Shown here: positions 1 through 64,000 of the stretch, in pieces | Layout: each line of letters starts with the position of its first letter | Numbering within the stretch: position 1 is the stretch's first letter | Source of the DNA: Acidimicrobiales bacterium | GTDB taxonomy: Bacteria; Actinomycetota; Acidimicrobiia; Acidimicrobiales; Aldehydirespiratoraceae | Direction of reading: 5' to 3' | Assembly (NCBI GenBank): GCA_029263215.1 | Contig: JAJCXY010000003.1 | Coordinates: forward strand, 62,001-126,000 | Length of the DNA: 64,000 nt | The notes under the pieces: generated by a model | Database searches by the model: none | The model's input: only the letters and a program-made list of their open reading frames with translations | Told to the model about the DNA's origin: nothing | Position numbers and translations under genes: made by a program

Positions 1-1
1 G

Positions 2-97
2 GACTTCGGCTTCACCCCATCGATGACCAGCGCGGAGTGCTTCGAACGCTACCGACAAGCCCACTTCCCTGAGCCCGACCGGAACCCGAGCTCGTGA
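2..97 (+). CDS. C-terminal end of a protein cut by the window edge
   Basis: Only the last 31 codons are present, ending in TGA at 95-97. The tail contains GFTPSMTSAECFERYR, which resembles the C-terminus of actinobacterial NAD-dependent epimerase/dehydratases, where a GFTP-type motif is followed by a short helix. That assignment is weak because the nucleotide-binding part lies outside the window. The stop overlaps the GTG start of the next gene (GTGA), so the two are translationally coupled. Confidence 0.45.
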   Translation, partial: DFGFTPSMTSAECFERYRQAHFPEPDRNPSS

Positions 98-903
98 CCG
101 GCGATTCGTTCGCCGGCCAGACCGTGGTGGTCACGGGTGCCGCGGGCGGGATCGGGGCTGCTCTCGCCCGGCGGTTCGCTCGGGCAGGGGCGCGAGTGGC
201 GTTAATCGACCGTGACGGCGACGGTGCGGCGGTGGTGGCCGCCACCCTCGGCGACTCATCGGTGATGGTCCAACCCTGTGACGTCACCTCGCTCGCCGAG
301 TGTGAAGCGGCCATCGACGCCGTCGTCGAAGCCTGGGGAGGGGTCGACGTCCTCGTCAACAACGCCGGCGTCACCCATCTGGGCCGCTTCGTCGATACCG
401 ACGTCGACGTGATTCGCCGCGTCGTCGACGTCAACCTGTTGGGTTCGGTCAACTGCACCAAGGCGGCACTCCCTTCCCTGCTCGAGCGGCGGGGGCGCAT
501 AGTCGTGACATCCAGCGTCGCCGGCTTTGCTCCGCTTCTGGGCCGCACCGGCTATGCAGCCGCCAAGCACGCTCTCCACGGGTTCTTCGATTCCTTGAGG
601 GCAGAGCATCGCCAAGACGGACTCGATGTGCTGATCGTCTGTCCCTCATTCGTCGACACCGCCATCGGCGACAATGCCATCGGACCCGATGGCAGACCCG
701 CTCGGCCCGAGGCCCGAACCGGGGTCAAGGCACCGATGGCACCCGACGACGTTGCTATGGCAATTCTCCGCGCCGCGGCCCGCCGTCGACGCCTCCTACT
801 GGTGGGGCGTGATGCCAGGCTTTCGTATCTGATCAGCCGAATCAGCCCCCGTCTGTACGAATGGCTGATGATCCGGAGAACCGGTCCGGATCGAAAGTCG
901 TAA
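94..903 (+). CDS. SDR family oxidoreductase
   Basis: A 269-residue classical short-chain dehydrogenase, probably a cytosolic NAD(P)-dependent alcohol/ketone oxidoreductase. The Rossmann glycine motif TGAAGGIG is at residues 14-21, NNAG at 89-92, the catalytic serine near 140, and the YAAAK active site at 154-158. After the core there is a basic C-terminal helix rich in Arg (RAAARRRR) and a hydrophobic end, as in SDRs that associate with membranes or act on lipid-like substrates. The GTG start overlaps the previous stop by four bases. The substrate cannot be told from the sequence. Confidence 0.88.
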   Translation: MTGDSFAGQTVVVTGAAGGIGAALARRFARAGARVALIDRDGDGAAVVAATLGDSSVMVQPCDVTSLAECEAAIDAVVEAWGGVDVLVNNAGVTHLGRFVDTDVDVIRRVVDVNLLGSVNCTKAALPSLLERRGRIVVTSSVAGFAPLLGRTGYAAAKHALHGFFDSLRAEHRQDGLDVLIVCPSFVDTAIGDNAIGPDGRPARPEARTGVKAPMAPDDVAMAILRAAARRRRLLLVGRDARLSYLISRISPRLYEWLMIRRTGPDRKS

Positions 904-934
904 CAAGCGGCTCGAAGATGCCGACGGTCAGATC

Positions 935-2146
935 ATGTGGCGGCTCACGTTGTCATTTGTTCTTCTGGCTGGCTGTGCGGGAGCAAACGCCCCTTACTCG
1001 GCGTCCCCAGAGGATCCGGGAACATCCCAGGCTGAGACCACCGCTCCTGCTGCTGGTTCCCCATCCAGGTCCGAGACCGGGTCCGAAGTGATCGCGCCAG
1101 CACCGGATGAGGCGTGTGACGGCGCGATGACGTTCGAGCATCCACCGGTCGATCTCGATGCCATCGAATACATCACTCCGCTGGGCTTGATGATCGATTC
1201 ACATGTCACTCCGGTGGATCACCAGTACTACCAGAACTTCCTCGAACAAGACCGGTGGATCGACGTCTACAGTCCCGCCGCGGGCCGAGTCACCCACATC
1301 CAACACATGGCCAACGCGATATCGGAAGACCCGTCCGCATTCGTCGACGACTACCGACTGGTGATCGAGCATTCCTGCACCATCTCCTCCATCTTCATCC
1401 ATGTCGGAGAACTGGAACCGGCACTGGCCGCGGTCGCACCTGGGCCCGGAGAACAGGGCCCTGTCGACGTGCGGGTCGCAGCCGGCGAGTTGATCGGCAC
1501 CTACCAGATGAACGTCGATTACAACGTCGTCGACCTCGACTTCACCACCGACCGACTACTGGTGCCCGACCACTACTGGGTCGAGCCGTGGAAGATCCAC
1601 ACCCCGGATCCGTTCGCCTACTTCAACGACGAGATCCGCTCCCAGATGGAGCAGCTGAGCCTGCGTAGCACCGAGCCGAAGGGGGGCGTGTTCGCCTACG
1701 ACATCGAAGGCCGCCTGGTCGGCAACTGGTTCGTCGAGAACACCGACGGATACGCGGGCAACAACCCGGAGCGCTATTGGTCGACCCATCTCGCCCTGGC
1801 CTACGACCATCTCGACCCAAGCCTCATCGTCATTTCCATCGGCGACTTCGGCGGCCGGTCTCGGCAGCTCACAGTGGTGGGGAACACACCCGACCCGGCG
1901 GACGTGACCGTGGAGTCCGGAGCGGTGCTCTACGAGCTCGACGAGATCGACTACTGGGTGGGCGATCAGCGATGGGACCGCGGCACCCTCGCCACCGGGA
2001 TCGAAGCTCGCGAAACCCAACACCCGCAAGGGTCGGTCCTGTTCGAGCTGATCGACTCGATGACCCTGAGGGCGGAGTACTTCCCAGGCATCGCCCCGGG
2101 CGACGTAGCCGGTTTCACCGCTGCCGCGATCATCTACGAACGGTGA
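935..2146 (+). CDS. Lipoprotein with a possible degenerate M23-like domain
   Basis: A 403-residue protein with a short lipoprotein signal peptide: the lipobox LLAGC places the lipidated cysteine at residue 14. A Ser/Thr/Pro-rich linker follows to about residue 55. The middle contains HVTPVDHQYY, then YSPAAGRVTHI, then SIFIHVGEL. This order recalls the His/Asp and His ligands and the beta-hairpin of M23 (LytM-type) domains, but the canonical HxH is not evident, so enzymatic activity is uncertain. The rest is beta-rich with no family I recognise. It is probably tethered outside the cell membrane. Confidence 0.6.
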   Translation: MWRLTLSFVLLAGCAGANAPYSASPEDPGTSQAETTAPAAGSPSRSETGSEVIAPAPDEACDGAMTFEHPPVDLDAIEYITPLGLMIDSHVTPVDHQYYQNFLEQDRWIDVYSPAAGRVTHIQHMANAISEDPSAFVDDYRLVIEHSCTISSIFIHVGELEPALAAVAPGPGEQGPVDVRVAAGELIGTYQMNVDYNVVDLDFTTDRLLVPDHYWVEPWKIHTPDPFAYFNDEIRSQMEQLSLRSTEPKGGVFAYDIEGRLVGNWFVENTDGYAGNNPERYWSTHLALAYDHLDPSLIVISIGDFGGRSRQLTVVGNTPDPADVTVESGAVLYELDEIDYWVGDQRWDRGTLATGIEARETQHPQGSVLFELIDSMTLRAEYFPGIAPGDVAGFTAAAIIYER

Positions 2147-2167
2147 ACCGGGGGATTGACCCTGGAA

Positions 2168-2173
2168 TAGGGT
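2168..2173 (+). promoter_or_regulatory. -10 box (TAGGGT) for a leaderless start
   Basis: TAGGGT ends six bases before the GTG at 2180, so transcription should begin at or next to the start codon. There is no Shine-Dalgarno sequence before this GTG. The same arrangement recurs at several other genes in the window. Confidence 0.35.
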
Positions 2174-2179
2174 GACGCG

Positions 2180-3094
2180 GTGAGAGTCGCCCTTCTCTAC
2201 GAGCACCCAACATGGTCGATCGAACTCGTCGCCCGGATGCGGGAGCGAGAGATCGACGTGACCACCATCGATGTCGGCATGCTGAGCAACTCTCGAGTAG
2301 CCATCGGCGAGCACTTCGACGTCTGGGCCAACCGAGTGAACACGATGCCCTCGGCCGGTCGGCCGCCAACTGTCGTGGCCGCCACCGCCCATCTCCTGTT
2401 GTCGCTGGAGGCCCGCGGCGAGCGGGTCTTCAATGGTGCCCTCGCGTTCGCACTGGGATGTTCGAAGGCAGCCCAGGCCGACCTGTTCAAACATCTCGAC
2501 CTGCACACGCCGTCCACGATCCCCCTCCAGCACGCCGGCGATCTCCGGGCCGCGGCCGACGAACTCGGCTTCCCGATCCTCTCGAAGCCCAATATCGGCG
2601 GCTCGGGTCGCGGGATCACCCGCTACGACACGGCCGACGAACTCGATGCCGGTGTTCGGTTGGGGCAGGTCGATCTCGGTATCGATGGCACCGGTGTGGC
2701 CCAGCGGGTCATCAACAGCGCCGACGGGTTCGTGCACCGGATCGAGATGCTCCGCGGGGAGTTGCTCTACGCAACCCGCCAGCCGATCCATGAGGGCGCG
2801 TTCAACTATTGCGCAGCTGATGGCTGTGCGATCGACGGCGGAGGCGATGCCATCGAGCTCGTCGATCCCGCCGACGACCTCGTGGGTCACGCCGCCGCGA
2901 TCCTGCGAGCGGCGTCGGCCGATGTAGGCGGCGTCGAGTATCTCGTCGACACCAACGACCGACCTTGCTTCTACGATTTCAACCCCTACTCCAACTTCAT
3001 CGTCGGACACGACCAGCAGCTCGGCTTCAGCCCCATCGACCGCTACATCGATGACCTGGTGACCACCAGCCAAGGCCCCACACAACCACTCTGA
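2180..3094 (+). CDS. ATP-grasp (RimK-like) ligase family protein
   Basis: A 304-residue protein of the ATP-grasp fold. FPILSKPNIGGSGRGI (about residues 132-147) is the characteristic lysine plus glycine-rich loop that holds ATP. The C-terminal GGVEYLVDT and CFYDFNPYSNF give the acidic and Asn residues that bind Mg-ATP in RimK and related ligases. The length is typical of amino-acid or peptide ligases. These enzymes join a carboxylate to an amine with ATP; the partner substrates are unknown. It stands alone between a lipoprotein gene and a secreted nuclease gene. Confidence 0.78.
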   Translation: MRVALLYEHPTWSIELVARMREREIDVTTIDVGMLSNSRVAIGEHFDVWANRVNTMPSAGRPPTVVAATAHLLLSLEARGERVFNGALAFALGCSKAAQADLFKHLDLHTPSTIPLQHAGDLRAAADELGFPILSKPNIGGSGRGITRYDTADELDAGVRLGQVDLGIDGTGVAQRVINSADGFVHRIEMLRGELLYATRQPIHEGAFNYCAADGCAIDGGGDAIELVDPADDLVGHAAAILRAASADVGGVEYLVDTNDRPCFYDFNPYSNFIVGHDQQLGFSPIDRYIDDLVTTSQGPTQPL

Positions 3095-3172
3095 GTGGTC
3101 GAAATCGGCGGGCCGGGCATAGCTCCGGCGCTGCATCTAGGTTGGCGCCTGCAACGGCGAATAAGGGGAACA

Positions 3173-6100
3173 ATGAAGCAGCACAGGAAACTCTGGACGG
3201 CGGTCGCTATGGCCATGGTGGCGGCGGTTCTCGCGGCGGTGCCCGGAGCACCCGCAGGTGCGAGTTCACACGTCACACCGATCTACGAGATACAGGGCGA
3301 GGGCCACCTATCGCCGTTCACAGGAACCGGTGACGTGACCACCCATGGTGTGGTCACTGCGATCGGCTTCAACAGCTTCTGGGTCCAGGATCCGTTGGGC
3401 GACGGCAACGATGCCACCTCCGACGCCATGTTCGTCTTCGACTCGCGCGGATCAACGTTCGACACGATTGCGGTCGGTACTTGTGTGGAACTCGACGATG
3501 ATGTCGACGAGCGCATCTCCGGCGGTGCCGCCACCGGTAATCTCTCGCTCACCCAGATGGCGTTCCCGCGCATCGCGGTGATCGACTGCGGGTCGACCTT
3601 CCCGGGCTACTCGTTCCCTTCGCCGGTGGTAATCGGTGAGGACGGGCGCATCCCGCCCAATGAGATAGTGATCAGCGAGGACGAACTGCCGGTGAACCTC
3701 CAGGATGTACCTGGTGAGTTCGATCCCGACGAAGACGGCATCGACTTCTACGAGTCGCTCGAGAACATGCTGGTCACCGTCGAGAAGCCACAAGCAGTTT
3801 CGGCCACCCGCCAGTTCAGCACGTTCAGCGCCGAGTTCTTCACCGTCCCCAACCGCGGCGATGACGACATCGTCTCCCCCGAGGACGCCATCAACAAGCG
3901 GGGCGGCATCATGCTGCAGCCCCATCCCGACGGAACCGGCGACCTCAACCCCGAACGTGTCCAGATCCAACTCCTGGGCTCACCGCTCTATGAGGGAAGC
4001 ATGTTCCCGCCTGCTGCTGTGCAGGTCGGCGACCGGTTGCAAGACGTCACCGGCGTGATGAGCTACAGCTTCGGCAACTACGAGGTCAATGCGATCAGCG
4101 AGATCGTCGTGACCAAGAGCAAGCTCAAGCCCGAATCCTCCAAGATCGAGGGCAAGAAAAACCATGTCACCGTGGCCAGCTACAACGTGCTCAACCTGAG
4201 CCCCGGCAGTAGCGACGACGCCCAACGGGCCCTGCTCGCCGCCCAGATCGTCAACGACCTCAACTCACCCGACGTAATCGCGGTGCAGGAGATCCAGGAC
4301 AACAGCGGCACCACCGACGACGGAATCACCGACGCCAGTCAGACCCTCCAGGCTCTGGTCGATGCGATCGTGGCCGCCGGTGGCCCCAACTATGGCTTCT
4401 TCGATGTTGCCCCTGCCGATGGAACGGGTGGAGGCGTGCCGGGCGGCAACATCCGCAACGCCTTCCTCTACAATCGGGCTCGGGTGGGCTTGGTTGATTA
4501 CGAGTCACTCACCCCCGATGTGCTGGCCGCCAACGGCGTCACCAACACCGGTGCGTTCAGCGGCACCCGCAACCCGCTGGCCGCGACGTTCGCGTTCAAC
4601 ACCAACCAATTCACCGTGGTCAACAACCACCTCACCTCGCGCTTCGGCTCCTCACCGATCTTCGGAGGGCCCCAGCCGTTCGTGCAGGCCGGCGAGGACG
4701 GCGGCGCAGGTCGTGAAGACCAGACCGCGGCACTCAACGAGTATGTCGATCACCAGCTGGCCGGCGACGACGACGGCCGCATCATGGTCGTGGGCGACTT
4801 CAACACCTTCGAGTGGACCAACGATCTCACCGAGATCCTGCCCGGAACCGGCGACGACCGTGTGCTCACCAACCTGGTGCCCACCGCCGACATCGATGAT
4901 GACGACGACGACGGTGACGACGATGACGACAACGAGTTGCCTGAAGACGCTGAGTACAGCTTCATATTCGATGGCAACTCTCAGATGCTCGATCAGTTCT
5001 TCGTGACCGACAACCTCGAGGACGACGCCAAGTTCGACGTGGTGCACCTCAATGTCGACTTCCCGAGGCGGTTCGACGACGACACGGCCAGCGATCACGA
5101 GCCCCTGCTGGCCCGCTTCAAGATGAAGGCACCGAAGCGCACCGTTGAACTCCAGCTCCTGGCGTTCAACGACTACCACGGCCATGTCGAAGCCGGTACG
5201 CCCGGCAGTATCGAAGGTTCGCCGGCCGGTGGATCGGAGTATCTGTCGAGCATGCTCAGCCTGCTCCGTGAAGGCAGCAAGCATTCGCTCACGGTCGCCG
5301 CGGGCGACCTGATCGGCGGCACACCGTCGTTCTCGGGCCTGTTCCACGACGAGCCATCGGTGGAGACACTCAACGCCATGCATCTCGACGTGTCGGGCGT
5401 GGGCAACCACGAGTTCGATGAGGGCGTCACGGAGCTGCTGCGCATGCAGAACGGTGGCTGCCATCCCGTCGACGGTTGCTACTTCGCCGACGCACCGTAT
5501 GCAGGGGCCGACTTCCAGTGGTTGGCGGCCAATGTGGTCGACGACACCGGCGCCACTCCCCTTCCGCCGTACTGGATCGACAAGGTCGACGGGGTGAAGG
5601 TTGCCTTCATCGGAATGACCCTCGAGGCCACCGATGTGCTGGTAGCCGCCGCGGGTATTCAGGGCTACACCTTCCTCGACGAGGCAGAGACCGCAAACGC
5701 GCTGGTTCCCGTTCTGCAGGACCAGGGCGTCGAGGCGATCGTGGTGCTGCTGCACGAAGGTGGGCTGCCCAGTCCGATCGAGATCAACGGCTGTAATGGA
5801 ATCTCGGGTCCGATCGTTGCCATCAACGACGCACTGAGTCCGGCTATCGACGCAATCATCACAGGCCACACCCATCAGCCCTACAACTGTGTGCTCGATG
5901 ACCCCAGCGGCCAGGGGCGCACGGTCACGAGCGCATTCTCGTTCGGCCGGGTGGTGTCGGAGATCAATCTTGTTCTCGACAAGAAAACCAAGGATGTCAG
6001 GCGCGACCTCACGTGGGCCAACAACCATGTCGTCTCCCAAACTGCCCTGACCCCCGACCCGGCTCTCACCGCCGTGATCAACAAGTGGGCTCCGCTCGCA

Positions 6101-6760
6101 GCAGCGGCCGGCGACATCCCGATCGGAACGATCACCGCCGATATCACCCGCGGCGGCACTCCTCCTGGTTCAGATCGTGGCGTCGAGTCGGCAGCAAGCA
6201 ATCTCGTCGCCGATGCCCAGCAATGGTCGAGCACCGCAGCGGGTGCTCAGGTGGCGTTCATGAACCCGGGCGGCGTGCGCTCCGACCTTACGTTCGCAGC
6301 GTCGGGCACCGAGGGCGACGGCGTGGTGACCTTCGGAGAGGCATTCACCTTCCAGCCGTTCGGAAACACCCTGCAGACGGTGCCGATGACCGGAGCCCAG
6401 ATCCTCTCGGTGCTTGGTGAGCAATGCCAGCCTGCGGGGTCCAGCCGCCCGATACTGCATCTCGGAGTGTCGGACGGCTTCACCTACGATCTGGCAACCA
6501 CGGTGGTGGCCGGCGACTGCACCGGCATCTCGATCACCAACGTGCAACTCAACGGGGTCGCACTCGATACTGGAGCCACCTACAAGGTGACGGTCAACAG
6601 CTTCCTGGCCGATGGTGGCGACAATTTCACCACGTTCGCAGCGATCGACCCGTCACTGCGGGCCGATGGCGGCAACGACCTCGAGGCTCTGGTCAATTAC
6701 TTGGGCACCTTCGGCCCGGTGGCGCCACCGAGCACCGATCGCGTCAACGAATTGCCGTAG
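3173..6760 (+). CDS. Secreted ExeM/NucH-type nuclease fused to a 5'-nucleotidase
   Basis: A predicted 1195-residue extracellular enzyme. I chose ATG 3173 because it follows AAGGGGAAC and opens a clear signal peptide (KQHRK, hydrophobic core, AGA-S cleavage site); the reading frame continues upstream without a signal. After an N-terminal OB-like region, an endonuclease/exonuclease/phosphatase domain runs from about 330 to 650 (ASYNVLN, VQEIQD, VGDFNTFEW, SDHEPLLARF). A UshA-type phosphatase follows from about 660 (FNDYHGHVE, AAGDLIGG, GNHEFDEG, GHTHQPYNC), then the 5'-nucleotidase C-terminal domain. Together these could degrade extracellular DNA to nucleosides and phosphate. An Asp-rich insert sits at about 573-590. 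Confidence 0.92.
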   Translation: MKQHRKLWTAVAMAMVAAVLAAVPGAPAGASSHVTPIYEIQGEGHLSPFTGTGDVTTHGVVTAIGFNSFWVQDPLGDGNDATSDAMFVFDSRGSTFDTIAVGTCVELDDDVDERISGGAATGNLSLTQMAFPRIAVIDCGSTFPGYSFPSPVVIGEDGRIPPNEIVISEDELPVNLQDVPGEFDPDEDGIDFYESLENMLVTVEKPQAVSATRQFSTFSAEFFTVPNRGDDDIVSPEDAINKRGGIMLQPHPDGTGDLNPERVQIQLLGSPLYEGSMFPPAAVQVGDRLQDVTGVMSYSFGNYEVNAISEIVVTKSKLKPESSKIEGKKNHVTVASYNVLNLSPGSSDDAQRALLAAQIVNDLNSPDVIAVQEIQDNSGTTDDGITDASQTLQALVDAIVAAGGPNYGFFDVAPADGTGGGVPGGNIRNAFLYNRARVGLVDYESLTPDVLAANGVTNTGAFSGTRNPLAATFAFNTNQFTVVNNHLTSRFGSSPIFGGPQPFVQAGEDGGAGREDQTAALNEYVDHQLAGDDDGRIMVVGDFNTFEWTNDLTEILPGTGDDRVLTNLVPTADIDDDDDDGDDDDDNELPEDAEYSFIFDGNSQMLDQFFVTDNLEDDAKFDVVHLNVDFPRRFDDDTASDHEPLLARFKMKAPKRTVELQLLAFNDYHGHVEAGTPGSIEGSPAGGSEYLSSMLSLLREGSKHSLTVAAGDLIGGTPSFSGLFHDEPSVETLNAMHLDVSGVGNHEFDEGVTELLRMQNGGCHPVDGCYFADAPYAGADFQWLAANVVDDTGATPLPPYWIDKVDGVKVAFIGMTLEATDVLVAAAGIQGYTFLDEAETANALVPVLQDQGVEAIVVLLHEGGLPSPIEINGCNGISGPIVAINDALSPAIDAIITGHTHQPYNCVLDDPSGQGRTVTSAFSFGRVVSEINLVLDKKTKDVRRDLTWANNHVVSQTALTPDPALTAVINKWAPLAAAAGDIPIGTITADITRGGTPPGSDRGVESAASNLVADAQQWSSTAAGAQVAFMNPGGVRSDLTFAASGTEGDGVVTFGEAFTFQPFGNTLQTVPMTGAQILSVLGEQCQPAGSSRPILHLGVSDGFTYDLATTVVAGDCTGISITNVQLNGVALDTGATYKVTVNSFLADGGDNFTTFAAIDPSLRADGGNDLEALVNYLGTFGPVAPPSTDRVNELP

Positions 6761-6768
6761 CTATCTCG

Positions 6769-6804
6769 GGAACGGGGCCCGGCCGCGAGGTCGGGCCCCG
6801 TTCC
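6769..6804 (+). terminator. Strong hairpin after the nuclease gene
   Basis: A perfect 13-bp stem (GGAACGGGGCCCG with its complement) encloses a 10-base loop, nine bases after the stop codon. No T-run follows, as is common for actinobacterial terminators. It separates the nuclease gene from the flavoprotein gene. Confidence 0.75.
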
Positions 6805-6831
6805 GCGTTCAGGGCAGGGTCTGTCGACACC

Positions 6832-6837
6832 TACGCT
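6832..6837 (+). promoter_or_regulatory. -10 box (TACGCT) for a leaderless start
   Basis: TACGCT ends six bases before ATG 6844. This supports ATG 6844 as the start, although the reading frame stays open far upstream through the 3' end of the nuclease gene. Confidence 0.4.
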
Positions 6838-6843
6838 GGGCTG

Positions 6844-8127
6844 ATGATCGCGTCCGATGACTCTCTCCCCACGGCCACGGTGGTGGGGGCCGGACCGGCC
6901 GGCCTGATAGTCGCAGAAGTTTTGGCCGAGGCAGGCTTCGCGGTGACGGTGTACGAGCACAAGCCATCGGCGGGCAGGAAATTCCTGCTCGCAGGTCGGG
7001 GCGGCCTCAACATCACCCACAGCGAACCTTTCGAGCAATTCGTGCAGCGCTACGGGAAATCGCAGGCCCGACTCGAGGCGGTACTTTCGGAGTTCGGTCC
7101 GGCGGAGCTCAGAGCCTGGTGTGCCGATCTCGATGAGCCCACGTTCGCCGGTTCGAGTGGACGGGTGTTTCCGGAGTCGTTTCGGGCGACACCACTCCTT
7201 CGCGCCTGGCTCAAGCGGTTGGCCCGATCGGGAGTGGAGCTTGAAACCCGCCATCGATGGCTCGGGTTCGGCGCGGAGTCCGATCCAGGTGCGTCTCGGT
7301 TCACCGATTCCGGAGGCGAGAACATCATCGTCCACTCCGATGTCACCATCATGGCTCTCGGAGGGGCTAGCTGGCCGAGAACCGGTTCGGACGCCGCGTG
7401 GGTGGATCCGTTCACCGCGGCGGGGATCGACGTGGTGCCCCTCGAGGCAGCCAACTGCGGCGTGCAGGTCGCGTGGACATCCGAGTTCCTCGACCGGTTC
7501 GAGGGCCGACCCCTGAAGAACGTTGCCCTCTCTGTCACCGATACATCGGTGCGCGGAGACTGTGTGGTCACCGCCAAGGGACTCGAGGGCGGACCGGTCT
7601 ACGCACATTCGGCGGAGTTGCGAGCCGGGATCGCCGAGCACCGAACGGTGACTCTGTCGATCGACATGCAGCCCGACCTGAGTATCGATCAGTTGATCGA
7701 GCGCCTGGCCCGACGTCGATCGAAGGAGTCGACTTCCACCTGGCTACGGAAGGCCGGCTTCGGACCGATCCAGGTGAGCCTGCTACGCGAAGTCACAGCC
7801 AACGCGATCCCCACCGAACCCGCCCAGGCAGCCGAACTCATCAAAACCCTCCCGCTGAAGGTCGAGGCGATGATGCCGATCGAGCGTGCCATCTCTTCCG
7901 CCGGTGGGGTGTCGTTCGACGAACTCGACCAAAATTTCATGCTCCACAAGCTCCCCGGAGTATTCGTGGCCGGCGAGATGCTCGACTGGGAGGCCCCGAC
8001 CGGCGGCTACCTCCTCCAAGGGTGTTTCAGCACTGCGGTGGCCGCGGCCCGAGGCGCGGCCGAATGGCACCGTCGAGGAATTGACTGGCAGAGTCCAGGG
8101 TGGGCCGACAGCTTCGGGGGGACTTGA
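6844..8127 (+). CDS. NAD(P)/FAD-dependent flavoprotein (BaiN/HI0933 family)
   Basis: A 427-residue flavoprotein. The N-terminal VVGAGPAGLIVAEVLAEAG is the FAD dinucleotide-binding loop, and AGRGGLNITHSE is the hallmark of the HI0933/BaiN family (TIGR03862 subgroup). The C-terminal GEMLDWEAPTGGYLLQGC closes the FAD site. Enzymes of this family reduce or oxidise C-C bonds in steroid-like or unknown substrates; the natural substrate here is not known. ATG 6844 is chosen because the FAD motif starts 12 residues later and a -10 box lies just before it. The stop overlaps the next ATG by one base (TGATG), so the two genes form an operon. Confidence 0.88.
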   Translation: MIASDDSLPTATVVGAGPAGLIVAEVLAEAGFAVTVYEHKPSAGRKFLLAGRGGLNITHSEPFEQFVQRYGKSQARLEAVLSEFGPAELRAWCADLDEPTFAGSSGRVFPESFRATPLLRAWLKRLARSGVELETRHRWLGFGAESDPGASRFTDSGGENIIVHSDVTIMALGGASWPRTGSDAAWVDPFTAAGIDVVPLEAANCGVQVAWTSEFLDRFEGRPLKNVALSVTDTSVRGDCVVTAKGLEGGPVYAHSAELRAGIAEHRTVTLSIDMQPDLSIDQLIERLARRRSKESTSTWLRKAGFGPIQVSLLREVTANAIPTEPAQAAELIKTLPLKVEAMMPIERAISSAGGVSFDELDQNFMLHKLPGVFVAGEMLDWEAPTGGYLLQGCFSTAVAAARGAAEWHRRGIDWQSPGWADSFGGT

Positions 8128-8948
8128 TGTCACGGATACTCGACTACAACGGAAACGACGCCGACCGCACGACCACTGTCGCTTCGATCGTCGGACTCAA
8201 GGATCAGCAGGCCCAGTTCGCCCAGGTCACGGCGTCGAGCGAGCAGGAGGCAGCCGCGGCGGAAGCCGCGGGGATCGAGATGGTCGTCTGCATGGCCGGA
8301 TCGGTGCCTTCGGTTCGCCGGGGCTCCTCTCGCCTGTTCGTCACCGCCGCGATCGACTTCGACGGCGCGGTAACCGTCGACGAATTGCTCGGCGCAGCAT
8401 TCTCCGCCCTGACCGACGGCGCCGATGCAGTAATCACCGCGAGGCGACTCGACTGTGTGCGCCGCCTGGCCGAGGAAGACATCCCCGTGATGGGCCATCT
8501 CGGTTTCGTGCCGAAGAAGTCGACCCTCTACGGCGGTGTTCGCGCCGTCGGCAAGACCGCGGAGGAGGCACGGACGCTCTGGGAGCAGTTCCAACAACTT
8601 GAGGAAGCCGGAGCGTTCGCGGTGGAGTGCGAGCTGATACCGGCCAACGTGATGGCGGAGATCAACCAGCGCACCGGGCTCACCACGATCTCGCTCGGTT
8701 CGGGTCCTGATGCCGATGTCATGTTCCTCTTCGGCTCCGACATCTGCGGCGAGGGGTCACGAACTCCTCGTCATGCTCGGACCTACGGCGACCTCGCTGC
8801 TCTGCACAAGCAGTTGGGAGAGGCAAGGGTGAAGGCCCTGTCCGCCTTCCGGGCCGACGTCGCGGCGAAGCGCTTCCCCGATGCGTCCGAGATGGTTCAG
8901 GCCGATCCAGTCGAGTTGGCACGGTTCGTGGAGACCCTGGAGACCTGA
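8127..8948 (+). CDS. PanB-like (ketopantoate hydroxymethyltransferase family) protein
   Basis: A 273-residue TIM-barrel-type protein. MGHLGFVPKKSTLYGG and the segment with VECELIPANVMAEI followed by ISLGSGPDADV match the PanB pattern of a GHLG loop, an ECVP-like metal/base segment and a GxGxxxDGQ-like loop, but divergently. True PanB adds a hydroxymethyl group from methylene-tetrahydrofolate to ketoisovalerate. The divergence and the coupling to a flavoprotein suggest another substrate within the PEP/pyruvate-type aldolase superfamily. It is translationally coupled to the flavoprotein gene. Confidence 0.65.
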   Translation: MSRILDYNGNDADRTTTVASIVGLKDQQAQFAQVTASSEQEAAAAEAAGIEMVVCMAGSVPSVRRGSSRLFVTAAIDFDGAVTVDELLGAAFSALTDGADAVITARRLDCVRRLAEEDIPVMGHLGFVPKKSTLYGGVRAVGKTAEEARTLWEQFQQLEEAGAFAVECELIPANVMAEINQRTGLTTISLGSGPDADVMFLFGSDICGEGSRTPRHARTYGDLAALHKQLGEARVKALSAFRADVAAKRFPDASEMVQADPVELARFVETLET

Positions 8949-8986
8949 TCCTCAGATCCTTATCGAAGCCACTCCGGTGGGTGGCC

Positions 8987-9018
8987 GGGCCAGCGCCGGC
9001 CCAACGCCGAAGCGTTGG
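8987..9018. terminator. Two adjacent hairpins between convergent genes
   Basis: GGGCC/GGCCC with a six-base loop (8987-9002) is followed by the perfect CCAACGC-CGAA-GCGTTGG hairpin (9001-9018). They lie between the convergent PanB-like and LuxR-type genes and could terminate transcription from both sides. Confidence 0.55.
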
Positions 9019-9089
9019 CGCCGAGCACTGGGGTCCCGGTTTGGGCCGCCGCCCTGTGTTGTTGACCTGTATGTGTCCGCTACAGCTGG

Positions 9090-9671
9090 CTAGTCGCGAA
9101 ATTCTTTTAGATCCTGGCCAACAGGCCTGATCAGGCCGTAGCGGGCAGCCTGAACCATGCCCGAGGTCTGATTGGGCGTCTTGAGGGTGTCCCAGAGGCG
9201 ACGCAGGTGACGACGGGCGTGTCGTTCTGAACAGCCGGCGCTGACCGAGGCCTCTTTCAGGGTGTGGCCGGTTGCCAGGAGCTGCAGTAGCTGGCGTTGG
9301 GTGTTGGTGATCGGCGCCATATCGGGCGGATTCTGGAGCCGTTCGGCGATTCGAGGGGCAAGTTGTGAGGGGATCACGGCAAAGCCGTGATGAACCGCGG
9401 CGATAATGGCTCGCAGTTCCGTACCCGTGGTACTCGGCGTTGTCAACGCCGAGGCACCCGATTCCAGCGCGCCCCTCTGAGCGTCCTCCACGGCGTCGTC
9501 GCTGACGACCACGCAACGGGGTACACCCTGCACGCATTCACCGACGAGGGCGATATTGACGCCGCCGGCTTGGCAAGGGACCGCGGAAACCTTGATTTCC
9601 AACGCGTCACGGATTTCATCGAGCCGGGAACGGAGTTGGCTGTCGCGGCCTGCTCCCACCGACAGTGTCAC
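9090..9671 (-). CDS. LuxR-type response-regulator-like protein
   Basis: A 193-residue protein starting at GTG. The C-terminal third (ITNTQRQLLQLLATGHTLKE, then CSERHARRHLRRLWDTLK) is a LuxR/NarL helix-turn-helix with the usual start of the four-helix bundle. The N-terminal part resembles a receiver domain (VVVSDDAVEDAQRGALESGA) but lacks an obvious phosphoacceptor Asp, so it may be an atypical, phosphorylation-independent regulator. It is divergent from the secreted crystallin-like gene and may control it. Confidence 0.7.
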   Translation of the reverse strand: MTLSVGAGRDSQLRSRLDEIRDALEIKVSAVPCQAGGVNIALVGECVQGVPRCVVVSDDAVEDAQRGALESGASALTTPSTTGTELRAIIAAVHHGFAVIPSQLAPRIAERLQNPPDMAPITNTQRQLLQLLATGHTLKEASVSAGCSERHARRHLRRLWDTLKTPNQTSGMVQAARYGLIRPVGQDLKEFRD

Positions 9672-9933
9672 CGGTATCGGTAGGGATTCGAGTGCTCTGG
9701 GGGATTCGATGGCAGCTCCTCAGTGGCTCGGTGTTGAGGCGGCGGCGGCGCTTGGCGCGGGCCGGCACTCCCTATGTGTCGCCAATCACGGTGTCGTCGC
9801 GGATTCGGGACGCGCATCAGGATCCGACACTTCGTCGAATCTTTCTTCTTGGGTGCCGCGACTCAGGTCCGATTCCGGACACATAGGAGCGAACGGTGCT
9901 GTCACCGGGCAGTACCCAACCTGAGGAGTGGTG
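9672..9933. other. Divergent intergenic region
   Basis: About 260 bases between the LuxR-type gene and the crystallin-like gene. It should hold both promoters. A 71-codon frame (9709-9924) exists but has no homology that I recognise, and I do not regard it as a gene. Confidence 0.4.
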
Positions 9934-10518
9934 ATGAAAGAAGTGTCTGGGGGGAGACGACGGGCTTATCTGGTTGTTCTGTTGGTCGGGGCCTTGATGG
10001 CGTTGTCGGTATCGGGAGCATCGGCAAGCGCACCCGAAGAACGGGTCGTCAAGGGCGAAGCCGGCGATGACAGCACAGCGTCCTTCGACGGTCGCGAGAT
10101 CAACCTCGCAAAGGGTTGGGAGGACGCGAGGGCCTGCCTCGTAGACCCCGGAATCTCCACCACCACCGAGTGTTTCGCCTCTGAGGCAGAACTCGAGGCC
10201 TTCGTCGCAAAGGCCGGAGGGTCTAGAGCCGAGGCGGCGAGCTCCTCGTGTTCGTCGTACGTCAGGCTGTACGACGGGATGTCCTATACCGGCTCCTCGC
10301 TTTGGTTGAGCACCCGATGGAGCTGGATAAACCTCTCCACCTATGGCTTCAATCAGCGCACCTCGTCGTTCAAGATCGGGGCGTGTTCGGCCTACTTCGC
10401 CGACTACTCCAACGGGGGTGGGGCCTGGTATCCAACGTGGCGCACCCAGGCCTACGACGTGGGCTCTAGCATGACGTCGGGTTGGAACAACGATGTCTCT
10501 TCGATTTACATCACATGA
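9934..10518 (+). CDS. Secreted beta/gamma-crystallin-like (inhibitor family I36-type) protein
   Basis: A 194-residue exported protein. ATG 9934 follows GAGGAG by five bases and opens a signal peptide (KEVSGGRRR, long hydrophobic stretch, ASASA). After a propeptide-like acidic region, the C-terminal 85 residues (VRLYDGMSYTGSSLWLS, then STYGFNQRTSSFKIG, then GWNNDVSSIYIT) are a beta/gamma-crystallin-type fold as in Streptomyces peptidase inhibitors of family I36. It may inhibit extracellular proteases or serve as a stable wall or matrix protein. Four Cys residues could form disulfides. Its stop lies directly before the sigma-factor reading frame. Confidence 0.75.
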   Translation: MKEVSGGRRRAYLVVLLVGALMALSVSGASASAPEERVVKGEAGDDSTASFDGREINLAKGWEDARACLVDPGISTTTECFASEAELEAFVAKAGGSRAEAASSSCSSYVRLYDGMSYTGSSLWLSTRWSWINLSTYGFNQRTSSFKIGACSAYFADYSNGGGAWYPTWRTQAYDVGSSMTSGWNNDVSSIYIT

Positions 10519-10539
10519 GCCGCGGGCGGGTCGAAGACT

Positions 10540-11172
10540 CTGACTGATCAGGAGCATCACCGCGGTCCGACCGGCCCGGATCAGGTCGACGCGTTCAACC
10601 AGCTGTACGAAGCGACCTTCACGCGGGTTCTGGCCTACTGCCGACGTCGCTGCACCAATAGCCCCGATGCCGACGAGGCTGTCGCCGAGACCTATCTCGT
10701 GGCCTGGCAGAAGCTCGATCAGGTTCGGGCTGCCGATTCCACCATCGCATGGCTATACGGGGTGGCCTATCGAGTGCTGTCCAACCAGCGGCGCAGCTCC
10801 GGAAGCGGCCAGCGGCTGCGAGCGCGTTTGCTCGATCAGCCGAGCCCGGATCTCCGCACCGATCCTGCCGATGTGGTCGCACTCGACTCCGAGGTCGCAT
10901 CGGCCTTCGAGGCTTTGAACCAGCTCTCCAATCGAGAACAGGAGCTGATCAGACTCGTCGCCTTCGAAGAGCTCAGCTACGACGAGATCGCCAGCGTCAC
11001 CGGAATGAGGGTGGGCGCAGTGCGATCCGGGCTCTATCGCGCTCGCAAGCGGCTCGAACGTTCCACGAATCTCGGAACCAGCCGCGACGAGTCGCCCCCA
11101 CCGGACACAGACAAGGGAAGCGGCGAGAAATCCAACCCCGATGAACGCTCAGAGGGAGGTGACATGCGATGA
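10540..11172 (+). CDS. ECF sigma-70 factor with an unclear start
   Basis: The frame encodes region 2 (FNQLYEATFTRVLAYCRRR, ADEAVAETYLVAWQKL) and region 4 (LSNREQELIRLVAFEELSY, then DEIASVTGMRVGAVRSGL), a complete ECF sigma factor of about 210 residues. No ATG, GTG or TTG occurs in frame between the preceding TGA (10516-10518) and GTG 10699, which lies inside region 2. I give CTG 10540 as the most plausible start. An alternative is ATG 10515, which overlaps the crystallin stop but runs out of frame after 10 codons, implying a frameshift. The stop overlaps the next ATG by four bases. Confidence 0.75.
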   Translation: MTDQEHHRGPTGPDQVDAFNQLYEATFTRVLAYCRRRCTNSPDADEAVAETYLVAWQKLDQVRAADSTIAWLYGVAYRVLSNQRRSSGSGQRLRARLLDQPSPDLRTDPADVVALDSEVASAFEALNQLSNREQELIRLVAFEELSYDEIASVTGMRVGAVRSGLYRARKRLERSTNLGTSRDESPPPDTDKGSGEKSNPDERSEGGDMR

Positions 11173-11888
11173 CCAACCGCGACGTATTCGACCTCCTTCG
11201 AGCCGGTGACCCCGCCGCTCTCGCCACTCTCCCCGACTCCGAATCTCCGCTGGCACGATCCATTCGGGCGACGGTCATGGCCAACGTCGCCCCGGCTCCG
11301 TCAAGCGGCACCCGTCGCCGGGTTATCGCCATCGTGATCCTCATCGTCGTGCTCGCCACCGCCGCCGCATGGGTGTTGAGCAACCGCGACGTCGCCGATC
11401 CGGAAGGAATCCTCTGCTACGACGCACCAACCCTCGACGCCAGCGCCATCGTCGCCTTCCGCGACGGCGATGCCACCACCGATGTCTGCGCCTCGCTGTG
11501 GCTCGATCAAACCCTGCCCATCAACGACCAACTCCCGAAGAACAAGAACCCGTCCCTCGTCGGATGCGTCACCGATGCCGGGGCCTTCGCTGTGTTTCCG
11601 AGTACCGACAACTCATTGTGCGCCGAACTCGGACTTGCCGAACCCACCGATGCCCGAGGCCCCGATCCTCTGGTGGAGCTCAGGCAGCGACTCGCTTTGT
11701 CGATCAACCCCGAATCCTGTGTCACCATCGAGCAGGCCGTGCAGATCGCGCAGGATGAGCTGGGCGAACTCGATCTCGAGGACTGGGCCGTTGAGCCACA
11801 GAGGGAGCGGCCCGACCGACCCTGTGCCTCCATCTCGATCGATATCGCCACCAACACGATCGTGATCGTCCCCGTACCGAAGTCCTGA
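11169..11888 (+). CDS. Single-pass membrane protein, probable partner of the ECF sigma factor
   Basis: A 239-residue protein whose ATG overlaps the sigma-factor stop (ATGA). The N-terminal 50 residues are cytosolic, followed by one transmembrane helix (about 52-70: VIAIVILIVVLATAAAWVLS) and a Cys-containing extracytoplasmic domain. Position and topology fit a sigma-regulating membrane protein, but no zinc-binding anti-sigma (HxxxCxxC) motif is present, so an anti-sigma role is inferred only from context. The outer domain has five or more Cys and may sense redox or a ligand. Confidence 0.65.
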   Translation: MTNRDVFDLLRAGDPAALATLPDSESPLARSIRATVMANVAPAPSSGTRRRVIAIVILIVVLATAAAWVLSNRDVADPEGILCYDAPTLDASAIVAFRDGDATTDVCASLWLDQTLPINDQLPKNKNPSLVGCVTDAGAFAVFPSTDNSLCAELGLAEPTDARGPDPLVELRQRLALSINPESCVTIEQAVQIAQDELGELDLEDWAVEPQRERPDRPCASISIDIATNTIVIVPVPKS

Positions 11889-11976
11889 GCCCAAACTCGT
11901 CGAGCGTGCCACACTGTCGGGGTCTGGCTTCGGTCCCTGATCGCGGTCGATTCACATGAGGGGAGACGACCGGCAC

Positions 11977-14106
11977 GTGAGCTTCATCTACTCGCTCGGC
12001 CACCGCCACAAGCTCACGCCCGCAGACATGCAGCGCCTACTCGGTGGGAAGGGCTTCGGCCTGTCCCTCATGGCCTCCGAACTCGACCTCCCCGTTCCGC
12101 CCGGCTTCACCATCACCACCGATGCGTGCAACGAGTACCTGGCCAACGGCTGGCCCGATGGTCTCGACGAAGAACTCAGCCGCCACCTGGAGACGCTGGA
12201 AGACGACCTCGGACGCCGCCTCGGCGATGCCCACGATCCCCTGCTGGTGAGTGTCCGGTCTGGTGCACCCGTCTCGATGCCTGGGATGATGGACACGATT
12301 CTCAACCTGGGACTCACGTCGAGTTCGGTGGCCGGTCTGGCGAACGTCACCGGCGATATCGACTTCGCCCGCGACTGCCACGATCGCTTTCTGGAGATGT
12401 TTCGCTCCACAGTCGGAGTCGACACCGTCCCTGAAGATCCGCGGGAACAGTTGCGGCTCGCCATCGGGGCGGTATTCAACTCCTGGAACAGCGAGCGGGC
12501 GGTCACCTACCGCGAGCACGAGGGGATCGGGGATCAGCTCGGCACTGCGGTGACAGTGCAGGCCATGGTGTTCGGAAATCGTGGGCCCACCTCGGCCAGC
12601 GGGGTCATGTTCACTCGCGATCCGGCCACCGGTTCAAGGTCGGCGTACGGCGACGTACTGTTCGGCGCCCAAGGTGAAGACGTCGTGGCGGGCACCCATC
12701 AGACCCTCTCACTCGATGCCCTCGACCACCACCTGCCGGTCATAGGAGAACAGCTCCGCTCCTACGCCGAGATCCTCGAACACCACCACCGTGATCTTTG
12801 CGATATCGAGTTCACGATCGAGGATGGGGAACTCTGGATGTTGCAGGTGCGGGTGGGAAAACGCAGCCCCCAAGCAGCAGTACGGATCGCTCTGGAGATG
12901 GCCGAGGACGAGAAGTTTCCCCTCACGATGGAAGAGGCCATCCGCCGGGTGGGCTCCCACCTCCACGACCCGCCGGCCAAGGCGGTGGAGCGAGCACCCG
13001 GCACTGTCGCGCTCACCACGGGGCTCGGCGCTTCACCCGGGGTGGCCAGTGGAGAGATCGCCACCCTCCCCGATCTCGCCGAACAGGTCGCCTCCGCGGG
13101 CAGGCCCGTGATCCTGGTGAGGCCGCAGACATCACCCTCCGATGTTCACGGCATGACCCACGCCGAGGGTGTGCTCACCGCCACCGGCGGCGTGGCCAGC
13201 CACGCGGCCGTCGTCGCCCGCGGATGGGGCATACCCGCTGTGGTCGGAGCCACCGAGGTGAGTGTGGACGACGTGGGCATCCGGGTTGGCGACACCGCCC
13301 TCGCCGTGGGCGACACAATCACCATCGATGGTTCCACGGGCGAGGTGTTCGTCGGCAATGTCTCGGGTCATACCGAGACCGTTCCCGAGGCACTCACCTT
13401 GCTGAGATGGGCATCGGAACTGGGAATCGAGATCCATGAGCACATCGATACATCTCTCTCCGATCGAGCGACGGCGGTCTCGGTCGTCACCAGCGAAGAC
13501 GTGATCGGCGTAATGGCCATCAAGGGCTTCGTCTCCGCTGACTCGGTGGCAAAGGCGGCGATTACCGATCCTGAAAGCGCGAGTGAGCTGCTCGACTGGC
13601 TCACCACTGACGGCTTGGTGGAGGGATCGGGACCCATGCTCCGCCTCAGCGAAACCGGAAAGGCGCGCGCCGACGAGCTACTCGCCGACGACCGCGACCT
13701 GCTGGGCCACGACATCGCCCACTCGGCACTCGACGAGTTTCTCCCTCTCGATCACCGCTTGAAATCGATCGTCACCCGATGGCAGCTCAAGGAATCCCCT
13801 GATGGGGCCATGACCCCGAATGATCACGACGACGACGCCTACGACAAGGCAGTGATCGCCGACCTGTCGGGGCTCGGCGACGACGTTGCCACATGGATCA
13901 CCCCTCTGGCCCAGGCTCTTCCCCGGCTCGACAAGTATCACGCCCGGATCGAGCTGGCGATGCAGCAGGTGCGGGCCGGCGATCATCGGTTCATCGCGTC
14001 GCCCGTGGTCGACAGCCTGCACAGTGTGTGGTTCGAGGTGCATGAGGATCTCATACGTCTTGCCGGCACAACCCGTGCCGAAGAGACCGCCGCGGGTCGG
14101 GCCTAG
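11977..14106 (+). CDS. Pyruvate-phosphate-dikinase-like protein lacking the PEP-binding barrel
   Basis: About 709 residues. The N-terminal part carries PPDK ATP-grasp motifs (GGKGFGLSLM, PVPPGFTITTDAC, SVRSGAPVSMPGMMDTILN, SGVMFTRDPATG). A phosphohistidine swivel domain follows with TGGVASHAAVVARGWGIPA, whose His is near residue 409. PPDK normally continues into a PEP/pyruvate-binding TIM barrel. Here that is replaced by about 230 residues with a winged-helix-like segment (DWLTTDGLVEGSGPMLRLSE) and a helical tail. The acceptor of the phosphoryl group is therefore probably not pyruvate. GTG 11977, eleven bases after GAGGGGAG, is preferred; ATG 11956 is also possible. Confidence 0.82.
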   Translation: MSFIYSLGHRHKLTPADMQRLLGGKGFGLSLMASELDLPVPPGFTITTDACNEYLANGWPDGLDEELSRHLETLEDDLGRRLGDAHDPLLVSVRSGAPVSMPGMMDTILNLGLTSSSVAGLANVTGDIDFARDCHDRFLEMFRSTVGVDTVPEDPREQLRLAIGAVFNSWNSERAVTYREHEGIGDQLGTAVTVQAMVFGNRGPTSASGVMFTRDPATGSRSAYGDVLFGAQGEDVVAGTHQTLSLDALDHHLPVIGEQLRSYAEILEHHHRDLCDIEFTIEDGELWMLQVRVGKRSPQAAVRIALEMAEDEKFPLTMEEAIRRVGSHLHDPPAKAVERAPGTVALTTGLGASPGVASGEIATLPDLAEQVASAGRPVILVRPQTSPSDVHGMTHAEGVLTATGGVASHAAVVARGWGIPAVVGATEVSVDDVGIRVGDTALAVGDTITIDGSTGEVFVGNVSGHTETVPEALTLLRWASELGIEIHEHIDTSLSDRATAVSVVTSEDVIGVMAIKGFVSADSVAKAAITDPESASELLDWLTTDGLVEGSGPMLRLSETGKARADELLADDRDLLGHDIAHSALDEFLPLDHRLKSIVTRWQLKESPDGAMTPNDHDDDAYDKAVIADLSGLGDDVATWITPLAQALPRLDKYHARIELAMQQVRAGDHRFIASPVVDSLHSVWFEVHEDLIRLAGTTRAEETAAGRA

Positions 14107-15305
14107 GGCGACTCCGCCGACCGGCCCGGCAGCCAGACCACGACCACCATGGCCAGCGCCATACTCGCGGTGGCCATGGCAAAAAGGATCCGGGAACCAC
14201 CCCCATCGGTCGCCACGAACGCGGCGACCGCGAGGCTCGTGGTGATGCTGCCCACGTACCGGCTCATCGAGAGCACCCCGGCCGCTGAACCGGTGCGAGA
14301 ATGGGGCACCGATTCGAGCGCCGCAGTCATGAAGTTGGGAACCGCAACTCCGAGTCCGATGCCGAAGAGGGTGAGCACGGCCACGAGGAGGCCCGCGCCG
14401 ACTTCGGCTCCGGCCAAGAGCAGGACCGCCATCGCCACCATCGCCACGACGAGACCAGCCAGAGTGGGTCGACGTCGACCCGACCGATCTCCGGCCCGAC
14501 CCCCTATCGGGCCGAACACGATCATCCCGACCGTCAACGCGGACAACACCAGACCGATCGATCCGGATTCCCAGCCGCGGGCCGTGAGAATGATCGGTGT
14601 GAGCAGGAGCAGGGTGTACTGGGCCATCGTCGACAGGGCCTGAGCCGAGAACGAGGCATTGAACACGCGGTTGAGAATCCTGCCCTCAGAGACAACCTCC
14701 ACGGAGGCAACACTTGTGTCGCCACCCACTGCTCCGAGCCGTATCGACACCACCAAGGCAACCACGACCACGGGCAGGTTCACCAGGAATATCGCCTGCC
14801 AACCGAAGATCTCCGTCAGGACACCTCCGACCACCGGACCACTGGCCGCGCCGACGCCGAGCACGGATCCGAGGATCCCGAATGTCCGGCCCCGCTGCTC
14901 CAGCGCCGTGCCCGACCGAAGCAGCGACTGGACACTCGGCGACAAGGCCGACGCGAACGCCGCCTGGCCGCCCCGGGCCGCGACGAGAATCCCGAAGCTA
15001 CCGGCTGCGGCACAGGCCACCGAGAAGACCCCGAACCCGACCAGAGCCATGTTGACCGCCCGGCGATCTCCTATCCGGTCGCTGAGCCGACCCGACAGGG
15101 GCTGACCAAGCAGCATCGCCACGAGGTAGACGGTGATGAGGATGCTGGCCTGGCCCACCGATATCTCGAAGTCGTCGGCGATCGTGGGTAGAGCAACCGC
15201 GATCATGGTGGAGTTGAGTGGGACCAGGCCGACTGCGGCGGCAACCCCGATCACCCCCCATCTCGACAAGGGAGCCGCGGTGGCAGCCGACTCTGGGGCT
15301 GTCAT
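14103..15305 (-). CDS. MFS transporter (multidrug-efflux type)
   Basis: A 400-residue integral membrane protein with about 12 predicted helices. It has the MFS signature GRLSDRIGDRRA after helix 2 and a second copy-like motif GGRAGDRSGRRRP in the central loop. The segment GVGAASGPVVGGVLTE is motif C, characteristic of drug:proton antiporters. Its ATG overlaps the stop of the upstream swivel-domain gene (ATGA), so the two are co-transcribed. Its stop overlaps that of the PPDK-like gene in a tail-to-tail arrangement. It may export a product modified by the neighbouring phosphotransfer proteins, which is inference. Confidence 0.87.
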   Translation of the reverse strand: MTAPESAATAAPLSRWGVIGVAAAVGLVPLNSTMIAVALPTIADDFEISVGQASILITVYLVAMLLGQPLSGRLSDRIGDRRAVNMALVGFGVFSVACAAAGSFGILVAARGGQAAFASALSPSVQSLLRSGTALEQRGRTFGILGSVLGVGAASGPVVGGVLTEIFGWQAIFLVNLPVVVVALVVSIRLGAVGGDTSVASVEVVSEGRILNRVFNASFSAQALSTMAQYTLLLLTPIILTARGWESGSIGLVLSALTVGMIVFGPIGGRAGDRSGRRRPTLAGLVVAMVAMAVLLLAGAEVGAGLLVAVLTLFGIGLGVAVPNFMTAALESVPHSRTGSAAGVLSMSRYVGSITTSLAVAAFVATDGGGSRILFAMATASMALAMVVVVWLPGRSAESP

Positions 15306-16948
15306 CCGATGATCGACACCTCACCGGCGGCACCATCGAGCCGAATTGTGTCGCCGGTCTTGATCCGCGATGTGGCGTTGACCGTTCCGACCACCGCGGG
15401 GAAGCCCATCTCGCGAGCGACGATTCCGGCGTGACAGGCAAAGCTGCCGTGATCGGTGACGATGCCGGTCATCAGATGCAACATCGAGTTGAACGCTTCG
15501 CCGGTTGATGGGGCAACCACTATCTCCCCAGGTTGCAACATCATCAGGTCGTCGGTGGTCATGATCAGCCTTGCAGACCCTTCACACACGCCCGTACTCG
15601 CCGGAATGCCGATCACCACACCCTCGTCGCCGGCGGGCTCGTCGAGTTGGCCGAGCACACCTTCGACCAGAAAGCCGACCGCCGACATGAGCCTCGCGAG
15701 CGGCGGGGGCAGCTGATCTGGTGATGGCGGAGCAGGCGGCGGTGGGCCGAGGTGCCGCGGCGCCCCATCCACGGTGAGCTGCAATCTTCGCGCTCGTCGT
15801 TGGGACAGCTCACCGACGTCGGGTCCAGTACCGGAGAGCAGGGCCAGTGCCTCCTCAACCGTGGCATCGAGCACGTCGTCCGCATCCTCGACCCCTCCAT
15901 CGGCCTTCGACCGCCGCCCAATCTCGAGCAAGGCCAACCGGAGCAGGCCGATGGCCGACATGTCTGAGTAGATACCGCGTTCGTCTCGAAGGCGGTAAAC
16001 AGCCCGCGCTTCGCCGAGCAAGTCGTCGAAGTGCTGGCCTTGATCCTCAGGAACTTCCGACCTCAAGTCGGCCGCGAACGCGTCGGCGCGAGATCTCGCC
16101 GCATTCGGGTCGGCATCCAGCGCCGCCGCGAACTTGCCCAGAATCAGTTCCGGGTGCTCACCGACGGTGTGGTTGGTTACATCGAAGCCGTCCATGAGGC
16201 GAAACCCGGTGGACCGGATGTAGGAGTCGACCTCAGGCAACAGGCTCCGGAGATCCGCCAGCCGTGTCGCAGGGTCGCCGTCGTCGCGGCATAGCGACAC
16301 CGCGGATTCACTCCCTCTGATCGCGTCGAGTGCCGCCTCCATGTCGTCGGGGATGATTCCCGATACCGGCGAGTACCCATCGAGCACACCGAGAAGACTG
16401 ACCGGTGGCCGACCGGTGAGCGCGGCTGCCTGCAGTAGGAAGTCTCCCACCGGCAGGAGTGCAGCGACGTTGAATCGGTGGTGCTGATACACCATCTCCG
16501 AGACATGTTTCGCGACCTGGGCGAGATGTTCGGCCATCTGCTCATTGTCGAGTCGACCCAGGTCGACATCGCCGAGCTCGCGATGTCGCTGGATCGAGTA
16601 CGGCTTGCGGTCGGTGTCCCAGAGTTCGAGATCCTGCCGCCACAACTTCGTTTCGAACGCCGCCGCCGCTAGTCCGAGGCGCCGGCCGAACTCGGCACCT
16701 ATCTCCTCTTCCGACATGGGGCCGTCGGGCCCGGGCATGTCGAACGGCTGCGGCTGGTGATATACGAATCCGTTCACCTGGGCCATCGCCAACCGGTCGA
16801 GCAGCACGCCATATCGACCGAACGTCTCGGTAAAGCCACGATTGAATCCCTCGGGATACAGCTCGGACATGCTCGCTGATTGCGACACCGGCATGTGAGC
16901 AGAGTCCTGTTGCCACGGCCCAGGGGCCGGTGGATCCCATTGCGTCAT
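15302..16948 (-). CDS. PEP-utilising-enzyme swivel-domain protein without an ATP-grasp domain
   Basis: A 548-residue protein. ATG 16948 is chosen because it follows AGGGGGGAAA. The C-terminal 110 residues are a phosphohistidine domain: ASTGVCEGSARLI, then GIVTDHGSFACHAGIVARE, with the candidate His near residue 506. The preceding 400 residues are helical and resemble the region between the ATP and swivel domains of rifampicin phosphotransferases (GFVYHQPQPFDMPG). No nucleotide-binding domain is present, so it needs a partner to be phosphorylated or has become a binding protein. A Pro-rich hinge (GPPPPAPPSP) precedes the swivel domain. Confidence 0.75.
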   Translation of the reverse strand: MTQWDPPAPGPWQQDSAHMPVSQSASMSELYPEGFNRGFTETFGRYGVLLDRLAMAQVNGFVYHQPQPFDMPGPDGPMSEEEIGAEFGRRLGLAAAAFETKLWRQDLELWDTDRKPYSIQRHRELGDVDLGRLDNEQMAEHLAQVAKHVSEMVYQHHRFNVAALLPVGDFLLQAAALTGRPPVSLLGVLDGYSPVSGIIPDDMEAALDAIRGSESAVSLCRDDGDPATRLADLRSLLPEVDSYIRSTGFRLMDGFDVTNHTVGEHPELILGKFAAALDADPNAARSRADAFAADLRSEVPEDQGQHFDDLLGEARAVYRLRDERGIYSDMSAIGLLRLALLEIGRRSKADGGVEDADDVLDATVEEALALLSGTGPDVGELSQRRARRLQLTVDGAPRHLGPPPPAPPSPDQLPPPLARLMSAVGFLVEGVLGQLDEPAGDEGVVIGIPASTGVCEGSARLIMTTDDLMMLQPGEIVVAPSTGEAFNSMLHLMTGIVTDHGSFACHAGIVAREMGFPAVVGTVNATSRIKTGDTIRLDGAAGEVSIIG

Positions 16949-17049
16949 TTTCCCCCCTATTGATCGGAGCCACACGATTGCGCCCCGAGCATCGACACCC
17001 TAGGCCACCATGAGTGGCTGAGCATCGGGACTCCGTCGCCGTATGTGGC

Positions 17050-17055
17050 TACGCT
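17050..17055 (+). promoter_or_regulatory. -10 box (TACGCT) for a leaderless start
   Basis: TACGCT ends seven bases before GTG 17063. It is identical to the box at 6832 and favours 17063 over the in-frame GTG at 17045. Confidence 0.35.
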
Positions 17056-17062
17056 CCGCAAC

Positions 17063-18049
17063 GTGAAAGACGAGGGCCACCCTAACCCGATCCCGATTTC
17101 GGTCAATCTCATGCCGAACGGCCCGGTGGCCGACATCGTCGACCTGGCGGTGCTCGCCGAGAACCTCGGCCTTGCCCGTTGCTGGGTCTACGACGAGGGC
17201 CTTGTTACCCGCGATGTCTACGTCACTCTCACTGCGATCGCCACCCGCACGGCGTCGATTCCCCTTGGGCCCGGCATAACCAACCCGTTCGTTCGTCATC
17301 CCGGAGCGACAGCTGCCGCGATCGCATCACTCGACGAGTTCAGCGGCGGTCGCGCCTTCGTCGGCATCGGGGCCGGCGGTGGCATCACCCTCGACCCCCT
17401 GGCGATCGAGCGGAGCCGGCCTCTCACCGCGGTGGCCGAGATGGTGCATGTGCTCCGTCGCCTATTCGCCGGTGATCGTCTCGATCACGAGGGCCACGCC
17501 TTCTCTTTCCGTAACGCCAAACTCGACTACGCCCGGCCCGACATCGCGGTCTTCGTGGCGGGACGGGGTCCGAAGATGACGGCCCTTGGTGGTGAAGTGG
17601 CCGACGGCTTCAACCTCAGCTACATCCACAAGGATCTGCTCGGTTCGCATGCCAGAGCCTTGAGGCTGGCGGCCGGCGATCGGCCCTTCCTCATCACCTA
17701 CTCCACGATGATCGCGCTCACCGACCAGGAGTTCGACGACGCTCGCGCCCAGCTCACCTTCCGCCTCGTCGACTCGCCATCTGCAGTGAAGGAGCTCATC
17801 GGTATGACCAGCGCGGATGAGGCCAACCTGCGATCAGCGTTGGCCGAGGGTGGCCCTCGCTACGCGGCCCGCCACGTCGATCCCGAATGGGTGTCTTCGT
17901 TCGTTATCTCGGGCACCGCCTCCGAATGCGCGGAAGAGGTGCGTGCCCTGATGGCCGCCAACGACATCGACGAGTTCCAGTTGCCGGTTCTCGACCTCGA
18001 CGGAGCGGCCCAATTCATCGAACGCACCGCGGAGATGTTTCGTCGCTGA
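17063..18049 (+). CDS. F420-dependent LLM-class oxidoreductase, Mer-like
   Basis: A 328-residue luciferase-like flavin/F420 TIM barrel. GPGITNPFVRHPGATAAAI and LDEFSGGRAFVGIGAGGG match the subfamily that includes methylene-tetrahydromethanopterin reductase (Mer) and F420-dependent dehydrogenases. The C-terminal GTASECAEEVRALM is the usual closing helix region. It probably transfers hydride between reduced F420 and an organic substrate in the cytosol. The gene ends six bases before the convergent UbiX gene. Two similar proteins are encoded at 27498-28304 and 31571-32551. Confidence 0.85.
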   Translation: MKDEGHPNPIPISVNLMPNGPVADIVDLAVLAENLGLARCWVYDEGLVTRDVYVTLTAIATRTASIPLGPGITNPFVRHPGATAAAIASLDEFSGGRAFVGIGAGGGITLDPLAIERSRPLTAVAEMVHVLRRLFAGDRLDHEGHAFSFRNAKLDYARPDIAVFVAGRGPKMTALGGEVADGFNLSYIHKDLLGSHARALRLAAGDRPFLITYSTMIALTDQEFDDARAQLTFRLVDSPSAVKELIGMTSADEANLRSALAEGGPRYAARHVDPEWVSSFVISGTASECAEEVRALMAANDIDEFQLPVLDLDGAAQFIERTAEMFRR

Positions 18050-18054
18050 GCCGG

Positions 18055-18618
18055 TCAGCCCCCGTGCCATCGATCGAGATCACCAACGTCCAGTCCCAGA
18101 TGTTCGAGCGCCCGGCCGACCGAGTGAGAGACCACATCATCGAGTGAGGCCGGATGATTGTAGAACGCCGGTACCGGCGGGAATATCACCGCTCCGGCTT
18201 CGGCTGCCTGCTGCATGAGGCGTAGATGACCGATGTGGAACGGGGTCTCGCGCACCATCAGCACGAGAGGGCGCCGCTCCTTTAGCGTGACATCGGCAGA
18301 CCGGGTGATGAGATCGGCCGACATCGAGTTTGCGATCGTCGAGAGCGACTTGATCGAACACGGCGCAACCAGCATTCCCGCGGTGCGGAAGGATCCGCTG
18401 CTGGTCGGAGCGGCGATGTCTCGCGAGCTGTGAACGTGGTCGGCCATCGCCTCGATGTCGGACACCGACAGGTCGGTCTCCAGCCCGAGGGTGATCTTCG
18501 CGGGTGCAGACATGATGAGGTGGGTCTCGATGTCGGCGAGGCTCGTCAGCATCTCCAGGGCGCGCACCCCGTAGATCGCGCCACTCGCGCCGGTCATGGC
18601 GACGACGATCCTGTGCAT
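18055..18618 (-). CDS. ubiX: UbiX-type flavin prenyltransferase
   Basis: A 187-residue flavoprotein that makes prenylated FMN, the cofactor of UbiD decarboxylases, from FMN and a dimethylallyl phosphate. VVAMTGASGAIYGVRAL at the N-terminus is the FMN-phosphate loop. APCSIKSLSTIANSMSADL and LVLMVRETPFHIGHLRLM are the conserved UbiX segments, the second containing the Arg/Glu of the prenyl-phosphate site. The length is normal. Its ATG overlaps the UbiD stop by one base (TGATG), so it is the second gene of a ubiD-ubiX operon. Confidence 0.95.
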   Translation of the reverse strand: MHRIVVAMTGASGAIYGVRALEMLTSLADIETHLIMSAPAKITLGLETDLSVSDIEAMADHVHSSRDIAAPTSSGSFRTAGMLVAPCSIKSLSTIANSMSADLITRSADVTLKERRPLVLMVRETPFHIGHLRLMQQAAEAGAVIFPPVPAFYNHPASLDDVVSHSVGRALEHLGLDVGDLDRWHGG

Positions 18619-19961
18619 CAGCCGAGGTAGTCGGCGAGGTCGACCGGCGGATACGACACACGATCGCCGTACTCACGTCGCTCGCGCTTGTAGGTGGCAT
18701 CGATCCCGACCTTCGTACTCACGCCCCGCTGGTCGGCGGTCGGGTCCATCTCATGGCCTTGCGCATGGGGCACCGTGAAGATGTCGTCGTTCCAGTGAAC
18801 CCGGTTGGTGAGCGCCCACTGGATCTCCGATGGCTCGTACATGTCGACATCACGATCGATCACGATCACGTTGCGGATGTTGATGTGGGCCGCCATGGCC
18901 GCCATGGCCAGGTTCTTGGGGGTACCCGGATTGTCTCGATCGATCTGGATGATCGCCATGAAACCGTTGCCGTAGGGCGGGATGTGAACGTCGGCGGTGC
19001 TGTCGAGATGACGCACGAAGCGCCGAAGGAGGGGCTCACGAGGCAAGACATTGCCGATGTAGACATGTTCGTACCAGCCCGGGATGATCGTCTGATACAC
19101 CGGGTCGGTTCGCCACGAGATCGACGTGACCTCGAAGGTCGGGCTGTTCCACTCTTCGCCGTGGTAGCCGTGGAACTCCGCCAGCGGACCCTCCAGTTCG
19201 CGTACCGCGGGCTGCAGCATCCCCTCCACCACTATCTCCGCGGCCGCCGGAATGTCGACATCTACCGTGCGCCCCCGACAGACCTCGATGCCCTGTCCTC
19301 GAATCGCGCCGGCGATGAAGAGTTCGTCGGCTGGGGTCTTCACCCCGCCCGCGATCATGAGCGAGGGGTCGAGTCCGATCGCCAACGCCACCGGAAACGG
19401 GGCGTCGGGATCATCACGCGACTTCCAGAAGGTGCCGACATCGCGCCACTCGTTGACATTGAAGCCGAACCGGGTGGGGCCGAGCCGGAGCATCCGGTTG
19501 TAGCCGAGATTGCCTCTCCCCGAGACGGGATCCTTGGCCACCGTGACTGCTCCGGTGATGAAGGCTCCCCCATCGCCGCGGCTGTGGGTGGGAATCGGGA
19601 GCATCGACACATCCAGATCGTCGCCTTCGATGTAGTTGTCGTGCCATGCCGCGGTGTCGACGCGAACCGGAGCAATCCCGTTGGCCGGCTCGAGGACGCG
19701 TTCCATCACGTCGATTATCTCGCTGGTATCACAACCCAGGGCGACGGCAGCGCGCCGATGGGAGGTGACGCTGCCACAGAAAATCGGCCAGGGGCTGTCG
19801 GTGACGTTTTCAAACAGACCGGCCCCGACATCGTTGCGGGCGAGTGTGGCCGCGACGTCGGCAAGCTCATGCTCGAGCGACACCGGCCTCTTCACCCGCG
19901 CCAGCTGGCCCGCCTCTTCGAGTGCAGTGATATAGCTCCGTAGGTCATGGATTTCGGACAA
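18618..19961 (-). CDS. ubiD: UbiD family (de)carboxylase
   Basis: A 447-residue prenyl-FMN-dependent decarboxylase. N-terminal SYITALEEAGQLARVKRPV, the central GRGNLGYNRMLRLGPTRFG (cofactor-binding region), AEFHGYHGEEWNSPTFEV and the C-terminal GVSTKVGIDATYK are UbiD-family features. UbiD enzymes act on aromatic, heteroaromatic or unsaturated acids. Proximity to a Rieske oxygenase and CodA-like hydrolases suggests an aromatic or N-heteroaromatic acid rather than ubiquinone precursors, since actinomycetes make menaquinone. This is inference. It is divergent from the amidohydrolase operon. Confidence 0.93.
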   Translation of the reverse strand: MSEIHDLRSYITALEEAGQLARVKRPVSLEHELADVAATLARNDVGAGLFENVTDSPWPIFCGSVTSHRRAAVALGCDTSEIIDVMERVLEPANGIAPVRVDTAAWHDNYIEGDDLDVSMLPIPTHSRGDGGAFITGAVTVAKDPVSGRGNLGYNRMLRLGPTRFGFNVNEWRDVGTFWKSRDDPDAPFPVALAIGLDPSLMIAGGVKTPADELFIAGAIRGQGIEVCRGRTVDVDIPAAAEIVVEGMLQPAVRELEGPLAEFHGYHGEEWNSPTFEVTSISWRTDPVYQTIIPGWYEHVYIGNVLPREPLLRRFVRHLDSTADVHIPPYGNGFMAIIQIDRDNPGTPKNLAMAAMAAHINIRNVIVIDRDVDMYEPSEIQWALTNRVHWNDDIFTVPHAQGHEMDPTADQRGVSTKVGIDATYKRERREYGDRVSYPPVDLADYLG

Positions 19962-20002
19962 CCGGTGCTTCTCTCTCGTGGCGTGCCCGAAGTGTAGGAC
20001 GC

Positions 20003-20033
20003 TTCAGAACCCGGGTGGGAGTGCTGGTACTAT
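20003..20033 (+). promoter_or_regulatory. Probable promoter of the tandem amidohydrolase operon
   Basis: TTCAGA (20003-20008) and TACTAT (20028-20033) are spaced by 19 bases. The -10 box ends six bases before ATG 20040, which suggests a leaderless transcript. It lies in the 78-base gap divergent from ubiD. Confidence 0.4.
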
Positions 20034-20039
20034 CCAGGC

Positions 20040-21281
20040 ATGGTCGGACCCATCAGCGCCTGGATCCGGGGCGGCCGTCTACCCTCCGGGCGCCTGATCG
20101 ACATGGCCGTCGCCGATGGGGTGATCGCCGCAGTCGTCGACCATCGTTCCGATGGCGAGGCCGGCGCCGAGCTCGGGGGTTGGCTTCTGCTACCGCCGAT
20201 GACAGAGCCGCACGCCCACCTCGACAAGGCCCTGACCGCAGACCTGGTGAAGAACCCAAAGGGCGACCTCGACGGCGCGGTCCGGGCGTGGGCTGCTGCT
20301 GCTGCACAGGGACACCTCACCCCCGAAAGCGTGTACGAGCGGGCCAGCGCTGCAGTCGAGAGGCTCCTGGTCAGCGGCGTCACCGCGGTTCGAACCCACG
20401 TAAACGTCACTCCCGATGTCGGAGCCACAAATGTGCATGCTCTCCACCGGGTGAGAGAGGCATACCAGGGACTCATCGATTTCCAGATCGTTGCCCTCAC
20501 CGCAGCGCCGATGATCGGGCCCGAGGGAGCTGCGAACAGAGCCGCCCTCGACGCTGCTCTGGAGGCCGGGGTCGATGTGGTCGGCGGCTGTCCCCACCTC
20601 GAAGGTGAGGGGGCCCAGTCGGTTGCCTACGCGTTCGATGCCGCTGCCGATGCCGGCCTTCCCATCGATCTGCACACTGATGAGGCCCTCGACCCGTCAG
20701 CGCTCACCGTTCTCGACATGGCCGACCGCGTCGTCGATTCAGGCTTCGGCCACGGAGTGAGCGCCAGCCATTGCGTCAGCCTCGGCGTACAGCCACCGGC
20801 GGCACAGAGGGAGATCTCGACGAGGATCGCCGATGCCGGTATAGCTGTTCTTCCTCAACCCCAGACAAACCTCTATCTGCAGGGACGCGACCAACCCACC
20901 GCAACGCCGAGGGGACTCACCGCGATCCGACCCCTGCTCGATGCCGGGGCTGTCGTGGCTGCGGGAGCCGACAACGTGCAGGACCCCTACAACCTCGTAG
21001 GGCGTTCCGACCCCCTGGAGACGGCCTCTCTGCTGGTAATGGCCGGCCATGTGATGCCCGATGAGGCATACCGGATGGTCAGCAACAACGCCCGACTCGC
21101 GCTCGGCCTCTCACCGGTGGAGTTCCGGCCGGGCGACCCCGCCGACTTCGTGGCGATCGATGCCGCCTCAATCCGCGCCGCGATCGCCGATGCGCCGCGA
21201 TCGCGACGCGTCTACCGTGCGGGTCTTCTCGTCGCATCCTCGGATCAGCAGACCCACGTCCATTGGAGAGAACCAAGGTGA
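20040..21281 (+). CDS. Cytosine-deaminase-like amidohydrolase, copy 1
   Basis: A 413-residue amidohydrolase-superfamily TIM barrel. Metal-binding and catalytic motifs follow the CodA pattern: PHAHLDKAL (His58, His60), DLHTDEALDP (His and the catalytic Glu), SASHCVSLG (His) and AGADNVQDPYNLVGRSD (Asp). It should hydrolyse a C-N bond in a cyclic amide or amino-heterocycle. Relatives act on cytosine, N-alkylated triazines and similar rings. The ring in this case is unknown. It is the first of two paralogues and overlaps the second by four bases. Confidence 0.88.
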   Translation: MVGPISAWIRGGRLPSGRLIDMAVADGVIAAVVDHRSDGEAGAELGGWLLLPPMTEPHAHLDKALTADLVKNPKGDLDGAVRAWAAAAAQGHLTPESVYERASAAVERLLVSGVTAVRTHVNVTPDVGATNVHALHRVREAYQGLIDFQIVALTAAPMIGPEGAANRAALDAALEAGVDVVGGCPHLEGEGAQSVAYAFDAAADAGLPIDLHTDEALDPSALTVLDMADRVVDSGFGHGVSASHCVSLGVQPPAAQREISTRIADAGIAVLPQPQTNLYLQGRDQPTATPRGLTAIRPLLDAGAVVAAGADNVQDPYNLVGRSDPLETASLLVMAGHVMPDEAYRMVSNNARLALGLSPVEFRPGDPADFVAIDAASIRAAIADAPRSRRVYRAGLLVASSDQQTHVHWREPR

Positions 21282-22516
21282 CCCGAATCCTGACCAACGC
21301 CCGACTCAGCGATGGGCGCCTGGTGAATGTTCACATCGACGACGGCAAGATCAGCAAGGTCGATCCCGCCGGGGCCGAGCTACCGCCTGATGGCAATGCC
21401 GAGGATCTCGACGGTTGGCTGCTGCTAGCGGCCATGGTTGAACCCCACGCTCATCTCGACAAGGCCCTCACCGCGGAGGAGATACCCAATCCCAAAGGCG
21501 ATCTACGCGGCGCGATCGACGCCTGGATCGCGGCAGCCGCGGCGGGACAGGTCACCCACGAGGGCACCGTTGAGCGGGCGGCCGCGGCGATGGAATTGTT
21601 GCTCGTCCACGGTGTCACCGCCGTTCGAACCCACGTCAACGTCCTCGGCACCAACCGCACCAAAAGCCTGCGAGCGGTGAAGGAGGCCGCGGGCCGGTTC
21701 CGGGGCCTGCTCGATGTGCAGACAGTGGCCCTTACCAGCAGCCCGATGACCGGACCCGACGGAGCCGACAACCGATCGGCACTCGAAGCCGCTCTTGAGG
21801 AAGGCGTCGACTTCGTCGGCGGGTGTCCCCACCTTGATCCCGATGGACCGGGTCTCATCCGCAACGCGCTGGCGCTGGCAACCGATGCCGGCATCGGAAT
21901 CGACCTGCACGTCGACGAGATGCTCGACCCGACGGTTCTCACCCTCCGCGAACTCGCCCACCAGGTGATCGACACCGGCTTCGAAGGGTCGGTGGCGGCC
22001 AGCCATTGTGTGACCCTCGGCATGCAGCCGAGGGTCACCCAGCTCGAAGTCGCGGCCCTGGTGGCAGAGGCGGGGATCGCGGTATTCCCCCTCCCTCAGA
22101 CCAACCTCTTCCTGCAGGGACGCGACCACCCCACCGCCATGCCCCGCGGACTCACCGCGGTGTCCGCTCTGCAGGAGTGCGGTGCTCTGGTGGCGGCGGG
22201 CGCCGACAACGTGCAGGACCCCTTCAATCTCGTCGGGCGCTCCGACCCGCTCGAAACGGCGGCTCTCATGGTGATGGCGGGCCACCAGCTTCCCGATGCC
22301 GCCTACGACATGGTGGCCAACAACGCGAGGCGAGCACTCGGCTTGGCCGAGGTCAACTTCTCTCCCGGTGACCCCGCCGACCTCGTTGCGATCGATGCTC
22401 CGTCAATTCGAGGCGCGATCGCCGATGCACCCATGGCGCGCCGTGTCTTTCGCCAGGGCGTGTTGGTCGCCTCAGCCGATCAACAGACGACGGTTCACCA
22501 CCCCCGAGGGGAATGA
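21278..22516 (+). CDS. Cytosine-deaminase-like amidohydrolase, copy 2
   Basis: A 412-residue paralogue of the preceding protein, collinear throughout and with the same motifs: EPHAHLDKALT, DLHVDEMLDP, ASHCVTLGMQP and GADNVQDPFNLVGRSDPLE. GTG 21278 is chosen because it forms a GTGA overlap with the previous stop and follows GGAGAG by about eight bases; a TTG at 21263 is also in frame. The two proteins may form a heteromer or perform successive hydrolyses. It ends eight bases before the convergent VOC gene. Confidence 0.87.
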   Translation: MTRILTNARLSDGRLVNVHIDDGKISKVDPAGAELPPDGNAEDLDGWLLLAAMVEPHAHLDKALTAEEIPNPKGDLRGAIDAWIAAAAAGQVTHEGTVERAAAAMELLLVHGVTAVRTHVNVLGTNRTKSLRAVKEAAGRFRGLLDVQTVALTSSPMTGPDGADNRSALEAALEEGVDFVGGCPHLDPDGPGLIRNALALATDAGIGIDLHVDEMLDPTVLTLRELAHQVIDTGFEGSVAASHCVTLGMQPRVTQLEVAALVAEAGIAVFPLPQTNLFLQGRDHPTAMPRGLTAVSALQECGALVAAGADNVQDPFNLVGRSDPLETAALMVMAGHQLPDAAYDMVANNARRALGLAEVNFSPGDPADLVAIDAPSIRGAIADAPMARRVFRQGVLVASADQQTTVHHPRGE

Positions 22517-22523
22517 TCACCGA

Positions 22524-22889
22524 CTATTGGGGCACCGTCACCTCGAACAGGGTGATCACCCAGCCGTCGGGACCGTCGACGACAAAGTTCTTGTGACCCC
22601 ACGGCTTGATGGCCGGCTCGCCGTGTAGAACGCCGCCCCGCGCTGCGATCCGCGCATGCTCCGCGTCGGCATCATCAACCTCCCAGGCCAGAGCCACACC
22701 AGCAACTCCCGGCGTTGCCCCACTCGTCTCGGCTGAGAACACCTCGATCTGGCCGTCGGCCGCGAGAAGAATCGTGCCCTTGCCCCCATCCTCGAATGAG
22801 CGGAGAATCTCCAGCCCCATCACGTCGGTGAAGAAGCCGACCGTCGCCTCGTAGTCGGTTGCGGTGAATACCACCCGGAACTCAGCCAT
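22524..22889 (-). CDS. VOC (glyoxalase/bleomycin-resistance) family protein
   Basis: A 121-residue single vicinal-oxygen-chelate module with the pattern AEFRVVFTATDYEATVGFF, then ILLAADGQIEVFS, then GHKNFVVDGPDGWVITLFE. The last segment supplies the typical Glu metal ligand. ATG 22889 lies inside the 3' end of the Rieske gene (8-base overlap), which shows coupling. In this setting it may open or rearrange an oxygenated ring, or bind an intermediate. The family is too broad to decide. Confidence 0.85.
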   Translation of the reverse strand: MAEFRVVFTATDYEATVGFFTDVMGLEILRSFEDGGKGTILLAADGQIEVFSAETSGATPGVAGVALAWEVDDADAEHARIAARGGVLHGEPAIKPWGHKNFVVDGPDGWVITLFEVTVPQ

Positions 22890-24123
22890 GAGACCCAACC
22901 TCCCCCGAGAGGGTGTCAGCCATCGGCAGATCAGCCCTTTCGGTATCCGCGTCGACCACATAGTTGCCGGCCACGACGCTCACCGGGCCGGCGGATTCGT
23001 CGAACTCCACACCAACCGGATCACCACCCTCGGCCACGATCCGCACCTGCTCCTTGAACTGGCGGCGCACCATCGACACGCCGCGATCGGTCGACGACAG
23101 GCGCTCCTCGCCGTGGAGGGTTATCGCACCCTGGCCCACCTGGGCCTCGTAATCGCCCGGGTAGAGCTGGTGCTCCTCCTCGGAGAGCTCGAACCAACTC
23201 CGACCATCGCCGTACACCGGGAGACCCTGGGGGGGCGTGTCCTTGGGCTTGCGGACCATGGCAAACACCCGAGTGTGGGTGTCGTCGATGGGTTGGGCCC
23301 ATGACATGTTGTTGGTTCTGCCGAGGATGCTCAGCGTGGGTGTGGCCACCACTCGGATGGTGGGCATCCGAATCTCGGTGACCCGATGAAGGGTGGTGCC
23401 GTCGGGAAGGAGCCGATCCTGCGACGAGGTGACACCCCACGGGTGAAGCTGCCAGTCGATCGCGGGCCAGATCTCGAGCTTCGGGTTGAACTGCACGCCG
23501 CTGTGGGTCGTGTGGAGGATGAACACGTGGTACGGATCCATCGCATTCTCGTGGGTCTGGAACCAGTTGCACGGTGCTTCCACCGGCCCGCCGAACGCAA
23601 AGTGATCGATGATCACGATCTCTTCTTCGTCGCCTAGATCGTCGAATATGTCGTAGCGGGGGAACACCGGCTGCTTCTCGGCCGGCCCCATGTAGGCGAA
23701 GATCAGACCGTTGTATTCCTCCACCGGATACCAGGGCTGGCGATACGACGCCTTGTTGCGCCCCCGGTCGGGCTCACAGGGCTGGTCGAGACATACTCCA
23801 TCGGCCGCGAACAACCAGCCGTGGTAGGGGCAGCGGATCCCTTCGTCCTCGACCCCACCGAAGAAGAGGGAGGTACCGCGATGACAGCACCGCGGCTCGA
23901 GCAGGCCGGCCACACCCGACCGATCGCGATACAAGATGAGGTCTTCGCCGAGTAGCCGAACCTCTCGTGGAAGTTCGGTGGCTTCCTCGGATCGACCCAC
24001 GGGATGCCAGTAGCGACGCAACAACTCACCCGATGGTGTGCCCGCTGCGGTCTGGGTGAGCTCAGCATCGTGGGTGCCGGTTTCGCGGCCGTAGGCGCGC
24101 CCATCGTCTTGGAGTTGTGTCAT
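22882..24123 (-). CDS. Rieske non-heme iron oxygenase, alpha subunit (phthalate-dioxygenase-like)
   Basis: A 413-residue oxygenase. The Rieske [2Fe-2S] ligands are C79-x-H81 and C98-PY-H101 (CPYHGW). The mononuclear iron site is in ENAMDPYHVFILH, giving Asp196, His199 and His204. Such enzymes hydroxylate or demethylate aromatic and heterocyclic compounds using electrons from a reductase. No ferredoxin or reductase gene is adjacent, so it must borrow one. ATG 24123 is preferred because GAGAGAG lies upstream. It is downstream of the ABC-importer genes on the same strand and is followed by the overlapping VOC gene. Confidence 0.93.
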   Translation of the reverse strand: MTQLQDDGRAYGRETGTHDAELTQTAAGTPSGELLRRYWHPVGRSEEATELPREVRLLGEDLILYRDRSGVAGLLEPRCCHRGTSLFFGGVEDEGIRCPYHGWLFAADGVCLDQPCEPDRGRNKASYRQPWYPVEEYNGLIFAYMGPAEKQPVFPRYDIFDDLGDEEEIVIIDHFAFGGPVEAPCNWFQTHENAMDPYHVFILHTTHSGVQFNPKLEIWPAIDWQLHPWGVTSSQDRLLPDGTTLHRVTEIRMPTIRVVATPTLSILGRTNNMSWAQPIDDTHTRVFAMVRKPKDTPPQGLPVYGDGRSWFELSEEEHQLYPGDYEAQVGQGAITLHGEERLSSTDRGVSMVRRQFKEQVRIVAEGGDPVGVEFDESAGPVSVVAGNYVVDADTERADLPMADTLSGEVGSHG

Positions 24124-24148
24124 CAGCAGATCTCTCTCTTGGAACGGC

Positions 24149-24177
24149 GAGGGCCGGCGCACACGGCGCCGGCCCTC
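24149..24177 (-). terminator. Hairpin between the binding-protein and Rieske genes
   Basis: A perfect 12-bp GC-rich stem (GAGGGCCGGCGC with its complement) with a five-base loop lies 24-52 bases after the stop of the substrate-binding protein. It may terminate most transcripts, or protect the 3' end of the binding-protein mRNA so that this gene is expressed above its downstream neighbours. Confidence 0.7.
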
Positions 24178-24200
24178 TCAACTAGTGGGTGACGACCTGG

Positions 24201-25385
24201 CTAGAAGCCGATGGAGTCGTCGATGTATTCGTTGGTCACGATGTCGGCAGGAGTGACATCAGCCGGGAAGTCCATGTCGGCCGCAGCCAACTGATCAATG
24301 ATGTCCTGGATCCGGTCGGTGTCCATATTGCCCACGGTGCCATCAGGACCATTGCTCACCAGACCAAGCTCCACCTGAGTCTCGATCGAGAAATCAGCCA
24401 GCGCCAGGTCGTAGACCCAGAAGTCGGCGTACTGCTCAACGGCATCAACAATGATGTCGTTGGCATGACCCGGCGAAGCCGCGTAATCGATCACCGACTG
24501 CTGAATGATCGGCACGACCTGCTGCAGACAAGCATCGAGATCAGCCTGAGCATCGGGACGAATCGCGACCGTCTGGGAGTACACCTCGAAACCGGTGTCG
24601 TGAAGCAGCTGGAACTCAACCGGCTTGCCCCACTCCTCAAACACGTTCTCATAGGTGTAAGGCTCAGCCGACGCGAAGCCCTGCTGAGCAATATTGCCCT
24701 CGGAAACAAACCGGGCCGGAGAACCGTCATAAGACGGATCGACCTGATCAGCGGACCAGATCCCCTGAGCCACGAACACATCAGCGAACGTGCCACCACC
24801 GAAGATATTGATGGTCACACCCTCAGTGCCAAGATCAGCGATCGTGTCGACATTCGGGTTGGCATCAGGATCCCACATGATGATCTGAGGGTTCTTCTCC
24901 AACGGCGCCAACACCGACAACAACGGAGCCGTGTCGAGGCGCAGAACCTGAGCATCAGTAGTGGCATAACCCAGATGGATCGAATCATCGGTGTACATAT
25001 GGCTGGCCACCGGCGCAAAACCGATCGCCGGGCCACCCGTACGCACCTCAAACTCGATCCCCAGATCGACACCACCAGCCACCATCGGACCCGAAACAAC
25101 CTTGTTACCGGTGTCGACCGAATAGCCATCACCGATCAGGTTGTACAGCGCACCATGCTCAGCCTCAGGGAACCAATCCGTCTGAATCACCAACGGAGAC
25201 GGACACACAGCCGACAAACCAGCAGGTGCGTCGTCGCCGCCGTCGTCGCCGGCATCATCGCCGTCGTCGCCGCTGGCAACGTCGTCATCACCACCGGCAT
25301 CATCGTCGTCGTCGCCGCATGCGGCGGCGAGCAGGCTGAAAGCAAGCAGGACCAGCAATAGCCGGCGCCAGTTTGTGTTTTTCAT
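24201..25385 (-). CDS. ABC transporter substrate-binding lipoprotein (NMT1/SsuA-like)
   Basis: A 394-residue lipoprotein: signal peptide, lipobox LAAAC (lipidated Cys23), then a very acidic Asp/Gly linker to about residue 52. The mature domain (VIQTDWFPEAEHGALYNLIG, then VVSGPMVAGGVDLGIE) is of the NMT1/THI5-SsuA type, which captures pyrimidine-like, aromatic sulfonate or other small ring compounds outside the cell. Permease and ATPase genes follow the usual order upstream on this strand. The substrate is probably what the nearby Rieske, CodA-like and UbiD proteins degrade (inference). Confidence 0.9.
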   Translation of the reverse strand: MKNTNWRRLLLVLLAFSLLAAACGDDDDDAGGDDDVASGDDGDDAGDDGGDDAPAGLSAVCPSPLVIQTDWFPEAEHGALYNLIGDGYSVDTGNKVVSGPMVAGGVDLGIEFEVRTGGPAIGFAPVASHMYTDDSIHLGYATTDAQVLRLDTAPLLSVLAPLEKNPQIIMWDPDANPNVDTIADLGTEGVTINIFGGGTFADVFVAQGIWSADQVDPSYDGSPARFVSEGNIAQQGFASAEPYTYENVFEEWGKPVEFQLLHDTGFEVYSQTVAIRPDAQADLDACLQQVVPIIQQSVIDYAASPGHANDIIVDAVEQYADFWVYDLALADFSIETQVELGLVSNGPDGTVGNMDTDRIQDIIDQLAAADMDFPADVTPADIVTNEYIDDSIGF

Positions 25386-25430
25386 TTCCCCTCCCGGGAT
25401 AGCTACAACTTATTGGTTTGAACTGATCGG

Positions 25431-26327
25431 TCAGATTCCGGAGTCGCTGGTGTCGTGCCATTTGCCGATGGCAGCGGTCTGGATCCATCCGAAGATCAAG
25501 AACACGGTGACGCCGAGTGCCGACGACATGATCACGGCGGCCAGAAGCTGCTCACCGTTGAGATTGTTGGCGTACTTGCGAAGCAGCTGACCGATACCGA
25601 CATCGCCGAGGCCGAAGAAGAAGTCGCCCACAATCGCGCCGATCACCGAAAGGCCGGCCGAGATTCGCAGCCCGGCGAAGATGGCCGGCATCGCGGCTGG
25701 GAACATGAGCTTTCGTAGCCGAGTGAGGCGACTGGCGCGGTGCAGCGTGAAGAGGTCGTGCATGCCTCTCTCCGCCGACTGGAGTCCGAACAGGGTGTTC
25801 ACGATGATCGGGAAGAGGGAGATGATCACGCACACGACCACCCGTGACTTCTGCCCCGTTCCGAACCAGAACGAGATGAGAGGCACGATCGCCAAGATGG
25901 GGATGGCCTGGAGCGTGACCATGAACGGGAACACGGCCCTCTCGACCACCTTGGCCTGGCTCATGAGGGTGGCAAGCGCGAATCCGATCGTGATCGCGAT
26001 GGCGAGACCGATCATGGCCACCCTGGTGCTCGACCAAAGGCCCGAAAGGATCTCTGAGAAGTTGTCCCAATCGAGGAAGCCGACTTCGATGACCTGATGA
26101 GGGGGGCGCAGCAGGAACCGGCGCCGCTCGTCGAGCACGCCGTAGGACACCGAGTACCACAGGCCCGCGATGAGGGCACCCATCACGAGGGGAGGGAGGA
26201 CGGTCTCGGCCAGCACTCGGGGCCGTGACTTCTCTCGGTAGACACCGGCATGCATCGTGGAGGGGTCGGCGCCACCCACGAGCGGGCTCTCGATCGCCCC
26301 GGTCTCGGCCGCTTCCTGGGTCGTCAT
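25431..26327 (-). CDS. ABC transporter permease (SsuC-like)
   Basis: A 298-residue membrane protein with about six helices. The cytosolic loop LTRLRKLMFPAAMPAIFAGL is the EAA-type motif that docks on the ATPase. LQAIPILAIVPLISFWFGTG is the conserved pore-side segment of the nitrate/sulfonate/taurine permease family. The first 45 residues are cytosolic. Its ATG overlaps the ATPase stop by four bases (ATGA). With the neighbouring ATPase and binding protein it forms a complete importer. Confidence 0.92.
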   Translation of the reverse strand: MTTQEAAETGAIESPLVGGADPSTMHAGVYREKSRPRVLAETVLPPLVMGALIAGLWYSVSYGVLDERRRFLLRPPHQVIEVGFLDWDNFSEILSGLWSSTRVAMIGLAIAITIGFALATLMSQAKVVERAVFPFMVTLQAIPILAIVPLISFWFGTGQKSRVVVCVIISLFPIIVNTLFGLQSAERGMHDLFTLHRASRLTRLRKLMFPAAMPAIFAGLRISAGLSVIGAIVGDFFFGLGDVGIGQLLRKYANNLNGEQLLAAVIMSSALGVTVFLIFGWIQTAAIGKWHDTSDSGI

Positions 26328-27076
26328 GAGTGGGCTCCCCGGAGTTGGGCCGACACTTCACCGCTGAGTTCGGCGAACGCAGCTTCGAATCTCAGCTGGG
26401 GTTTGCGGGGGTAGTCGAACGGTATGTCGAACTCGGCGACGATGCGGCCGGGTCGGGCCGACATCACCAGCACCCTGGTGCTCATGAACACGGCCTCACT
26501 GATCGAGTGGGTGATGAACAGGCCCGCGAAGCCTTCGCGCTGGAAGAGTTGCTGGGTCTCCTCGTTGAGGTGCTCGCGGGTGATTTCGTCGACGGCGCCG
26601 AAAGGCTCGTCGAAGAGAAACACCGGGGGTTGCAGAGTGAGGGTTCGCGCCAACGACGCCCTCATCCTCATCCCGCCGGAGAGTGATTTCGGATAGTGGT
26701 GCTCGAAACCGCTGAGCCCCACCATATCGATCGCATCTTGGGCCAGGCTGCGTCGTTCGTCTTTGGCTATGCCGTGGAGCTCGGCGAAGAGTTCGACATT
26801 GCTCAGGATCGTTCGCCAATGCAACAGGGTGGCGTCCTGGAACACATAGCCGATGCGTTCGCGGTCGACCGAGACATGACCCGCTGTGTTCTCGAGTAGT
26901 CCCGACGCGATCTTCAAAAGGGTGGACTTCCCACAGCCCGATGGCCCCACCACCGTCACGAATTCACCGCGATCGACCGAGAAGCTCACATCCTGGAGAG
27001 CCTCGGTGCCATCGGGGAAGATCATGCCAATGTCCTCGAATGACAGGGCTTTGGTCGTAGTTGAAGCGGCAGTCAA
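26324..27076 (-). CDS. ABC transporter ATP-binding protein (SsuB-like)
   Basis: A 250-residue ATPase with Walker A GPSGCGKST (44-52), a Q-loop in YVFQDATLLHW, signature LSGGM (132-136), Walker B LFDEP (154-158) and the switch histidine in ITHSISEA. It energises import by the adjacent permease and lipoprotein. The start is TTG, five bases after GGGGGA. It is the first gene of the importer operon, divergent from the TIGR03792-type gene. A TAGTAT box (27107-27112, minus strand) could be its -10 element. Confidence 0.93.
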   Translation of the reverse strand: MTAASTTTKALSFEDIGMIFPDGTEALQDVSFSVDRGEFVTVVGPSGCGKSTLLKIASGLLENTAGHVSVDRERIGYVFQDATLLHWRTILSNVELFAELHGIAKDERRSLAQDAIDMVGLSGFEHHYPKSLSGGMRMRASLARTLTLQPPVFLFDEPFGAVDEITREHLNEETQQLFQREGFAGLFITHSISEAVFMSTRVLVMSARPGRIVAEFDIPFDYPRKPQLRFEAAFAELSGEVSAQLRGAHS

Positions 27077-27196
27077 GTCGGTCCCCCAGAGTGATGCACC
27101 GGCACCATACTAATTCTCGTCGACGCGGATTGCGAAGTTTGGACGCAGCAAACTATTTATACTCCAGATTCAGAACCGCGCGCACACCGGAGCATC
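27077..27196. promoter_or_regulatory. Divergent promoter region, importer operon and TIGR03792-type gene
   Basis: This AT-richer gap holds TATACT (27158-27163, plus strand) and TAGTAT (27107-27112 read on the minus strand), each a reasonable -10 box for the flanking genes. I could not fix the -35 elements or an operator. Confidence 0.35.
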
Positions 27197-27490
27197 GTGA
27201 TGGTCGTCGAATTTCTCACCTTCGAAATACCTGTCTCTGACCGATCCGAATGGCTCCGCGCCGAGGAGCAACACTGGAGTCGCTTCCTGGAACGACAGGA
27301 CGGTTTCGTCAGGAAACAGATCTGGGAGAACGTCAGCGAACCATCCAAGCTCCATGCCGCGATCTGGTGGGAGTCGATGGAGCACTGGCAGGCGATACCC
27401 GAGGCCGACCTGGCGGCGGTGGCCGATGCCATGGGTCCACACGAACGCGAACCCAATCTCACCACCTTCAAACTGATCCGCGACTGTTGA
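27197..27490 (+). CDS. TIGR03792-like small protein (dimeric alpha/beta-barrel type)
   Basis: A 97-residue protein with the pattern VVEFLTFEIPVSDRSEWLR, then FVRKQIWENVSEPSKLHAAI and WWESMEHWQAIP. This matches the TIGR03792 group of ABM/EthD-like ferredoxin-fold proteins. Members are small dimers, some binding heme or oxidising aromatics; this group has no settled function. GTG 27197 and ATG 27200 are adjacent alternatives, with GGAG just upstream. It is divergent from the importer operon. Confidence 0.7.
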   Translation: MMVVEFLTFEIPVSDRSEWLRAEEQHWSRFLERQDGFVRKQIWENVSEPSKLHAAIWWESMEHWQAIPEADLAAVADAMGPHEREPNLTTFKLIRDC

Positions 27491-27497
27491 ACCGGCC

Positions 27498-28304
27498 TCA
27501 TCGAGATGCCCCCAGGATCGCGGCAGCTCGTTCGACAAGGGGGAGCGCGTCGCCGTCGCCGTCATTTAGATCCACCAGATTGATTCCGATCGCGGCGGGA
27601 TTCCACCGGCGCGCCTCCGCGTTCAGAAAGCCACCCACCTCCGCCCACCGGGAGACCGACGGCGAGACGACGACATCACTCGCGGATTGATAGATGGCGA
27701 CATCTATGGGCAGCTCGGCCTGCTGTAGGGGCGCAATGATGGATCCGTGCTGATCCGGCGTGCAGCCGCTCAAGAAGACACCATCGGCCAACCGGGCAGC
27801 GAGGCGCGCCATCTGGGCACCACGCGTCCCGACCCAGAGCGGAACATCGCGCCGAGGATTGGCGTGTGCAACCGGCTGGTAGCCGTCGGTCGCCTCGCCG
27901 GTGAGTACAGCCCGAGCGAGGACAACAGCGTCACGGACCTCAGCCACGGGCCGATCGGTCGAAAGCCCAAACGGCCCGAGGGAGTTCTGTCCTCCCACCC
28001 CCAAGCCGAGAGTGAACCGCCCACCGCTCAACTCGTCGACAGTGGCAGCCGTCGCGGCAATCGCTCCGGGATGACGAAGCAGCGGGGAAGTGATCCCCAC
28101 ACCCAGCCGAATTGTCGACGTTTCGCGAGCGGCTGCCGCCAAGATTGCCATTGGCTCGCGAGCGATGCCTTCATCGCCGATCCATACCTCGTCGAGCCCG
28201 AGTTGCTCCGCCCTCACGACCGCTTCCACGAGGTCCCCCGCCGCGACCGACGGAAACATCCAGATGCCCTTGCGAGGTTCGCCCCGATCTGCTGTCTCTC
28301 CCAT
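27498..28304 (-). CDS. F420-dependent LLM-class oxidoreductase, short form
   Basis: A 268-residue member of the luciferase-like family related to the proteins at 17063 and 31571, with IRLGVGITSPLLRHPGAIAA and VDELSGGRFTLGLGVGG. It is about 60 residues shorter than those two at the C-terminus and may be a compact form. It presumably uses F420 or a flavin. It ends eight bases after the convergent TIGR03792-type gene and is divergent from the flavodoxin-fold gene at 28393. Confidence 0.8.
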   Translation of the reverse strand: MGETADRGEPRKGIWMFPSVAAGDLVEAVVRAEQLGLDEVWIGDEGIAREPMAILAAAARETSTIRLGVGITSPLLRHPGAIAATAATVDELSGGRFTLGLGVGGQNSLGPFGLSTDRPVAEVRDAVVLARAVLTGEATDGYQPVAHANPRRDVPLWVGTRGAQMARLAARLADGVFLSGCTPDQHGSIIAPLQQAELPIDVAIYQSASDVVVSPSVSRWAEVGGFLNAEARRWNPAAIGINLVDLNDGDGDALPLVERAAAILGASR

Positions 28305-28392
28305 CGAACCATGCTGCTACATCGAGTTCATGTCCGCGGCACTCCTTGTCACCGACCGGGAGTCTCCACCCTCGGGTGAACTACCCTGCCCT

Positions 28393-28911
28393 GTGGTGAG
28401 AACACTTGTGCTGCACGCCCACCCTCTCGAAGAGAGCTACAGCGTTGCCATACGAGACATAGTCTGCGAAGCACTCGACGCCGACGGCGTCGATCACACA
28501 CTCATCCGACTCGATCAGGGCGAGGAACCGAACCTCCCCGGTGAGCAATATCAGCATCTCGTCGCGGTATACCCCACCTGGTGGGGCGGTCCGCCCGCAG
28601 TCATGCTCGACTGGCTCCAGTGTCTGCTCACGCCCTTCGTCGACGCAGACGAACCGCCGTCGGCGTCTCCGTTTCGTTCGGTCCGGAGAGTCTCTGTGAT
28701 CAGCAGCCACGGCTCCTCGCTCTTGATGAACCGGATGCAGGGCCAGCCCGGCAAGCAGACCTGGCAACGGGTTGTGATCCCTCTCTGCCACCCCGACGCG
28801 GTCTTCGACTGGATCCCCTACTACAAGATCGACCGCAGCACCGAAGAGGAGCGAGCCGCGTTTCTCGACGAGTTGCGCGCCCGTCTCACCAACGCGCCAG
28901 TGCCCGCCTGA
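28393..28911 (+). CDS. Flavodoxin-fold NAD(P)H oxidoreductase-like protein
   Basis: A protein of about 172 residues of the Flavodoxin_2 type (NQO/MdaB-like). VRTLVLHAHPLEESYSVAI is the FMN/FAD-phosphate start of the family, and YPTWWGGPPAVMLDWLQ is the flavin-ring loop. It probably reduces a quinone or other electrophile. GTG 28393 or 28396 is chosen because TACCCT (28382-28387) just upstream suggests a leaderless start; the frame is open further upstream without homology. Its last 26 bases overlap the end of the convergent gene. Confidence 0.8.
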   Translation: MVRTLVLHAHPLEESYSVAIRDIVCEALDADGVDHTLIRLDQGEEPNLPGEQYQHLVAVYPTWWGGPPAVMLDWLQCLLTPFVDADEPPSASPFRSVRRVSVISSHGSSLLMNRMQGQPGKQTWQRVVIPLCHPDAVFDWIPYYKIDRSTEEERAAFLDELRARLTNAPVPA

Positions 28912-29446
28912 CCTTTGCGGTGTCGGACGATCCGGCAGCCACCGACACGAAGGTTCGACGGCAGAGCGGGTGACAGCTGAGGCGGATGTTCCAGGTGGTG
29001 GTGCGACGACCCGCGTCGCGAGCGCGCCGGGTGGGTCTCGACCCGTGGACCGTGGTGGTGATGGCGCCGAGCCTTCGAATGTTTCGCATTCCCGGGCGGA
29101 CCCGTTCCTTGTCGTCGAACACGAAGGCCACCCCGGGCACGAGTACCCGCTCGAGCCAACTCTTCAGGACCGCAGGGGTGGTGAACAGGGTCGTGGGGTA
29201 GCAGAAGAGGAGGGCATCGGCAGCCTTCAGGGCGGCGGCGTCTTCGATGGTCTCCTCGGCAATCAGCGGGGTTTCCTCGTGGTAGACGGCGCGCTCCTCA
29301 AAGGACATGAATTTCTCGAAGGGCCCTCCCGCCAACACGCGATGGACCACATCATGACCACCGTCGCGGAGGGTGGAGAGGGCCTCGTCGACCACGCCAC
29401 GATCGGGTGAGTCGGCAGGGAATGCGTCAAGCAGAAGGACCTGCAT
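28886..29446 (-). CDS. Flavodoxin-fold NAD(P)H oxidoreductase-like protein, second copy
   Basis: A 186-residue Flavodoxin_2 protein: MQVLLLDAFPADSPDRGVVD, then CYPTTLFTTPAVLKSWLERV and VRPGMRNIRRLGAITTTVHG. Like its convergent neighbour it should carry FMN or FAD. It is the last gene of the large minus-strand catabolic array; its ATG overlaps the stop of the pteridine-reductase-like gene by one base. The 3' ends of the two flavodoxin-fold genes overlap by 26 bases. Confidence 0.82.
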   Translation of the reverse strand: MQVLLLDAFPADSPDRGVVDEALSTLRDGGHDVVHRVLAGGPFEKFMSFEERAVYHEETPLIAEETIEDAAALKAADALLFCYPTTLFTTPAVLKSWLERVLVPGVAFVFDDKERVRPGMRNIRRLGAITTTVHGSRPTRRARDAGRRTTTWNIRLSCHPLCRRTFVSVAAGSSDTAKVRRALARW

Positions 29447-30201
29447 CAGTCACCGAACCTCTCGCGAACATGACCCCACCGTTCGCCGCCGTCGACGGTG
29501 ATGCAGTCACCGGTCACCGATGTCGAACCGGCGAGGAACCGCACCGCAGCGGCCACATCAGCCACCTCACCCCATCGCCCGGCCAGCGTCCGGCGAGCAA
29601 GCCGCTCGATCTGGGCCTCGTCGAACGACTGGGCAGGCACGGTGGGTCCGGCCGCCACCGCATTCACCGTGACCGAAGGTGCCAGCTCCACCGCCAACTG
29701 GCGGGTGAGGGCGAGGAGCGCCGACTTGGCCACCGAGTGTGCGCCCCGATCAGGCCAGGGATGCCACGCCGAGAGATCGACGATGTTGACGATGCTCCCC
29801 CGGCCTCGGTCGAGCATTCCAGGAGCCAGAAGGTTGGCCAGATGATACGGCCCGTGCAGCACAACCTCGAAGGTGGCATACCAACCCCCGTGGTCTTCGG
29901 TGGGGAACGGCGTGGGTTCGAAGTACGAGGCATTGTTCACGAGGACGTCGATCGGTCCCATCCCAGCTTCGAGTTCTCGGATCGCGCCGGCAATAGACCC
30001 TCGGTCGCGAAGATCGAGCTGGATCGCGACAGCTTCGACACCCAGCGAACGGAGCTCATCCACCGTGTGATCGGCGTCGGCTTGCGATGACCGAAAGGTG
30101 ATGGCCACGTTGGCTCCGGCCCGCGCCAATTCCAATGCGATCTCTCTACCGACGCGCTTCGGCGCACCGGTAACCAACGCGCATGCACCCTCGAGCTTCA
30201 C
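29446..30201 (-). CDS. Pteridine-reductase-like SDR with an altered active site
   Basis: A 251-residue SDR. TGAPKRVGREIA at the N-terminus fits the TGxxxRxG signature that marks pteridine reductases (PTR1/FolM) rather than ordinary SDRs. VLVNNASYFEPTPF and VNIVDLSAW also fit, the latter supplying the Asp found in PTR1. The expected YxxxK is HSVAK: the catalytic Tyr is His while the Lys is kept. It may reduce a pterin or other ring with altered proton donation, or be a binding protein. It lies between the cupin regulator and a flavodoxin-fold gene. Confidence 0.8.
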   Translation of the reverse strand: MKLEGACALVTGAPKRVGREIALELARAGANVAITFRSSQADADHTVDELRSLGVEAVAIQLDLRDRGSIAGAIRELEAGMGPIDVLVNNASYFEPTPFPTEDHGGWYATFEVVLHGPYHLANLLAPGMLDRGRGSIVNIVDLSAWHPWPDRGAHSVAKSALLALTRQLAVELAPSVTVNAVAAGPTVPAQSFDEAQIERLARRTLAGRWGEVADVAAAVRFLAGSTSVTGDCITVDGGERWGHVRERFGD

Positions 30202-30204
30202 GGG

Positions 30205-30750
30205 TCAGGCCGGTGGCGTCATCATGCAGATGAACTCGAGGGGCACGTCGCCGATCGAGTTCACCGCTTCGAGGCGACTGCTGGCGAAATGGATCGAGTC
30301 GCCATGACCGAGGATGTAGGGATCCTGATTGCGGAGGTAGATCTCCATCTGGCCGGACAGCACGTAGATCCACTCTTCGCGGGCCCGGTCGATCCTGAAT
30401 GCTCTCGACTTCTCGCCCACCGCGAGGGTGCGATGAAACGGCATCATCTGCCAGTTGGGGAAGTTGGTGAGCAACTCGACCTCAATACCGGTGTCGCCGA
30501 GGGAGGCTGGCGGCCGGCCACCGGAGCGAACGACGGGATCGCGCTCGTCAGAGCTCAGCAACTCGAAGATCGGTATGTGCAGAGCATGGGCGATGCGGTT
30601 CAGCGACGTCAGCGAAGGAGAGACCTGGTCATTTTCGAGTTGGGAGAGAAACCCGATGCTCAATTCGGTCAGCTCGGCCACTTCGCGCAGGCTCAGCTCC
30701 AGCTCGTTGCGCCGTTGCCGTAGCTCCCGTCCTACCTTCAGCTCTCTCAC
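30205..30750 (-). CDS. XRE-cupin transcriptional regulator
   Basis: A 181-residue regulator with an N-terminal helix-turn-helix (LRQRRNELELSLREVAELTE, then LSQLENDQVSPSLTSLNRI) and a C-terminal cupin domain (REEWIYVLSGQMEIYLRNQ). This architecture is common in regulators of catabolic operons, where the cupin binds a small-molecule inducer. It stands inside the operon, preceded by a 93-base gap that could contain its own promoter. It most likely controls the surrounding array. Confidence 0.9.
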   Translation of the reverse strand: MRELKVGRELRQRRNELELSLREVAELTELSIGFLSQLENDQVSPSLTSLNRIAHALHIPIFELLSSDERDPVVRSGGRPPASLGDTGIEVELLTNFPNWQMMPFHRTLAVGEKSRAFRIDRAREEWIYVLSGQMEIYLRNQDPYILGHGDSIHFASSRLEAVNSIGDVPLEFICMMTPPA

Positions 30751-30843
30751 CCGCGCTCCCCCATCCTGATCCTCAACGCCGATCCTTGGCGATGATGCCC
30801 GCCGCGGCGAGAGTGTAGAACCACCCGTCGTGTCGAATCGAAA

Positions 30844-31578
30844 TCACCGTGCCTGGTCCTCTTCACTCCACGGGTCGGTCGGCGGCTGGATCGACAGGAT
30901 GCCGAAGTCGATCGATCTGTCGGACGCGACCAGATCAGTCAGCAGCTCTCCCACCCCTGACGGACGCATCATCCGCGTTCTCACCAGCTCGGGGGCCTTG
31001 CCGTCCCAGAGCTCGGTGTCGGTCTGGGCGGGGCAGACCGTGAGTATCCGGATCCCGTGGGCGCGGCCCTCTTCGCGCAGCACCTCACCTACCGCATTCA
31101 TGCCGCCCTTCGAGGCGGCGTAGGCCGTGTTGTCTGCGAACCCCCGCAGCGCAGCCGCACTGCTGACCAGCAAGACCTGACCGCGCGACTCTCGCAGGTG
31201 TTCCCAGGCCACCCTCGTGAGGGACACGACCGATCGAAGGTTCACCTCGAGGATGCGATGCCAGAAGTCGTCGTCGGTGTCTTCGATCGGCCTCTTCTGG
31301 AACAGCCCGGCGGCATGCACCACCACATCGAGCCGGCCGAACCGCTCGACGGTTCGACCCACCAAGCGTTCGGGAGTGCCGGGCACGCTGATGTCGCCGC
31401 CAACTACCTCAGAGGCAGTGGCCAGGCTCTCGGCGACCTCGCGGAGCCGATCTTCTCGCCGTCCCGTGAGCACGATCTCGGCGCCTCGATCCGCCAGCGA
31501 CCGCGCCATCGCCGCTCCGATCCCCGAGCCAGCACCGGTGATCAAGGCGACCTGGCCGTGGAGGGCGCCCTCAAGCAT
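30844..31578 (-). CDS. SDR family oxidoreductase
   Basis: A 244-residue classical SDR: ITGAGSGIGAAMARSLADRG near the N-terminus, VVHAAGLF in place of NNAG, VSSAAALRG with the Ser, and TAYAASKGGMNAV with the catalytic Tyr and Lys. ATG 31578 overlaps the end of the upstream LLM gene by eight bases, so it is translated with it. The substrate is unknown; array context suggests a hydroxyacyl or ring-derived alcohol. Confidence 0.87.
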   Translation of the reverse strand: MLEGALHGQVALITGAGSGIGAAMARSLADRGAEIVLTGRREDRLREVAESLATASEVVGGDISVPGTPERLVGRTVERFGRLDVVVHAAGLFQKRPIEDTDDDFWHRILEVNLRSVVSLTRVAWEHLRESRGQVLLVSSAAALRGFADNTAYAASKGGMNAVGEVLREEGRAHGIRILTVCPAQTDTELWDGKAPELVRTRMMRPSGVGELLTDLVASDRSIDFGILSIQPPTDPWSEEDQAR

Positions 31579-32551
31579 TAGGAGTCCCTCCGACGATCTC
31601 GGCGATGTCGGCGAGCAGGGCCCGGTTGGCTTTGAGGCCCGGCGTGATGACGTTGACAAAGAAGCCGTCGAGTCGGTGTTGCGCGATCATCTCTTTGAGC
31701 TGTGACCGGCACTCGCCACGAGTTCCCGCGATCTGGTAGGCGCCGACCATCTCTGCGGTCACGAGCGGAGCCATGGCGCCGGCACCGCCCGAGTCGAAGG
31801 CCTCGCGCATCTGCTGCATCGTGGCGTCGTTGATCCCCAGGTTGCGCAACACGCGAGGTGGGCTGTCGAGGATGGCGTAGGCGTAGTGGGCTCTGGCCTC
31901 TTCGACCATCTCGGGAGTGAAGGCGAGACGATCGAGGTACATGAGCGTGAGGTCGCTGTGATCACGGCCGGCAGCCGTGATGGCATCAGCGAGGTCGGCC
32001 TTGGCCATCAGGACCAGCCCGTCAGCTTTACGCCCCGCGAGCTCGAGAATCCGCTCGCCGCGAGCAGCCACCCAGATCGGTATCGATTGGGCACCGTGAC
32101 TCAGCTGGGCACCTTCGAGCCGTGTTCGTCGTCCTTCCCACTCGACCGCCTCACCACTCCACAGGGCCCGGAGGACCTCGATCGTGTCGTCGACAACGGC
32201 GAGGGGCGCCTCGCGCTCGATCCCCATCGGATGCAGCACCATGGTGCCGCCGGCCACGAGGGTGATGAAGGCCCGGCCCTCGCTCAGCTCGTTGACCGTG
32301 GCCACCGCCGCTGCGGTGGCTGCGGGATGACGGGTGTAGCCATTGGTGACCACGCCGAGGCGGATCGTGTCGGTGACACCGGCGGCCGCGCCCAGCGCCA
32401 CGTACACGTCCTGCATCAGGCCTTCGTCGGCCACCATGCAGTAGCCGTAGCCAAGCTCCTCGGCCGCGCCGATCGTGTCGACGAGCTCAGCGATGGGCAT
32501 GACCGGAACCAGCTGGAGACCCAGAGCGAAGGAGGCGGGGTCCGCGCTCAT
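31571..32551 (-). CDS. F420-dependent LLM-class oxidoreductase, Mer-like
   Basis: A 326-residue luciferase-family protein close in layout to the one at 17063: LGLQLVPVMPIAELVDTIGA, then IRLGVVTNGYTRHPAATAAA and VNELSEGRAFITLVAGG. The family includes Mer, the F420-dependent methylene-tetrahydromethanopterin reductase. It lies two genes from the Mch homologue in the same operon, which raises the possibility of a pterin C1 substrate (inference). Its ATG overlaps the upstream SDR stop (ATGA). Confidence 0.86.
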   Translation of the reverse strand: MSADPASFALGLQLVPVMPIAELVDTIGAAEELGYGYCMVADEGLMQDVYVALGAAAGVTDTIRLGVVTNGYTRHPAATAAAVATVNELSEGRAFITLVAGGTMVLHPMGIEREAPLAVVDDTIEVLRALWSGEAVEWEGRRTRLEGAQLSHGAQSIPIWVAARGERILELAGRKADGLVLMAKADLADAITAAGRDHSDLTLMYLDRLAFTPEMVEEARAHYAYAILDSPPRVLRNLGINDATMQQMREAFDSGGAGAMAPLVTAEMVGAYQIAGTRGECRSQLKEMIAQHRLDGFFVNVITPGLKANRALLADIAEIVGGTPNA

Positions 32552-33339
32552 GTCGGCCCCGCCGCGAAGTCGCCGTTGGCGGAGTAGCCCCCGTCGACGC
32601 CGAGGACCTGGCCGGTGATGAACCGCGCCCGGTCAGACAGCAGAAATACCACGGCGTCGGCGACCTCGTCGGGGGTGGCGAGGCGCCCCAGGGGGATCCG
32701 CGCCTCTATCTGATCCACGGCCAACGCACCTGTGGCCGCCAACTCCTGGATGGTCTCGGTGGCCACGTGACTGGGGGACACGGCGTTCACGCAGATGCCC
32801 GCCGAGCCCCACTCGAACGCGAGGGCTCGCGTCATCGCGTCCATCCCGGCTTTCGCCGTTCCGTACGCCGCCTTGCCGAACATCGGGTGGGTGCTGCTCA
32901 CGCTGCTGATGTGCACGATGCGTCCACCAGAGTTGAGCTCTCTTCGCGCCCGGGCGAAGGCCTGCGACACGAAGAAGGCGCCATTGAGACCTACGTGGAT
33001 CACCTCGGCCCACTCGGCCGGGTCCTGATCGATGGCCGGCGCCTCTCGGAAGAGGGTGGCGCAGTTGACGAGCAGATCAGGATCGATGGGGCCGGAGCTC
33101 GCCGCGAACAGTCCGGCACACCCGGCTGGATCTGAGATGTCGACGGCGGCGGACTGGGCGACCCCTCCCGCGGCCCGGAGCTCCGCCACGGTGGTCTCGG
33201 CCAGATCGACGTTGAGATCGGCAACCGTGACGGTGGCCCCAGCCGCGCTGAGCGCCCACGCGCACCGGCGCCCGATGCCCTGCGCGCCGCCCACGACAAC
33301 GGCGTGGTGCCCGGCGAGGTGGGGGTCGATCGTGCTCAT
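32548..33339 (-). CDS. SDR family oxidoreductase
   Basis: A 263-residue classical SDR with VVVGGAQGIGRRCAWALSAA, VNCATLF (a changed NNAG), HISSVSSTHPMF and AAYGTAKAGMDAM (Tyr and Lys present). The C-terminal ITGQVLGVDGGYSAN is the standard ending. ATG 33339 gives the normal length; the frame is open upstream across the end of the Mch gene. It is located 13 bases after the Mch homologue, so it probably works with the product of that enzyme. Confidence 0.88.
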   Translation of the reverse strand: MSTIDPHLAGHHAVVVGGAQGIGRRCAWALSAAGATVTVADLNVDLAETTVAELRAAGGVAQSAAVDISDPAGCAGLFAASSGPIDPDLLVNCATLFREAPAIDQDPAEWAEVIHVGLNGAFFVSQAFARARRELNSGGRIVHISSVSSTHPMFGKAAYGTAKAGMDAMTRALAFEWGSAGICVNAVSPSHVATETIQELAATGALAVDQIEARIPLGRLATPDEVADAVVFLLSDRARFITGQVLGVDGGYSANGDFAAGPT

Positions 33340-33352
33340 GAGCGGGCGAACA

Positions 33353-34312
33353 TCATCGCGGGAAGAACGATGTTTCGAGCACGTCGTGGTTGATGCTCCC
33401 CGCACTGAAGGTCTGGCCGGTGGTGAGGTTGTTGAGGTGGACTTCAGCGGGCGAATGCAACTCGATGGGGATCTCGTAGAAGTCTCGGCCCGCGTCCTCG
33501 TAGATCTCGATGAAGGGGCGCCCGTAGGCATCGCATGCCGATGCGATCACCTTCGGCGCGATCTCGGCGCAGAGCTCGTCGGTGCTCTCCACCGCGATGT
33601 TGGCGATGCCACCGTAGAGAAGGCTGTCGTTGATCCGCCCCATCGAGAGGAGGTCGTCGTCGACGAGCGGAGGTATCACCCCGAAGCCGTAGGCGTGCCG
33701 TAGGCAGCGGAGATCCATGCCCTCCTCAGCCAGCCTGTGCAGGGTCTGCTCGACGATGCGTGCTGCCACCTGCACCGCGCACACCAGGCTGCGGTTGGGA
33801 GCGATGAGCACATAGAGATCGCTCGCCGCCACCCTGCAGGAGGCCGCGATCATGTCGGTCATCTCCAGCGAGATCGGTTCGGATGCCTGGATGGCCACCA
33901 CCGACTCGTGGTGCTGATCGCGGTAGTCGGTCCAGTCGAAGTAGTGATCGGGCGGGTTGTTGAGGGCCCGGCCGGGGCCGGCGAGAATGGCCGCGTGCTC
34001 CTTGCCGGGAGCTTCCAGACGCCACCCCGCTATCTGGGATGCCACACAGGCTTCGATCGGGTGGTCGATCATCACCCTCACCGCGGTGAGCATTCGCCCC
34101 GCCACCTCGAAGGGTTCGTAGCTGACCTCTCCGAGGCCGCCGATGGAGATGAGCGTGTACAGCCTCGCCGCCCGCCAACCGCCCTTTGCCTCGAGTCCCA
34201 TGTCGATCACGGTCGCGCCGTTGGGGAGCTGCTCCACGGCGACGCCGAGGGCGTCGGCGTCGTCGATGATCTGAGGGACGAGCTTCATCGCTTCGCGATT
34301 GACACTGATCAT
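33353..34312 (-). CDS. mch: Methenyltetrahydromethanopterin cyclohydrolase (Mch) homologue
   Basis: A 319-residue protein, the normal length of Mch, which hydrolyses 5,10-methenyl- to 5-formyl-tetrahydromethanopterin. It matches the family along its length: VNREAMK at the start, LPNGATVID (29-37), SQIAGW (92-97), AGPGRAL (111-117), VQVAARIVE (180-188), MGRINDSLLYGG (224-235), YGRPFIEIY (263-271) and DFYEI (277-281). Arg185 and Glu188 align with the conserved catalytic Arg-x-x-Glu as I recall it. ATG 34312 follows AAGGAG. No fae, mtd, fhc or other H4MPT gene is seen in the window, so the real substrate may be a related cyclic amidine. It sits between two SDR genes. Confidence 0.9.
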   Translation of the reverse strand: MISVNREAMKLVPQIIDDADALGVAVEQLPNGATVIDMGLEAKGGWRAARLYTLISIGGLGEVSYEPFEVAGRMLTAVRVMIDHPIEACVASQIAGWRLEAPGKEHAAILAGPGRALNNPPDHYFDWTDYRDQHHESVVAIQASEPISLEMTDMIAASCRVAASDLYVLIAPNRSLVCAVQVAARIVEQTLHRLAEEGMDLRCLRHAYGFGVIPPLVDDDLLSMGRINDSLLYGGIANIAVESTDELCAEIAPKVIASACDAYGRPFIEIYEDAGRDFYEIPIELHSPAEVHLNNLTTGQTFSAGSINHDVLETSFFPR

Positions 34313-34340
34313 GATCGGCACTCCTTGGTGGGCTCGTGGT

Positions 34341-35114
34341 TCACGCTGGGCCCGCCTCGCGGGCGCCGAGGCCGGCGTCGACGGGGAGAACGGCTCCGTT
34401 GAGGTAGCTGGCCTCCGGCGAAGCGGCGAACAGGACGGCGGCCATGAGTTCCTCCGGTCGACCGAATCGTCCGCCGGGGATGTAGCTCTGCACAGCATCC
34501 TGGATCTCGGGGTCGGGCATCCCTGCCAGCAGAGCTTCGGTGGCGATCAGGCCCGGAGCAACCGCGTTCACCCGGATGCCATGGGGTGCGAGGTCGAGAG
34601 CCATGGCCCGTGTGAGTGCCTCGATGGCGCCCTTCGAGGTTATGTAGGCGGTGCGGCTGGGGATGGCGAGGCGGGCGAGGATCGAGCTGAGGTGGACGAT
34701 GACTCCCTCGATATTCCGCTCGACCATATCGGCCGCGATCCGTTGGCTCAGCTGGAACACACCTCTCACGTTGGCGTGCCATACGGACTCGAACTGGTCG
34801 AGCGAGACGTCGAGAAACGATGACCGATCGATCATGGCGGCGTTGTTGACCAGGATCGAAACCGGGCCCAACGTGTCTTGAACGGCACTTGCGAGGCGGT
34901 CTACATCGGCGATCACTCCGACGTCGGCCTGGAACACCTCCGCGGTGCCACCAGCGCCATCGATCGCGGCCTTGGTGGCGAGGGCCCCGGACTCGTCGCT
35001 GCGGTAGTTGATCGCCACCCGCGCACCCTCGCCGGCAAAAGCTGTCGCAGTAGCGGCACCGATCCCCCGCGAGGCACCGGTGACGATGACGGTCTGGCCT
35101 GCGAACCGGTTCAT
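34341..35114 (-). CDS. SDR family oxidoreductase
   Basis: A 257-residue classical SDR: VTGASRGIGAATATAFAGEG, ILVNNAAMID, VHLSSILARLAI and RTAYITSKGAIEAL, all active-site residues intact. It is of the FabG/3-oxoacyl reductase type and likely cytosolic. Its ATG overlaps the stop of the E2 gene by four bases, and it is followed 28 bases later by the Mch homologue. Confidence 0.9.
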   Translation of the reverse strand: MNRFAGQTVIVTGASRGIGAATATAFAGEGARVAINYRSDESGALATKAAIDGAGGTAEVFQADVGVIADVDRLASAVQDTLGPVSILVNNAAMIDRSSFLDVSLDQFESVWHANVRGVFQLSQRIAADMVERNIEGVIVHLSSILARLAIPSRTAYITSKGAIEALTRAMALDLAPHGIRVNAVAPGLIATEALLAGMPDPEIQDAVQSYIPGGRFGRPEELMAAVLFAASPEASYLNGAVLPVDAGLGAREAGPA

Positions 35115-35824
35115 GAGTTTCTCCCTGGGGTTTCGCGAAGTGACGCGGCATCAGCCATCGAGGCATCGAGATCGAGAAGGAACCTCGCCGCGGTCGCTCC
35201 ATCGATGAAACGGTGATCGTAGGTGAGTCCGAACCAGCACAGTGAGCCGACAACGGGGGCTCCATGCTCATCGGGCACGAAACGTTCGCGCGTGCGACCC
35301 ACCAGCAGGATGGCGCCTTGGGGTTGGGGAGGTATGGCGAATCCTCCATCGATTCCGAACATGCCCAGATTCGAGACCGTGAAGGTGCCGCCCTCGATGT
35401 CTTCGAACTTGAGCTTTCCCTCGCGGGCCTTGTCGGCGAGGCGCGCCACGGCATCGTCAAGTTGGTCGAAGGAAAGCTGGTCGGCACCGTGGACGATGGG
35501 CACGACGAGGCCTTCGGGTACCGAGACGGCCACACCGAGGTTGGCCCGGTCAGAGACAATGACGTCGCGGCCCTCCAGACGCCCGTTGAGCATGGGATGA
35601 CGCGCGAGCAGTCGTGCCACTGCAGCCATGACGTAGGTGTTGATTGATGGCCGCGTCGGTAGGGACTCGCGGTCGGCGAGAACAGAAGTCAGGTCGATTT
35701 CGCGGGCGACCTGGCTCAACGCCGCAGTCGACACCGCGTGGGTCATGGACTTCACCATGGCCTTCTGGAGGCGGGTCAGACGGTGGGCTGTCTCACCCTG
35801 GTCAGCGGCCGACGCCTCCGCCAT
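35111..35824 (-). CDS. 2-oxoacid dehydrogenase E2 acyltransferase, catalytic domain only
   Basis: A 237-residue protein equal to the catalytic core of dihydrolipoamide acyltransferases. It begins near RLTRLQKAMVKSMTHA and carries the active-site TYDHRFIDGATAARF (His204, Asp208), with SNLGMFGIDGGFAI and the trimer core in between. The lipoyl and E1/E3-binding domains that precede this core in normal E2 proteins are absent; the lipoyl domain is a separate protein encoded just upstream. It transfers an acyl group from lipoamide to CoA. Confidence 0.9.
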   Translation of the reverse strand: MAEASAADQGETAHRLTRLQKAMVKSMTHAVSTAALSQVAREIDLTSVLADRESLPTRPSINTYVMAAVARLLARHPMLNGRLEGRDVIVSDRANLGVAVSVPEGLVVPIVHGADQLSFDQLDDAVARLADKAREGKLKFEDIEGGTFTVSNLGMFGIDGGFAIPPQPQGAILLVGRTRERFVPDEHGAPVVGSLCWFGLTYDHRFIDGATAARFLLDLDASMADAASLRETPGRNS

Positions 35825-35827
35825 CGA

Positions 35828-36097
35828 TCAGGCCCCCCGGATCTGGGAAGCCTCGGCCTCATCGGCGGCGATGATGGCGAGCACGGTTCCGACATCAACA
35901 GTGTCGTCCTCCTCAACGAGGATTCGAGCCACCACTCCCGCACAAGGCGCCTCGAGCTCGTTCTCGACCTTCTCGGTCTCGACCTCGGCGATGAGCTCAC
36001 CCTCCACCACGGTGTCGCCCTCCTCCACGTGCCAGGCCACCACCGTGCCGTCCTCCATCGTCAGCCCCCACTTGGGAAGAATCACGTTGGTGCTCAT
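35828..36097 (-). CDS. Stand-alone lipoyl carrier domain
   Basis: An 89-residue single lipoyl domain. VILPKWGLTMEDGTVVAW is the first half-repeat; the modified lysine is Lys43 in EVETEKVENELEAP. It carries the acyl group between E1 and the separate E2 catalytic core. There is no peripheral-subunit-binding domain. Its ATG overlaps the E1-beta stop by four bases, and its stop is three bases before the E2 gene. Confidence 0.92.
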   Translation of the reverse strand: MSTNVILPKWGLTMEDGTVVAWHVEEGDTVVEGELIAEVETEKVENELEAPCAGVVARILVEEDDTVDVGTVLAIIAADEAEASQIRGA

Positions 36098-37134
36098 CGG
36101 CTCGCCTCCATCGTGGCCCGAATCGCCGTTGCGATATCGGTCTCATCGGGAAGTACCTCGTGCTCCAGGGGCACCGAGAACGGAATCGGAGCATCGAGTC
36201 CGTCGACCCGCCCCACGGGTGCAGACAGCTCCGAGAAGCACTCCTCGTGGATGCGGGCACTCAGCTCGGCGCCGAGCCCGCCGATCTTCGGGGCTTCGTT
36301 GGCCACCACCGCACGACCGGTCTTGGCGACCGATTCAAGGAGGGTCTCGGCGTCGTAGGGCCGGATGGTGCGAAGGTCGATCACCTCGACCGAGACACCC
36401 TCGGCCTCGAGTTCCTCCGCCGCGGTGAGCGCCATCGGAACCATTCGCATGGTGGCGACAACGGTCAGGTCGGTGCCGGTTCGAGCTACGGCGGCCTTTC
36501 CGAGCGGCGTGGTGTAGTAGCCATCGGGGACATCACTGCGGGCTCGATAGAGGGCCTTGTGTTCGAGAAAGAGCACAGGGTCATCGGATTCGATGGATGC
36601 CAACAGGAGTCCCTTGGCGTCTGCGGGATTCGAGGGAGCGACGATCACGATCCCGGGCACGTTGAGGAACCAGCCCTCGACACTCTGGGAGTGGTGTGGG
36701 CCTCCTCCGAAGCCACCACCGCACGCCGTACGGATCACGAGTGGGGCGCTGAACTGGCCGTCGAACATGTAGCGGACCTTGGCCGCGTTGTTGACGATCT
36801 GGTCGTAGCACTCGCCTAGGAAGTCGGCGAACATGATCTCGGCGACGGGTCGCATCCCCACCATGGCGGCACCGACACAAGTGCCGATGATCGCCGCTTC
36901 GGAGAGCGGAGTGTCGCGCACTCGCTCGGCTCCGTACTTTGCCCAGAGCTTCCTGGTGACGCCGAAGTCGCCACCCATCTCCGCGATGTCCTCCCCGATC
37001 AGGAACATCTCATCGAAACGGTCCATGCCTAGATCGAGAGCGTCGTTGAGGGCCTTGGTGAAGCTGGTCTTGCGCGGCTTCTTGGGTCGGGCGTCCGATG
37101 GGGCCGGATTCGCATCGAGTTGGGTGTCGTTCAT
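36094..37134 (-). CDS. TPP-dependent 2-oxoacid/acetoin dehydrogenase E1 beta subunit
   Basis: A 346-residue transketolase-like beta subunit: FTKALNDALDLGMDRFDEMF, LIGEDIAEMGGDFGVTRKL, DTPLSEAAIIGTCVGAAMVG (with the catalytic Glu region) and GGGFGGGPHHSQSVEGWF. With the alpha subunit it decarboxylates a 2-oxo acid or cleaves acetoin and passes the acyl group to lipoamide. The start overlaps the alpha-subunit stop by four bases. An N-terminal basic Lys/Pro segment of about 30 residues is an extra. Confidence 0.93.
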   Translation of the reverse strand: MNDTQLDANPAPSDARPKKPRKTSFTKALNDALDLGMDRFDEMFLIGEDIAEMGGDFGVTRKLWAKYGAERVRDTPLSEAAIIGTCVGAAMVGMRPVAEIMFADFLGECYDQIVNNAAKVRYMFDGQFSAPLVIRTACGGGFGGGPHHSQSVEGWFLNVPGIVIVAPSNPADAKGLLLASIESDDPVLFLEHKALYRARSDVPDGYYTTPLGKAAVARTGTDLTVVATMRMVPMALTAAEELEAEGVSVEVIDLRTIRPYDAETLLESVAKTGRAVVANEAPKIGGLGAELSARIHEECFSELSAPVGRVDGLDAPIPFSVPLEHEVLPDETDIATAIRATMEASR

Positions 37135-38108
37135 CGACCGCCGACCTCCCACTGGGCGTACACATCGGCCGTGGCCTTGACGAGGTCGGGCGGCGGACTC
37201 TCCTTGGCGAACGCGATCCACTCTGCGATGAGCGCGTGCTGCTGTTGCTCGATCGCCGCTAGTTCGTCGGCGTCGACGCCGCGATCGATGAGTAGTTCGT
37301 CGGTCATCAGGATCGGGTCGTGGTCCTCGCGCCAGTACTTGACCTCGGCTTCGGGGCGGAACTCCCCGGCGAAGATCCCCTGCCATCGCCAGGTCTTGAA
37401 CTCGAGGAAGTACGGACCCTTGCCGGCCCGGATATGTCCGATGGCTTTCGCCACCGCATCGTGGGAGGCCACGATGTCGTTCCCGTCGACCTGTTCGCAA
37501 GGGAAGCCGTACCCCCTCGCGAGGTCGACGATGTCGGCCGAGGCGTGGCCTTCGCCCACCGGCGTGGCGATGGCGTAGCCGTTGTTGACACATGCGTAGA
37601 AGACCGGCAGGTCCCAGATCGCAGCCATGTTCAGACTCTCGTGAAACTCACCGCGACCCACCGTGCCGTCGCCCAGCACTGCGCAGGCCACCCTGGACTC
37701 ACCACGCATTTTCGCGGCGAGAGCCACTCCGAGCACCGTGACCAGATAGGAACCCTCTACCGCGTTGTCGCCGAAGTTGCCGACACTCGGATCTGCAGAA
37801 TGCAGGCTCCCGCCCTTCCCGCCACACACCCCGGTCGACTTCGCGAAGAGTTCGGCCATGATCCGTTCACCGTCGCCCTTGTGGCGCTGTTGGGCGAGGG
37901 CGTTGAGCCCATGGCAGCGATGATCGGGGAAGAAGGCATCGCTTGCCTTCAGATTGTTTGCCAGCGCAGCCTGGGTGGCCTCCTGGCCGAGCCCGGTGTG
38001 GAGCATCCCGGGCACGTTGCCCTGTTCGAACTCAGCTTCGAGTCCCTGCTCAAACGCTCGGATCAGCCACATGTCTCGGTAGAGATCGAGCAGTTGTTCG
38101 CGTTCCAT
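37131..38108 (-). CDS. TPP-dependent 2-oxoacid/acetoin dehydrogenase E1 alpha subunit
   Basis: A 325-residue alpha subunit. The TPP-binding motif is GDGTVGRGEFHESLN through CVNNGYA (GDG at about 146-148, NN 26 residues later). HTGLGQEA, FPDHRCHGL and GKGGSLH are the conserved substrate and cofactor segments; the last is most typical of acetoin dehydrogenase. ATG 38108 follows AGGGG. A 100-base gap precedes it, so a promoter is likely there. No E3 gene is adjacent; the cell's general dihydrolipoamide dehydrogenase would be needed. Confidence 0.93.
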   Translation of the reverse strand: MEREQLLDLYRDMWLIRAFEQGLEAEFEQGNVPGMLHTGLGQEATQAALANNLKASDAFFPDHRCHGLNALAQQRHKGDGERIMAELFAKSTGVCGGKGGSLHSADPSVGNFGDNAVEGSYLVTVLGVALAAKMRGESRVACAVLGDGTVGRGEFHESLNMAAIWDLPVFYACVNNGYAIATPVGEGHASADIVDLARGYGFPCEQVDGNDIVASHDAVAKAIGHIRAGKGPYFLEFKTWRWQGIFAGEFRPEAEVKYWREDHDPILMTDELLIDRGVDADELAAIEQQQHALIAEWIAFAKESPPPDLVKATADVYAQWEVGGR

Positions 38109-38111
38109 CAA

Positions 38112-38211
38112 TACCCCTGTCAGCCGGTGCCGTCCAACCTACCTCACCCGGTTTTCTCCCGACAAACAAACCTTGGCCCTGATAAACGCAGATCCGTGCT
38201 CGATCCACCCC
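38112..38211 (-). promoter_or_regulatory. Gap before the E1-alpha gene, possible internal promoter
   Basis: This is the longest gap within the minus-strand array. On the minus strand it has TTGTCG, then 18 bases, then TAGGTT, a weak -35/-10 pair about 28 bases before the E1-alpha start. No terminator hairpin is evident, so read-through from the SDR gene is also possible. Confidence 0.3.
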
Positions 38212-38994
38212 TCAACTCAGGATCAGTCCGCCGTCGACCTCGATCGCCTGGCCCGTGAGGTAGCGGGCGTCGGCGCTGGCGAGGAAGGCGATCACGCCGG
38301 CGATCTCCTCGGGTTGGGCCAGACGCTTCAGCGCGGTGTCGTTGGCTCGCATCTCCAGCCACTCCTCGCCTGTCATGTCGAGCGTGGCTCCGATCTCCAC
38401 GGCGACCTTGCGCACCATCTCGGTGACGGTGTTGCCCGGGCACACCGCGTTCACCGTGATGCCGGCGGGGCCGAGCTCCATCGCCGCCGACCGAGTCAGC
38501 CCGATCACGCCGCTCTTGGTGGCGGAGTACTCCGCCGAGTTGGGCCAGCTGGTCTTGCCCGCCATCGACGAGATGTTGACGATCGTGCCGCTGCCCTGGT
38601 CGATCATGATCGGTGCGACGAGGCTGTTGGATGTGAGAACTCCGGTGAGGTTCACCGCCACGAGGTTCTCCCACCGATCGAGAGGCACCTCGGGCAACGG
38701 TCCTCCGACGTACATCCCCGCGCTGGCCACGAGGACATCGACTCGGCCCCAGCGTTCCATTACCTCGGCGATGGCAGCCTCCTGGTCCGGGCGCGATCGC
38801 ACGTCGCAGGTGACTGCGATGGCGTCGCCGCCCTGTTCCGCAGCCAAGACCGCGGTGGACTCGTTCTTCGTCGTCTCGATATCGAGACACGCAACCCGGG
38901 CGCCCTCAGACGCGAAGCGGACAGCTGAGGCGTGTCCGATGCCGGTGGCGGCTCCGGTGATGACCACAACCTGCTCGTGGAATCGATGAGTCAT
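38212..38994 (-). CDS. SDR family oxidoreductase
   Basis: A 260-residue classical SDR: VVITGAATGIGHASAVRFAS, VLVASAGMYVGG (NNAG changed to ASAG), VNISSMAGKTSWPNSAEYSA with the Ser and Tyr, and the Lys in TKSGVIGL. The ending YLTGQAIEVDGGLILS is typical. ATG 38994 overlaps the stop of the Fe-alcohol dehydrogenase gene (ATGA), so the two dehydrogenases are made together. Confidence 0.9.
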   Translation of the reverse strand: MTHRFHEQVVVITGAATGIGHASAVRFASEGARVACLDIETTKNESTAVLAAEQGGDAIAVTCDVRSRPDQEAAIAEVMERWGRVDVLVASAGMYVGGPLPEVPLDRWENLVAVNLTGVLTSNSLVAPIMIDQGSGTIVNISSMAGKTSWPNSAEYSATKSGVIGLTRSAAMELGPAGITVNAVCPGNTVTEMVRKVAVEIGATLDMTGEEWLEMRANDTALKRLAQPEEIAGVIAFLASADARYLTGQAIEVDGGLILS

Positions 38995-40145
38995 GTCAGC
39001 ATCGCCGCCAGCACGGAGCGGCAATCCTCGACGGTCACCGTTCGTGGATTGTTGTGGACCATCACCATGCGCATCGACTCTTCCGCGATCTCGTCCCAGT
39101 CGACCCCGGCGATGGAGACGACCCCGTCGTCGAAACCTACGGGCAGATCGAGCCGACGTACGAAGTCGGCGATCGCTTCGACAAGCTCCCCCGACCCTGC
39201 ACTTGCGCCAAGGCCGGCAAGTGTCTTGATCGTGTGGCAGCGCTCCGCTGCAATGGCCGAAACATTGAACTCCATCGCGTGGGGGAGGATCATCGCGTTG
39301 GCCAGGCCGTGGTGGAGGTGAAAGTGGCTGCAGATGCCACCGGACAGGGCATGCACCAGCCCGAGCCCGGCCTGATCCATGGCGATGCCCCCGTAGACCG
39401 CCGCCAACATCATGTCGCCACGAGCGTCGAGGTCGGAGCCATCGGCCGTTGCCGCCTCGAGGCTGCTGAAGGCGAGGCGCATCGACTCCAGCGCGAGTAG
39501 ATCGCTCAGCGGGTTGGTTCGCTTACCCGTGTAAGCCTCGAGCGCGTGGATGAACGCATCGATCCCCGTCGCCGCGGTGAGATGGGGAGGCAATCCAACG
39601 GTCAGCGCAGGGTCGAGTATCGCGGCGTGGGCGAACATCAGGGGGCTCAGCACACCCTTCTTGAACGGCTGCGAGGGGTCGGAGATGACTGCCACCTTGC
39701 TGACCTCGCTTCCGGTTCCGGCCGTGGTGGGGACGGCGACGAAGGGGTGACTACGGTGAACGATCGGGCGGCCCTCCCACTGGTAGTCGGAGAATTCGCC
39801 ACCGTTGGCGAGCAGCATGGCCGTGGCCTTCGCAGTGTCGATCGGAGAGCCGCCACCGATGGCGACGATTGCTTCGCAGTCGGAATCCTCGGCGACCGAT
39901 CGTGCCCCGGCTACGTCTTCGGTGGTGGGGTTGCCGCTGACCTGGTCGTAGACCTCGACCGTCGCGTCCGCTTCCTCGAGCGCCTCACGAAGATCATCGG
40001 GCAGGCCGGTGGCGGCCAAGCCGGGGTCTGTCACCACGAGCACCCTCGTGGCGCCGAGCGCGGCCACCTCCATCGGCACCGCGTCGTTCATCGGCGATCC
40101 CCACACGAGCCGGGTGGGCATCTTGAATGCGAAGGCTCCGATCAT
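38991..40145 (-). CDS. Iron-containing alcohol dehydrogenase
   Basis: A 384-residue group III alcohol dehydrogenase. The NAD-binding GGGSPIDTAKATAM, then PTTAGTGSEVSKVAVI, and the metal-binding TGIDAFIHALEAY, HHGLANAMILPHAMEFN and C-terminal HNNPRTV are all present. Such enzymes oxidise short alcohols or reduce aldehydes and semialdehydes. It is the first gene of the array, divergent from the phosphoesterase gene. It could supply or remove an aldehyde for the E1-E2 complex. Confidence 0.92.
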   Translation of the reverse strand: MIGAFAFKMPTRLVWGSPMNDAVPMEVAALGATRVLVVTDPGLAATGLPDDLREALEEADATVEVYDQVSGNPTTEDVAGARSVAEDSDCEAIVAIGGGSPIDTAKATAMLLANGGEFSDYQWEGRPIVHRSHPFVAVPTTAGTGSEVSKVAVISDPSQPFKKGVLSPLMFAHAAILDPALTVGLPPHLTAATGIDAFIHALEAYTGKRTNPLSDLLALESMRLAFSSLEAATADGSDLDARGDMMLAAVYGGIAMDQAGLGLVHALSGGICSHFHLHHGLANAMILPHAMEFNVSAIAAERCHTIKTLAGLGASAGSGELVEAIADFVRRLDLPVGFDDGVVSIAGVDWDEIAEESMRMVMVHNNPRTVTVEDCRSVLAAMLT

Positions 40146-40198
40146 TCCGAGAGCCTAGGCCGCCCCCACGTGTGGATCCGCGTGCCTCGGCGTTGTGC

Positions 40199-40204
40199 CA
40201 CAAT
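40199..40204 (+). promoter_or_regulatory. -10 box (CACAAT) for a leaderless start
   Basis: CACAAT ends six bases before GTG 40211. This supports GTG 40211 as the true start, since no Shine-Dalgarno sequence precedes it and the family begins at this point. Confidence 0.3.
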
Positions 40205-40210
40205 CGCCCC

Positions 40211-40999
40211 GTGCTCCTAGCCCAATTCACAGACACCCACGTCCTCGAGCGAGACGAACTCCAGTTTCTCGACAACAATGCCTCGCTGGCGTCGATCGTC
40301 GAATCACTCAACGCAGAGACGCGCCGACCGGATCTGGTGCTGGCCACCGGCGACCTCACCAACTGGGGAAGCCCCGCCCAGTACGAGCTGTTGGCTGAGC
40401 TGCTCTCCCCTCTGGAGATCCCACTGCTGCCCCTCATCGGGAATCACGACGTCCGGGAAACGACCAGAAAGCTGTGGCCCGACGCCCCATGGGCCGACAC
40501 GGAGCATGCGAGTTGGGTCACCACCCGCGACGAAGTCACGATCATCGGCCTCGACTCGACCGATCCCGACACCCACGGAGCCGTGTTCGACGACGACCGC
40601 TGTGCCTGGCTCGGATCGTGCCTGAGTTCAGCTCCCGGGCCGGTGATCCTCGCCATGCATCATCCCCCGTTCACCACCGGCGTCGACTGGATGGATGCGT
40701 CGGGATTCGTGGGCCTGACCGAATTCCGGCGACTGATCGCCGAACACTCCGACAAGCTCCTCCGCATCCTCTGTGGCCACTTCCACCGGCCGGTCACCAC
40801 TACGGTCGAAGGCGTCACTGCCTCGGTCTGTCCGGGCGGGGCCTACCACGTAGGCCTGGAGCTGCACCCCAACGCCGAGCGTTCGGTGATCCGCGACCCT
40901 CGCGGTTATCAACTCCATCTGCTCGACGGCACCGATATCGTCACCCACACGCGCTACGTCGACACCGGCGAGGTGGCATTCGACCCCGGCTGGACCTGA
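40211..40999 (+). CDS. CpdA-like class III cyclic-nucleotide phosphodiesterase
   Basis: A 262-residue calcineurin-like metallophosphoesterase. Metal and active-site motifs appear in order: FTDTHV (residues 6-11), ATGDLTNWG, IGNHDV, MHHPPFTTG and CGHFHRP. Family members hydrolyse 3',5'-cAMP or related phosphodiesters in the cytosol. GTG 40211 is chosen because the core strand VLLAQFTDTH begins there. It is on the opposite strand from the catabolic array and probably not part of it. Confidence 0.88.
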   Translation: MLLAQFTDTHVLERDELQFLDNNASLASIVESLNAETRRPDLVLATGDLTNWGSPAQYELLAELLSPLEIPLLPLIGNHDVRETTRKLWPDAPWADTEHASWVTTRDEVTIIGLDSTDPDTHGAVFDDDRCAWLGSCLSSAPGPVILAMHHPPFTTGVDWMDASGFVGLTEFRRLIAEHSDKLLRILCGHFHRPVTTTVEGVTASVCPGGAYHVGLELHPNAERSVIRDPRGYQLHLLDGTDIVTHTRYVDTGEVAFDPGWT

Positions 41000-41037
41000 T
41001 CCGACGAAGCGGGTTGGAAGGTGATTGACGGCCGCCA

Positions 41038-42303
41038 TCAATAAATGCCATAGGCATCGTCGTTGCCCTGACGGGAAATGGTGCCTGCCCGAACCCCTTC
41101 ACACACTTCGATCAATTCGGTGACGAACCGGGCGATCAGTGCATCATCATGCTGGGTGCTGAGCATGAGCAGGAGGGACTCCGGCTCGGTCTGGAGGTTG
41201 AGCATCCACCCCTTGGCCATCAAGCCGTCTCCGACGGCCATCATGTCGAGTTCGTCTGAGCCAAACGAGAAGTGAACCCCCTCGGGTTCCCCGTGCACGG
41301 CGAGCCCGTCGAGGCCGTTGATCGCAGCCACGATCTGGTCGGTCGCCTCGAGCGTCATCGCCATCCTCTCCAGGTAGCCGTCGTATCCGAGATAGCGCAT
41401 GACCGCCCATGCAGATGCCACCGGTCCGGCGTTGCGCGAGCCGGCCACGGTGTCGCTGTCGTACCGTCCGGCCGGCCAGACACTGGAGCTGAAGCTCTGG
41501 AACTCGCCGAGAGAAGCGTCTCGGAGGATCACGGCCGAACAGCCGCGAACCGCGTAGCCGTACTTGTGATAGTCGATCGACATCGATCGAACGGCTGGGA
41601 GCCTGAAATCGAACATGGGCACGGGGCGCCCCATCGCCTCGGCGAACGGTAGGACGAAACCACCGATGCAGGCATCAACGTGGAGCCAGATTCCGTACCG
41701 AGCGGCGACTGCCGCCATCTGGGGTATCGGGTCGACCAGTCCGTACGGAAACGGTGGCGCCCCACCCACCATCATGATGGTGTTCTCGGTGATGCAGGCC
41801 TCGAGGGCATCAACGTCGGCTCGATAGTCGAGGCTGTGCGGGACCTGAACGACCGTCAATCCGAGCGCGTAGGCAGCCTTGTTGAATACAGGGTAGGTGG
41901 CGTGGGTGAGCAGGATCTCAGGGTCCCTCACATCGGGTCGATTCTTTCGTGCTTCCTCGCGAGCCGTCCTCATCGCCAGGAAGAGGCTCTCGGAGCCCCC
42001 CGTGGAGACCGTGCCGCGAGCATCAACGGGAGCGTTGAGAAGCGTCATCACGAAATCGAGCACGTCGGCTTCGTACCGCTGGACACTGGGATGCAGTCCG
42101 TAGCGATGCGTGACGTTGTCGCCGATGTGCTTGACGAACGCTTCACGGGCAACCGCAGCGACGTCGTCGCCCGCGAAGTAGGACGCGGCGAAATTGAGGG
42201 GACTCGTCCAGTGGATGTCGCCCCCGCGTCCTGCCTCAATGTCGTTTTCGACATCGGCCCACGAGCGCCCGGTGAGCTTGTCGCCGAAGGTTCTTTCAGC
42301 CAT
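41038..42303 (-). CDS. PLP-dependent decarboxylase/lyase (group II, sphingosine-phosphate-lyase-like)
   Basis: A 421-residue fold-type I PLP enzyme. DYHKYGYAVRGCSAV holds the PLP-binding Lys; the HKYGY form is shared with glutamate/tyrosine decarboxylases and sphingosine-1-phosphate lyase. STGGSESLFLAMRTARE is the cofactor-phosphate segment, and LHVDACIGGFVLPFAEA supplies the Asp that contacts the PLP ring nitrogen. It may decarboxylate an amino acid or cleave an amino alcohol phosphate. ATG 42303 overlaps the end of the upstream M20 gene by eight bases. Confidence 0.88.
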   Translation of the reverse strand: MAERTFGDKLTGRSWADVENDIEAGRGGDIHWTSPLNFAASYFAGDDVAAVAREAFVKHIGDNVTHRYGLHPSVQRYEADVLDFVMTLLNAPVDARGTVSTGGSESLFLAMRTAREEARKNRPDVRDPEILLTHATYPVFNKAAYALGLTVVQVPHSLDYRADVDALEACITENTIMMVGGAPPFPYGLVDPIPQMAAVAARYGIWLHVDACIGGFVLPFAEAMGRPVPMFDFRLPAVRSMSIDYHKYGYAVRGCSAVILRDASLGEFQSFSSSVWPAGRYDSDTVAGSRNAGPVASAWAVMRYLGYDGYLERMAMTLEATDQIVAAINGLDGLAVHGEPEGVHFSFGSDELDMMAVGDGLMAKGWMLNLQTEPESLLLMLSTQHDDALIARFVTELIEVCEGVRAGTISRQGNDDAYGIY

Positions 42304-43507
42304 GTCGAACTCCTGCGCTGGCACCCAGCAAGTCGAGGACCGCCGCGGCGTAGATCACCGCGGCGCTTTCGATCTCTTCAACCTCCACGTACTCATCGAG
42401 GGAGTGAGCTTGGGCCAACGCCCCCGGTCCACAGATCACCGCAGGACACCCGAAGCCCGGAGCATCGGTTCCACCGGTGAACCCAGTTACCGAAGCTGGT
42501 CCGCGTTGGTCACCAACCGCCGCCACCAGGGCGGCCACCAGCGGATGGTCGAGGTCAGTCGACAGCGACGCCGACACCATCGTCGGAGGCGATATCTCGT
42601 AGCGGAAGGTCGGATCGTCCATGGCCAGCCCGGCCAAGATCGATTCACACTCCGCATGCACCGACTTGATGCTCTCGCCCGGCAGCGAACGCCGATCGAT
42701 CGCGAGCTCGCAGGTATCGGGCACCTGGGAGACATTCATACCGCCGGTGATCACGACCGCGCTCACGGTGGCGGTGCCGCAGAGTTCATGGCCCGGGCGG
42801 TCCGACAGTCGAGCGGCATACTCTTCGAGCGCCCGCAGCACCTTGCCCATCTGGGCGACGGCGTTAATGCCTTCGTTGGGAACGCTGGAGTGCACCGCTT
42901 TGCCGATGGTCCTGACGTTCACTGTCAGCTGACCCTTGTGGGCGGGACATATGGCGAGACTGGTGGGTTCCGCGACGATCGCCATGTCGGCTACCGGTCC
43001 AGAGGCGCCGAGCGCGGTCGATCCGATCATCTGATCCTCTTCATCGGCGGTGCCCACCACAAGGAGATCTCCGCCCAACGAATGACCCGATGTCACAACC
43101 AGCCTGGCCGCCTCCAATATCGCGGCCAGCCCGCCCTTCATGTCACACGAACCGCGGCCGTAGACACGCCCCGAGTGTTCCTTCCCTTCGAAGGGGTCGG
43201 AGTAGCCGTCGATCCCCACCGTGTCGAGGTGGCCGGCCAGCAGGATGGTCTTGCCCGGTCTCGGACCAGACCATCGAGCTACAACGTTGGGGCGTCCCGG
43301 GCTGACATCGTCGACCGAGACCTCGAAACCCAATGACTCGAGGTCTGCGGCGAAGTAGCGAGCCATCGCCGCTTCGACCGGGCCTGAATCTCCAATGTGA
43401 GGATCGTTGACACTGGGAATTGCGACCATCTGCTTGGTGAGCATGATGAGACGATCGCGGTCTACGTCGGCTCGCAGTGTGGGAATGAACTCGTTGTGTG
43501 CTGCCAC
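42296..43507 (-). CDS. M20 family metallohydrolase (ArgE/DapE-like)
   Basis: A 403-residue zinc amidohydrolase. LLAGHLDTVG, GRGSCDMKGGLA and TADEEDQM are the metal and catalytic segments, and the C-terminal His lies in ALAQAHSLDEYV. It removes an acyl or carbamoyl group from an amino acid or peptide. GTG 43507 is preferred because GAGGAG lies five bases upstream; the open frame extends further but without homology. It is coupled to the PLP enzyme, so the hydrolysed amino compound may be the substrate of the latter. Confidence 0.9.
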   Translation of the reverse strand: MAAHNEFIPTLRADVDRDRLIMLTKQMVAIPSVNDPHIGDSGPVEAAMARYFAADLESLGFEVSVDDVSPGRPNVVARWSGPRPGKTILLAGHLDTVGIDGYSDPFEGKEHSGRVYGRGSCDMKGGLAAILEAARLVVTSGHSLGGDLLVVGTADEEDQMIGSTALGASGPVADMAIVAEPTSLAICPAHKGQLTVNVRTIGKAVHSSVPNEGINAVAQMGKVLRALEEYAARLSDRPGHELCGTATVSAVVITGGMNVSQVPDTCELAIDRRSLPGESIKSVHAECESILAGLAMDDPTFRYEISPPTMVSASLSTDLDHPLVAALVAAVGDQRGPASVTGFTGGTDAPGFGCPAVICGPGALAQAHSLDEYVEVEEIESAAVIYAAAVLDLLGASAGVRHG

Positions 43508-43544
43508 ACTCACTCCTCGTTCGATCGCCACAACTGATCGGCCC

Positions 43545-44021
43545 CTAGTCGGGGAGGTTGTATCCAACGTCGGCGACCCCAATGACGTCACCCGATGTGT
43601 CTCGCGCCTCGACCTTCACTTCGACCCAGTTCCTACCCTCGCCGTGGTGGTGCTTCTTCTTCACGTAGCCCTTGGCGACAACGGTCTCACCTACCCTGAC
43701 CGGCTTGGTGAACGTAGCGTTGACGAAGCGGATGCTGCCACCGTTGGCGCTCACTGGCCCCCAGGCTCGCGATACGACCGAAGCCAGGCTCGACATCGTC
43801 ATCATCCCGTGGCCGACGGTTTCGGGCATCCCGAACACCTGGGCGCGGGCCGCCCATTCCTCGTTGGTATGGACCGGGTTCATGTCGAGTGATGCCAACG
43901 CGTAGCGATCGATCACCGGTTGGGAGTAACACAGCTCGATGGCCGGAAGCTCGGTGCCGGTTTCAATCTCGCCAAAGCGAGGGGCGACCGGATGTGGTGG
44001 GGACGGGTTCGAAATGTTCAT
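43545..44021 (-). CDS. MaoC-like hot-dog-fold dehydratase
   Basis: A 158-residue hot-dog protein. DMNPVHTNEEWAA provides the Asp/His hydratase dyad (typically D-x4-H), and GMPETVGHGMMTMSSLASV is the following helix. FTKPVRVGETVVAKGYV is the second-half strand. It acts on an acyl-CoA-type thioester or a related enol. Together with the upstream gene it forms a two-subunit MaoC pair, as seen in actinobacterial enoyl-CoA hydratases. Confidence 0.85.
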   Translation of the reverse strand: MNISNPSPPHPVAPRFGEIETGTELPAIELCYSQPVIDRYALASLDMNPVHTNEEWAARAQVFGMPETVGHGMMTMSSLASVVSRAWGPVSANGGSIRFVNATFTKPVRVGETVVAKGYVKKKHHHGEGRNWVEVKVEARDTSGDVIGVADVGYNLPD

Positions 44022-44033
44022 GACGGCTCCCTC

Positions 44034-44594
44034 TCAAGCGTGAACGAATCGGCCGACGTCGGCCCTCGTGGCCGGCAGGATGAGGGAGCAGTCCCAGGTC
44101 GCCTTCAAGACGCCATCCTGGTTGCGGAACTCCATGAACATCGTGAGGTAGTGCTTGCCTCGCTGGACGAACTTCTGCCTTGTCGTGATCGTGGTGGTAA
44201 TGACTTCGCCGACACCGAAGGGCTCGTTGATCTCGATCTGCTGGCCAGGGTTGCGGGCACCCGGAGTACGGATCCAGGAGCCGATTCCCGAAGATCCGAT
44301 GCAATAGAACGCGACCGCCGTTACGAAGATCGGGTGCTGGAGCAGTTCACCGGTTGGGGAATGCACGCCTGCGTATTCCGGGTCGACATACAGCGGATCA
44401 GTTTCGCCGCAGGCACGGTTGTACGAGGCAACGTCGTCGTCGGCGACCGTGAAGGTGTGTGATGCGTCTGCGCGCTCACCGACGGTGGCCTCCTCCCAGG
44501 TCTCGTACTGCTCCCATCCGAGATGGAATTGACGCTCGAAGTCCTTCTGCCTCTGGGTCTCGATGTACCGATTCAGCCGGTCAGGTGTCTGCAT
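44034..44594 (-). CDS. MaoC/FAS1-type dehydratase partner protein
   Basis: A 186-residue hot-dog-fold protein of the N-terminal MaoC dehydratase type: GERADASHTFTVADDDVASY, NRACGETDPLYVDPEYA, then QQIEINEPFGVGEVITTTI. It carries the binding half, while the adjacent gene carries the HTN catalytic half; the two probably make a heterodimeric hydratase. It begins the minus-strand operon 43545-44594, divergent from the envelope cluster. Confidence 0.8.
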   Translation of the reverse strand: MQTPDRLNRYIETQRQKDFERQFHLGWEQYETWEEATVGERADASHTFTVADDDVASYNRACGETDPLYVDPEYAGVHSPTGELLQHPIFVTAVAFYCIGSSGIGSWIRTPGARNPGQQIEINEPFGVGEVITTTITTRQKFVQRGKHYLTMFMEFRNQDGVLKATWDCSLILPATRADVGRFVHA

Positions 44595-44817
44595 CGGACA
44601 ACCTCCTCCTTCACCTCGCCCTGCACAGGCAGGGTCGCTTCGTCAACGCTACCCACCGACGCGCCACGCGTCGAAATGGTCGCGGAGCAGCCTGCGGCCG
44701 ACGGTCAGCGGGTTGGCTCGGCCCTCAGCATCGTCACTAGAGTCGGCTCTGGCTGCCGCACTGGGTGGCAGTCGGTATGCGGGAAAGCCCCTGGTTGGGT
44801 GGATTCATCGGTGCAAG
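44595..44817. other. Divergent intergenic region
   Basis: A 223-base region between the MaoC pair and the envelope cluster. Both promoters should lie here, but I see no convincing -35/-10 pair. The frame of the plus-strand gene is open through the region but shows no signal or homology. Confidence 0.4.
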
Positions 44818-46215
44818 ATGTTCAGTGACGTGATCGTCGCTATCGGCGGTGGCCTGATGGGCACCGGCGCGATGGCCGTCGTCAGATCATCTCGGAAAGG
44901 CGACAACCTAGACCAAGCTCCGATGCCCGCCCCGGTTATCGCGCTCATGATTGCCCGAGCCGGCGCGGCCGTGTTGCTCGCCCTGGCGGTCGGTTTCCTG
45001 GTGGCCGAGGCCGACTCGTCGGTGGTCGACATGGCGCTGGCTTTCCTCGCCGCGGCAGCGGTGGGCGCGGTGATTCTCCGGGTGGCCAGGCCGTCCAGTC
45101 GCCGGGCTTCGGTCGGGTTGTTACTGGTTGGTCTCGGCGGGATGTTGTGTGCCGCGTGGGTGGGCGACGCGCTCCTCACCGGATCAACCCCTGACGCCGT
45201 TGCCGACTCGAGTTCTGGCGCCGACGCGGTCATCGCCACGCCTCCACCTCCTCCGTTGGCCACTGATGCCACCGGCGATTGTGAGTGCGATCCCAGCGAA
45301 GATCTAGTGGCAATCGGCGTCGGTTCGGACGGGTCCATCTATGTGGAGGCCGCCTCCGACTTCGCGGCAGGCGAGCGGATCTGGTTGTGGTTCGCCGAGA
45401 TGCCCGTCGCCCCGATCCAAGCCATCGCCGAACTCGCAGGCTGGGCGCTTCAGGTCCCACCCACCGGTTCGGCCGACTTCGGCGACATGGCGGTCGTCGA
45501 TGACTCCGGCAAGCTGCACCTTCAGGTCGGGTTCGACCCAGGCCCGGTTGCGGCCACCTCCGAGGCCGGTGATCGGGTACCCGACGTCGGCTACGCCCTC
45601 CCTGGCGACGGGTCCACAGTCGTGAGCAGCAGCGCGGACTTGACGAGCGAGGTCCAAGCTGCGTTCCCCTCGCTCCCTCCCACCCACTGGCAGCTGGCGC
45701 TGACACTGCTCGGCGCTTCTACGGCTGATGGCACATTCACCTACGAACTCGGCCGCGCTCGCGAGCCCGATGTAGCGCACACGCGAGAGATCGTGATGGG
45801 CGCCGACTCGGTGGCATTTCACGACGACGGTGGGGCGGCACGGGGTGGCGCGTCGCTCTATCTCGATCGCAACGGTCCGGAAACATCGACGAGCTGTGTG
45901 TGGACCGAATCGGGCACCACGGAGTGCAGCGACTCGGCGGCGTCGAGCTTCGCCGGCCAACTGCGCCACCTGTTGGGCGATCCCGCGGCAACCGATGCTG
46001 TTGTCGTCACCAGCCGGGTCATCGACAACCAAGTCGCCGCCTGCGTGGTGGTCTCGGCCAGCGTGGCAGGCGGCCCCCACGTCGGCGAGTACTGCTCGCT
46101 GCCGAACGGCGTGTTGGCATTTGTCGACGACCGCTCCGACGACGCTCTCTACGTGCTCGTCGGACAAGACCCCGATGTCGACCCCGCCCGCCTCCTCGTT
46201 CCGGAGGCGGACTGA
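44818..46215 (+). CDS. Membrane protein with four helices and a large outer domain (unknown)
   Basis: A 465-residue protein that I do not recognise. Four predicted transmembrane segments lie in the first 120 residues (about 4-21, 39-64, 69-89 and 98-121). A Pro-rich spacer (TPPPPPLATD) follows, then about 300 beta-rich residues containing several Cys, a CECD motif and IYVEAASDFAAGERIWLWF. The topology suggests a membrane anchor with a large exported domain. ATG 44818 is the first start before the membrane segments. Its stop overlaps the next ATG by one base (TGATG), so it heads a four-gene cluster. Confidence 0.72.
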   Translation: MFSDVIVAIGGGLMGTGAMAVVRSSRKGDNLDQAPMPAPVIALMIARAGAAVLLALAVGFLVAEADSSVVDMALAFLAAAAVGAVILRVARPSSRRASVGLLLVGLGGMLCAAWVGDALLTGSTPDAVADSSSGADAVIATPPPPPLATDATGDCECDPSEDLVAIGVGSDGSIYVEAASDFAAGERIWLWFAEMPVAPIQAIAELAGWALQVPPTGSADFGDMAVVDDSGKLHLQVGFDPGPVAATSEAGDRVPDVGYALPGDGSTVVSSSADLTSEVQAAFPSLPPTHWQLALTLLGASTADGTFTYELGRAREPDVAHTREIVMGADSVAFHDDGGAARGGASLYLDRNGPETSTSCVWTESGTTECSDSAASSFAGQLRHLLGDPAATDAVVVTSRVIDNQVAACVVVSASVAGGPHVGEYCSLPNGVLAFVDDRSDDALYVLVGQDPDVDPARLLVPEAD

Positions 46216-47343
46216 TGGAGGCCGGACGGCTCGTAATTGCTTCCTTCTTGATCGTCGTCGTTATCTCCAACGCCTGGTCACAGGACCGGGTTGGGGCGCA
46301 GGAGACCGAGGACGTACCGGCGGTGATCTCCGAGCTGGTAGAGCTGCTGCCCCAAGACGATGGTGACCCCTTGTTGGCTGAATTTCTTCTGGCGCCGAGC
46401 GAGACGGGAAGTCTTGGCGACGACCCCGTTGGAGATGTAGCCGGGTTCGGCGAGGTCGAACCCGGATCAGGAGGGCCGGATCTGATCCGATTCTCCATGT
46501 TCACCCTCCCCGCACAGCATCTGATCGATGGCTTCGCCACCTTGATCGAGTCCGAGCCCCGGCCCACGGGAATCACCCTCTACGGTCAGGACCCATGGGT
46601 CGCACCTGGGCCCGAGACCACCGTGGTCGCAGTGGTTGCCGAGTTCGACCGGACTTACTGTCAACCTCGAAGACGCCTGCATTACCCAGCTCAACGTGCG
46701 GAGGCCCGGACCCACGACCCCGGAGGCGAGACTCTTCACCGAGGATCCCAGGCGAGATACCAACATCTCCTACCAGCTCGCAGGCTGGGAAACCCTGCCT
46801 ACATACGCAACCGAGGCCGACACCACCACCGAGGCCTTCGACACGGTTGTTCGCGACTCCAGCCTTTTCGGAGCGGTCTTCGACAGCCAGGCCGTCCTCT
46901 TCGTCCCCCTGTCGCAACTCGAAGACGTCAGCGCCGTTCGAGTGGGCATCAGATGCACCAGCGCCGCGCCCGCGGGCGGAAGTTCTGACCAGTCGGATCT
47001 GGTGCCCTTCGACCCGACGTCGCTGGCTGCCGCCTACTTCGGCCCAGCCAGTGCCATCCCGGAACCATCGACGACGACTACCACCACGTCACCAGCCACG
47101 ACCGGCGACTCAGCCGCCGTCGAGGGGGACGACCCGACCGGCGCAGCGGGCGAGGAAGCCGAAGAAGCGCTCGAGGCGACCCCCGGACTCACGGCCGCCG
47201 ATCCTTCGTCTCCGCGTGACCTATTGGGGACGTGGGCCCTGATCGTCGGCCTCACGATGGTCGCGGCAGGAGGCTGGGTGCTGCATGCCACACCTCTGTG
47301 GGGACGCCCCGATGGGCCATCCGCCGAAGCAGGACCCGACTAG
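46215..47343 (+). pseudogene. Secreted, C-terminally anchored protein interrupted by a +1 frameshift
   Basis: Coding runs from ATG 46215 (signal peptide LVIASFLIVVVISNAWS) in one frame to about 46650, then continues one base on in a second frame to TAG 47341-47343. The junction lies near GAFDR-like EFDR in frame one and LTVNLEDACITQL in frame two. The joined product would be about 375 residues: signal peptide, acidic domain, a Thr-rich spacer (EPSTTTTTTSPATT) and a C-terminal transmembrane helix (WALIVGLTMVAAGGWVL). The cause could be a sequencing error, a recent mutation or programmed frameshifting. Function unknown. Confidence 0.65.
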
Positions 47344-47363
47344 ATGCGAAGGGAGGGAGCAGG

Positions 47364-48026
47364 GTGCAACAACGACAAGTCGGATTCCTCCTCATAGGGG
47401 TTGGCCTGATCCTGACCGTGGGTGCGATGTTTATCGGCGGCGAGTCCGACGATGACACCCAGACCACCGCCGTCTCTGAGGACGACTCCGAGAGCACTGA
47501 AGGGTCCGATGAAGCCACCACCACAGGCTCCACGACCGTGGCGCCGTCGACCACCCAAGCTTCCACCACATCAGCGGCGCCCACCACGACATCAGCCACG
47601 ACGACCACCACAACCGCCGCACCATCGACGACACAGTCGCCCACCACGACCACAGCGGCACCAACGACCACGACTCTCGCGCACGAGGTGGCGATTTCGA
47701 ACTTCGTGGAGGAGTTTGCCGCCGCGATCGAGGCCAACGACGTCGAATGGCTCTTGGAGCGCCTCAACGGATCGATGATCCTGGGCTACGGCGAGGCCGT
47801 CTGCCGCGCGTTCATCGAGGATGAGATTCTCCTTCTCAGGCAGTATCAGCTCACCGGCCCGGTGGTGGGGCCGGTGACCAAGAGCCTGTCGACCGGTGTC
47901 GGTGAGGTTTCGGTGGAAAACATCTACACGGTCGACACGAGCTTCGTCTTCCAGGGTTCGCCGTTCGACTCCCGAGCCGACTTCGTCATGGGCGATCCGA
48001 TCACATGGCTGGCGATATGCCGATAG
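47364..48026 (+). CDS. Anchored protein with a threonine-rich stalk (unknown)
   Basis: A 220-residue protein. GTG 47364, seven bases after GGGAGGG, starts just before an N-terminal transmembrane helix (VGFLLIGVGLILTVGAMFI). About 70 residues of acidic then Thr/Ser/Pro-rich stalk (repeats of TTTTAAPTTTT type) follow. The C-terminal 110-residue domain begins near HEVAISNFVEEFAAAIEAND and resembles an NTF2/SnoaL-like cone fold only by its helix-strand pattern. It is the third gene of the cluster, 20 bases after the frameshifted gene. Confidence 0.7.
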   Translation: MQQRQVGFLLIGVGLILTVGAMFIGGESDDDTQTTAVSEDDSESTEGSDEATTTGSTTVAPSTTQASTTSAAPTTTSATTTTTTAAPSTTQSPTTTTAAPTTTTLAHEVAISNFVEEFAAAIEANDVEWLLERLNGSMILGYGEAVCRAFIEDEILLLRQYQLTGPVVGPVTKSLSTGVGEVSVENIYTVDTSFVFQGSPFDSRADFVMGDPITWLAICR

Positions 48027-48064
48027 CCCTCAAGACCCGACCAGTAGTCAGCGAAAGGCATTAG

Positions 48065-50311
48065 ATGCCAGCAGACGGAGCAAGCGCATTCGGGTCATGG
48101 CTCCCCGGAGGAAGCGTTCTGGAAGCAGCCATACCAGTCATCACCGACCTGCTTCAAGTAGCAGCGGGGATCACTATCTCCGATGCGTTGGGCGAACCAG
48201 GGACTCAGGTCGACGCGGCGGGTGATGCGGTCGCAGATGGCCTCGAGGAAGCCGCCAACGCGTTGCCATACTCTCCAGAGGAGCAGGTCTACACCCTGGC
48301 ACACCGCCTCACCCGCACAGTCGAAGAGGGCGCTGGTCGATTCCGAAACGAAGTGAACGACGTCGCCAACGAACTCCGACGGGTAGGCAGGAATGTCGAC
48401 CACAAGTTGTCTGAGGTCAGCTCCACAGCGGAGAGCGTGACCACAATGGCCGCGGGCGTTGCCGCTTCCACCGATGACGAGTTACTCAAGCTCGGCGCCA
48501 CTGGACTGGCCGGAGTCGCGAGTCAGATCCACGACAGTGTCGACGAACTACAGCGGATGCTCGAGGTCGATCGCCGGCGCATGGATGAGGCCACACACGA
48601 TTTCCAACGCGAACTGGACCAGCATCTGTATGAGACGAACGCGGAGTTCGCGCGGCGGGTCACCCGAGAGATGGAACGCGTCGACTGGCGTCAACTTGGC
48701 CGGGAGACCCGTCGGCTCCGTCGCCGACTATTCGAAGAAGCACTACGGATCAGAACTACAGCGGCCGCATACCAACTGCTCGTCAACACGGTGCAGGCAG
48801 AACTGGAGGCGATCCTAGACGTAGGTGTCCCGGAATCCGGAGAGTCCGATTCGATGCCAGGAGTCCTCTCCTTGATCGTGGCGGCCATGTTCGGGGGCCT
48901 TTTCTTAGCGGCGGGTCTCGCGGGTCTGATGCCCACATTGTCCGACGACGCTGGTGCTGTCATGGCGGTGAGCGGAGCCTCCCTCGGCGAAGAGACACAG
49001 CAGTCGGGCGCGGCTTCGCCGCCTTCGTCATCGTCGGATTCTGTTGCCTTGAGCCCGTGGATGCCTGCGCTGAGCCCCCTCGGCGCCACGGTCGAGGTGG
49101 ACAACCCGGTTGCCGCTTTGCCACCAGACCCGATGATGCCGACCCTGATCGACCTCTGCGTGGGGCTCATGCACGGATCCGGGATGTCCCTCATCTTCTA
49201 CGACCTCCGTTTGGCCTATGTACCGAGCGGAGCACGTATCGGACTCATGTCGTACGGCCCACCGGGTGGCACCACTCCCTTTTCCGGAGAGGGCGCTCTC
49301 GACGAAAATGGGTATACGCGCGTGCAGTTCGACATCTTCCAATTCGGCTCGTACATACCCCAGATGCTCACCATCGACGACGGTGGTGAGATCACCGAAC
49401 TGCCCGGATCAGTATTGGGGGGCACCATGGAAGTGGGTAGCCCTGAGCAGGCCTGCGACCCTGCCGACCTGGCCCCGCTGCCGCCTGAGCCGGAAATCGT
49501 AGATGTCCCAGCCACAGTCACTGCGAGCCCTGGCGGCGGAGCGGTAAGCGCTCCGCCGGCCGCTTCAACGCCATCGGAAGGAATCATCGTCACCGCAGGT
49601 TCGCCCCAGCTCGTCTCCACCGGCGAATCCGCCGGCACGAGCGGCACAGGAGCCGATGACGACAACGACACCGAACGAGCCATCGGACTGGGACTGGTCG
49701 CCGCGGCGACCGCCGGGCTGGCAACGGCAGGAAACCCTGATCTCACGAATCGCTCTCCGCGCCGCCGACGGAGCGGATCAGCTACAACGCCGCCCCGTAC
49801 CTACAGCGCTGAGGATCGTGCCTTCCTTCAGGAGATCTACAAGGGCGCCAGCGATGCCGGCGTGAACATCCTCGGGCTCGCCACGGTCGGCAGCATCGAC
49901 GACTCACTCGCGGGGAGCAAGGCCAACCCCGTCACCATCGGCAAGGCCGCAACGCTCTACGTGAGGATGGGAGCCGACGGTTCGTTGTTGGCTCCACGGG
50001 GGCACAGCGATACCGCGGCAGCATCAATTCTGAAGATCGATGTGCGACCGGGCGTCGAGTACGACTCCGATGGCAATCGTCATGTCATCTGGCACTCACA
50101 TGTCACTCAGATCGACGTTGAGACCGCACAGATCACCGATTCGAGCGCTGCAGGGCCCAGTACTGCGGAGTGGGATGCCAAGGTCGACGAGCGCCCATTC
50201 GTCGAGTGGGCCAACGATCCGGAGTTCAAGGACTGGGTGGTCGAATCGATGCCGTCCACGCCCGGCGAGGCGGTGGCTCAGGCCCTGGGAGGCGCCGGCG
50301 TTACAAACTGA
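48065..50311 (+). CDS. Large coiled-coil membrane protein (unknown)
   Basis: A 748-residue protein with no family that I recognise. Residues about 60-250 are helical and heptad-rich (LAHRLTRTVEEGAGRFRNEV, VDELQRMLEVDRRRMDEATH), suggesting a coiled coil. A transmembrane segment lies at about 264-290. A beta-rich domain follows (DLCVGLMHGSGMSLIFYDLR), then a Pro/Ser/Thr linker and a weaker hydrophobic stretch near 540-557. A C-terminal domain of about 150 residues begins near YSAEDRAFLQEIYKGASDAG and contains HVIWHSHVTQIDV. It is the last gene of the cluster and probably links cytosolic and outer parts. Confidence 0.75.
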   Translation: MPADGASAFGSWLPGGSVLEAAIPVITDLLQVAAGITISDALGEPGTQVDAAGDAVADGLEEAANALPYSPEEQVYTLAHRLTRTVEEGAGRFRNEVNDVANELRRVGRNVDHKLSEVSSTAESVTTMAAGVAASTDDELLKLGATGLAGVASQIHDSVDELQRMLEVDRRRMDEATHDFQRELDQHLYETNAEFARRVTREMERVDWRQLGRETRRLRRRLFEEALRIRTTAAAYQLLVNTVQAELEAILDVGVPESGESDSMPGVLSLIVAAMFGGLFLAAGLAGLMPTLSDDAGAVMAVSGASLGEETQQSGAASPPSSSSDSVALSPWMPALSPLGATVEVDNPVAALPPDPMMPTLIDLCVGLMHGSGMSLIFYDLRLAYVPSGARIGLMSYGPPGGTTPFSGEGALDENGYTRVQFDIFQFGSYIPQMLTIDDGGEITELPGSVLGGTMEVGSPEQACDPADLAPLPPEPEIVDVPATVTASPGGGAVSAPPAASTPSEGIIVTAGSPQLVSTGESAGTSGTGADDDNDTERAIGLGLVAAATAGLATAGNPDLTNRSPRRRRSGSATTPPRTYSAEDRAFLQEIYKGASDAGVNILGLATVGSIDDSLAGSKANPVTIGKAATLYVRMGADGSLLAPRGHSDTAAASILKIDVRPGVEYDSDGNRHVIWHSHVTQIDVETAQITDSSAAGPSTAEWDAKVDERPFVEWANDPEFKDWVVESMPSTPGEAVAQALGGAGVTN

Positions 50312-50352
50312 CGGCGGTCACCTGCTTGCCGCCTGGTCGGCGACCTTACTTG

Positions 50353-51594
50353 TCAGCCCGATCGGACATGGGTGTAGGCGGCCGGAAACAGGGCGTAGAA
50401 CATGGAGGCCTTCAGCAGCTTGGTTAGGTCGACCTGATCAAGTGCGGTGTGGACATACTCCTCCTCCATCGGGCCGAAGCCCAGTGTCGGAATGCCGGCC
50501 ACGCCCGACGAGTAGGTGCCGTTGGTGCTGAATCTCCAGATGTCGACCGGCGGTGCTTCGCCCCAGAGGGCGGCGCAGGTCAGCTGGCCGGCAGCGATGA
50601 GGGGGTCGTCGGCGTCGAGCAGCCAACCGGGAAAGAATGCCGGGCCGCTCAGATCGAGATCCGTCCAACTCGTCACCGGTTGCATCGGCACCTCGGCCAC
50701 GCCTCCTAGCGGGCCGACCACGGCCTCGATCTCGGCCCGGACGCTCTCGGGGGTCTCGCCGGGCACGACTCGACGGTCGATTGTGGCCTCGCACCACGAC
50801 GGCACGCTGTTGGGAGTTCGGGGCCCTTCGATCATGGTGACGACCTGGGTTCCAGGGCCCAGGATGTCGTTCGACGGCAGCTTCGCGGTCATGGCGTCGA
50901 GCGCGTCGAGGATCGGCCGCATCTTGAGAATCGCGTTGTCGCCCAGCTCAGGGGTACTGGCGTGCGACGCCACGCCGCGCACCTTCACCCGCACCTCGCA
51001 GCGGCCACGATGACCGCGCCGCAGGGTGAGATCGGTGGCTTCGGCCAGCAGCACGGCGTCGGGTCTGGGATAGCCGTCGACCTCCATCAGGTGACGCATC
51101 GCGAACCCCTCGGCATCTTCTTCGAGGGTTGCGCCCTGCACCGTCACCGTGCAGTCAGCCGTGAGATTGAGCTCGGCCGCCAGGCGGGCGCCGTACAGAA
51201 TCGACGCCACCCCCGCCTTACAGTCCGATGCCCCGAGGCCGTACATCTTTCCATCGGCGATCGTCGGTTCGAGTGGCGGATACGGCCAGTCCTCTTCATC
51301 GGCGATCTCGTTGTGGTCGAGGTGGGCGTCGTAGAGCAGCTGGTATTGCCCTGTTCCGACCGAGCCCAGAGCATCACCCGCGCTCGCTGCGCGCACATCG
51401 TCGAAGCCGCTGGCGCGCATCTCCTCGAGCGTCCTTTCCACCGCTGGGCCCTCCTCGCCGGTGTAGGTGCGCATACGAATGATGTCGGCCAGGTACTCAA
51501 CCTGAGCATCGGCAAACGCGGGAGCGCCAGCTTTCACCCGTTCAGCGGCATCGGTGAGGTGTCCGGGTATTGAGAGATCGGCTTGGTCGCCCAT
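50353..51594 (-). CDS. ygeY: M20 hydrolase of the YgeY group
   Basis: A 413-residue zinc hydrolase. YDAHLDHNEIADEEDW, GLGASDCKAGVASILYGA and GATLEEDAEGFAMRHLM carry the metal and catalytic residues. The overall sequence fits the YgeY group, usually paired with the carbamoyltransferase YgeW in purine or ureide utilisation clusters. Here the YgeW gene lies three bases upstream on the same strand. Candidate substrates are ureido- or carbamoyl-amino acids. The GeneBank-style name 'selenium metabolism hydrolase' used for this group is not supported by anything nearby. Confidence 0.85.
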   Translation of the reverse strand: MGDQADLSIPGHLTDAAERVKAGAPAFADAQVEYLADIIRMRTYTGEEGPAVERTLEEMRASGFDDVRAASAGDALGSVGTGQYQLLYDAHLDHNEIADEEDWPYPPLEPTIADGKMYGLGASDCKAGVASILYGARLAAELNLTADCTVTVQGATLEEDAEGFAMRHLMEVDGYPRPDAVLLAEATDLTLRRGHRGRCEVRVKVRGVASHASTPELGDNAILKMRPILDALDAMTAKLPSNDILGPGTQVVTMIEGPRTPNSVPSWCEATIDRRVVPGETPESVRAEIEAVVGPLGGVAEVPMQPVTSWTDLDLSGPAFFPGWLLDADDPLIAAGQLTCAALWGEAPPVDIWRFSTNGTYSSGVAGIPTLGFGPMEEEYVHTALDQVDLTKLLKASMFYALFPAAYTHVRSG

Positions 51595-51597
51595 ATC

Positions 51598-52590
51598 TCA
51601 GAACTCCCCGCCCATGGTGAGCGCCATCAATGCCTTCTGGATATGGAGCCGGTTCTCGGCCTGCTGGTAGATGACCGACTGGGGCCCGTCGATCACTTCA
51701 TCGTCGGCCTCATAACCACGGTCGACGGGCATGCAATGCATGTACACAGCGTCGTCTTTGGCCAATGCCATCCGTTCGGTGGTGGCCCGCCAGTCGGTGT
51801 GCTTGGCCGCCATGGCCTCCACCTCGTCTTGTTCTTCGGTGACCATGATCGGTCCCCACGACTTGGGGTAGAGGAAATCGGCGTCGGCGAACGCCTCGTC
51901 CATGTCGTGGGTCTCGGTGAAGGTGGCTCCGGCGTCTTCCGCGTTGGCTCGAGCGGTATCCATGATGTCGGGCATCAGGTGATAGCCCTCGGGATAAGCG
52001 AGGGTGACGTCCATCCCGAATCGAGGCATCAGCATCACCAGCGACTGGGGAACGCTGAGCGGGCGCACGTACTTCGGAGCGTGCGTCCACGAGATCACGA
52101 ACTTGCGACCGCTGAGATCAGAACCGAACCGCTCGACGAGGGTCATGAGGTCGGCCATCGCCTGGCAGGGATGGTCGATGTCGTCCTGCATGCTGAAGAT
52201 GGGAGCATCGGCGTGTTCGGCCATCTCGTACAGATAGTCCTGGCCGATCCCGGTGCGACAGTCACGAATCGCGATGCCTTCGCCGAATCCGCTCAGGACC
52301 CGACCGGTGTCGCGGGCGTTCTCACCATGGCCGATCTGGGTGGCGGCCGGGGTGAGATACACTCCATGCCCACCGAGCTGGGTCATGCCGGTTTCGAACG
52401 AGTTGCGGGTGCGGGTGCTCTCCTCGAAGAACAGCATGTAGAGGGTCTTGGCCCGCAGAATCTGATCGTGGAGCTCCCCGGCATGACGTTGTCCCTTCAG
52501 CTGGACAGCTAGATCGATCGCAGTCCTGAGGTCGTCGACCGACCAGTCCTGAGTGGTGATGAAGTCCTTCTGAAACAGGTGATCGTTCAC
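51598..52590 (-). CDS. ygeW: YgeW-type knotted carbamoyltransferase
   Basis: A 330-residue member of the aspartate/ornithine carbamoyltransferase superfamily. ESTRTRNSFE is the carbamoyl-phosphate loop, IDHPCQAMADLMTL is the second site, and HCMPVDRGYEADDEVIDGPQ replaces the ornithine-specific HCLP loop with an acidic variant as in YgeW. It should form carbamoyl phosphate from a carbamoyl compound, or the reverse. The GTG at 52588-52590 is chosen from the family start (NDHLFQKDF). It is operonic with the YgeY gene. Confidence 0.85.
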   Translation of the reverse strand: MNDHLFQKDFITTQDWSVDDLRTAIDLAVQLKGQRHAGELHDQILRAKTLYMLFFEESTRTRNSFETGMTQLGGHGVYLTPAATQIGHGENARDTGRVLSGFGEGIAIRDCRTGIGQDYLYEMAEHADAPIFSMQDDIDHPCQAMADLMTLVERFGSDLSGRKFVISWTHAPKYVRPLSVPQSLVMLMPRFGMDVTLAYPEGYHLMPDIMDTARANAEDAGATFTETHDMDEAFADADFLYPKSWGPIMVTEEQDEVEAMAAKHTDWRATTERMALAKDDAVYMHCMPVDRGYEADDEVIDGPQSVIYQQAENRLHIQKALMALTMGGEF

Positions 52591-52802
52591 GGTGCTGATG
52601 CCTCTTCGTTGCTGATGGTCGACAAGTCCCTGCCGCCCTCGAACCCCAGATCCGGGGCCGTCTGAGACGCAGTGTCGGAGCGGTGACTGTAGGCCAAACA
52701 TACACGGTTCCCGCACAGTGAAGATGCTGCAGAAAGCGCAAATGGATCGCGTGCTGAGCGCGCCGTGGGAACCATCGCGCCGCTCGCGTCGTTCATACCG
52801 CA

Positions 52803-53423
52803 ATGAGCTGGTTCACCCGCACCCGTACCTGGATACTGATCGCCACCGCATTGGTGGTCGGCGCCGTCGCCTTCCTGGCATTTGCCGTGTTCGGCATCCA
52901 CACCCTCTTCATCGACGACGAGGTCGATGAAGCCGCACCGGTGTTCGACAGCAACGCCAGTACTTCGGGACTGGCCAGCGATGTGATGACCACCGAACAA
53001 GCGGCCGAGATCGACCAAGCCATGATCGACACGGAAACACCACCGAGCGAGCAGGCCAGCGACGACATGCCGGCCCCGGAGGTAGTCATCGAAGCGTCGG
53101 GATCGTTCGTCGATCGATCTCATCCCGCGGCCGGCGTCGCCCAGGTACTCGGTGACGGAACCGGACAACGATTCCTCCGATTCGAAGATTTCGAAACCGA
53201 CAACGGACCGGACCTCAACGTCTACCTATCGACCGCTGCGCCCGACGCTCCGGCAGGGGAATTCAATGATGACTTCATCGACCTCGGCGACCTGAAGGGC
53301 AACATCGGACCTCAGAACTACGAGATCCCCCTCGATGCAGATCTGTCGCAATACCAAACCGTGGTGATCTGGTGCGTGCGCTTCGGTGTGGCGTTCGGTG
53401 CCGCCGAACTCGTGCCGACCTGA
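52803..53423 (+). CDS. Membrane-anchored DM13-domain protein
   Basis: A 206-residue protein: N-terminal transmembrane helix (about 10-31), an acidic linker and a DM13 domain. The domain shows GSFVDRSHPAAGVAQVLGDG, then FLRFEDFETDNGPDLNVYLS, LGDLKGNIGPQNYEIP and VVIWCVRFGVAFGAAEL; the Cys in the last segment is conserved in the family. DM13 proteins are exported and proposed to take part in redox or electron transfer. It is divergent from the YgeW gene across about 210 bases. Confidence 0.88.
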   Translation: MSWFTRTRTWILIATALVVGAVAFLAFAVFGIHTLFIDDEVDEAAPVFDSNASTSGLASDVMTTEQAAEIDQAMIDTETPPSEQASDDMPAPEVVIEASGSFVDRSHPAAGVAQVLGDGTGQRFLRFEDFETDNGPDLNVYLSTAAPDAPAGEFNDDFIDLGDLKGNIGPQNYEIPLDADLSQYQTVVIWCVRFGVAFGAAELVPT

Positions 53424-54270
53424 CCCGTTCCTCACCCCAGCCGACGAAGAATCTGGTGACTTCTGCAACACTTTGCGCTGGCTCGACGTCGTTGGGGGCG
53501 ATGGAGGCAATGCGACCAGTGCAGCAACGAGGCACCGAGACGATCGAAGGCCTGTTCCAGGCCGAGTACGTCGGCATGGTAAGTCAGATAGACCCCGCCA
53601 GGTCCTTGAACGATTGGACCCGTGCCCTCGGAGACGAGCAGTACAACGCCAGCAGCTTCCTCCTCGACATAAGGGACGGCCAGATCACGTTCCTGACCCA
53701 CAACATCGAGACGCCGGTGTCGCTTGTCCCGATGCACACGTTCGACGTGTTCAATTACTGGGTCACCTTCGTCAATGACTCCGGCGCGCCCCCCGCCGAA
53801 CTCCGCCAGTCTGGTGACATTCCTTTCCGCACCGCCGAGGCCACTTCAGTGATGGAGCCACTTGCTCCGGTATTCCTCGACTGGCTGAACGAAACATGGA
53901 CGTGCAGCAGGTCCTTGCGTTCGAAGCCGAGGCGTCGTCGTGTTCGGAAGTCGGTGACACGACGAGTATCCGTTGTCAGGTGAGCATGCGAACGAGCATC
54001 ACCGAGGCGTTCGGAGAGGATCCGAGAGTGCGAGGCGTCACCTTCGATTTCACCGACGGCTTGATCACCAATTGGCCGACAGTCGTCGCGGGTAGCGATT
54101 TCGACGGGGTCACTGAGCCTGCGGCGGAGGCCGGATTCGGGGAGCAGCTTGGCACCATCTGTCAGCAGACTCTCACCCTCGAATGCGCCGAGTTCATCAT
54201 GGCCAACCTCGACTCCTGGGCCGCATCGGCGCTCGAGTCCGACGCATACCGATCGAAGTGCAATGAGCCC
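53424..54270 (+). pseudogene. Decayed gene in two or more frames (unknown)
   Basis: Two plausible coding pieces lie in different frames: 53501-53890 (NYWVTFVNDSGAPPAEL and neighbouring residues) and 53896 to about 54260 (EAFGEDPRVRGVTFDFTDGL and LGTICQQTLTLECAEFIM). Both look like SnoaL/NTF2-type fragments by pattern. The first ends where the second starts, and the second has no proper stop before it runs antisense into the TIGR03086 gene. A third short piece just upstream (FLTPADEESGDFCNTLRW) also looks coding. A frameshifted, truncated gene is the simplest reading. The original function is not recognisable. Confidence 0.5.
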
Positions 54271-54288
54271 AGGGCAAGCCCTCGGTTG

Positions 54289-54810
54289 TCAGGGTTGACG
54301 GCCGACGAACCCCAGCAGCTTGTCCTGGGCACTTGCGTCGTCGCCCACCTCGATCGCAGGACCGAACATGGTCTCGCCCCGCAACATCTTCTCTGGCAGA
54401 CGCTGCAGACCCATCAGTGTGGATTCCACCGCCTCGGCCGGAAGCGTGTCGTCGGCGCCGATCGATCGGGCCAGGTCCCACGAGTGGATCAGCAGGTCGC
54501 CGATCAGCAATCCGACCACGCCCTGCTTGGGCATACCGCCGAATGCTTCGGTGTTGCCTTCGAGGTTCGCTGGGTCGTGAAGCGCGGCACCGAGTGCCGG
54601 CTGCACCGTCGACCACTCGTCTCCCGGGCTCGTGCTCGCTCCGAGAGCACCGCCACCCATGGCCTGCCAGTGCATGGCGTGGTCCACGAGCTCGCGGACG
54701 GTCCAATCGCCACACGTCGTCGCCTTGGCCCAATCATCGTCGCTGATCTGGGCTGAAACCTCGCTCCACTTCTCGGCTGCGTGGTTCCACATGGTGCCAG
54801 GACCATTCAT
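54289..54810 (-). CDS. TIGR03086-like metal-binding protein (DinB/maleylpyruvate isomerase fold)
   Basis: A 173-residue four-helix-bundle protein. ATG 54810 follows CAGGAGGGGAAAGCC, a very strong ribosome site. ATTCGDWTVRELVDHAMHWQ contains the first His/Asp helix typical of the TIGR03086 family, and LIGDLLIHSWDLARSIGAD contains the second His (H-x-W-D-L-A). Members may use mycothiol or a metal for isomerase or transferase reactions; few have been tested. It is a single gene. Confidence 0.82.
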   Translation of the reverse strand: MNGPGTMWNHAAEKWSEVSAQISDDDWAKATTCGDWTVRELVDHAMHWQAMGGGALGASTSPGDEWSTVQPALGAALHDPANLEGNTEAFGGMPKQGVVGLLIGDLLIHSWDLARSIGADDTLPAEAVESTLMGLQRLPEKMLRGETMFGPAIEVGDDASAQDKLLGFVGRQP

Positions 54811-54903
54811 GGCTTTCCCCTCCTGTAGCTGACGGCTCAACGCTGCACCATAGTCTGACCGCTACCGGAGACCCCAGCGACGGTGTCACAGGTCAGCCCC
54901 CAT

Positions 54904-54925
54904 TAGCGTCGTGCGAATGGGCTAG
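54904..54925 (+). promoter_or_regulatory. Possible leaderless promoter and two-codon upstream frame
   Basis: TAGCGT (54904-54909) ends seven bases before ATG 54917. That ATG reads ATG GGC TAG, in frame with the permease TTG immediately after. Either the amber codon separates a tiny upstream frame from the TTG start, or the original start was the ATG and codon 3 has mutated. Confidence 0.3.
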
Positions 54926-55639
54926 TTGGAACTCGTGGCGATTGTTGTGGTCGTTTTCGTGGGGTGCCTGTTTCAGGCATCGGTGGGGTTCGGCAGGAAC
55001 GTGGTCGCCCAGCCAGTGGTCTTTCTGATCGGCCCGACGTTGGTGCCGGGTCCGGTCCTGCTGACGGTCGGGCTCCTCAACATCTTGGTGATCGGTCGAG
55101 AACGCCAACGACTGCAGCGCGGCCCGCTTGGCTGGGCCGCCCTCGGAATGGTCGGCGGAACGGGCGTAGCGGTCGTGACGATAGGTGCGGTGTCAGGGGA
55201 CGGCTTGGCCATCGTCATCGCCGTGTCAGTACTGGTGATGGTCGCCTCGATGGCAAGCACCCGACTCGAGCTGCCACGCTCGCGCCTGAACATCGCTACG
55301 GCCGGCGCTCTCGGCGGTTTCGCGGGAACGACAGCAGGAATTGACGGACCACCGATGGCTCTGTTGTTCCAGCGCGCTGTAGTCTCGGCGATCCGAGGTT
55401 TCCTCGCCACCTACTTCATCTTGAGCACCGCGGTCGCCTTGATCGGGTTGTCGATCGCCGGCCGATTCGGAGCCAACGAGCCCGCAGACGGACTCCTGCT
55501 CTTTCCGGTTGCGGTTGTGGCTTTCGTCCTCAGCCGACCGCTGCTGCCGATCGTGGACCGCGGCCACGCCCGACCCCTGATCCTGACTGCGTCGACCGTC
55601 GCCGCGATCATCCTGTTGGGCCGAACCATCCTGAGCTGA
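54926..55639 (+). CDS. TauE/SafE-family membrane permease
   Basis: A 237-residue membrane protein with about seven to eight helices: VAIVVVVFVGCLFQASVGFG (signature-like first motif), GPTLVPGPVLLTVGLLNIL and the repeat GGFAGTTAGIDGPPMALLFQ. The two pseudo-symmetric halves are normal for TauE/SafE exporters, which move sulfite, sulfonates or other anions. The start is TTG 54926. An in-frame ATG nine bases upstream is followed by a stop codon. Confidence 0.82.
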   Translation: MELVAIVVVVFVGCLFQASVGFGRNVVAQPVVFLIGPTLVPGPVLLTVGLLNILVIGRERQRLQRGPLGWAALGMVGGTGVAVVTIGAVSGDGLAIVIAVSVLVMVASMASTRLELPRSRLNIATAGALGGFAGTTAGIDGPPMALLFQRAVVSAIRGFLATYFILSTAVALIGLSIAGRFGANEPADGLLLFPVAVVAFVLSRPLLPIVDRGHARPLILTASTVAAIILLGRTILS

Positions 55640-55792
55640 TCGAGTGTGGACCCGCGCGGGGTCCAGGCGGTCACCAGACATGGGTCTGGCTGAGAGCCTC
55701 GATAGGTGGCGGTTCCCTCGTGGAACCCGCTGACCAACATGAACTGATCGCCAACCTTCAGATTGCCAAGAGTAACCTTTATGACAACTTAT
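55640..55792. other. Intergenic region before the HTH-Fic cassette
   Basis: The composition turns AT-rich from about 55760, unlike the rest of the window. Boxes such as TTGCCA (55763-55768) and TTATAC (55789-55794) may be a promoter, but the 20-base spacing is long. No gene is visible. Confidence 0.35.
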
Positions 55793-55823
55793 ACCTAGAC
55801 ATAATGGTCTATATCGACTAGGT
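55793..55823 (+). promoter_or_regulatory. Nested palindrome, probable operator of the HTH-Fic cassette
   Basis: TAGAC-ATAATG-GTCTA (55796-55811) is a perfect 5-bp inverted repeat. An outer pair ACCTAG (55793-55798) and CTAGGT (55818-55823) surrounds it. It lies 34 bases before the HTH gene, overlapping likely promoter boxes, so the HTH protein could bind here and repress its own operon. Confidence 0.45.
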
Positions 55824-55856
55824 TTAACTTGCCACTACTGATAGAGGACGGCCAGC

Positions 55857-56300
55857 ATGGACAGGTCAAGGGCACGACTCGCGCTCGAGCGCGATCTCAG
55901 TCGCCACCGAGCCACACCCACAGCCGCGCCCCGCAGCGGCTGGATCCGAGCCGTCCGAGACGCCATCGGAATGTCCACGCGAGAGCTGGCCGCACGAGTC
56001 CGGCTGTCGCCACAACGGATCAGTCAGATAGAACAAGCTGAACGTGACCGATCGCTTACGCTGGCCAACCTTGAGCGCATTGCGGCCGCTCTCGGTTGTC
56101 GCGTCGAGTACGTCCTCGTCCCCCACCAACCGCTCGATCAAGTCGTGTGGGAGCAAGCGAGCAAGAAGGCAGCGGCTGAAGTGGCGGAGATCGACCACAC
56201 GATGGCGCTGGAGAACCAAGAGCCCGAACTCGAGTCCACCCGCCGCCGGATCGACGAGCTCGCTAGACAGCTCATCGACAAGCGAGGCCTGTGGGCGTGA
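55857..56300 (+). CDS. Mobile mystery protein A-like HTH protein (antitoxin-like)
   Basis: A 147-residue protein with an XRE-type helix-turn-helix in the middle (IRAVRDAIGMSTRELAAR, then LSPQRISQIEQAERDRSLTL and LERIAAALGCRVEYVLVP). The order and length fit 'mobile mystery protein A' (TIGR02612), which is nearly always followed by the Fic protein B, as here. It presumably represses the operon and neutralises or accompanies the Fic protein. The C-terminal helix is charged. It overlaps the Fic gene (GTGA). Confidence 0.85.
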   Translation: MDRSRARLALERDLSRHRATPTAAPRSGWIRAVRDAIGMSTRELAARVRLSPQRISQIEQAERDRSLTLANLERIAAALGCRVEYVLVPHQPLDQVVWEQASKKAAAEVAEIDHTMALENQEPELESTRRRIDELARQLIDKRGLWA

Positions 56301-56887
56301 CCGAACCACTTTTCGACGACGGCGATGGCAACACGCCGCTCGACGAAGACGAGGCGGACGGACTACGACTCAGCTGGGTGCGGACCCGACGCGATCTCAA
56401 CGAAGCAGAGCGCGACAACATCCTCGAGGCACGTCGCTCGATCCGATCCCGCACCGTAGATGAGATCCTCGACGACCTCTGGCTCCGGCACCTACACAAG
56501 CAGATGTTCGGCGAAGTCTGGGCATGGGCCGGCCGCTACCGAAACACCGAACGAAACATCGGCATCGACCCAACCCAGATCGCCGGCGCCACACGCTCCC
56601 TCATCGAGGACTGCCGCTCGTGGCTCGAGCACGACCCCGCCGAGATCGCCATCGCCCGCTTCCACCACCGCCTCGTCGCCATCCATCCATTCCCCAACGG
56701 CAACGGACGTCATGCCCGCGCTGCCGCCGACTACCTCACTGCAGCACTCGGCAACGGCCCTCTCACCTGGGGAGCCGCTTCTGGGCTGGAGCCGGCCAAG
56801 TTGCGAGCCCGGTATCTGGAGGCCCTACGGACCGTCGATCGCGACGCCGACAACCTCGAGAACCTGATCTCATTCATGACGTCGTGA
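56297..56887 (+). CDS. Mobile mystery protein B-like Fic-domain protein
   Basis: A 196-residue Fic-domain protein. The catalytic loop IHPFPNGNGRHAR (HPFxxGNGR; residues about 130-138) is intact, so AMP or another nucleotide-group transfer is likely. No obvious inhibitory (S/T)xxxE(G/N) helix is seen at the N-terminus, so control may come from the partner HTH protein. GTG 56297 overlaps the previous stop. TIGR02613 proteins are scattered among bacteria in a manner that suggests horizontal transfer, and the AT-rich upstream region fits this. Confidence 0.87.
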   Translation: MTEPLFDDGDGNTPLDEDEADGLRLSWVRTRRDLNEAERDNILEARRSIRSRTVDEILDDLWLRHLHKQMFGEVWAWAGRYRNTERNIGIDPTQIAGATRSLIEDCRSWLEHDPAEIAIARFHHRLVAIHPFPNGNGRHARAAADYLTAALGNGPLTWGAASGLEPAKLRARYLEALRTVDRDADNLENLISFMTS

Positions 56888-56951
56888 CTAGTCAGGCGGC
56901 CAGGTTTTGCCGGTGCCCCTTTTCCCATGCTGGGCCGCCGCGGTGGTCGAC

Positions 56952-58106
56952 TCACTCCTCGGCGGGAGGCTCCGGGAAGACACCGACATGGATGTGGTCG
57001 AGGTGGACCTGGTTGGTGAAGGTGTGGGCGACGGCGTCCTCGAACCGCCACGGGCTGCCGAACTCCTTGATGTCGCTGCGCGACACAACCCACTCCGACA
57101 CCGAATAGAGCGACGACGTGACGTCGTGAGAGTCGATCACGAGTTCCGAATCGACGTTGTAGATGTCGACGGCCCGCCCCACCGTGTGATTGCTCCAGCG
57201 CGGCGTCCCGAACACATGCTCCGGATGTCCTGTGTGCAAGACGACGACGGAGTACGGCGCCCGCTCCGCGAGGTCGAACATCGTCTGAAGCAGGGCGTGA
57301 TCGGTGTGTCCGGAGTAGATGTCCCAGATCGCCGAGTCGGGGAGGTCAATCCGTGGATTGTCGACTACCGCGACTGCCAACGGGGCGAGGTCGGCGGGTC
57401 GTTCAATCGGCTGCCCTCCCGCCGAAGCGATCTCATCGAACTCCCACGTTCCCGACTCCCCTCTCACAAGACGCACATCCATCGTCCGGGTCTCGGTTTG
57501 CGCGGGTTCGCCACTGCGCTCGGCCCCCACGTCCTGGCGGACCACGACCATGATCGAGATCCGGCCGTCGAGGTGACCTCCGAGCTGGGCGTACTCAACC
57601 GTTCCGCGGGACCACATGCCCGGGTGATGCACCGTCTGGACCTGCAAAGCCAGAGCTCCGGCGCGTGCAGGATCGATCGGAAGAGTCGCCAACACGTCGG
57701 TCAACGACGAATCGACCTCGTAGTTGGTGATCGCGTAGGCGACCAAGGCCCCCAGCTGCTTGGCGTCGGATTGCACCTCGTTGGACGCAGGCTCGAACGG
57801 GTCGGGGAACGGGGGAGGTTCTCCCGATATCACCGGCACATCCACTGCCGGTCCGAGCGGGATGGCTGGATCGTCGGCAGTGTCGGCGGAGATTCCTGGA
57901 CTCTCGGTCAGTGCGGGGCCGTCGGCGGCGTCGGCCGCGCTCGTATCTTCGGGCGGGGCGGCCGAAGCTTCCACGCCACCGGGTGCGTCGCTTTGCGCGG
58001 CGGAACCGTCCGTCGATTCAGCGCTTCCCGCGGTCACCGTGACCGCGACCAGCATTGCCAGGACGAGCGCATTCAGTGCCACCACGATCAGGACGAGCCG
58101 CTTCAT
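56952..58106 (-). CDS. Secreted protein with a C-terminal M15-like zinc-peptidase domain
   Basis: A 384-residue exported protein. ATG 58106 opens a signal anchor (KRLVLIVVALNALVLAMLVA), followed by about 90 residues of low-complexity Ala/Asp/Pro linker. The C-terminal region contains SNHTVGRAVDIYNV and, near the end, VHLDHIHVGVF. This is the HxxGxAxD plus HxH pattern of D-Ala-D-Ala carboxypeptidase-type (M15) zinc sites. The region between is unfamiliar. It may act on peptidoglycan or another cell-surface peptide. Confidence 0.65.
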   Translation of the reverse strand: MKRLVLIVVALNALVLAMLVAVTVTAGSAESTDGSAAQSDAPGGVEASAAPPEDTSAADAADGPALTESPGISADTADDPAIPLGPAVDVPVISGEPPPFPDPFEPASNEVQSDAKQLGALVAYAITNYEVDSSLTDVLATLPIDPARAGALALQVQTVHHPGMWSRGTVEYAQLGGHLDGRISIMVVVRQDVGAERSGEPAQTETRTMDVRLVRGESGTWEFDEIASAGGQPIERPADLAPLAVAVVDNPRIDLPDSAIWDIYSGHTDHALLQTMFDLAERAPYSVVVLHTGHPEHVFGTPRWSNHTVGRAVDIYNVDSELVIDSHDVTSSLYSVSEWVVSRSDIKEFGSPWRFEDAVAHTFTNQVHLDHIHVGVFPEPPAEE

Positions 58107-58250
58107 GATGATGAACGTCCTGGTCGCATTCCGCCGCCTCCAGTACATCGCTTGATCAGCCCAGGGTACGGGCGGATCCAGCACTGCGCCGCCAGGGGTC
58201 CCTCTAAGAGTACTCACTACGAGTGCCCAGTCTACTACCCATAGCGGTCA

Positions 58251-59210
58251 TCAGCTCGTCGGCAGCACCGAGCGGCGAGCGGTCCGGTTCCGATCTCGAA
58301 GCTTGGCGTCCCAACGCAGGACCGGCCGCTCCACGAGATACCACGAGGCAGCAGTCGCAGCACAGCTCAGGACGAGGGCCGTCCACAAGGGGATGTCTGA
58401 GCGGATGAAAACGTAGTGCCAGAGATAGAGCCCGAAGGACACCTCGGCGACTCGCAACAGGACCCGGTTCTCCAACCATGCCGGGCCCGTCGACGCGTAC
58501 TGAACGGCCATGGCGGCGAGCGCCAGGGCCAGGAAGCCGCCCCACAGAACGGCCCGACCCTCATCGCCGAACACCGGCAGGAACATGAGCGCCAACAGGC
58601 CGGGAATCGACCACTTGGCTGCCCGCCAAGCAGTGGGGCCCACAACGGCCAAGTAGCCCCCAACGAAGAGCGCCGCCGCGTTGGTGTCGGTGGCGTTGTA
58701 CACCCAGCCCGGCGACATGACGCCAATCGCCACGGCCCTCCAGGCGATGGCCACCAGCGCGAGGCCTCCGATGATGCTAGTCCGATGCCGGGCCGGTAGC
58801 CGCCCGATGACCAACGGCCACAGCAGATAGAACTGAGCGATCACCGCGATGAACCAGGTGTGCGTCAGCCGCCCCAGACCGAGACCATCGACGCGCGCGT
58901 AGTTGGCGTACATGCCAAGCGTCGGAACGACGAGTGACCATTCGGTTCCCACCGCGACCATCACCAGACAGACGACCAGAACGGCGGGGAACAACCGAAG
59001 CAGGCGCTTGCGATAGAACGAACCGAGATCGAGTCGACCGGTCCGGTCCACCTCGGCGTAGATCGAGCTGGTGATCACGAACCCGGACAGCACGAAGAAC
59101 AGGGGGACCCCCCAGTGCCCGGCAGGCACGACGTTCTTGTCGATGTGATATCCGATGACCATCGCGATGGCCACGGCTCGCAACCCGTCGAGAGCGGGAA
59201 TCCGCCCCAT
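58251..59210 (-). CDS. Acyltransferase-3 family membrane protein (OafA/YrhL-like)
   Basis: A 319-residue membrane protein with about ten helices. IPALDGLRAVAIAMVIGYHI contains the invariant DGLR and H, and GVPLFFVLSGFVITS plus FYRKRLLRLFPA are further family hallmarks. It acylates a sugar, glycan or wall component with the acyl-donor side on the inner face. ATG 59210 follows AAGGAG. It is adjacent to secreted and glycosyltransferase genes, so it may modify surface glycans. Confidence 0.9.
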   Translation of the reverse strand: MGRIPALDGLRAVAIAMVIGYHIDKNVVPAGHWGVPLFFVLSGFVITSSIYAEVDRTGRLDLGSFYRKRLLRLFPAVLVVCLVMVAVGTEWSLVVPTLGMYANYARVDGLGLGRLTHTWFIAVIAQFYLLWPLVIGRLPARHRTSIIGGLALVAIAWRAVAIGVMSPGWVYNATDTNAAALFVGGYLAVVGPTAWRAAKWSIPGLLALMFLPVFGDEGRAVLWGGFLALALAAMAVQYASTGPAWLENRVLLRVAEVSFGLYLWHYVFIRSDIPLWTALVLSCAATAASWYLVERPVLRWDAKLRDRNRTARRSVLPTS

Positions 59211-59302
59211 GCTCAGCTCCTTGTATCTCTTCAGCGATGCAGACCCTCTGCCGATAGGCCATCGGCAGCAAGCGCGCGAATCCGCGGGCAGATGGGTAGG
59301 AA

Positions 59303-60547
59303 ATGCGTCCGACCGCCAACAGCATGCGGCTGATCCAGCACGGCGGTGCCTTCTTCGGCGTGTTCGTGGTGCTGATGTTGGTGATCGCCAGCACCGCCGA
59401 ACCGGCTGAGACCGTGGCCGCCACTGGTATCGAACGGACGGCACCGGAGACCACTATCCCTCTCGCCGCGGTGAGGGTCCCCACCACGACAACGGTCCCC
59501 ACCACCACAACGGTTGCGACAAACGACGAACCCACCACGACCACAACGACCACCACGACGCTTCGACCTCTCGACCCGGTGACGTTCGACTCGCTCGACC
59601 GGATCGACACGATCCGCGACTTCACCGACTTCACGACCCAGGGCCCGTCACGCTGGCGACGGTCGGTCGAGGGGATCGAGGAGTTCAGCCTCATCTCGAC
59701 TGCGGACGGTGCCGAGCAGCCTGTCTTCTGGCTACCGCCGAGTGGCGATCACGATCAACCGGTGTTGGTGATCCTGCACTCGTGGAGTTCGCGGTACACC
59801 CAGCATGCGGGAATCCCGCTTGCCCAGTGGGCGCAGGAGAACGGCTGGGCGGTCATCGCACCCGAGTTCCGAGGCAAGAACGACGACGCGGACGCGGTCG
59901 GTTCCGACCTCGCGGTCCAGGACGTAGCCGATGCGATCGACTACGCCGTCGCCCAAGAGGGGGTGGACGCCGACCGGGTCTTCGTAGTCGGCTATTCCGG
60001 CGGCGGCATGATGGCCCTGCTCATCGCAGGCCAACACCCCGACAAGGTCACCGCGGTCTCCGCCTGGGGACCACCCCATGACCTCGTTGAGTTCTACACG
60101 TCCTCGCGCCGGAAGGGCCTCGGCTACTGGGGCGACATCAACAGGGCCTGCGACGGCGACCCGCGGGAGGCCGGCCCCGCCCAAGACGAGTGCCTGTCCC
60201 GGAGTCCATCGACCTACCTGGAGACGGTGCGTGAACGGTCGGTGCCGGTCTTCATCGGCCAAGGCATCCGCGATCAGTATGTGTCGAGGAACGCCGCCGC
60301 CGAGGTGTTCAACGCGTTGGCCGACCCGGAGGACCGCCTCAGCGTCGACGACATCGACCTCCTCGGTCGCGGGCGGGTGCCCGGCGACACCTGGGATGCA
60401 GTCACGATCGAGACCCACTTCGAGGACCGAGACCCCGATCCGGTGTTCGCGCGGGAGTCCGGTGCGGTCCTGCTCGTCTACTTCCAGGCCCAACACGACA
60501 TGGTTTACGGCGCAGCGGCGGAGTGGTTCGCCAGCGATCCTCGCTGA
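59303..60547 (+). CDS. Exported alpha/beta hydrolase with a threonine-rich stalk
   Basis: A 414-residue protein: an N-terminal membrane-spanning or signal segment (about 16-32), a stalk of Thr/Val/Pro repeats (VPTTTTVPTTTTVATN, then TTTTTTTTT) and an alpha/beta-hydrolase domain from about 115. VGYSGGGMMALLIAGQHP has the nucleophile Ser, and the acid and His lie further on (VPVFIGQGIRDQYV, AQHDMVYGAA). It is probably a surface esterase or peptidase. Similar stalks occur in the proteins at 47364 and 62117. GGTAGGAA precedes the ATG. Confidence 0.82.
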   Translation: MRPTANSMRLIQHGGAFFGVFVVLMLVIASTAEPAETVAATGIERTAPETTIPLAAVRVPTTTTVPTTTTVATNDEPTTTTTTTTTLRPLDPVTFDSLDRIDTIRDFTDFTTQGPSRWRRSVEGIEEFSLISTADGAEQPVFWLPPSGDHDQPVLVILHSWSSRYTQHAGIPLAQWAQENGWAVIAPEFRGKNDDADAVGSDLAVQDVADAIDYAVAQEGVDADRVFVVGYSGGGMMALLIAGQHPDKVTAVSAWGPPHDLVEFYTSSRRKGLGYWGDINRACDGDPREAGPAQDECLSRSPSTYLETVRERSVPVFIGQGIRDQYVSRNAAAEVFNALADPEDRLSVDDIDLLGRGRVPGDTWDAVTIETHFEDRDPDPVFARESGAVLLVYFQAQHDMVYGAAAEWFASDPR

Positions 60548-60590
60548 CCGATGGACCGGGCAAAGCCCCAGCCAGGGGAACGGCGACAAC

Positions 60591-60596
60591 TAGCGT
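60591..60596 (+). promoter_or_regulatory. -10 box (TAGCGT) for a leaderless start
   Basis: TAGCGT ends seven bases before ATG 60604 of the small lipoprotein, with no Shine-Dalgarno sequence. Confidence 0.35.
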
Positions 60597-60603
60597 ACGG
60601 CCC

Positions 60604-60726
60604 ATGTCAGAACTGAAGAAGCGACTCCTGGCCGGGTTCCTCGCGGCGGCAATGATCTTCACGGTCACCGCCTGCGGCGACGACTCGAACCCGAGCGACG
60701 AAGACGCCCCACCGGTCGGCTCCTAG
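60604..60726 (+). CDS. Small 40-residue lipoprotein
   Basis: A very short protein: basic start (SELKKR), a hydrophobic core and a lipobox ending TVTAC, then an acidic tail of about 16 residues (GDDSNPSDEDAPPVGS). After processing it would be little more than a lipid-anchored acidic peptide. A -10 box lies just upstream. It may be a real small lipoprotein, or the remnant of a larger one that lost its domain. No homologue is evident by eye. Confidence 0.6.
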   Translation: MSELKKRLLAGFLAAAMIFTVTACGDDSNPSDEDAPPVGS

Positions 60727-61256
60727 ACCCAACCAGCAGCACGCGGCGCAGGACCTCGTTCTCCTGCTCAAGCAGTCTCACCCGGCGGCGCAACTCCCGA
60801 TTCGTATGGTGGGCGATGGGGTGTGATGGGGGACTTGAACCCTCGACCTCTGCCGTGTGAAGACCGAGAAGATTGTGTGTCCCGTACAAACAAAGGCGAC
60901 CCGGTCCCGCCCGATCCCCCGAATCCGGCCCGGTCCGTGCAGTAGATGGGATGAGGGATGGGATGACCGCATCACGTCGATGGCGTCTCACGGATGAGCC
61001 CGGCCCCGTCTGGTCAGGTCTGTCTGACATCGGCGAGTCCTGTGCACTTCTTGTTCACCTCAGGAAGGCGCGTCGTGACTCGGGAATCCGGCTCGGAAGC
61101 GATGGAGCCGCTCGACAGTAGACGACCTCAGTCTTGGCAAGCCGCCAGACATCGCCCGGGCCCATTGAGTTCAGCCACCATCGCTTGGGCGAGGTCGCGC
61201 CGGACCAGCCACGGCAGGGGCTTCGGCCGCCAGATTGTCTTACCCCGGCACCCGCC
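60727..61256. other. 530-base stretch without a gene, containing a tRNA-like remnant
   Basis: No coding region has credible composition here; short frames on both strands lack starts, ribosome sites or recognisable motifs. It holds the tRNA-like 3' segment described next. The stretch may be the edge of an old insertion. Confidence 0.5.
60807..60870 (-). other. Degenerate tRNA-Val-like 3' half (possible old attachment site)
   Basis: On the minus strand, TTCACAC flanked by a partly paired stem resembles an anticodon loop (CAC, Val). It is followed by a five-base variable loop and GAGGGTTCAAGTCCCCC, a T arm with one mismatch. Eight bases of unexpected sequence then lead to ATCGCCCACCA, the acceptor end and encoded CCA typical of actinobacterial tRNA-Val. 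A matching 5' half (acceptor GGGCGAT, D arm) is absent, so this is not a functional tRNA. 3' halves of tRNA genes are often left by integrase-type insertions. Confidence 0.4.
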
Positions 61257-62117
61257 TCAGAGCTGTGATCGGTCGATGCTGGCTGCTGCGTCGATTTCCG
61301 CCAGGGCGGCAGGGTCGCCGATGAAGCGATGGGTTCCGTGGTGGCTCAGCTTGATCCAGGGACACATCGACACCTGCATGCCTGCGTTGCGCACTCCACG
61401 ACAAAACGCGAAGTCCTCGGAAAGGTACCGCTTCGAGTGGTTGTCGATCATCGTGTCGAAGAACGCATGCACCGACTGCGGGTCATGGGTCGGGCTGCGC
61501 AGGTCGTCGGGGACATAGCTGGGGACGTGCGCGCCTTCGACAAGCCGATCGAGTGTCGCCCGTCGGATCATCATGAACCCGGCCCCGACCTCGGCAACCG
61601 CCACGGGTTCCATCAGCGCCACGTCGACGGTGCCGGGAAGCAGGTTGACGACAAAATCGGCCGCGTAGCGCCGCAGGTCGAGCGCCTGGTCGTCTCCTTT
61701 GCCCTGGCGCACGGCCTCGCGGATTTTCTCCCATGCGATGTTCTTGCGGGGATACACCCCGGCGATCACATCGTGGGGAGACTCGTCGGATTGGAGCGCG
61801 AGCATGAAGAGCGCGGAGCTGGCGCTGAACTCGATGTCGGCATCGACGAACAGCAGATGAGTGGCCTGACTGCGAAGGAACCGATCAGCGAGCATGTTCC
61901 GCGCCCGGGGCACGAGGCTCTCGGAGTACACGTGGCCGAACTCGACCGCCACGCCTAGCGCATCGCAGCGTCGAGCCAGCTCGATGGTCGAACGGCAATA
62001 TGCCCCGGTGCACGATCCGCCATACATAGGTGTGGCGACGAAGAGCGACCGGCTGGAGATTTCGGCTTCAGAAATGCTGATACGCCCATCGCCGTCGTCA
62101 AGCTCGACCGTCGTCAT
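61257..62117 (-). CDS. GT-A-fold glycosyltransferase-like protein
   Basis: A 286-residue protein. LFVATPMYGGSCTGAYC at the N-terminus is the nucleotide-sugar strand, and THLLFVDADIEFSAS has the DAD metal motif (Asp92, Asp94). AGFMMIRRATLDRLV and SEDFAFCRGVRNAG supply the acceptor-side and ED-type residues. It probably transfers a sugar to a protein or glycan acceptor in the cytosol. Its ATG overlaps the stop of the upstream surface-protein gene by one base, so that protein may be its target (inference). Confidence 0.75.
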   Translation of the reverse strand: MTTVELDDGDGRISISEAEISSRSLFVATPMYGGSCTGAYCRSTIELARRCDALGVAVEFGHVYSESLVPRARNMLADRFLRSQATHLLFVDADIEFSASSALFMLALQSDESPHDVIAGVYPRKNIAWEKIREAVRQGKGDDQALDLRRYAADFVVNLLPGTVDVALMEPVAVAEVGAGFMMIRRATLDRLVEGAHVPSYVPDDLRSPTHDPQSVHAFFDTMIDNHSKRYLSEDFAFCRGVRNAGMQVSMCPWIKLSHHGTHRFIGDPAALAEIDAAASIDRSQL

Positions 62118-63628
62118 CAGGATTCAGCGCCAGGGTCGTCTTCCAGACCGTGCGGCTCGTCGGAGCCGGTGTTGCCTCCGCTGTTGGGGTACGGCTCATC
62201 GTTTCCGGAGTTGTCTTCGGTCCCGCCGTCACGGGGAGGAGGCTCGTCTGCACCCGTGTTACCTCCAGTACCGCCGCCGTATGGGTCGGGCATGTCCGCG
62301 CCATCGTCAGTTGGCCCCCCATATCCGGATGGTGCCTCCATCACGATGATGGCGTTTCCGTCCCCATCGGTGATCGTGATCGTCGAGTCGTCAGAATCGT
62401 TTGGAGCCGCGCCGCCGGCCGGGTTCTTCCACGTGCCCCCGCCCTTGGACCCACCCGAGGGACGACGTCGCCACCACCACAGGAACGCCAGTGCAGCCAG
62501 GGCTGCGGCGATGAAGGCGCCGATCACAGAGCCAAGACCGAAACCGCCGGCGTCGGTCGATTTGGGAAGCGCTTCGGGATTCGTCGTTGCGGTTCGCGTG
62601 GTCGTCGGGCTGGCGTCGCCGTCAACGGACTCATCCGGGGCATCCTCCTCGACCGCTGGCACAGTGGTCGAAGAGGTGGCCAGTTCGGCCCCGATGACGG
62701 TAGGGAGTCCGAGAACCAATCCGAACAGGTCGTTGAACTGGGTCTCGGATAGAACCTGAGCGAAGGTCGCCTGATCGCAGTCCTCAAACACATGGATGAC
62801 CGCGCCGTCCGAGCCCGCCACGCTGAGCAGCCCGTCGGCGACCGAGGGGGTGGTGCCCATGGCTCCGGGAGCAACAGGGGGATCGACGGGATCCTCTGGC
62901 GCGGGCGACACGCCGCCGGTGAGCATGTCGATGTGCGAAACGTCGCCGTTCGTCGCGGACTGCCGAGCAACGACGTCGTACTCGGTCCACGCGAGTGCGG
63001 ATCCGGACGGGAACCGGTGCCGCAAGGTGGCGATCAGTTGCCCAACGAGATCGAGTTCCAAAATAGCCGTCTCGACATCGTCACCCACTACCAGGAATCG
63101 ATCGCCGCAAAGAACACGATCGGGCGCACCCAGGCCGGAGATTTCGACCAGCCCGGTCGGGCCGGCAAGCAGGACCGACCCATCTGCCGGGCGAGGAATG
63201 GCAAGTGCCCCGTTGGAACACAACGAAAAAGTCTCGATCCCCGAAATGAGGTCGGCAAAGAGCGGTGTCTTGACCCCCGAGCCTGATACCAATGCCAGCG
63301 CCCCTTTGTCGACGACCACAAACGGATCGATCTTCAGCTCCGGCTCGGCAGCGGACGGCGTGGCCGCGGCAGGACTGGTCGTGGTCGGTGGGGCGGATGT
63401 GGCCGGCGGCACGGTGCTGGGCGGGGCGGTTGTGACCGGCGCCGGTGCGGTCGTAGCCGGCGACACGGTGCTCGTGGTCGTGGTGAAAGCAGGTGGCGGG
63501 CCAGTGCCGACCGGGCCACCATCCTGAGCAGCAGCGCTGTTGACGCCGGATGCCCCGACCGCCACCAGCGCGCCGATCGCGAACCCCGCCAGCGCTCGAT
63601 GCCCTCGGTTCCATACCGCCACGTCCAC
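62117..63628 (-). CDS. Thr/Pro-rich surface protein with a C-terminal membrane anchor
   Basis: A protein of about 503 residues. An N-terminal signal (ALAGFAIGALVAVGASGV) is followed by a Thr/Pro/Ala-rich segment (VTTAPPSTVPPATSAPPTTT), then a beta-rich domain of about 230 residues. This resembles a beta-propeller by its repeated short strands (VVVDKGALALVSGSGVKTPL), but is not recognised. A second Thr-rich spacer, a transmembrane helix (VIGAFIAAALAALAFLWWW), basic residues and a Gly/Pro/Asn-rich tail follow. GTG 63628 is a guess among GTG/TTG codons; no clear ribosome site is seen. Confidence 0.7.
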   Translation of the reverse strand: MDVAVWNRGHRALAGFAIGALVAVGASGVNSAAAQDGGPVGTGPPPAFTTTTSTVSPATTAPAPVTTAPPSTVPPATSAPPTTTSPAAATPSAAEPELKIDPFVVVDKGALALVSGSGVKTPLFADLISGIETFSLCSNGALAIPRPADGSVLLAGPTGLVEISGLGAPDRVLCGDRFLVVGDDVETAILELDLVGQLIATLRHRFPSGSALAWTEYDVVARQSATNGDVSHIDMLTGGVSPAPEDPVDPPVAPGAMGTTPSVADGLLSVAGSDGAVIHVFEDCDQATFAQVLSETQFNDLFGLVLGLPTVIGAELATSSTTVPAVEEDAPDESVDGDASPTTTRTATTNPEALPKSTDAGGFGLGSVIGAFIAAALAALAFLWWWRRRPSGGSKGGGTWKNPAGGAAPNDSDDSTITITDGDGNAIIVMEAPSGYGGPTDDGADMPDPYGGGTGGNTGADEPPPRDGGTEDNSGNDEPYPNSGGNTGSDEPHGLEDDPGAES

Positions 63629-63696
63629 CAAGGTACCGCGGCTACCCGAATCGGTCTGCTTGGATGTGACATGACCACTTCTGGAGAAGGGACGGC

Positions 63697-64000
63697 GTGA
63701 ACGAGACAGCGTCGAGCCGATTGCGGGCGGGTGCCTGGCTGGCCGCAAGTGGGGTCAGCACTATGGAGCGGCGGCTCAGCCGGTCCGCCTCCGGCGGCTC
63801 AGACCTGGCGGTGTTGCTCCACAGCTTCGACGGCTATCGCCGGTACTGGCTCCCAGCAGCCCATTTCACGGCGAAGCATCTTCCAGCGAATCAGGAGATC
63901 CACTTCGCTACCGAGGAGCGAACCCTCGACGACGAGCGCCTCATCCCGCTCCTCACCGGGACGGGCACCTTCGTCGCCCGGCTCACCCGAGCGGCCAAAC
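63697..64000 (+). CDS. Protein cut by the right edge, possibly glycosyltransferase-related
   Basis: The first 101 codons are present. GTG 63697 lies five bases after GGAGAAGGG. SDLAVLLHSFDGYRRYWLPA followed by HFATEERTLDDERLIP resembles the opening of glycosyltransferase-like proteins that begin V-L-x-S-x-D-x-Y and continue to a W, but the diagnostic later motifs are outside the window. It is divergent from the surface-protein gene. Confidence 0.5.
   Translation, partial: MNETASSRLRAGAWLAASGVSTMERRLSRSASGGSDLAVLLHSFDGYRRYWLPAAHFTAKHLPANQEIHFATEERTLDDERLIPLLTGTGTFVARLTRAAK

Follow-up and report, generated by a model that had tools for sequence, protein, structure and literature searches.

A lineage-specific Mch-family protein in a conserved catabolic gene module of Acidimicrobiia, with a possible role outside C1-carrier metabolism

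Results

An Mch-family gene in a tight operon with a split 2-oxoacid dehydrogenase

The window, a 64,000-nt stretch of an Acidimicrobiales genome within which all window coordinates below are positions, carries on its minus strand a gene of the Mch (methenyl-tetrahydromethanopterin cyclohydrolase) family, together with the following genes:

24201..27076, minus strand: ABC importer (ATPase 26324-27076, permease 25431-26327, putative binding protein 24201-25385)
27498..28304, minus strand: LLM2, second LLM-class oxidoreductase
28886..29446, minus strand: Flavodoxin_2-fold protein, conserved with the module
29446..30201, minus strand: SDR with PRK09134 and pteridine reductase as nearest NCBIfam models, both below cut-off, and FolM as second-best PDB match
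30205..30750, minus strand: HTH-cupin regulator of the XRE family, found in window-type loci
30844..31578, minus strand: SDR_B, conserved module member
31571..32551, minus strand: LLM1, Mer-like luciferase-fold oxidoreductase
32548..33339, minus strand: SDR_C, immediately downstream of Mch in loci of the window type
33353..34312, minus strand: Mch-family protein, 319 aa, with catalytic Arg185/Glu188 (ATG at 34312, stop at 33353)
34341..35114, minus strand: SDR_D, glucose/butanediol-dehydrogenase-like SDR, beside Mch in nearly all related loci
35111..35824, minus strand: E2 catalytic domain (2-oxoacid_dh) that lacks a lipoyl domain of its own
35828..36097, minus strand: stand-alone lipoyl-domain protein, 89 aa, with an ETEK lipoylation motif
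36094..37134, minus strand: E1 beta of a TPP-dependent 2-oxoacid/acyloin dehydrogenase
37131..38111, minus strand: E1 alpha
38212..38994, minus strand: SDR_E, with an 83% ortholog within the 40-kb cluster of genome G301

The genes from E1 alpha through SDR_B are packed into a tight minus-strand operon, with several junctions overlapping by 4 bases. The preliminary description of this DNA had placed Mch between SDR genes, next to a split 2-oxoacid dehydrogenase and a Mer-like oxidoreductase, and this picture is borne out, with the refinement that the dehydrogenase (E1 alpha, E1 beta, lipoyl, E2) includes the separate 89-aa lipoyl protein, whose top NCBIfam match is acetoin dehydrogenase E2. Searched against the PDB, LLM1 finds Mer as its best match (133 bits; next family 45), but it scores below the Mer equivalog cut-offs (165 vs 348.7 and 182 vs 276 bits; TIGR03555/PRK02271).

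Related loci also conserve the ABC importer next to the Mch module; a thiamine-like assignment of the importer was dropped because its putative binding protein matched nothing in Pfam or NCBIfam at the cut-offs applied. The pteridine-reductase-like character of the SDR at 29446-30201 may hint weakly at a pterin substrate, but as proof of one this gene was set aside, pteridine reductase scoring below cut-off and the top PDB matches being a mixture of FabG and FolM; its paralog d26 is not FolM-like. An MfnA-like decarboxylase at 41038-42324, considered as a link to methanofuran, was likewise rejected, with 201.6 bits against a cut-off of 299.4 and no match in related loci.

The protein retains the Mch fold and catalytic pair

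The match to PF02289 (Pfam MCH) spans the full length of the protein (343.6 bits, E 1.3e-102, cut-off 25), which also aligns over its entire length with the solved Mch structures 1qlm, 4fio (Methanobrevibacter ruminantium) and 4gvq (A. fulgidus), phmmer giving 239 bits against the M. kandleri enzyme 1qlm. A structure model of low confidence (pLDDT 63.5), built with 20 close sequences and used for fold only, returned in Foldseek significant PDB matches that were all Mch (E 1e-30 to 1e-26; next 0.07), the best six each with E < 1e-25. The NCBIfam equivalog TIGR03120 scores 288 against its cut-off of 228.8, so that this profile alone is unable to separate the window protein from true Mch. Arg185 and Glu188, equivalent to R183 and E186 of A. 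fulgidus, are kept in 30/30 clade members, and dN/dS against relatives is ~0.10-0.20, indicative of purifying selection. The Mch homologue announced by the preliminary description at exactly these coordinates is thus confirmed: retained catalytic residues and fold both favour membership, and to judge from its sequence the protein belongs genuinely to the Mch fold family and is probably catalytically competent. In the Mch reaction a methenyl bridge, an amidinium, is hydrolysed to an N-formyl product.

Fixed substitutions set the clade apart from canonical Mch

Thirty clade members were compared with 14 canonical Mch proteins, comprising three archaeal proteins from the PDB, ten from plasmid records, and the protein of another actinobacterium (G351). 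The canonical set has 41 invariant columns, 26 of which (Arg, Glu and 24 others) are kept in 30/30 clade members. Seven are each replaced by one fixed residue in 30/30 (G108L, S109A, E140Q, T171N, P210V, T225I and F280H, in A. fulgidus numbering), and the remaining 8/41 hold mixed residues within the clade. With 13/41 canonical invariants changed in the window Mch, and 11-13/41 broken in the four clade members tested by leave-one-out (the window protein and three others), the claim that all the main motifs are present holds for Arg185/Glu188 but was otherwise too strong; canonical bacterial and PDB archaeal (methanogen/Archaeoglobus) controls break 0-3 columns. From their closeness to conserved motifs, the changed residues are inferred to line the substrate pocket. 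Two further proteins also depart from the invariants: a Mch paralog from genome G094 (L028) breaks 9/41 columns, and a haloarchaeal Mch from a Natronorubrum bangense plasmid (L034), on a very long branch, breaks 8/49 while retaining the seven positions that are fixed-different in the clade. Pocket change by itself is therefore no proof of a non-pterin substrate.

A single clade within Actinomycetota

A scan of one genome per species yielded 25 further Mch loci with 74-85% identity to the window Mch, all labelled as Acidimicrobiia (or sub-taxa) or as Actinomycetes/Actinomycetota MAGs; genomes with Mch are mostly MAGs, and genes in the related loci were called by a simple ORF/conservation picker rather than a trained gene finder. 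PF02289 was present in 5/298 genomes of the order sample, and in a phylum sample of 397 genomes G351 was the sole additional match. The phylogeny that had been proposed for this protein was run, and it splits the clade together with L028 from canonical Mch (support 100/98), on long branches. On this sequence evidence the window Mch is a lineage-specific form belonging to one clade. A literature search found no paper on this Acidimicrobiia Mch gene.

In G094 (contig C100, L045:5110-7096), the second Mch paralog, 36% identical, adjoins an LLM gene at a site where the E1-lipoyl module is absent. This LLM is the sister of LLM1 (SH-aLRT 90), which indicates that the Mch-LLM pairing was retained through divergence. 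In G351 (L050, G351:C5:71000-86083), Mch lies within a canonical-looking H4MPT/Fhc methylotrophy island with MtdB-, Fhc- and CitG-like genes, named here from a reading of the sequences; H4MPT C1 metabolism therefore exists in Actinomycetota, but is rare.

A conserved module travels with Mch

The order E1alpha-E1beta-lipoyl-SDR-Mch-SDR-LLM1 is kept in ~25 loci, and E1 alpha, E1 beta, SDR_D, Mch and LLM1 recur jointly across related loci. E1 beta orthologs occur in exactly the same 5/298 genomes of the order as Mch (Fisher p 5e-11, a value that overstates independence because one family accounts for four of the five genomes, and one genus for three); co-occurrence with Mch thus partly reflects shared ancestry. 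E2 is present in window-type loci and undetected in most loci of the sponge/marine type.

Over ~7.8-9.2 kb of the 20-kb loci L009-L026, E1 alpha, E1 beta and usually a stand-alone lipoyl protein were found, with adjoining E2 undetected. Directly upstream of the Mch operon, sponge/marine-type loci (L019 and similar, 0-7 kb) carry a KS-domain fragment, an ACP and a PPTase-like protein, and the same region holds amidase, Rieske oxygenase and flavin reductase genes. As a clue to function, the amidase, Rieske, flavin reductase and PKS/PPTase genes were set aside, being absent from window-type loci.

Linked aminohydrolase and molybdenum hydroxylase genes

A second gene set is linked to the module. 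Its member d0, located in the window's own genome (G000) at C51:24693-26051, is a COG0402-type aminohydrolase with 5'-deoxyadenosine and 8-oxoguanine deaminase as nearest models; pterin deaminases presumably belong to the same aminohydrolase family. A pterin deaminase degrades folate in Variovorax (PMC9513972). Orthologs of d0 were found in 11/11 Mch genomes tested (67-100% identity; next paralog <=39%), the G094 copy being a fragment at a contig end beside the Mch locus, and in 25/298 genomes of the order. Orthologs of d3, a xanthine-dehydrogenase-type molybdenum hydroxylase, occur in 23/298, namely all five genomes with Mch and 18/293 others.

In G301 (contig JAERSO010000136.1, L060/L061), the Mch and d0/d3 modules share one 42-kb contig as a cluster of ~40 kb, which also encodes an FAD subunit, an SsnA-like aminohydrolase, XdhC, further LLMs, an FGGY kinase, a DhnA-type aldolase, a 2-hydroxyacid dehydrogenase and a creatininase-family protein. 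In the window's own genome (G000), the d0/d3 half lies on contig C51 at ~15.5-34.9 kb (L058/L059). There, YqeB (292.9 vs 220) and YqeC (163.1 vs 73.05) are above cut-off and accompany a molybdenum hydroxylase whose large subunit falls below the TIGR03313 cut-off (671.6 vs 1101.9). YqeB and YqeC are markers of selenium-dependent molybdenum hydroxylases and have been tested in purine catabolism (PMC11448449). On C51, genes of this type (YqeB, YqeC, SsnA-like, XdhC) are tied to aminohydrolase and LLM genes in an actinobacterium.

Tested H4MPT genes are absent from Mch-bearing genomes

A genome-wide search for β-RFAP synthase, Fae and FTR/FhcD, which the preliminary description had suggested, detected none of the three in the 16 Mch-bearing genomes (0/16 each). 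In an Azospirillum plasmid record serving as positive control, Fae and FTR were both detected, and the RFAP synthase of this record scores above the TIGR00144 cut-off. No H4MPT gene was seen adjoining Mch in the related loci. Although G000 is 94.8% complete, absence was uniform in 16 genomes, which makes an assembly gap improbable and classical H4MPT metabolism unlikely; of the two options offered earlier, the unrecognised pterin-linked C1 pathway is largely excluded in its H4MPT form. FolD was found in 15/16 Mch-bearing genomes, so that an H4F cyclohydrolase is already supplied.

Discussion

We tentatively favour, with somewhat less than even confidence, the reading that the window Mch is a re-purposed amidinium hydrolase that has lost its H4MPT C1 role and takes part in the breakdown of an imported, pterin- or purine-like N-heterocycle. 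This reading follows from the combination of a kept catalytic pair, changed pocket motifs, missing H4MPT genes and partners that resemble enzymes of N-heterocycle metabolism. Mch is always co-inherited with two partners, a 2-oxoacid-dehydrogenase-like module and a set of N-ring breakdown genes, which probably points to a new substrate. The other earlier option, that the fold was recruited to open a different cyclic amidine, is accordingly favoured, tentatively, by the fixed pocket substitutions and the strict linkage to catabolic modules. More tentatively still, this may be an Mch-fold enzyme outside C1-carrier metabolism, acting as a ring-opening amidinium hydrolase in an undescribed aerobic pterin- or purine-type pathway of marine and sponge-associated Acidimicrobiia.

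We infer a substrate, a reaction direction and an order of steps. An imported nitrogen heterocycle, our leading guess being one with a pterin- or purine-like 2-amino-4-oxopyrimidine ring, would be deaminated by the aminohydrolases and oxidised by the xanthine-dehydrogenase-type molybdenum hydroxylase, with the SDRs and LLM-class flavin/F420 enzymes adjusting redox state. Mch would hydrolyse the N=CH-N bridge of a cyclic formamidine or formamidinium intermediate to an N-formyl product, using the Arg185/Glu188 mechanism of Mch, and the E1alpha-beta-lipoyl-(E2) module would act on a ketone or 2-oxo side chain, splitting it to give an acyl thioester. Against the heterocycle reading, it is hard to see what the E1 module would contribute to ring breakdown, and retention of a Mer-like partner suggests that the substrate may still be a C1-pterin instead of a free heterocycle.

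The strongest rival develops this last point: Mch and LLM1 would act on H4F-bound C1, processing methenyl or methylene units that the substrate gives off (a purine-derived formimino group could be one source). In Haloferax, Mch (HVO_2573) and Mer (HVO_1937) have been assigned probable H4F functions without H4MPT biosynthesis (PMC8305020), and the Acidimicrobiia likewise combine Mch with a Mer homologue where no H4MPT biosynthesis was found. The best PDB relatives of LLM1 are Mer, and Mer-like LLMs that are sisters of each other are retained beside both Mch paralogs. We nevertheless regard methenyl-H4F as the less likely substrate, though a serious candidate by analogy with Haloferax: FolD is already present in nearly all of these genomes, the clusters read show no formyltransferase, formyl-H4F ligase, GcvT or formimino-transferase gene, and the seven fixed pocket changes are absent from the haloarchaeal protein.

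A true methenyl-H4MPT cyclohydrolase (EC 3.5.4.27), using H4MPT that is scavenged or made by an unrecognised route, is improbable. Such an enzyme would fit the passed equivalog cut-off, the intact catalytic residues and the canonical H4MPT island of G351, but β-RFAP synthase, Fae and FTR are missing in 16/16 genomes, the gene context is catabolic with no H4MPT gene neighbours, and the clade breaks far more canonical invariants (11-13/41) than do canonical bacterial and methanogen/Archaeoglobus Mch (0-3). A non-catalytic Mch that partners the E1-lipoyl complex in a ligand-binding or structural role, compatible with strict E1 beta co-inheritance and several changed pocket residues, is very improbable given the Arg/Glu pair and 24 further canonical invariants kept in 30/30 and the dN/dS of ~0.1-0.2.

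In metagenome annotation the presence of Mch is taken as diagnostic of H4MPT C1 metabolism, that is, of methanogenesis and methylotrophy. As the clade passes the equivalog cut-off even though its genomes lack the tested H4MPT genes, inferring either from actinobacterial reads of this kind would be wrong. Should the re-purposed amidinium hydrolase be borne out, it would to our knowledge be the first non-C1 function of the Mch family, and a catabolic set of roughly 20 genes would be defined; a new substrate would also open a first way into a catabolic pathway that is conserved among uncultured Acidimicrobiia, and would exemplify the recruitment of a C1-carrier enzyme.

Set against known systems, the window clade shares with canonical archaeal and methylotroph Mch its full-length homology, fold, Arg/Glu pair and most glycine/proline scaffold motifs, but it is phylogenetically separate, has replaced residues of the GSGP, APT, P210, T225 and F280 motifs, and occurs in a catabolic gene context in genomes without detected H4MPT biosynthesis, Fae or FTR. 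With the haloarchaeal Mch and Mer pair of Haloferax (HVO_2573/HVO_1937) it has in common both homologues and a missing full H4MPT pathway, and with the Natronorubrum plasmid Mch a divergence from the canonical invariants; in contrast, H4F is the proposed carrier of the haloarchaeal pair, and the Natronorubrum copy keeps the seven positions in a neighbourhood without E1-lipoyl or heterocycle genes. Mer, the methylene-H4MPT reductase of the LLM superfamily, provides the only strong PDB relatives of LLM1, which nonetheless reaches 165-182 bits against cut-offs of 276-349. The E1 alpha and beta families, acetoin-dehydrogenase-like lipoyl domain and E2 catalytic domain are those of acetoin/pyruvate dehydrogenase E1-lipoyl-E2 systems, whereas here the lipoyl domain stands alone, E2 is undetected in many loci, and Mch is the operon partner. 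Finally, the C51 set resembles the XdhA/SsnA/YqeB/YqeC clusters of selenium-dependent molybdenum hydroxylases and purine degradation in its molybdenum hydroxylase, SsnA-like aminohydrolase, XdhC, YqeB and YqeC, but differs in its host phylum, Actinomycetota, and in its linkage to Mch, LLM and E1-lipoyl genes.
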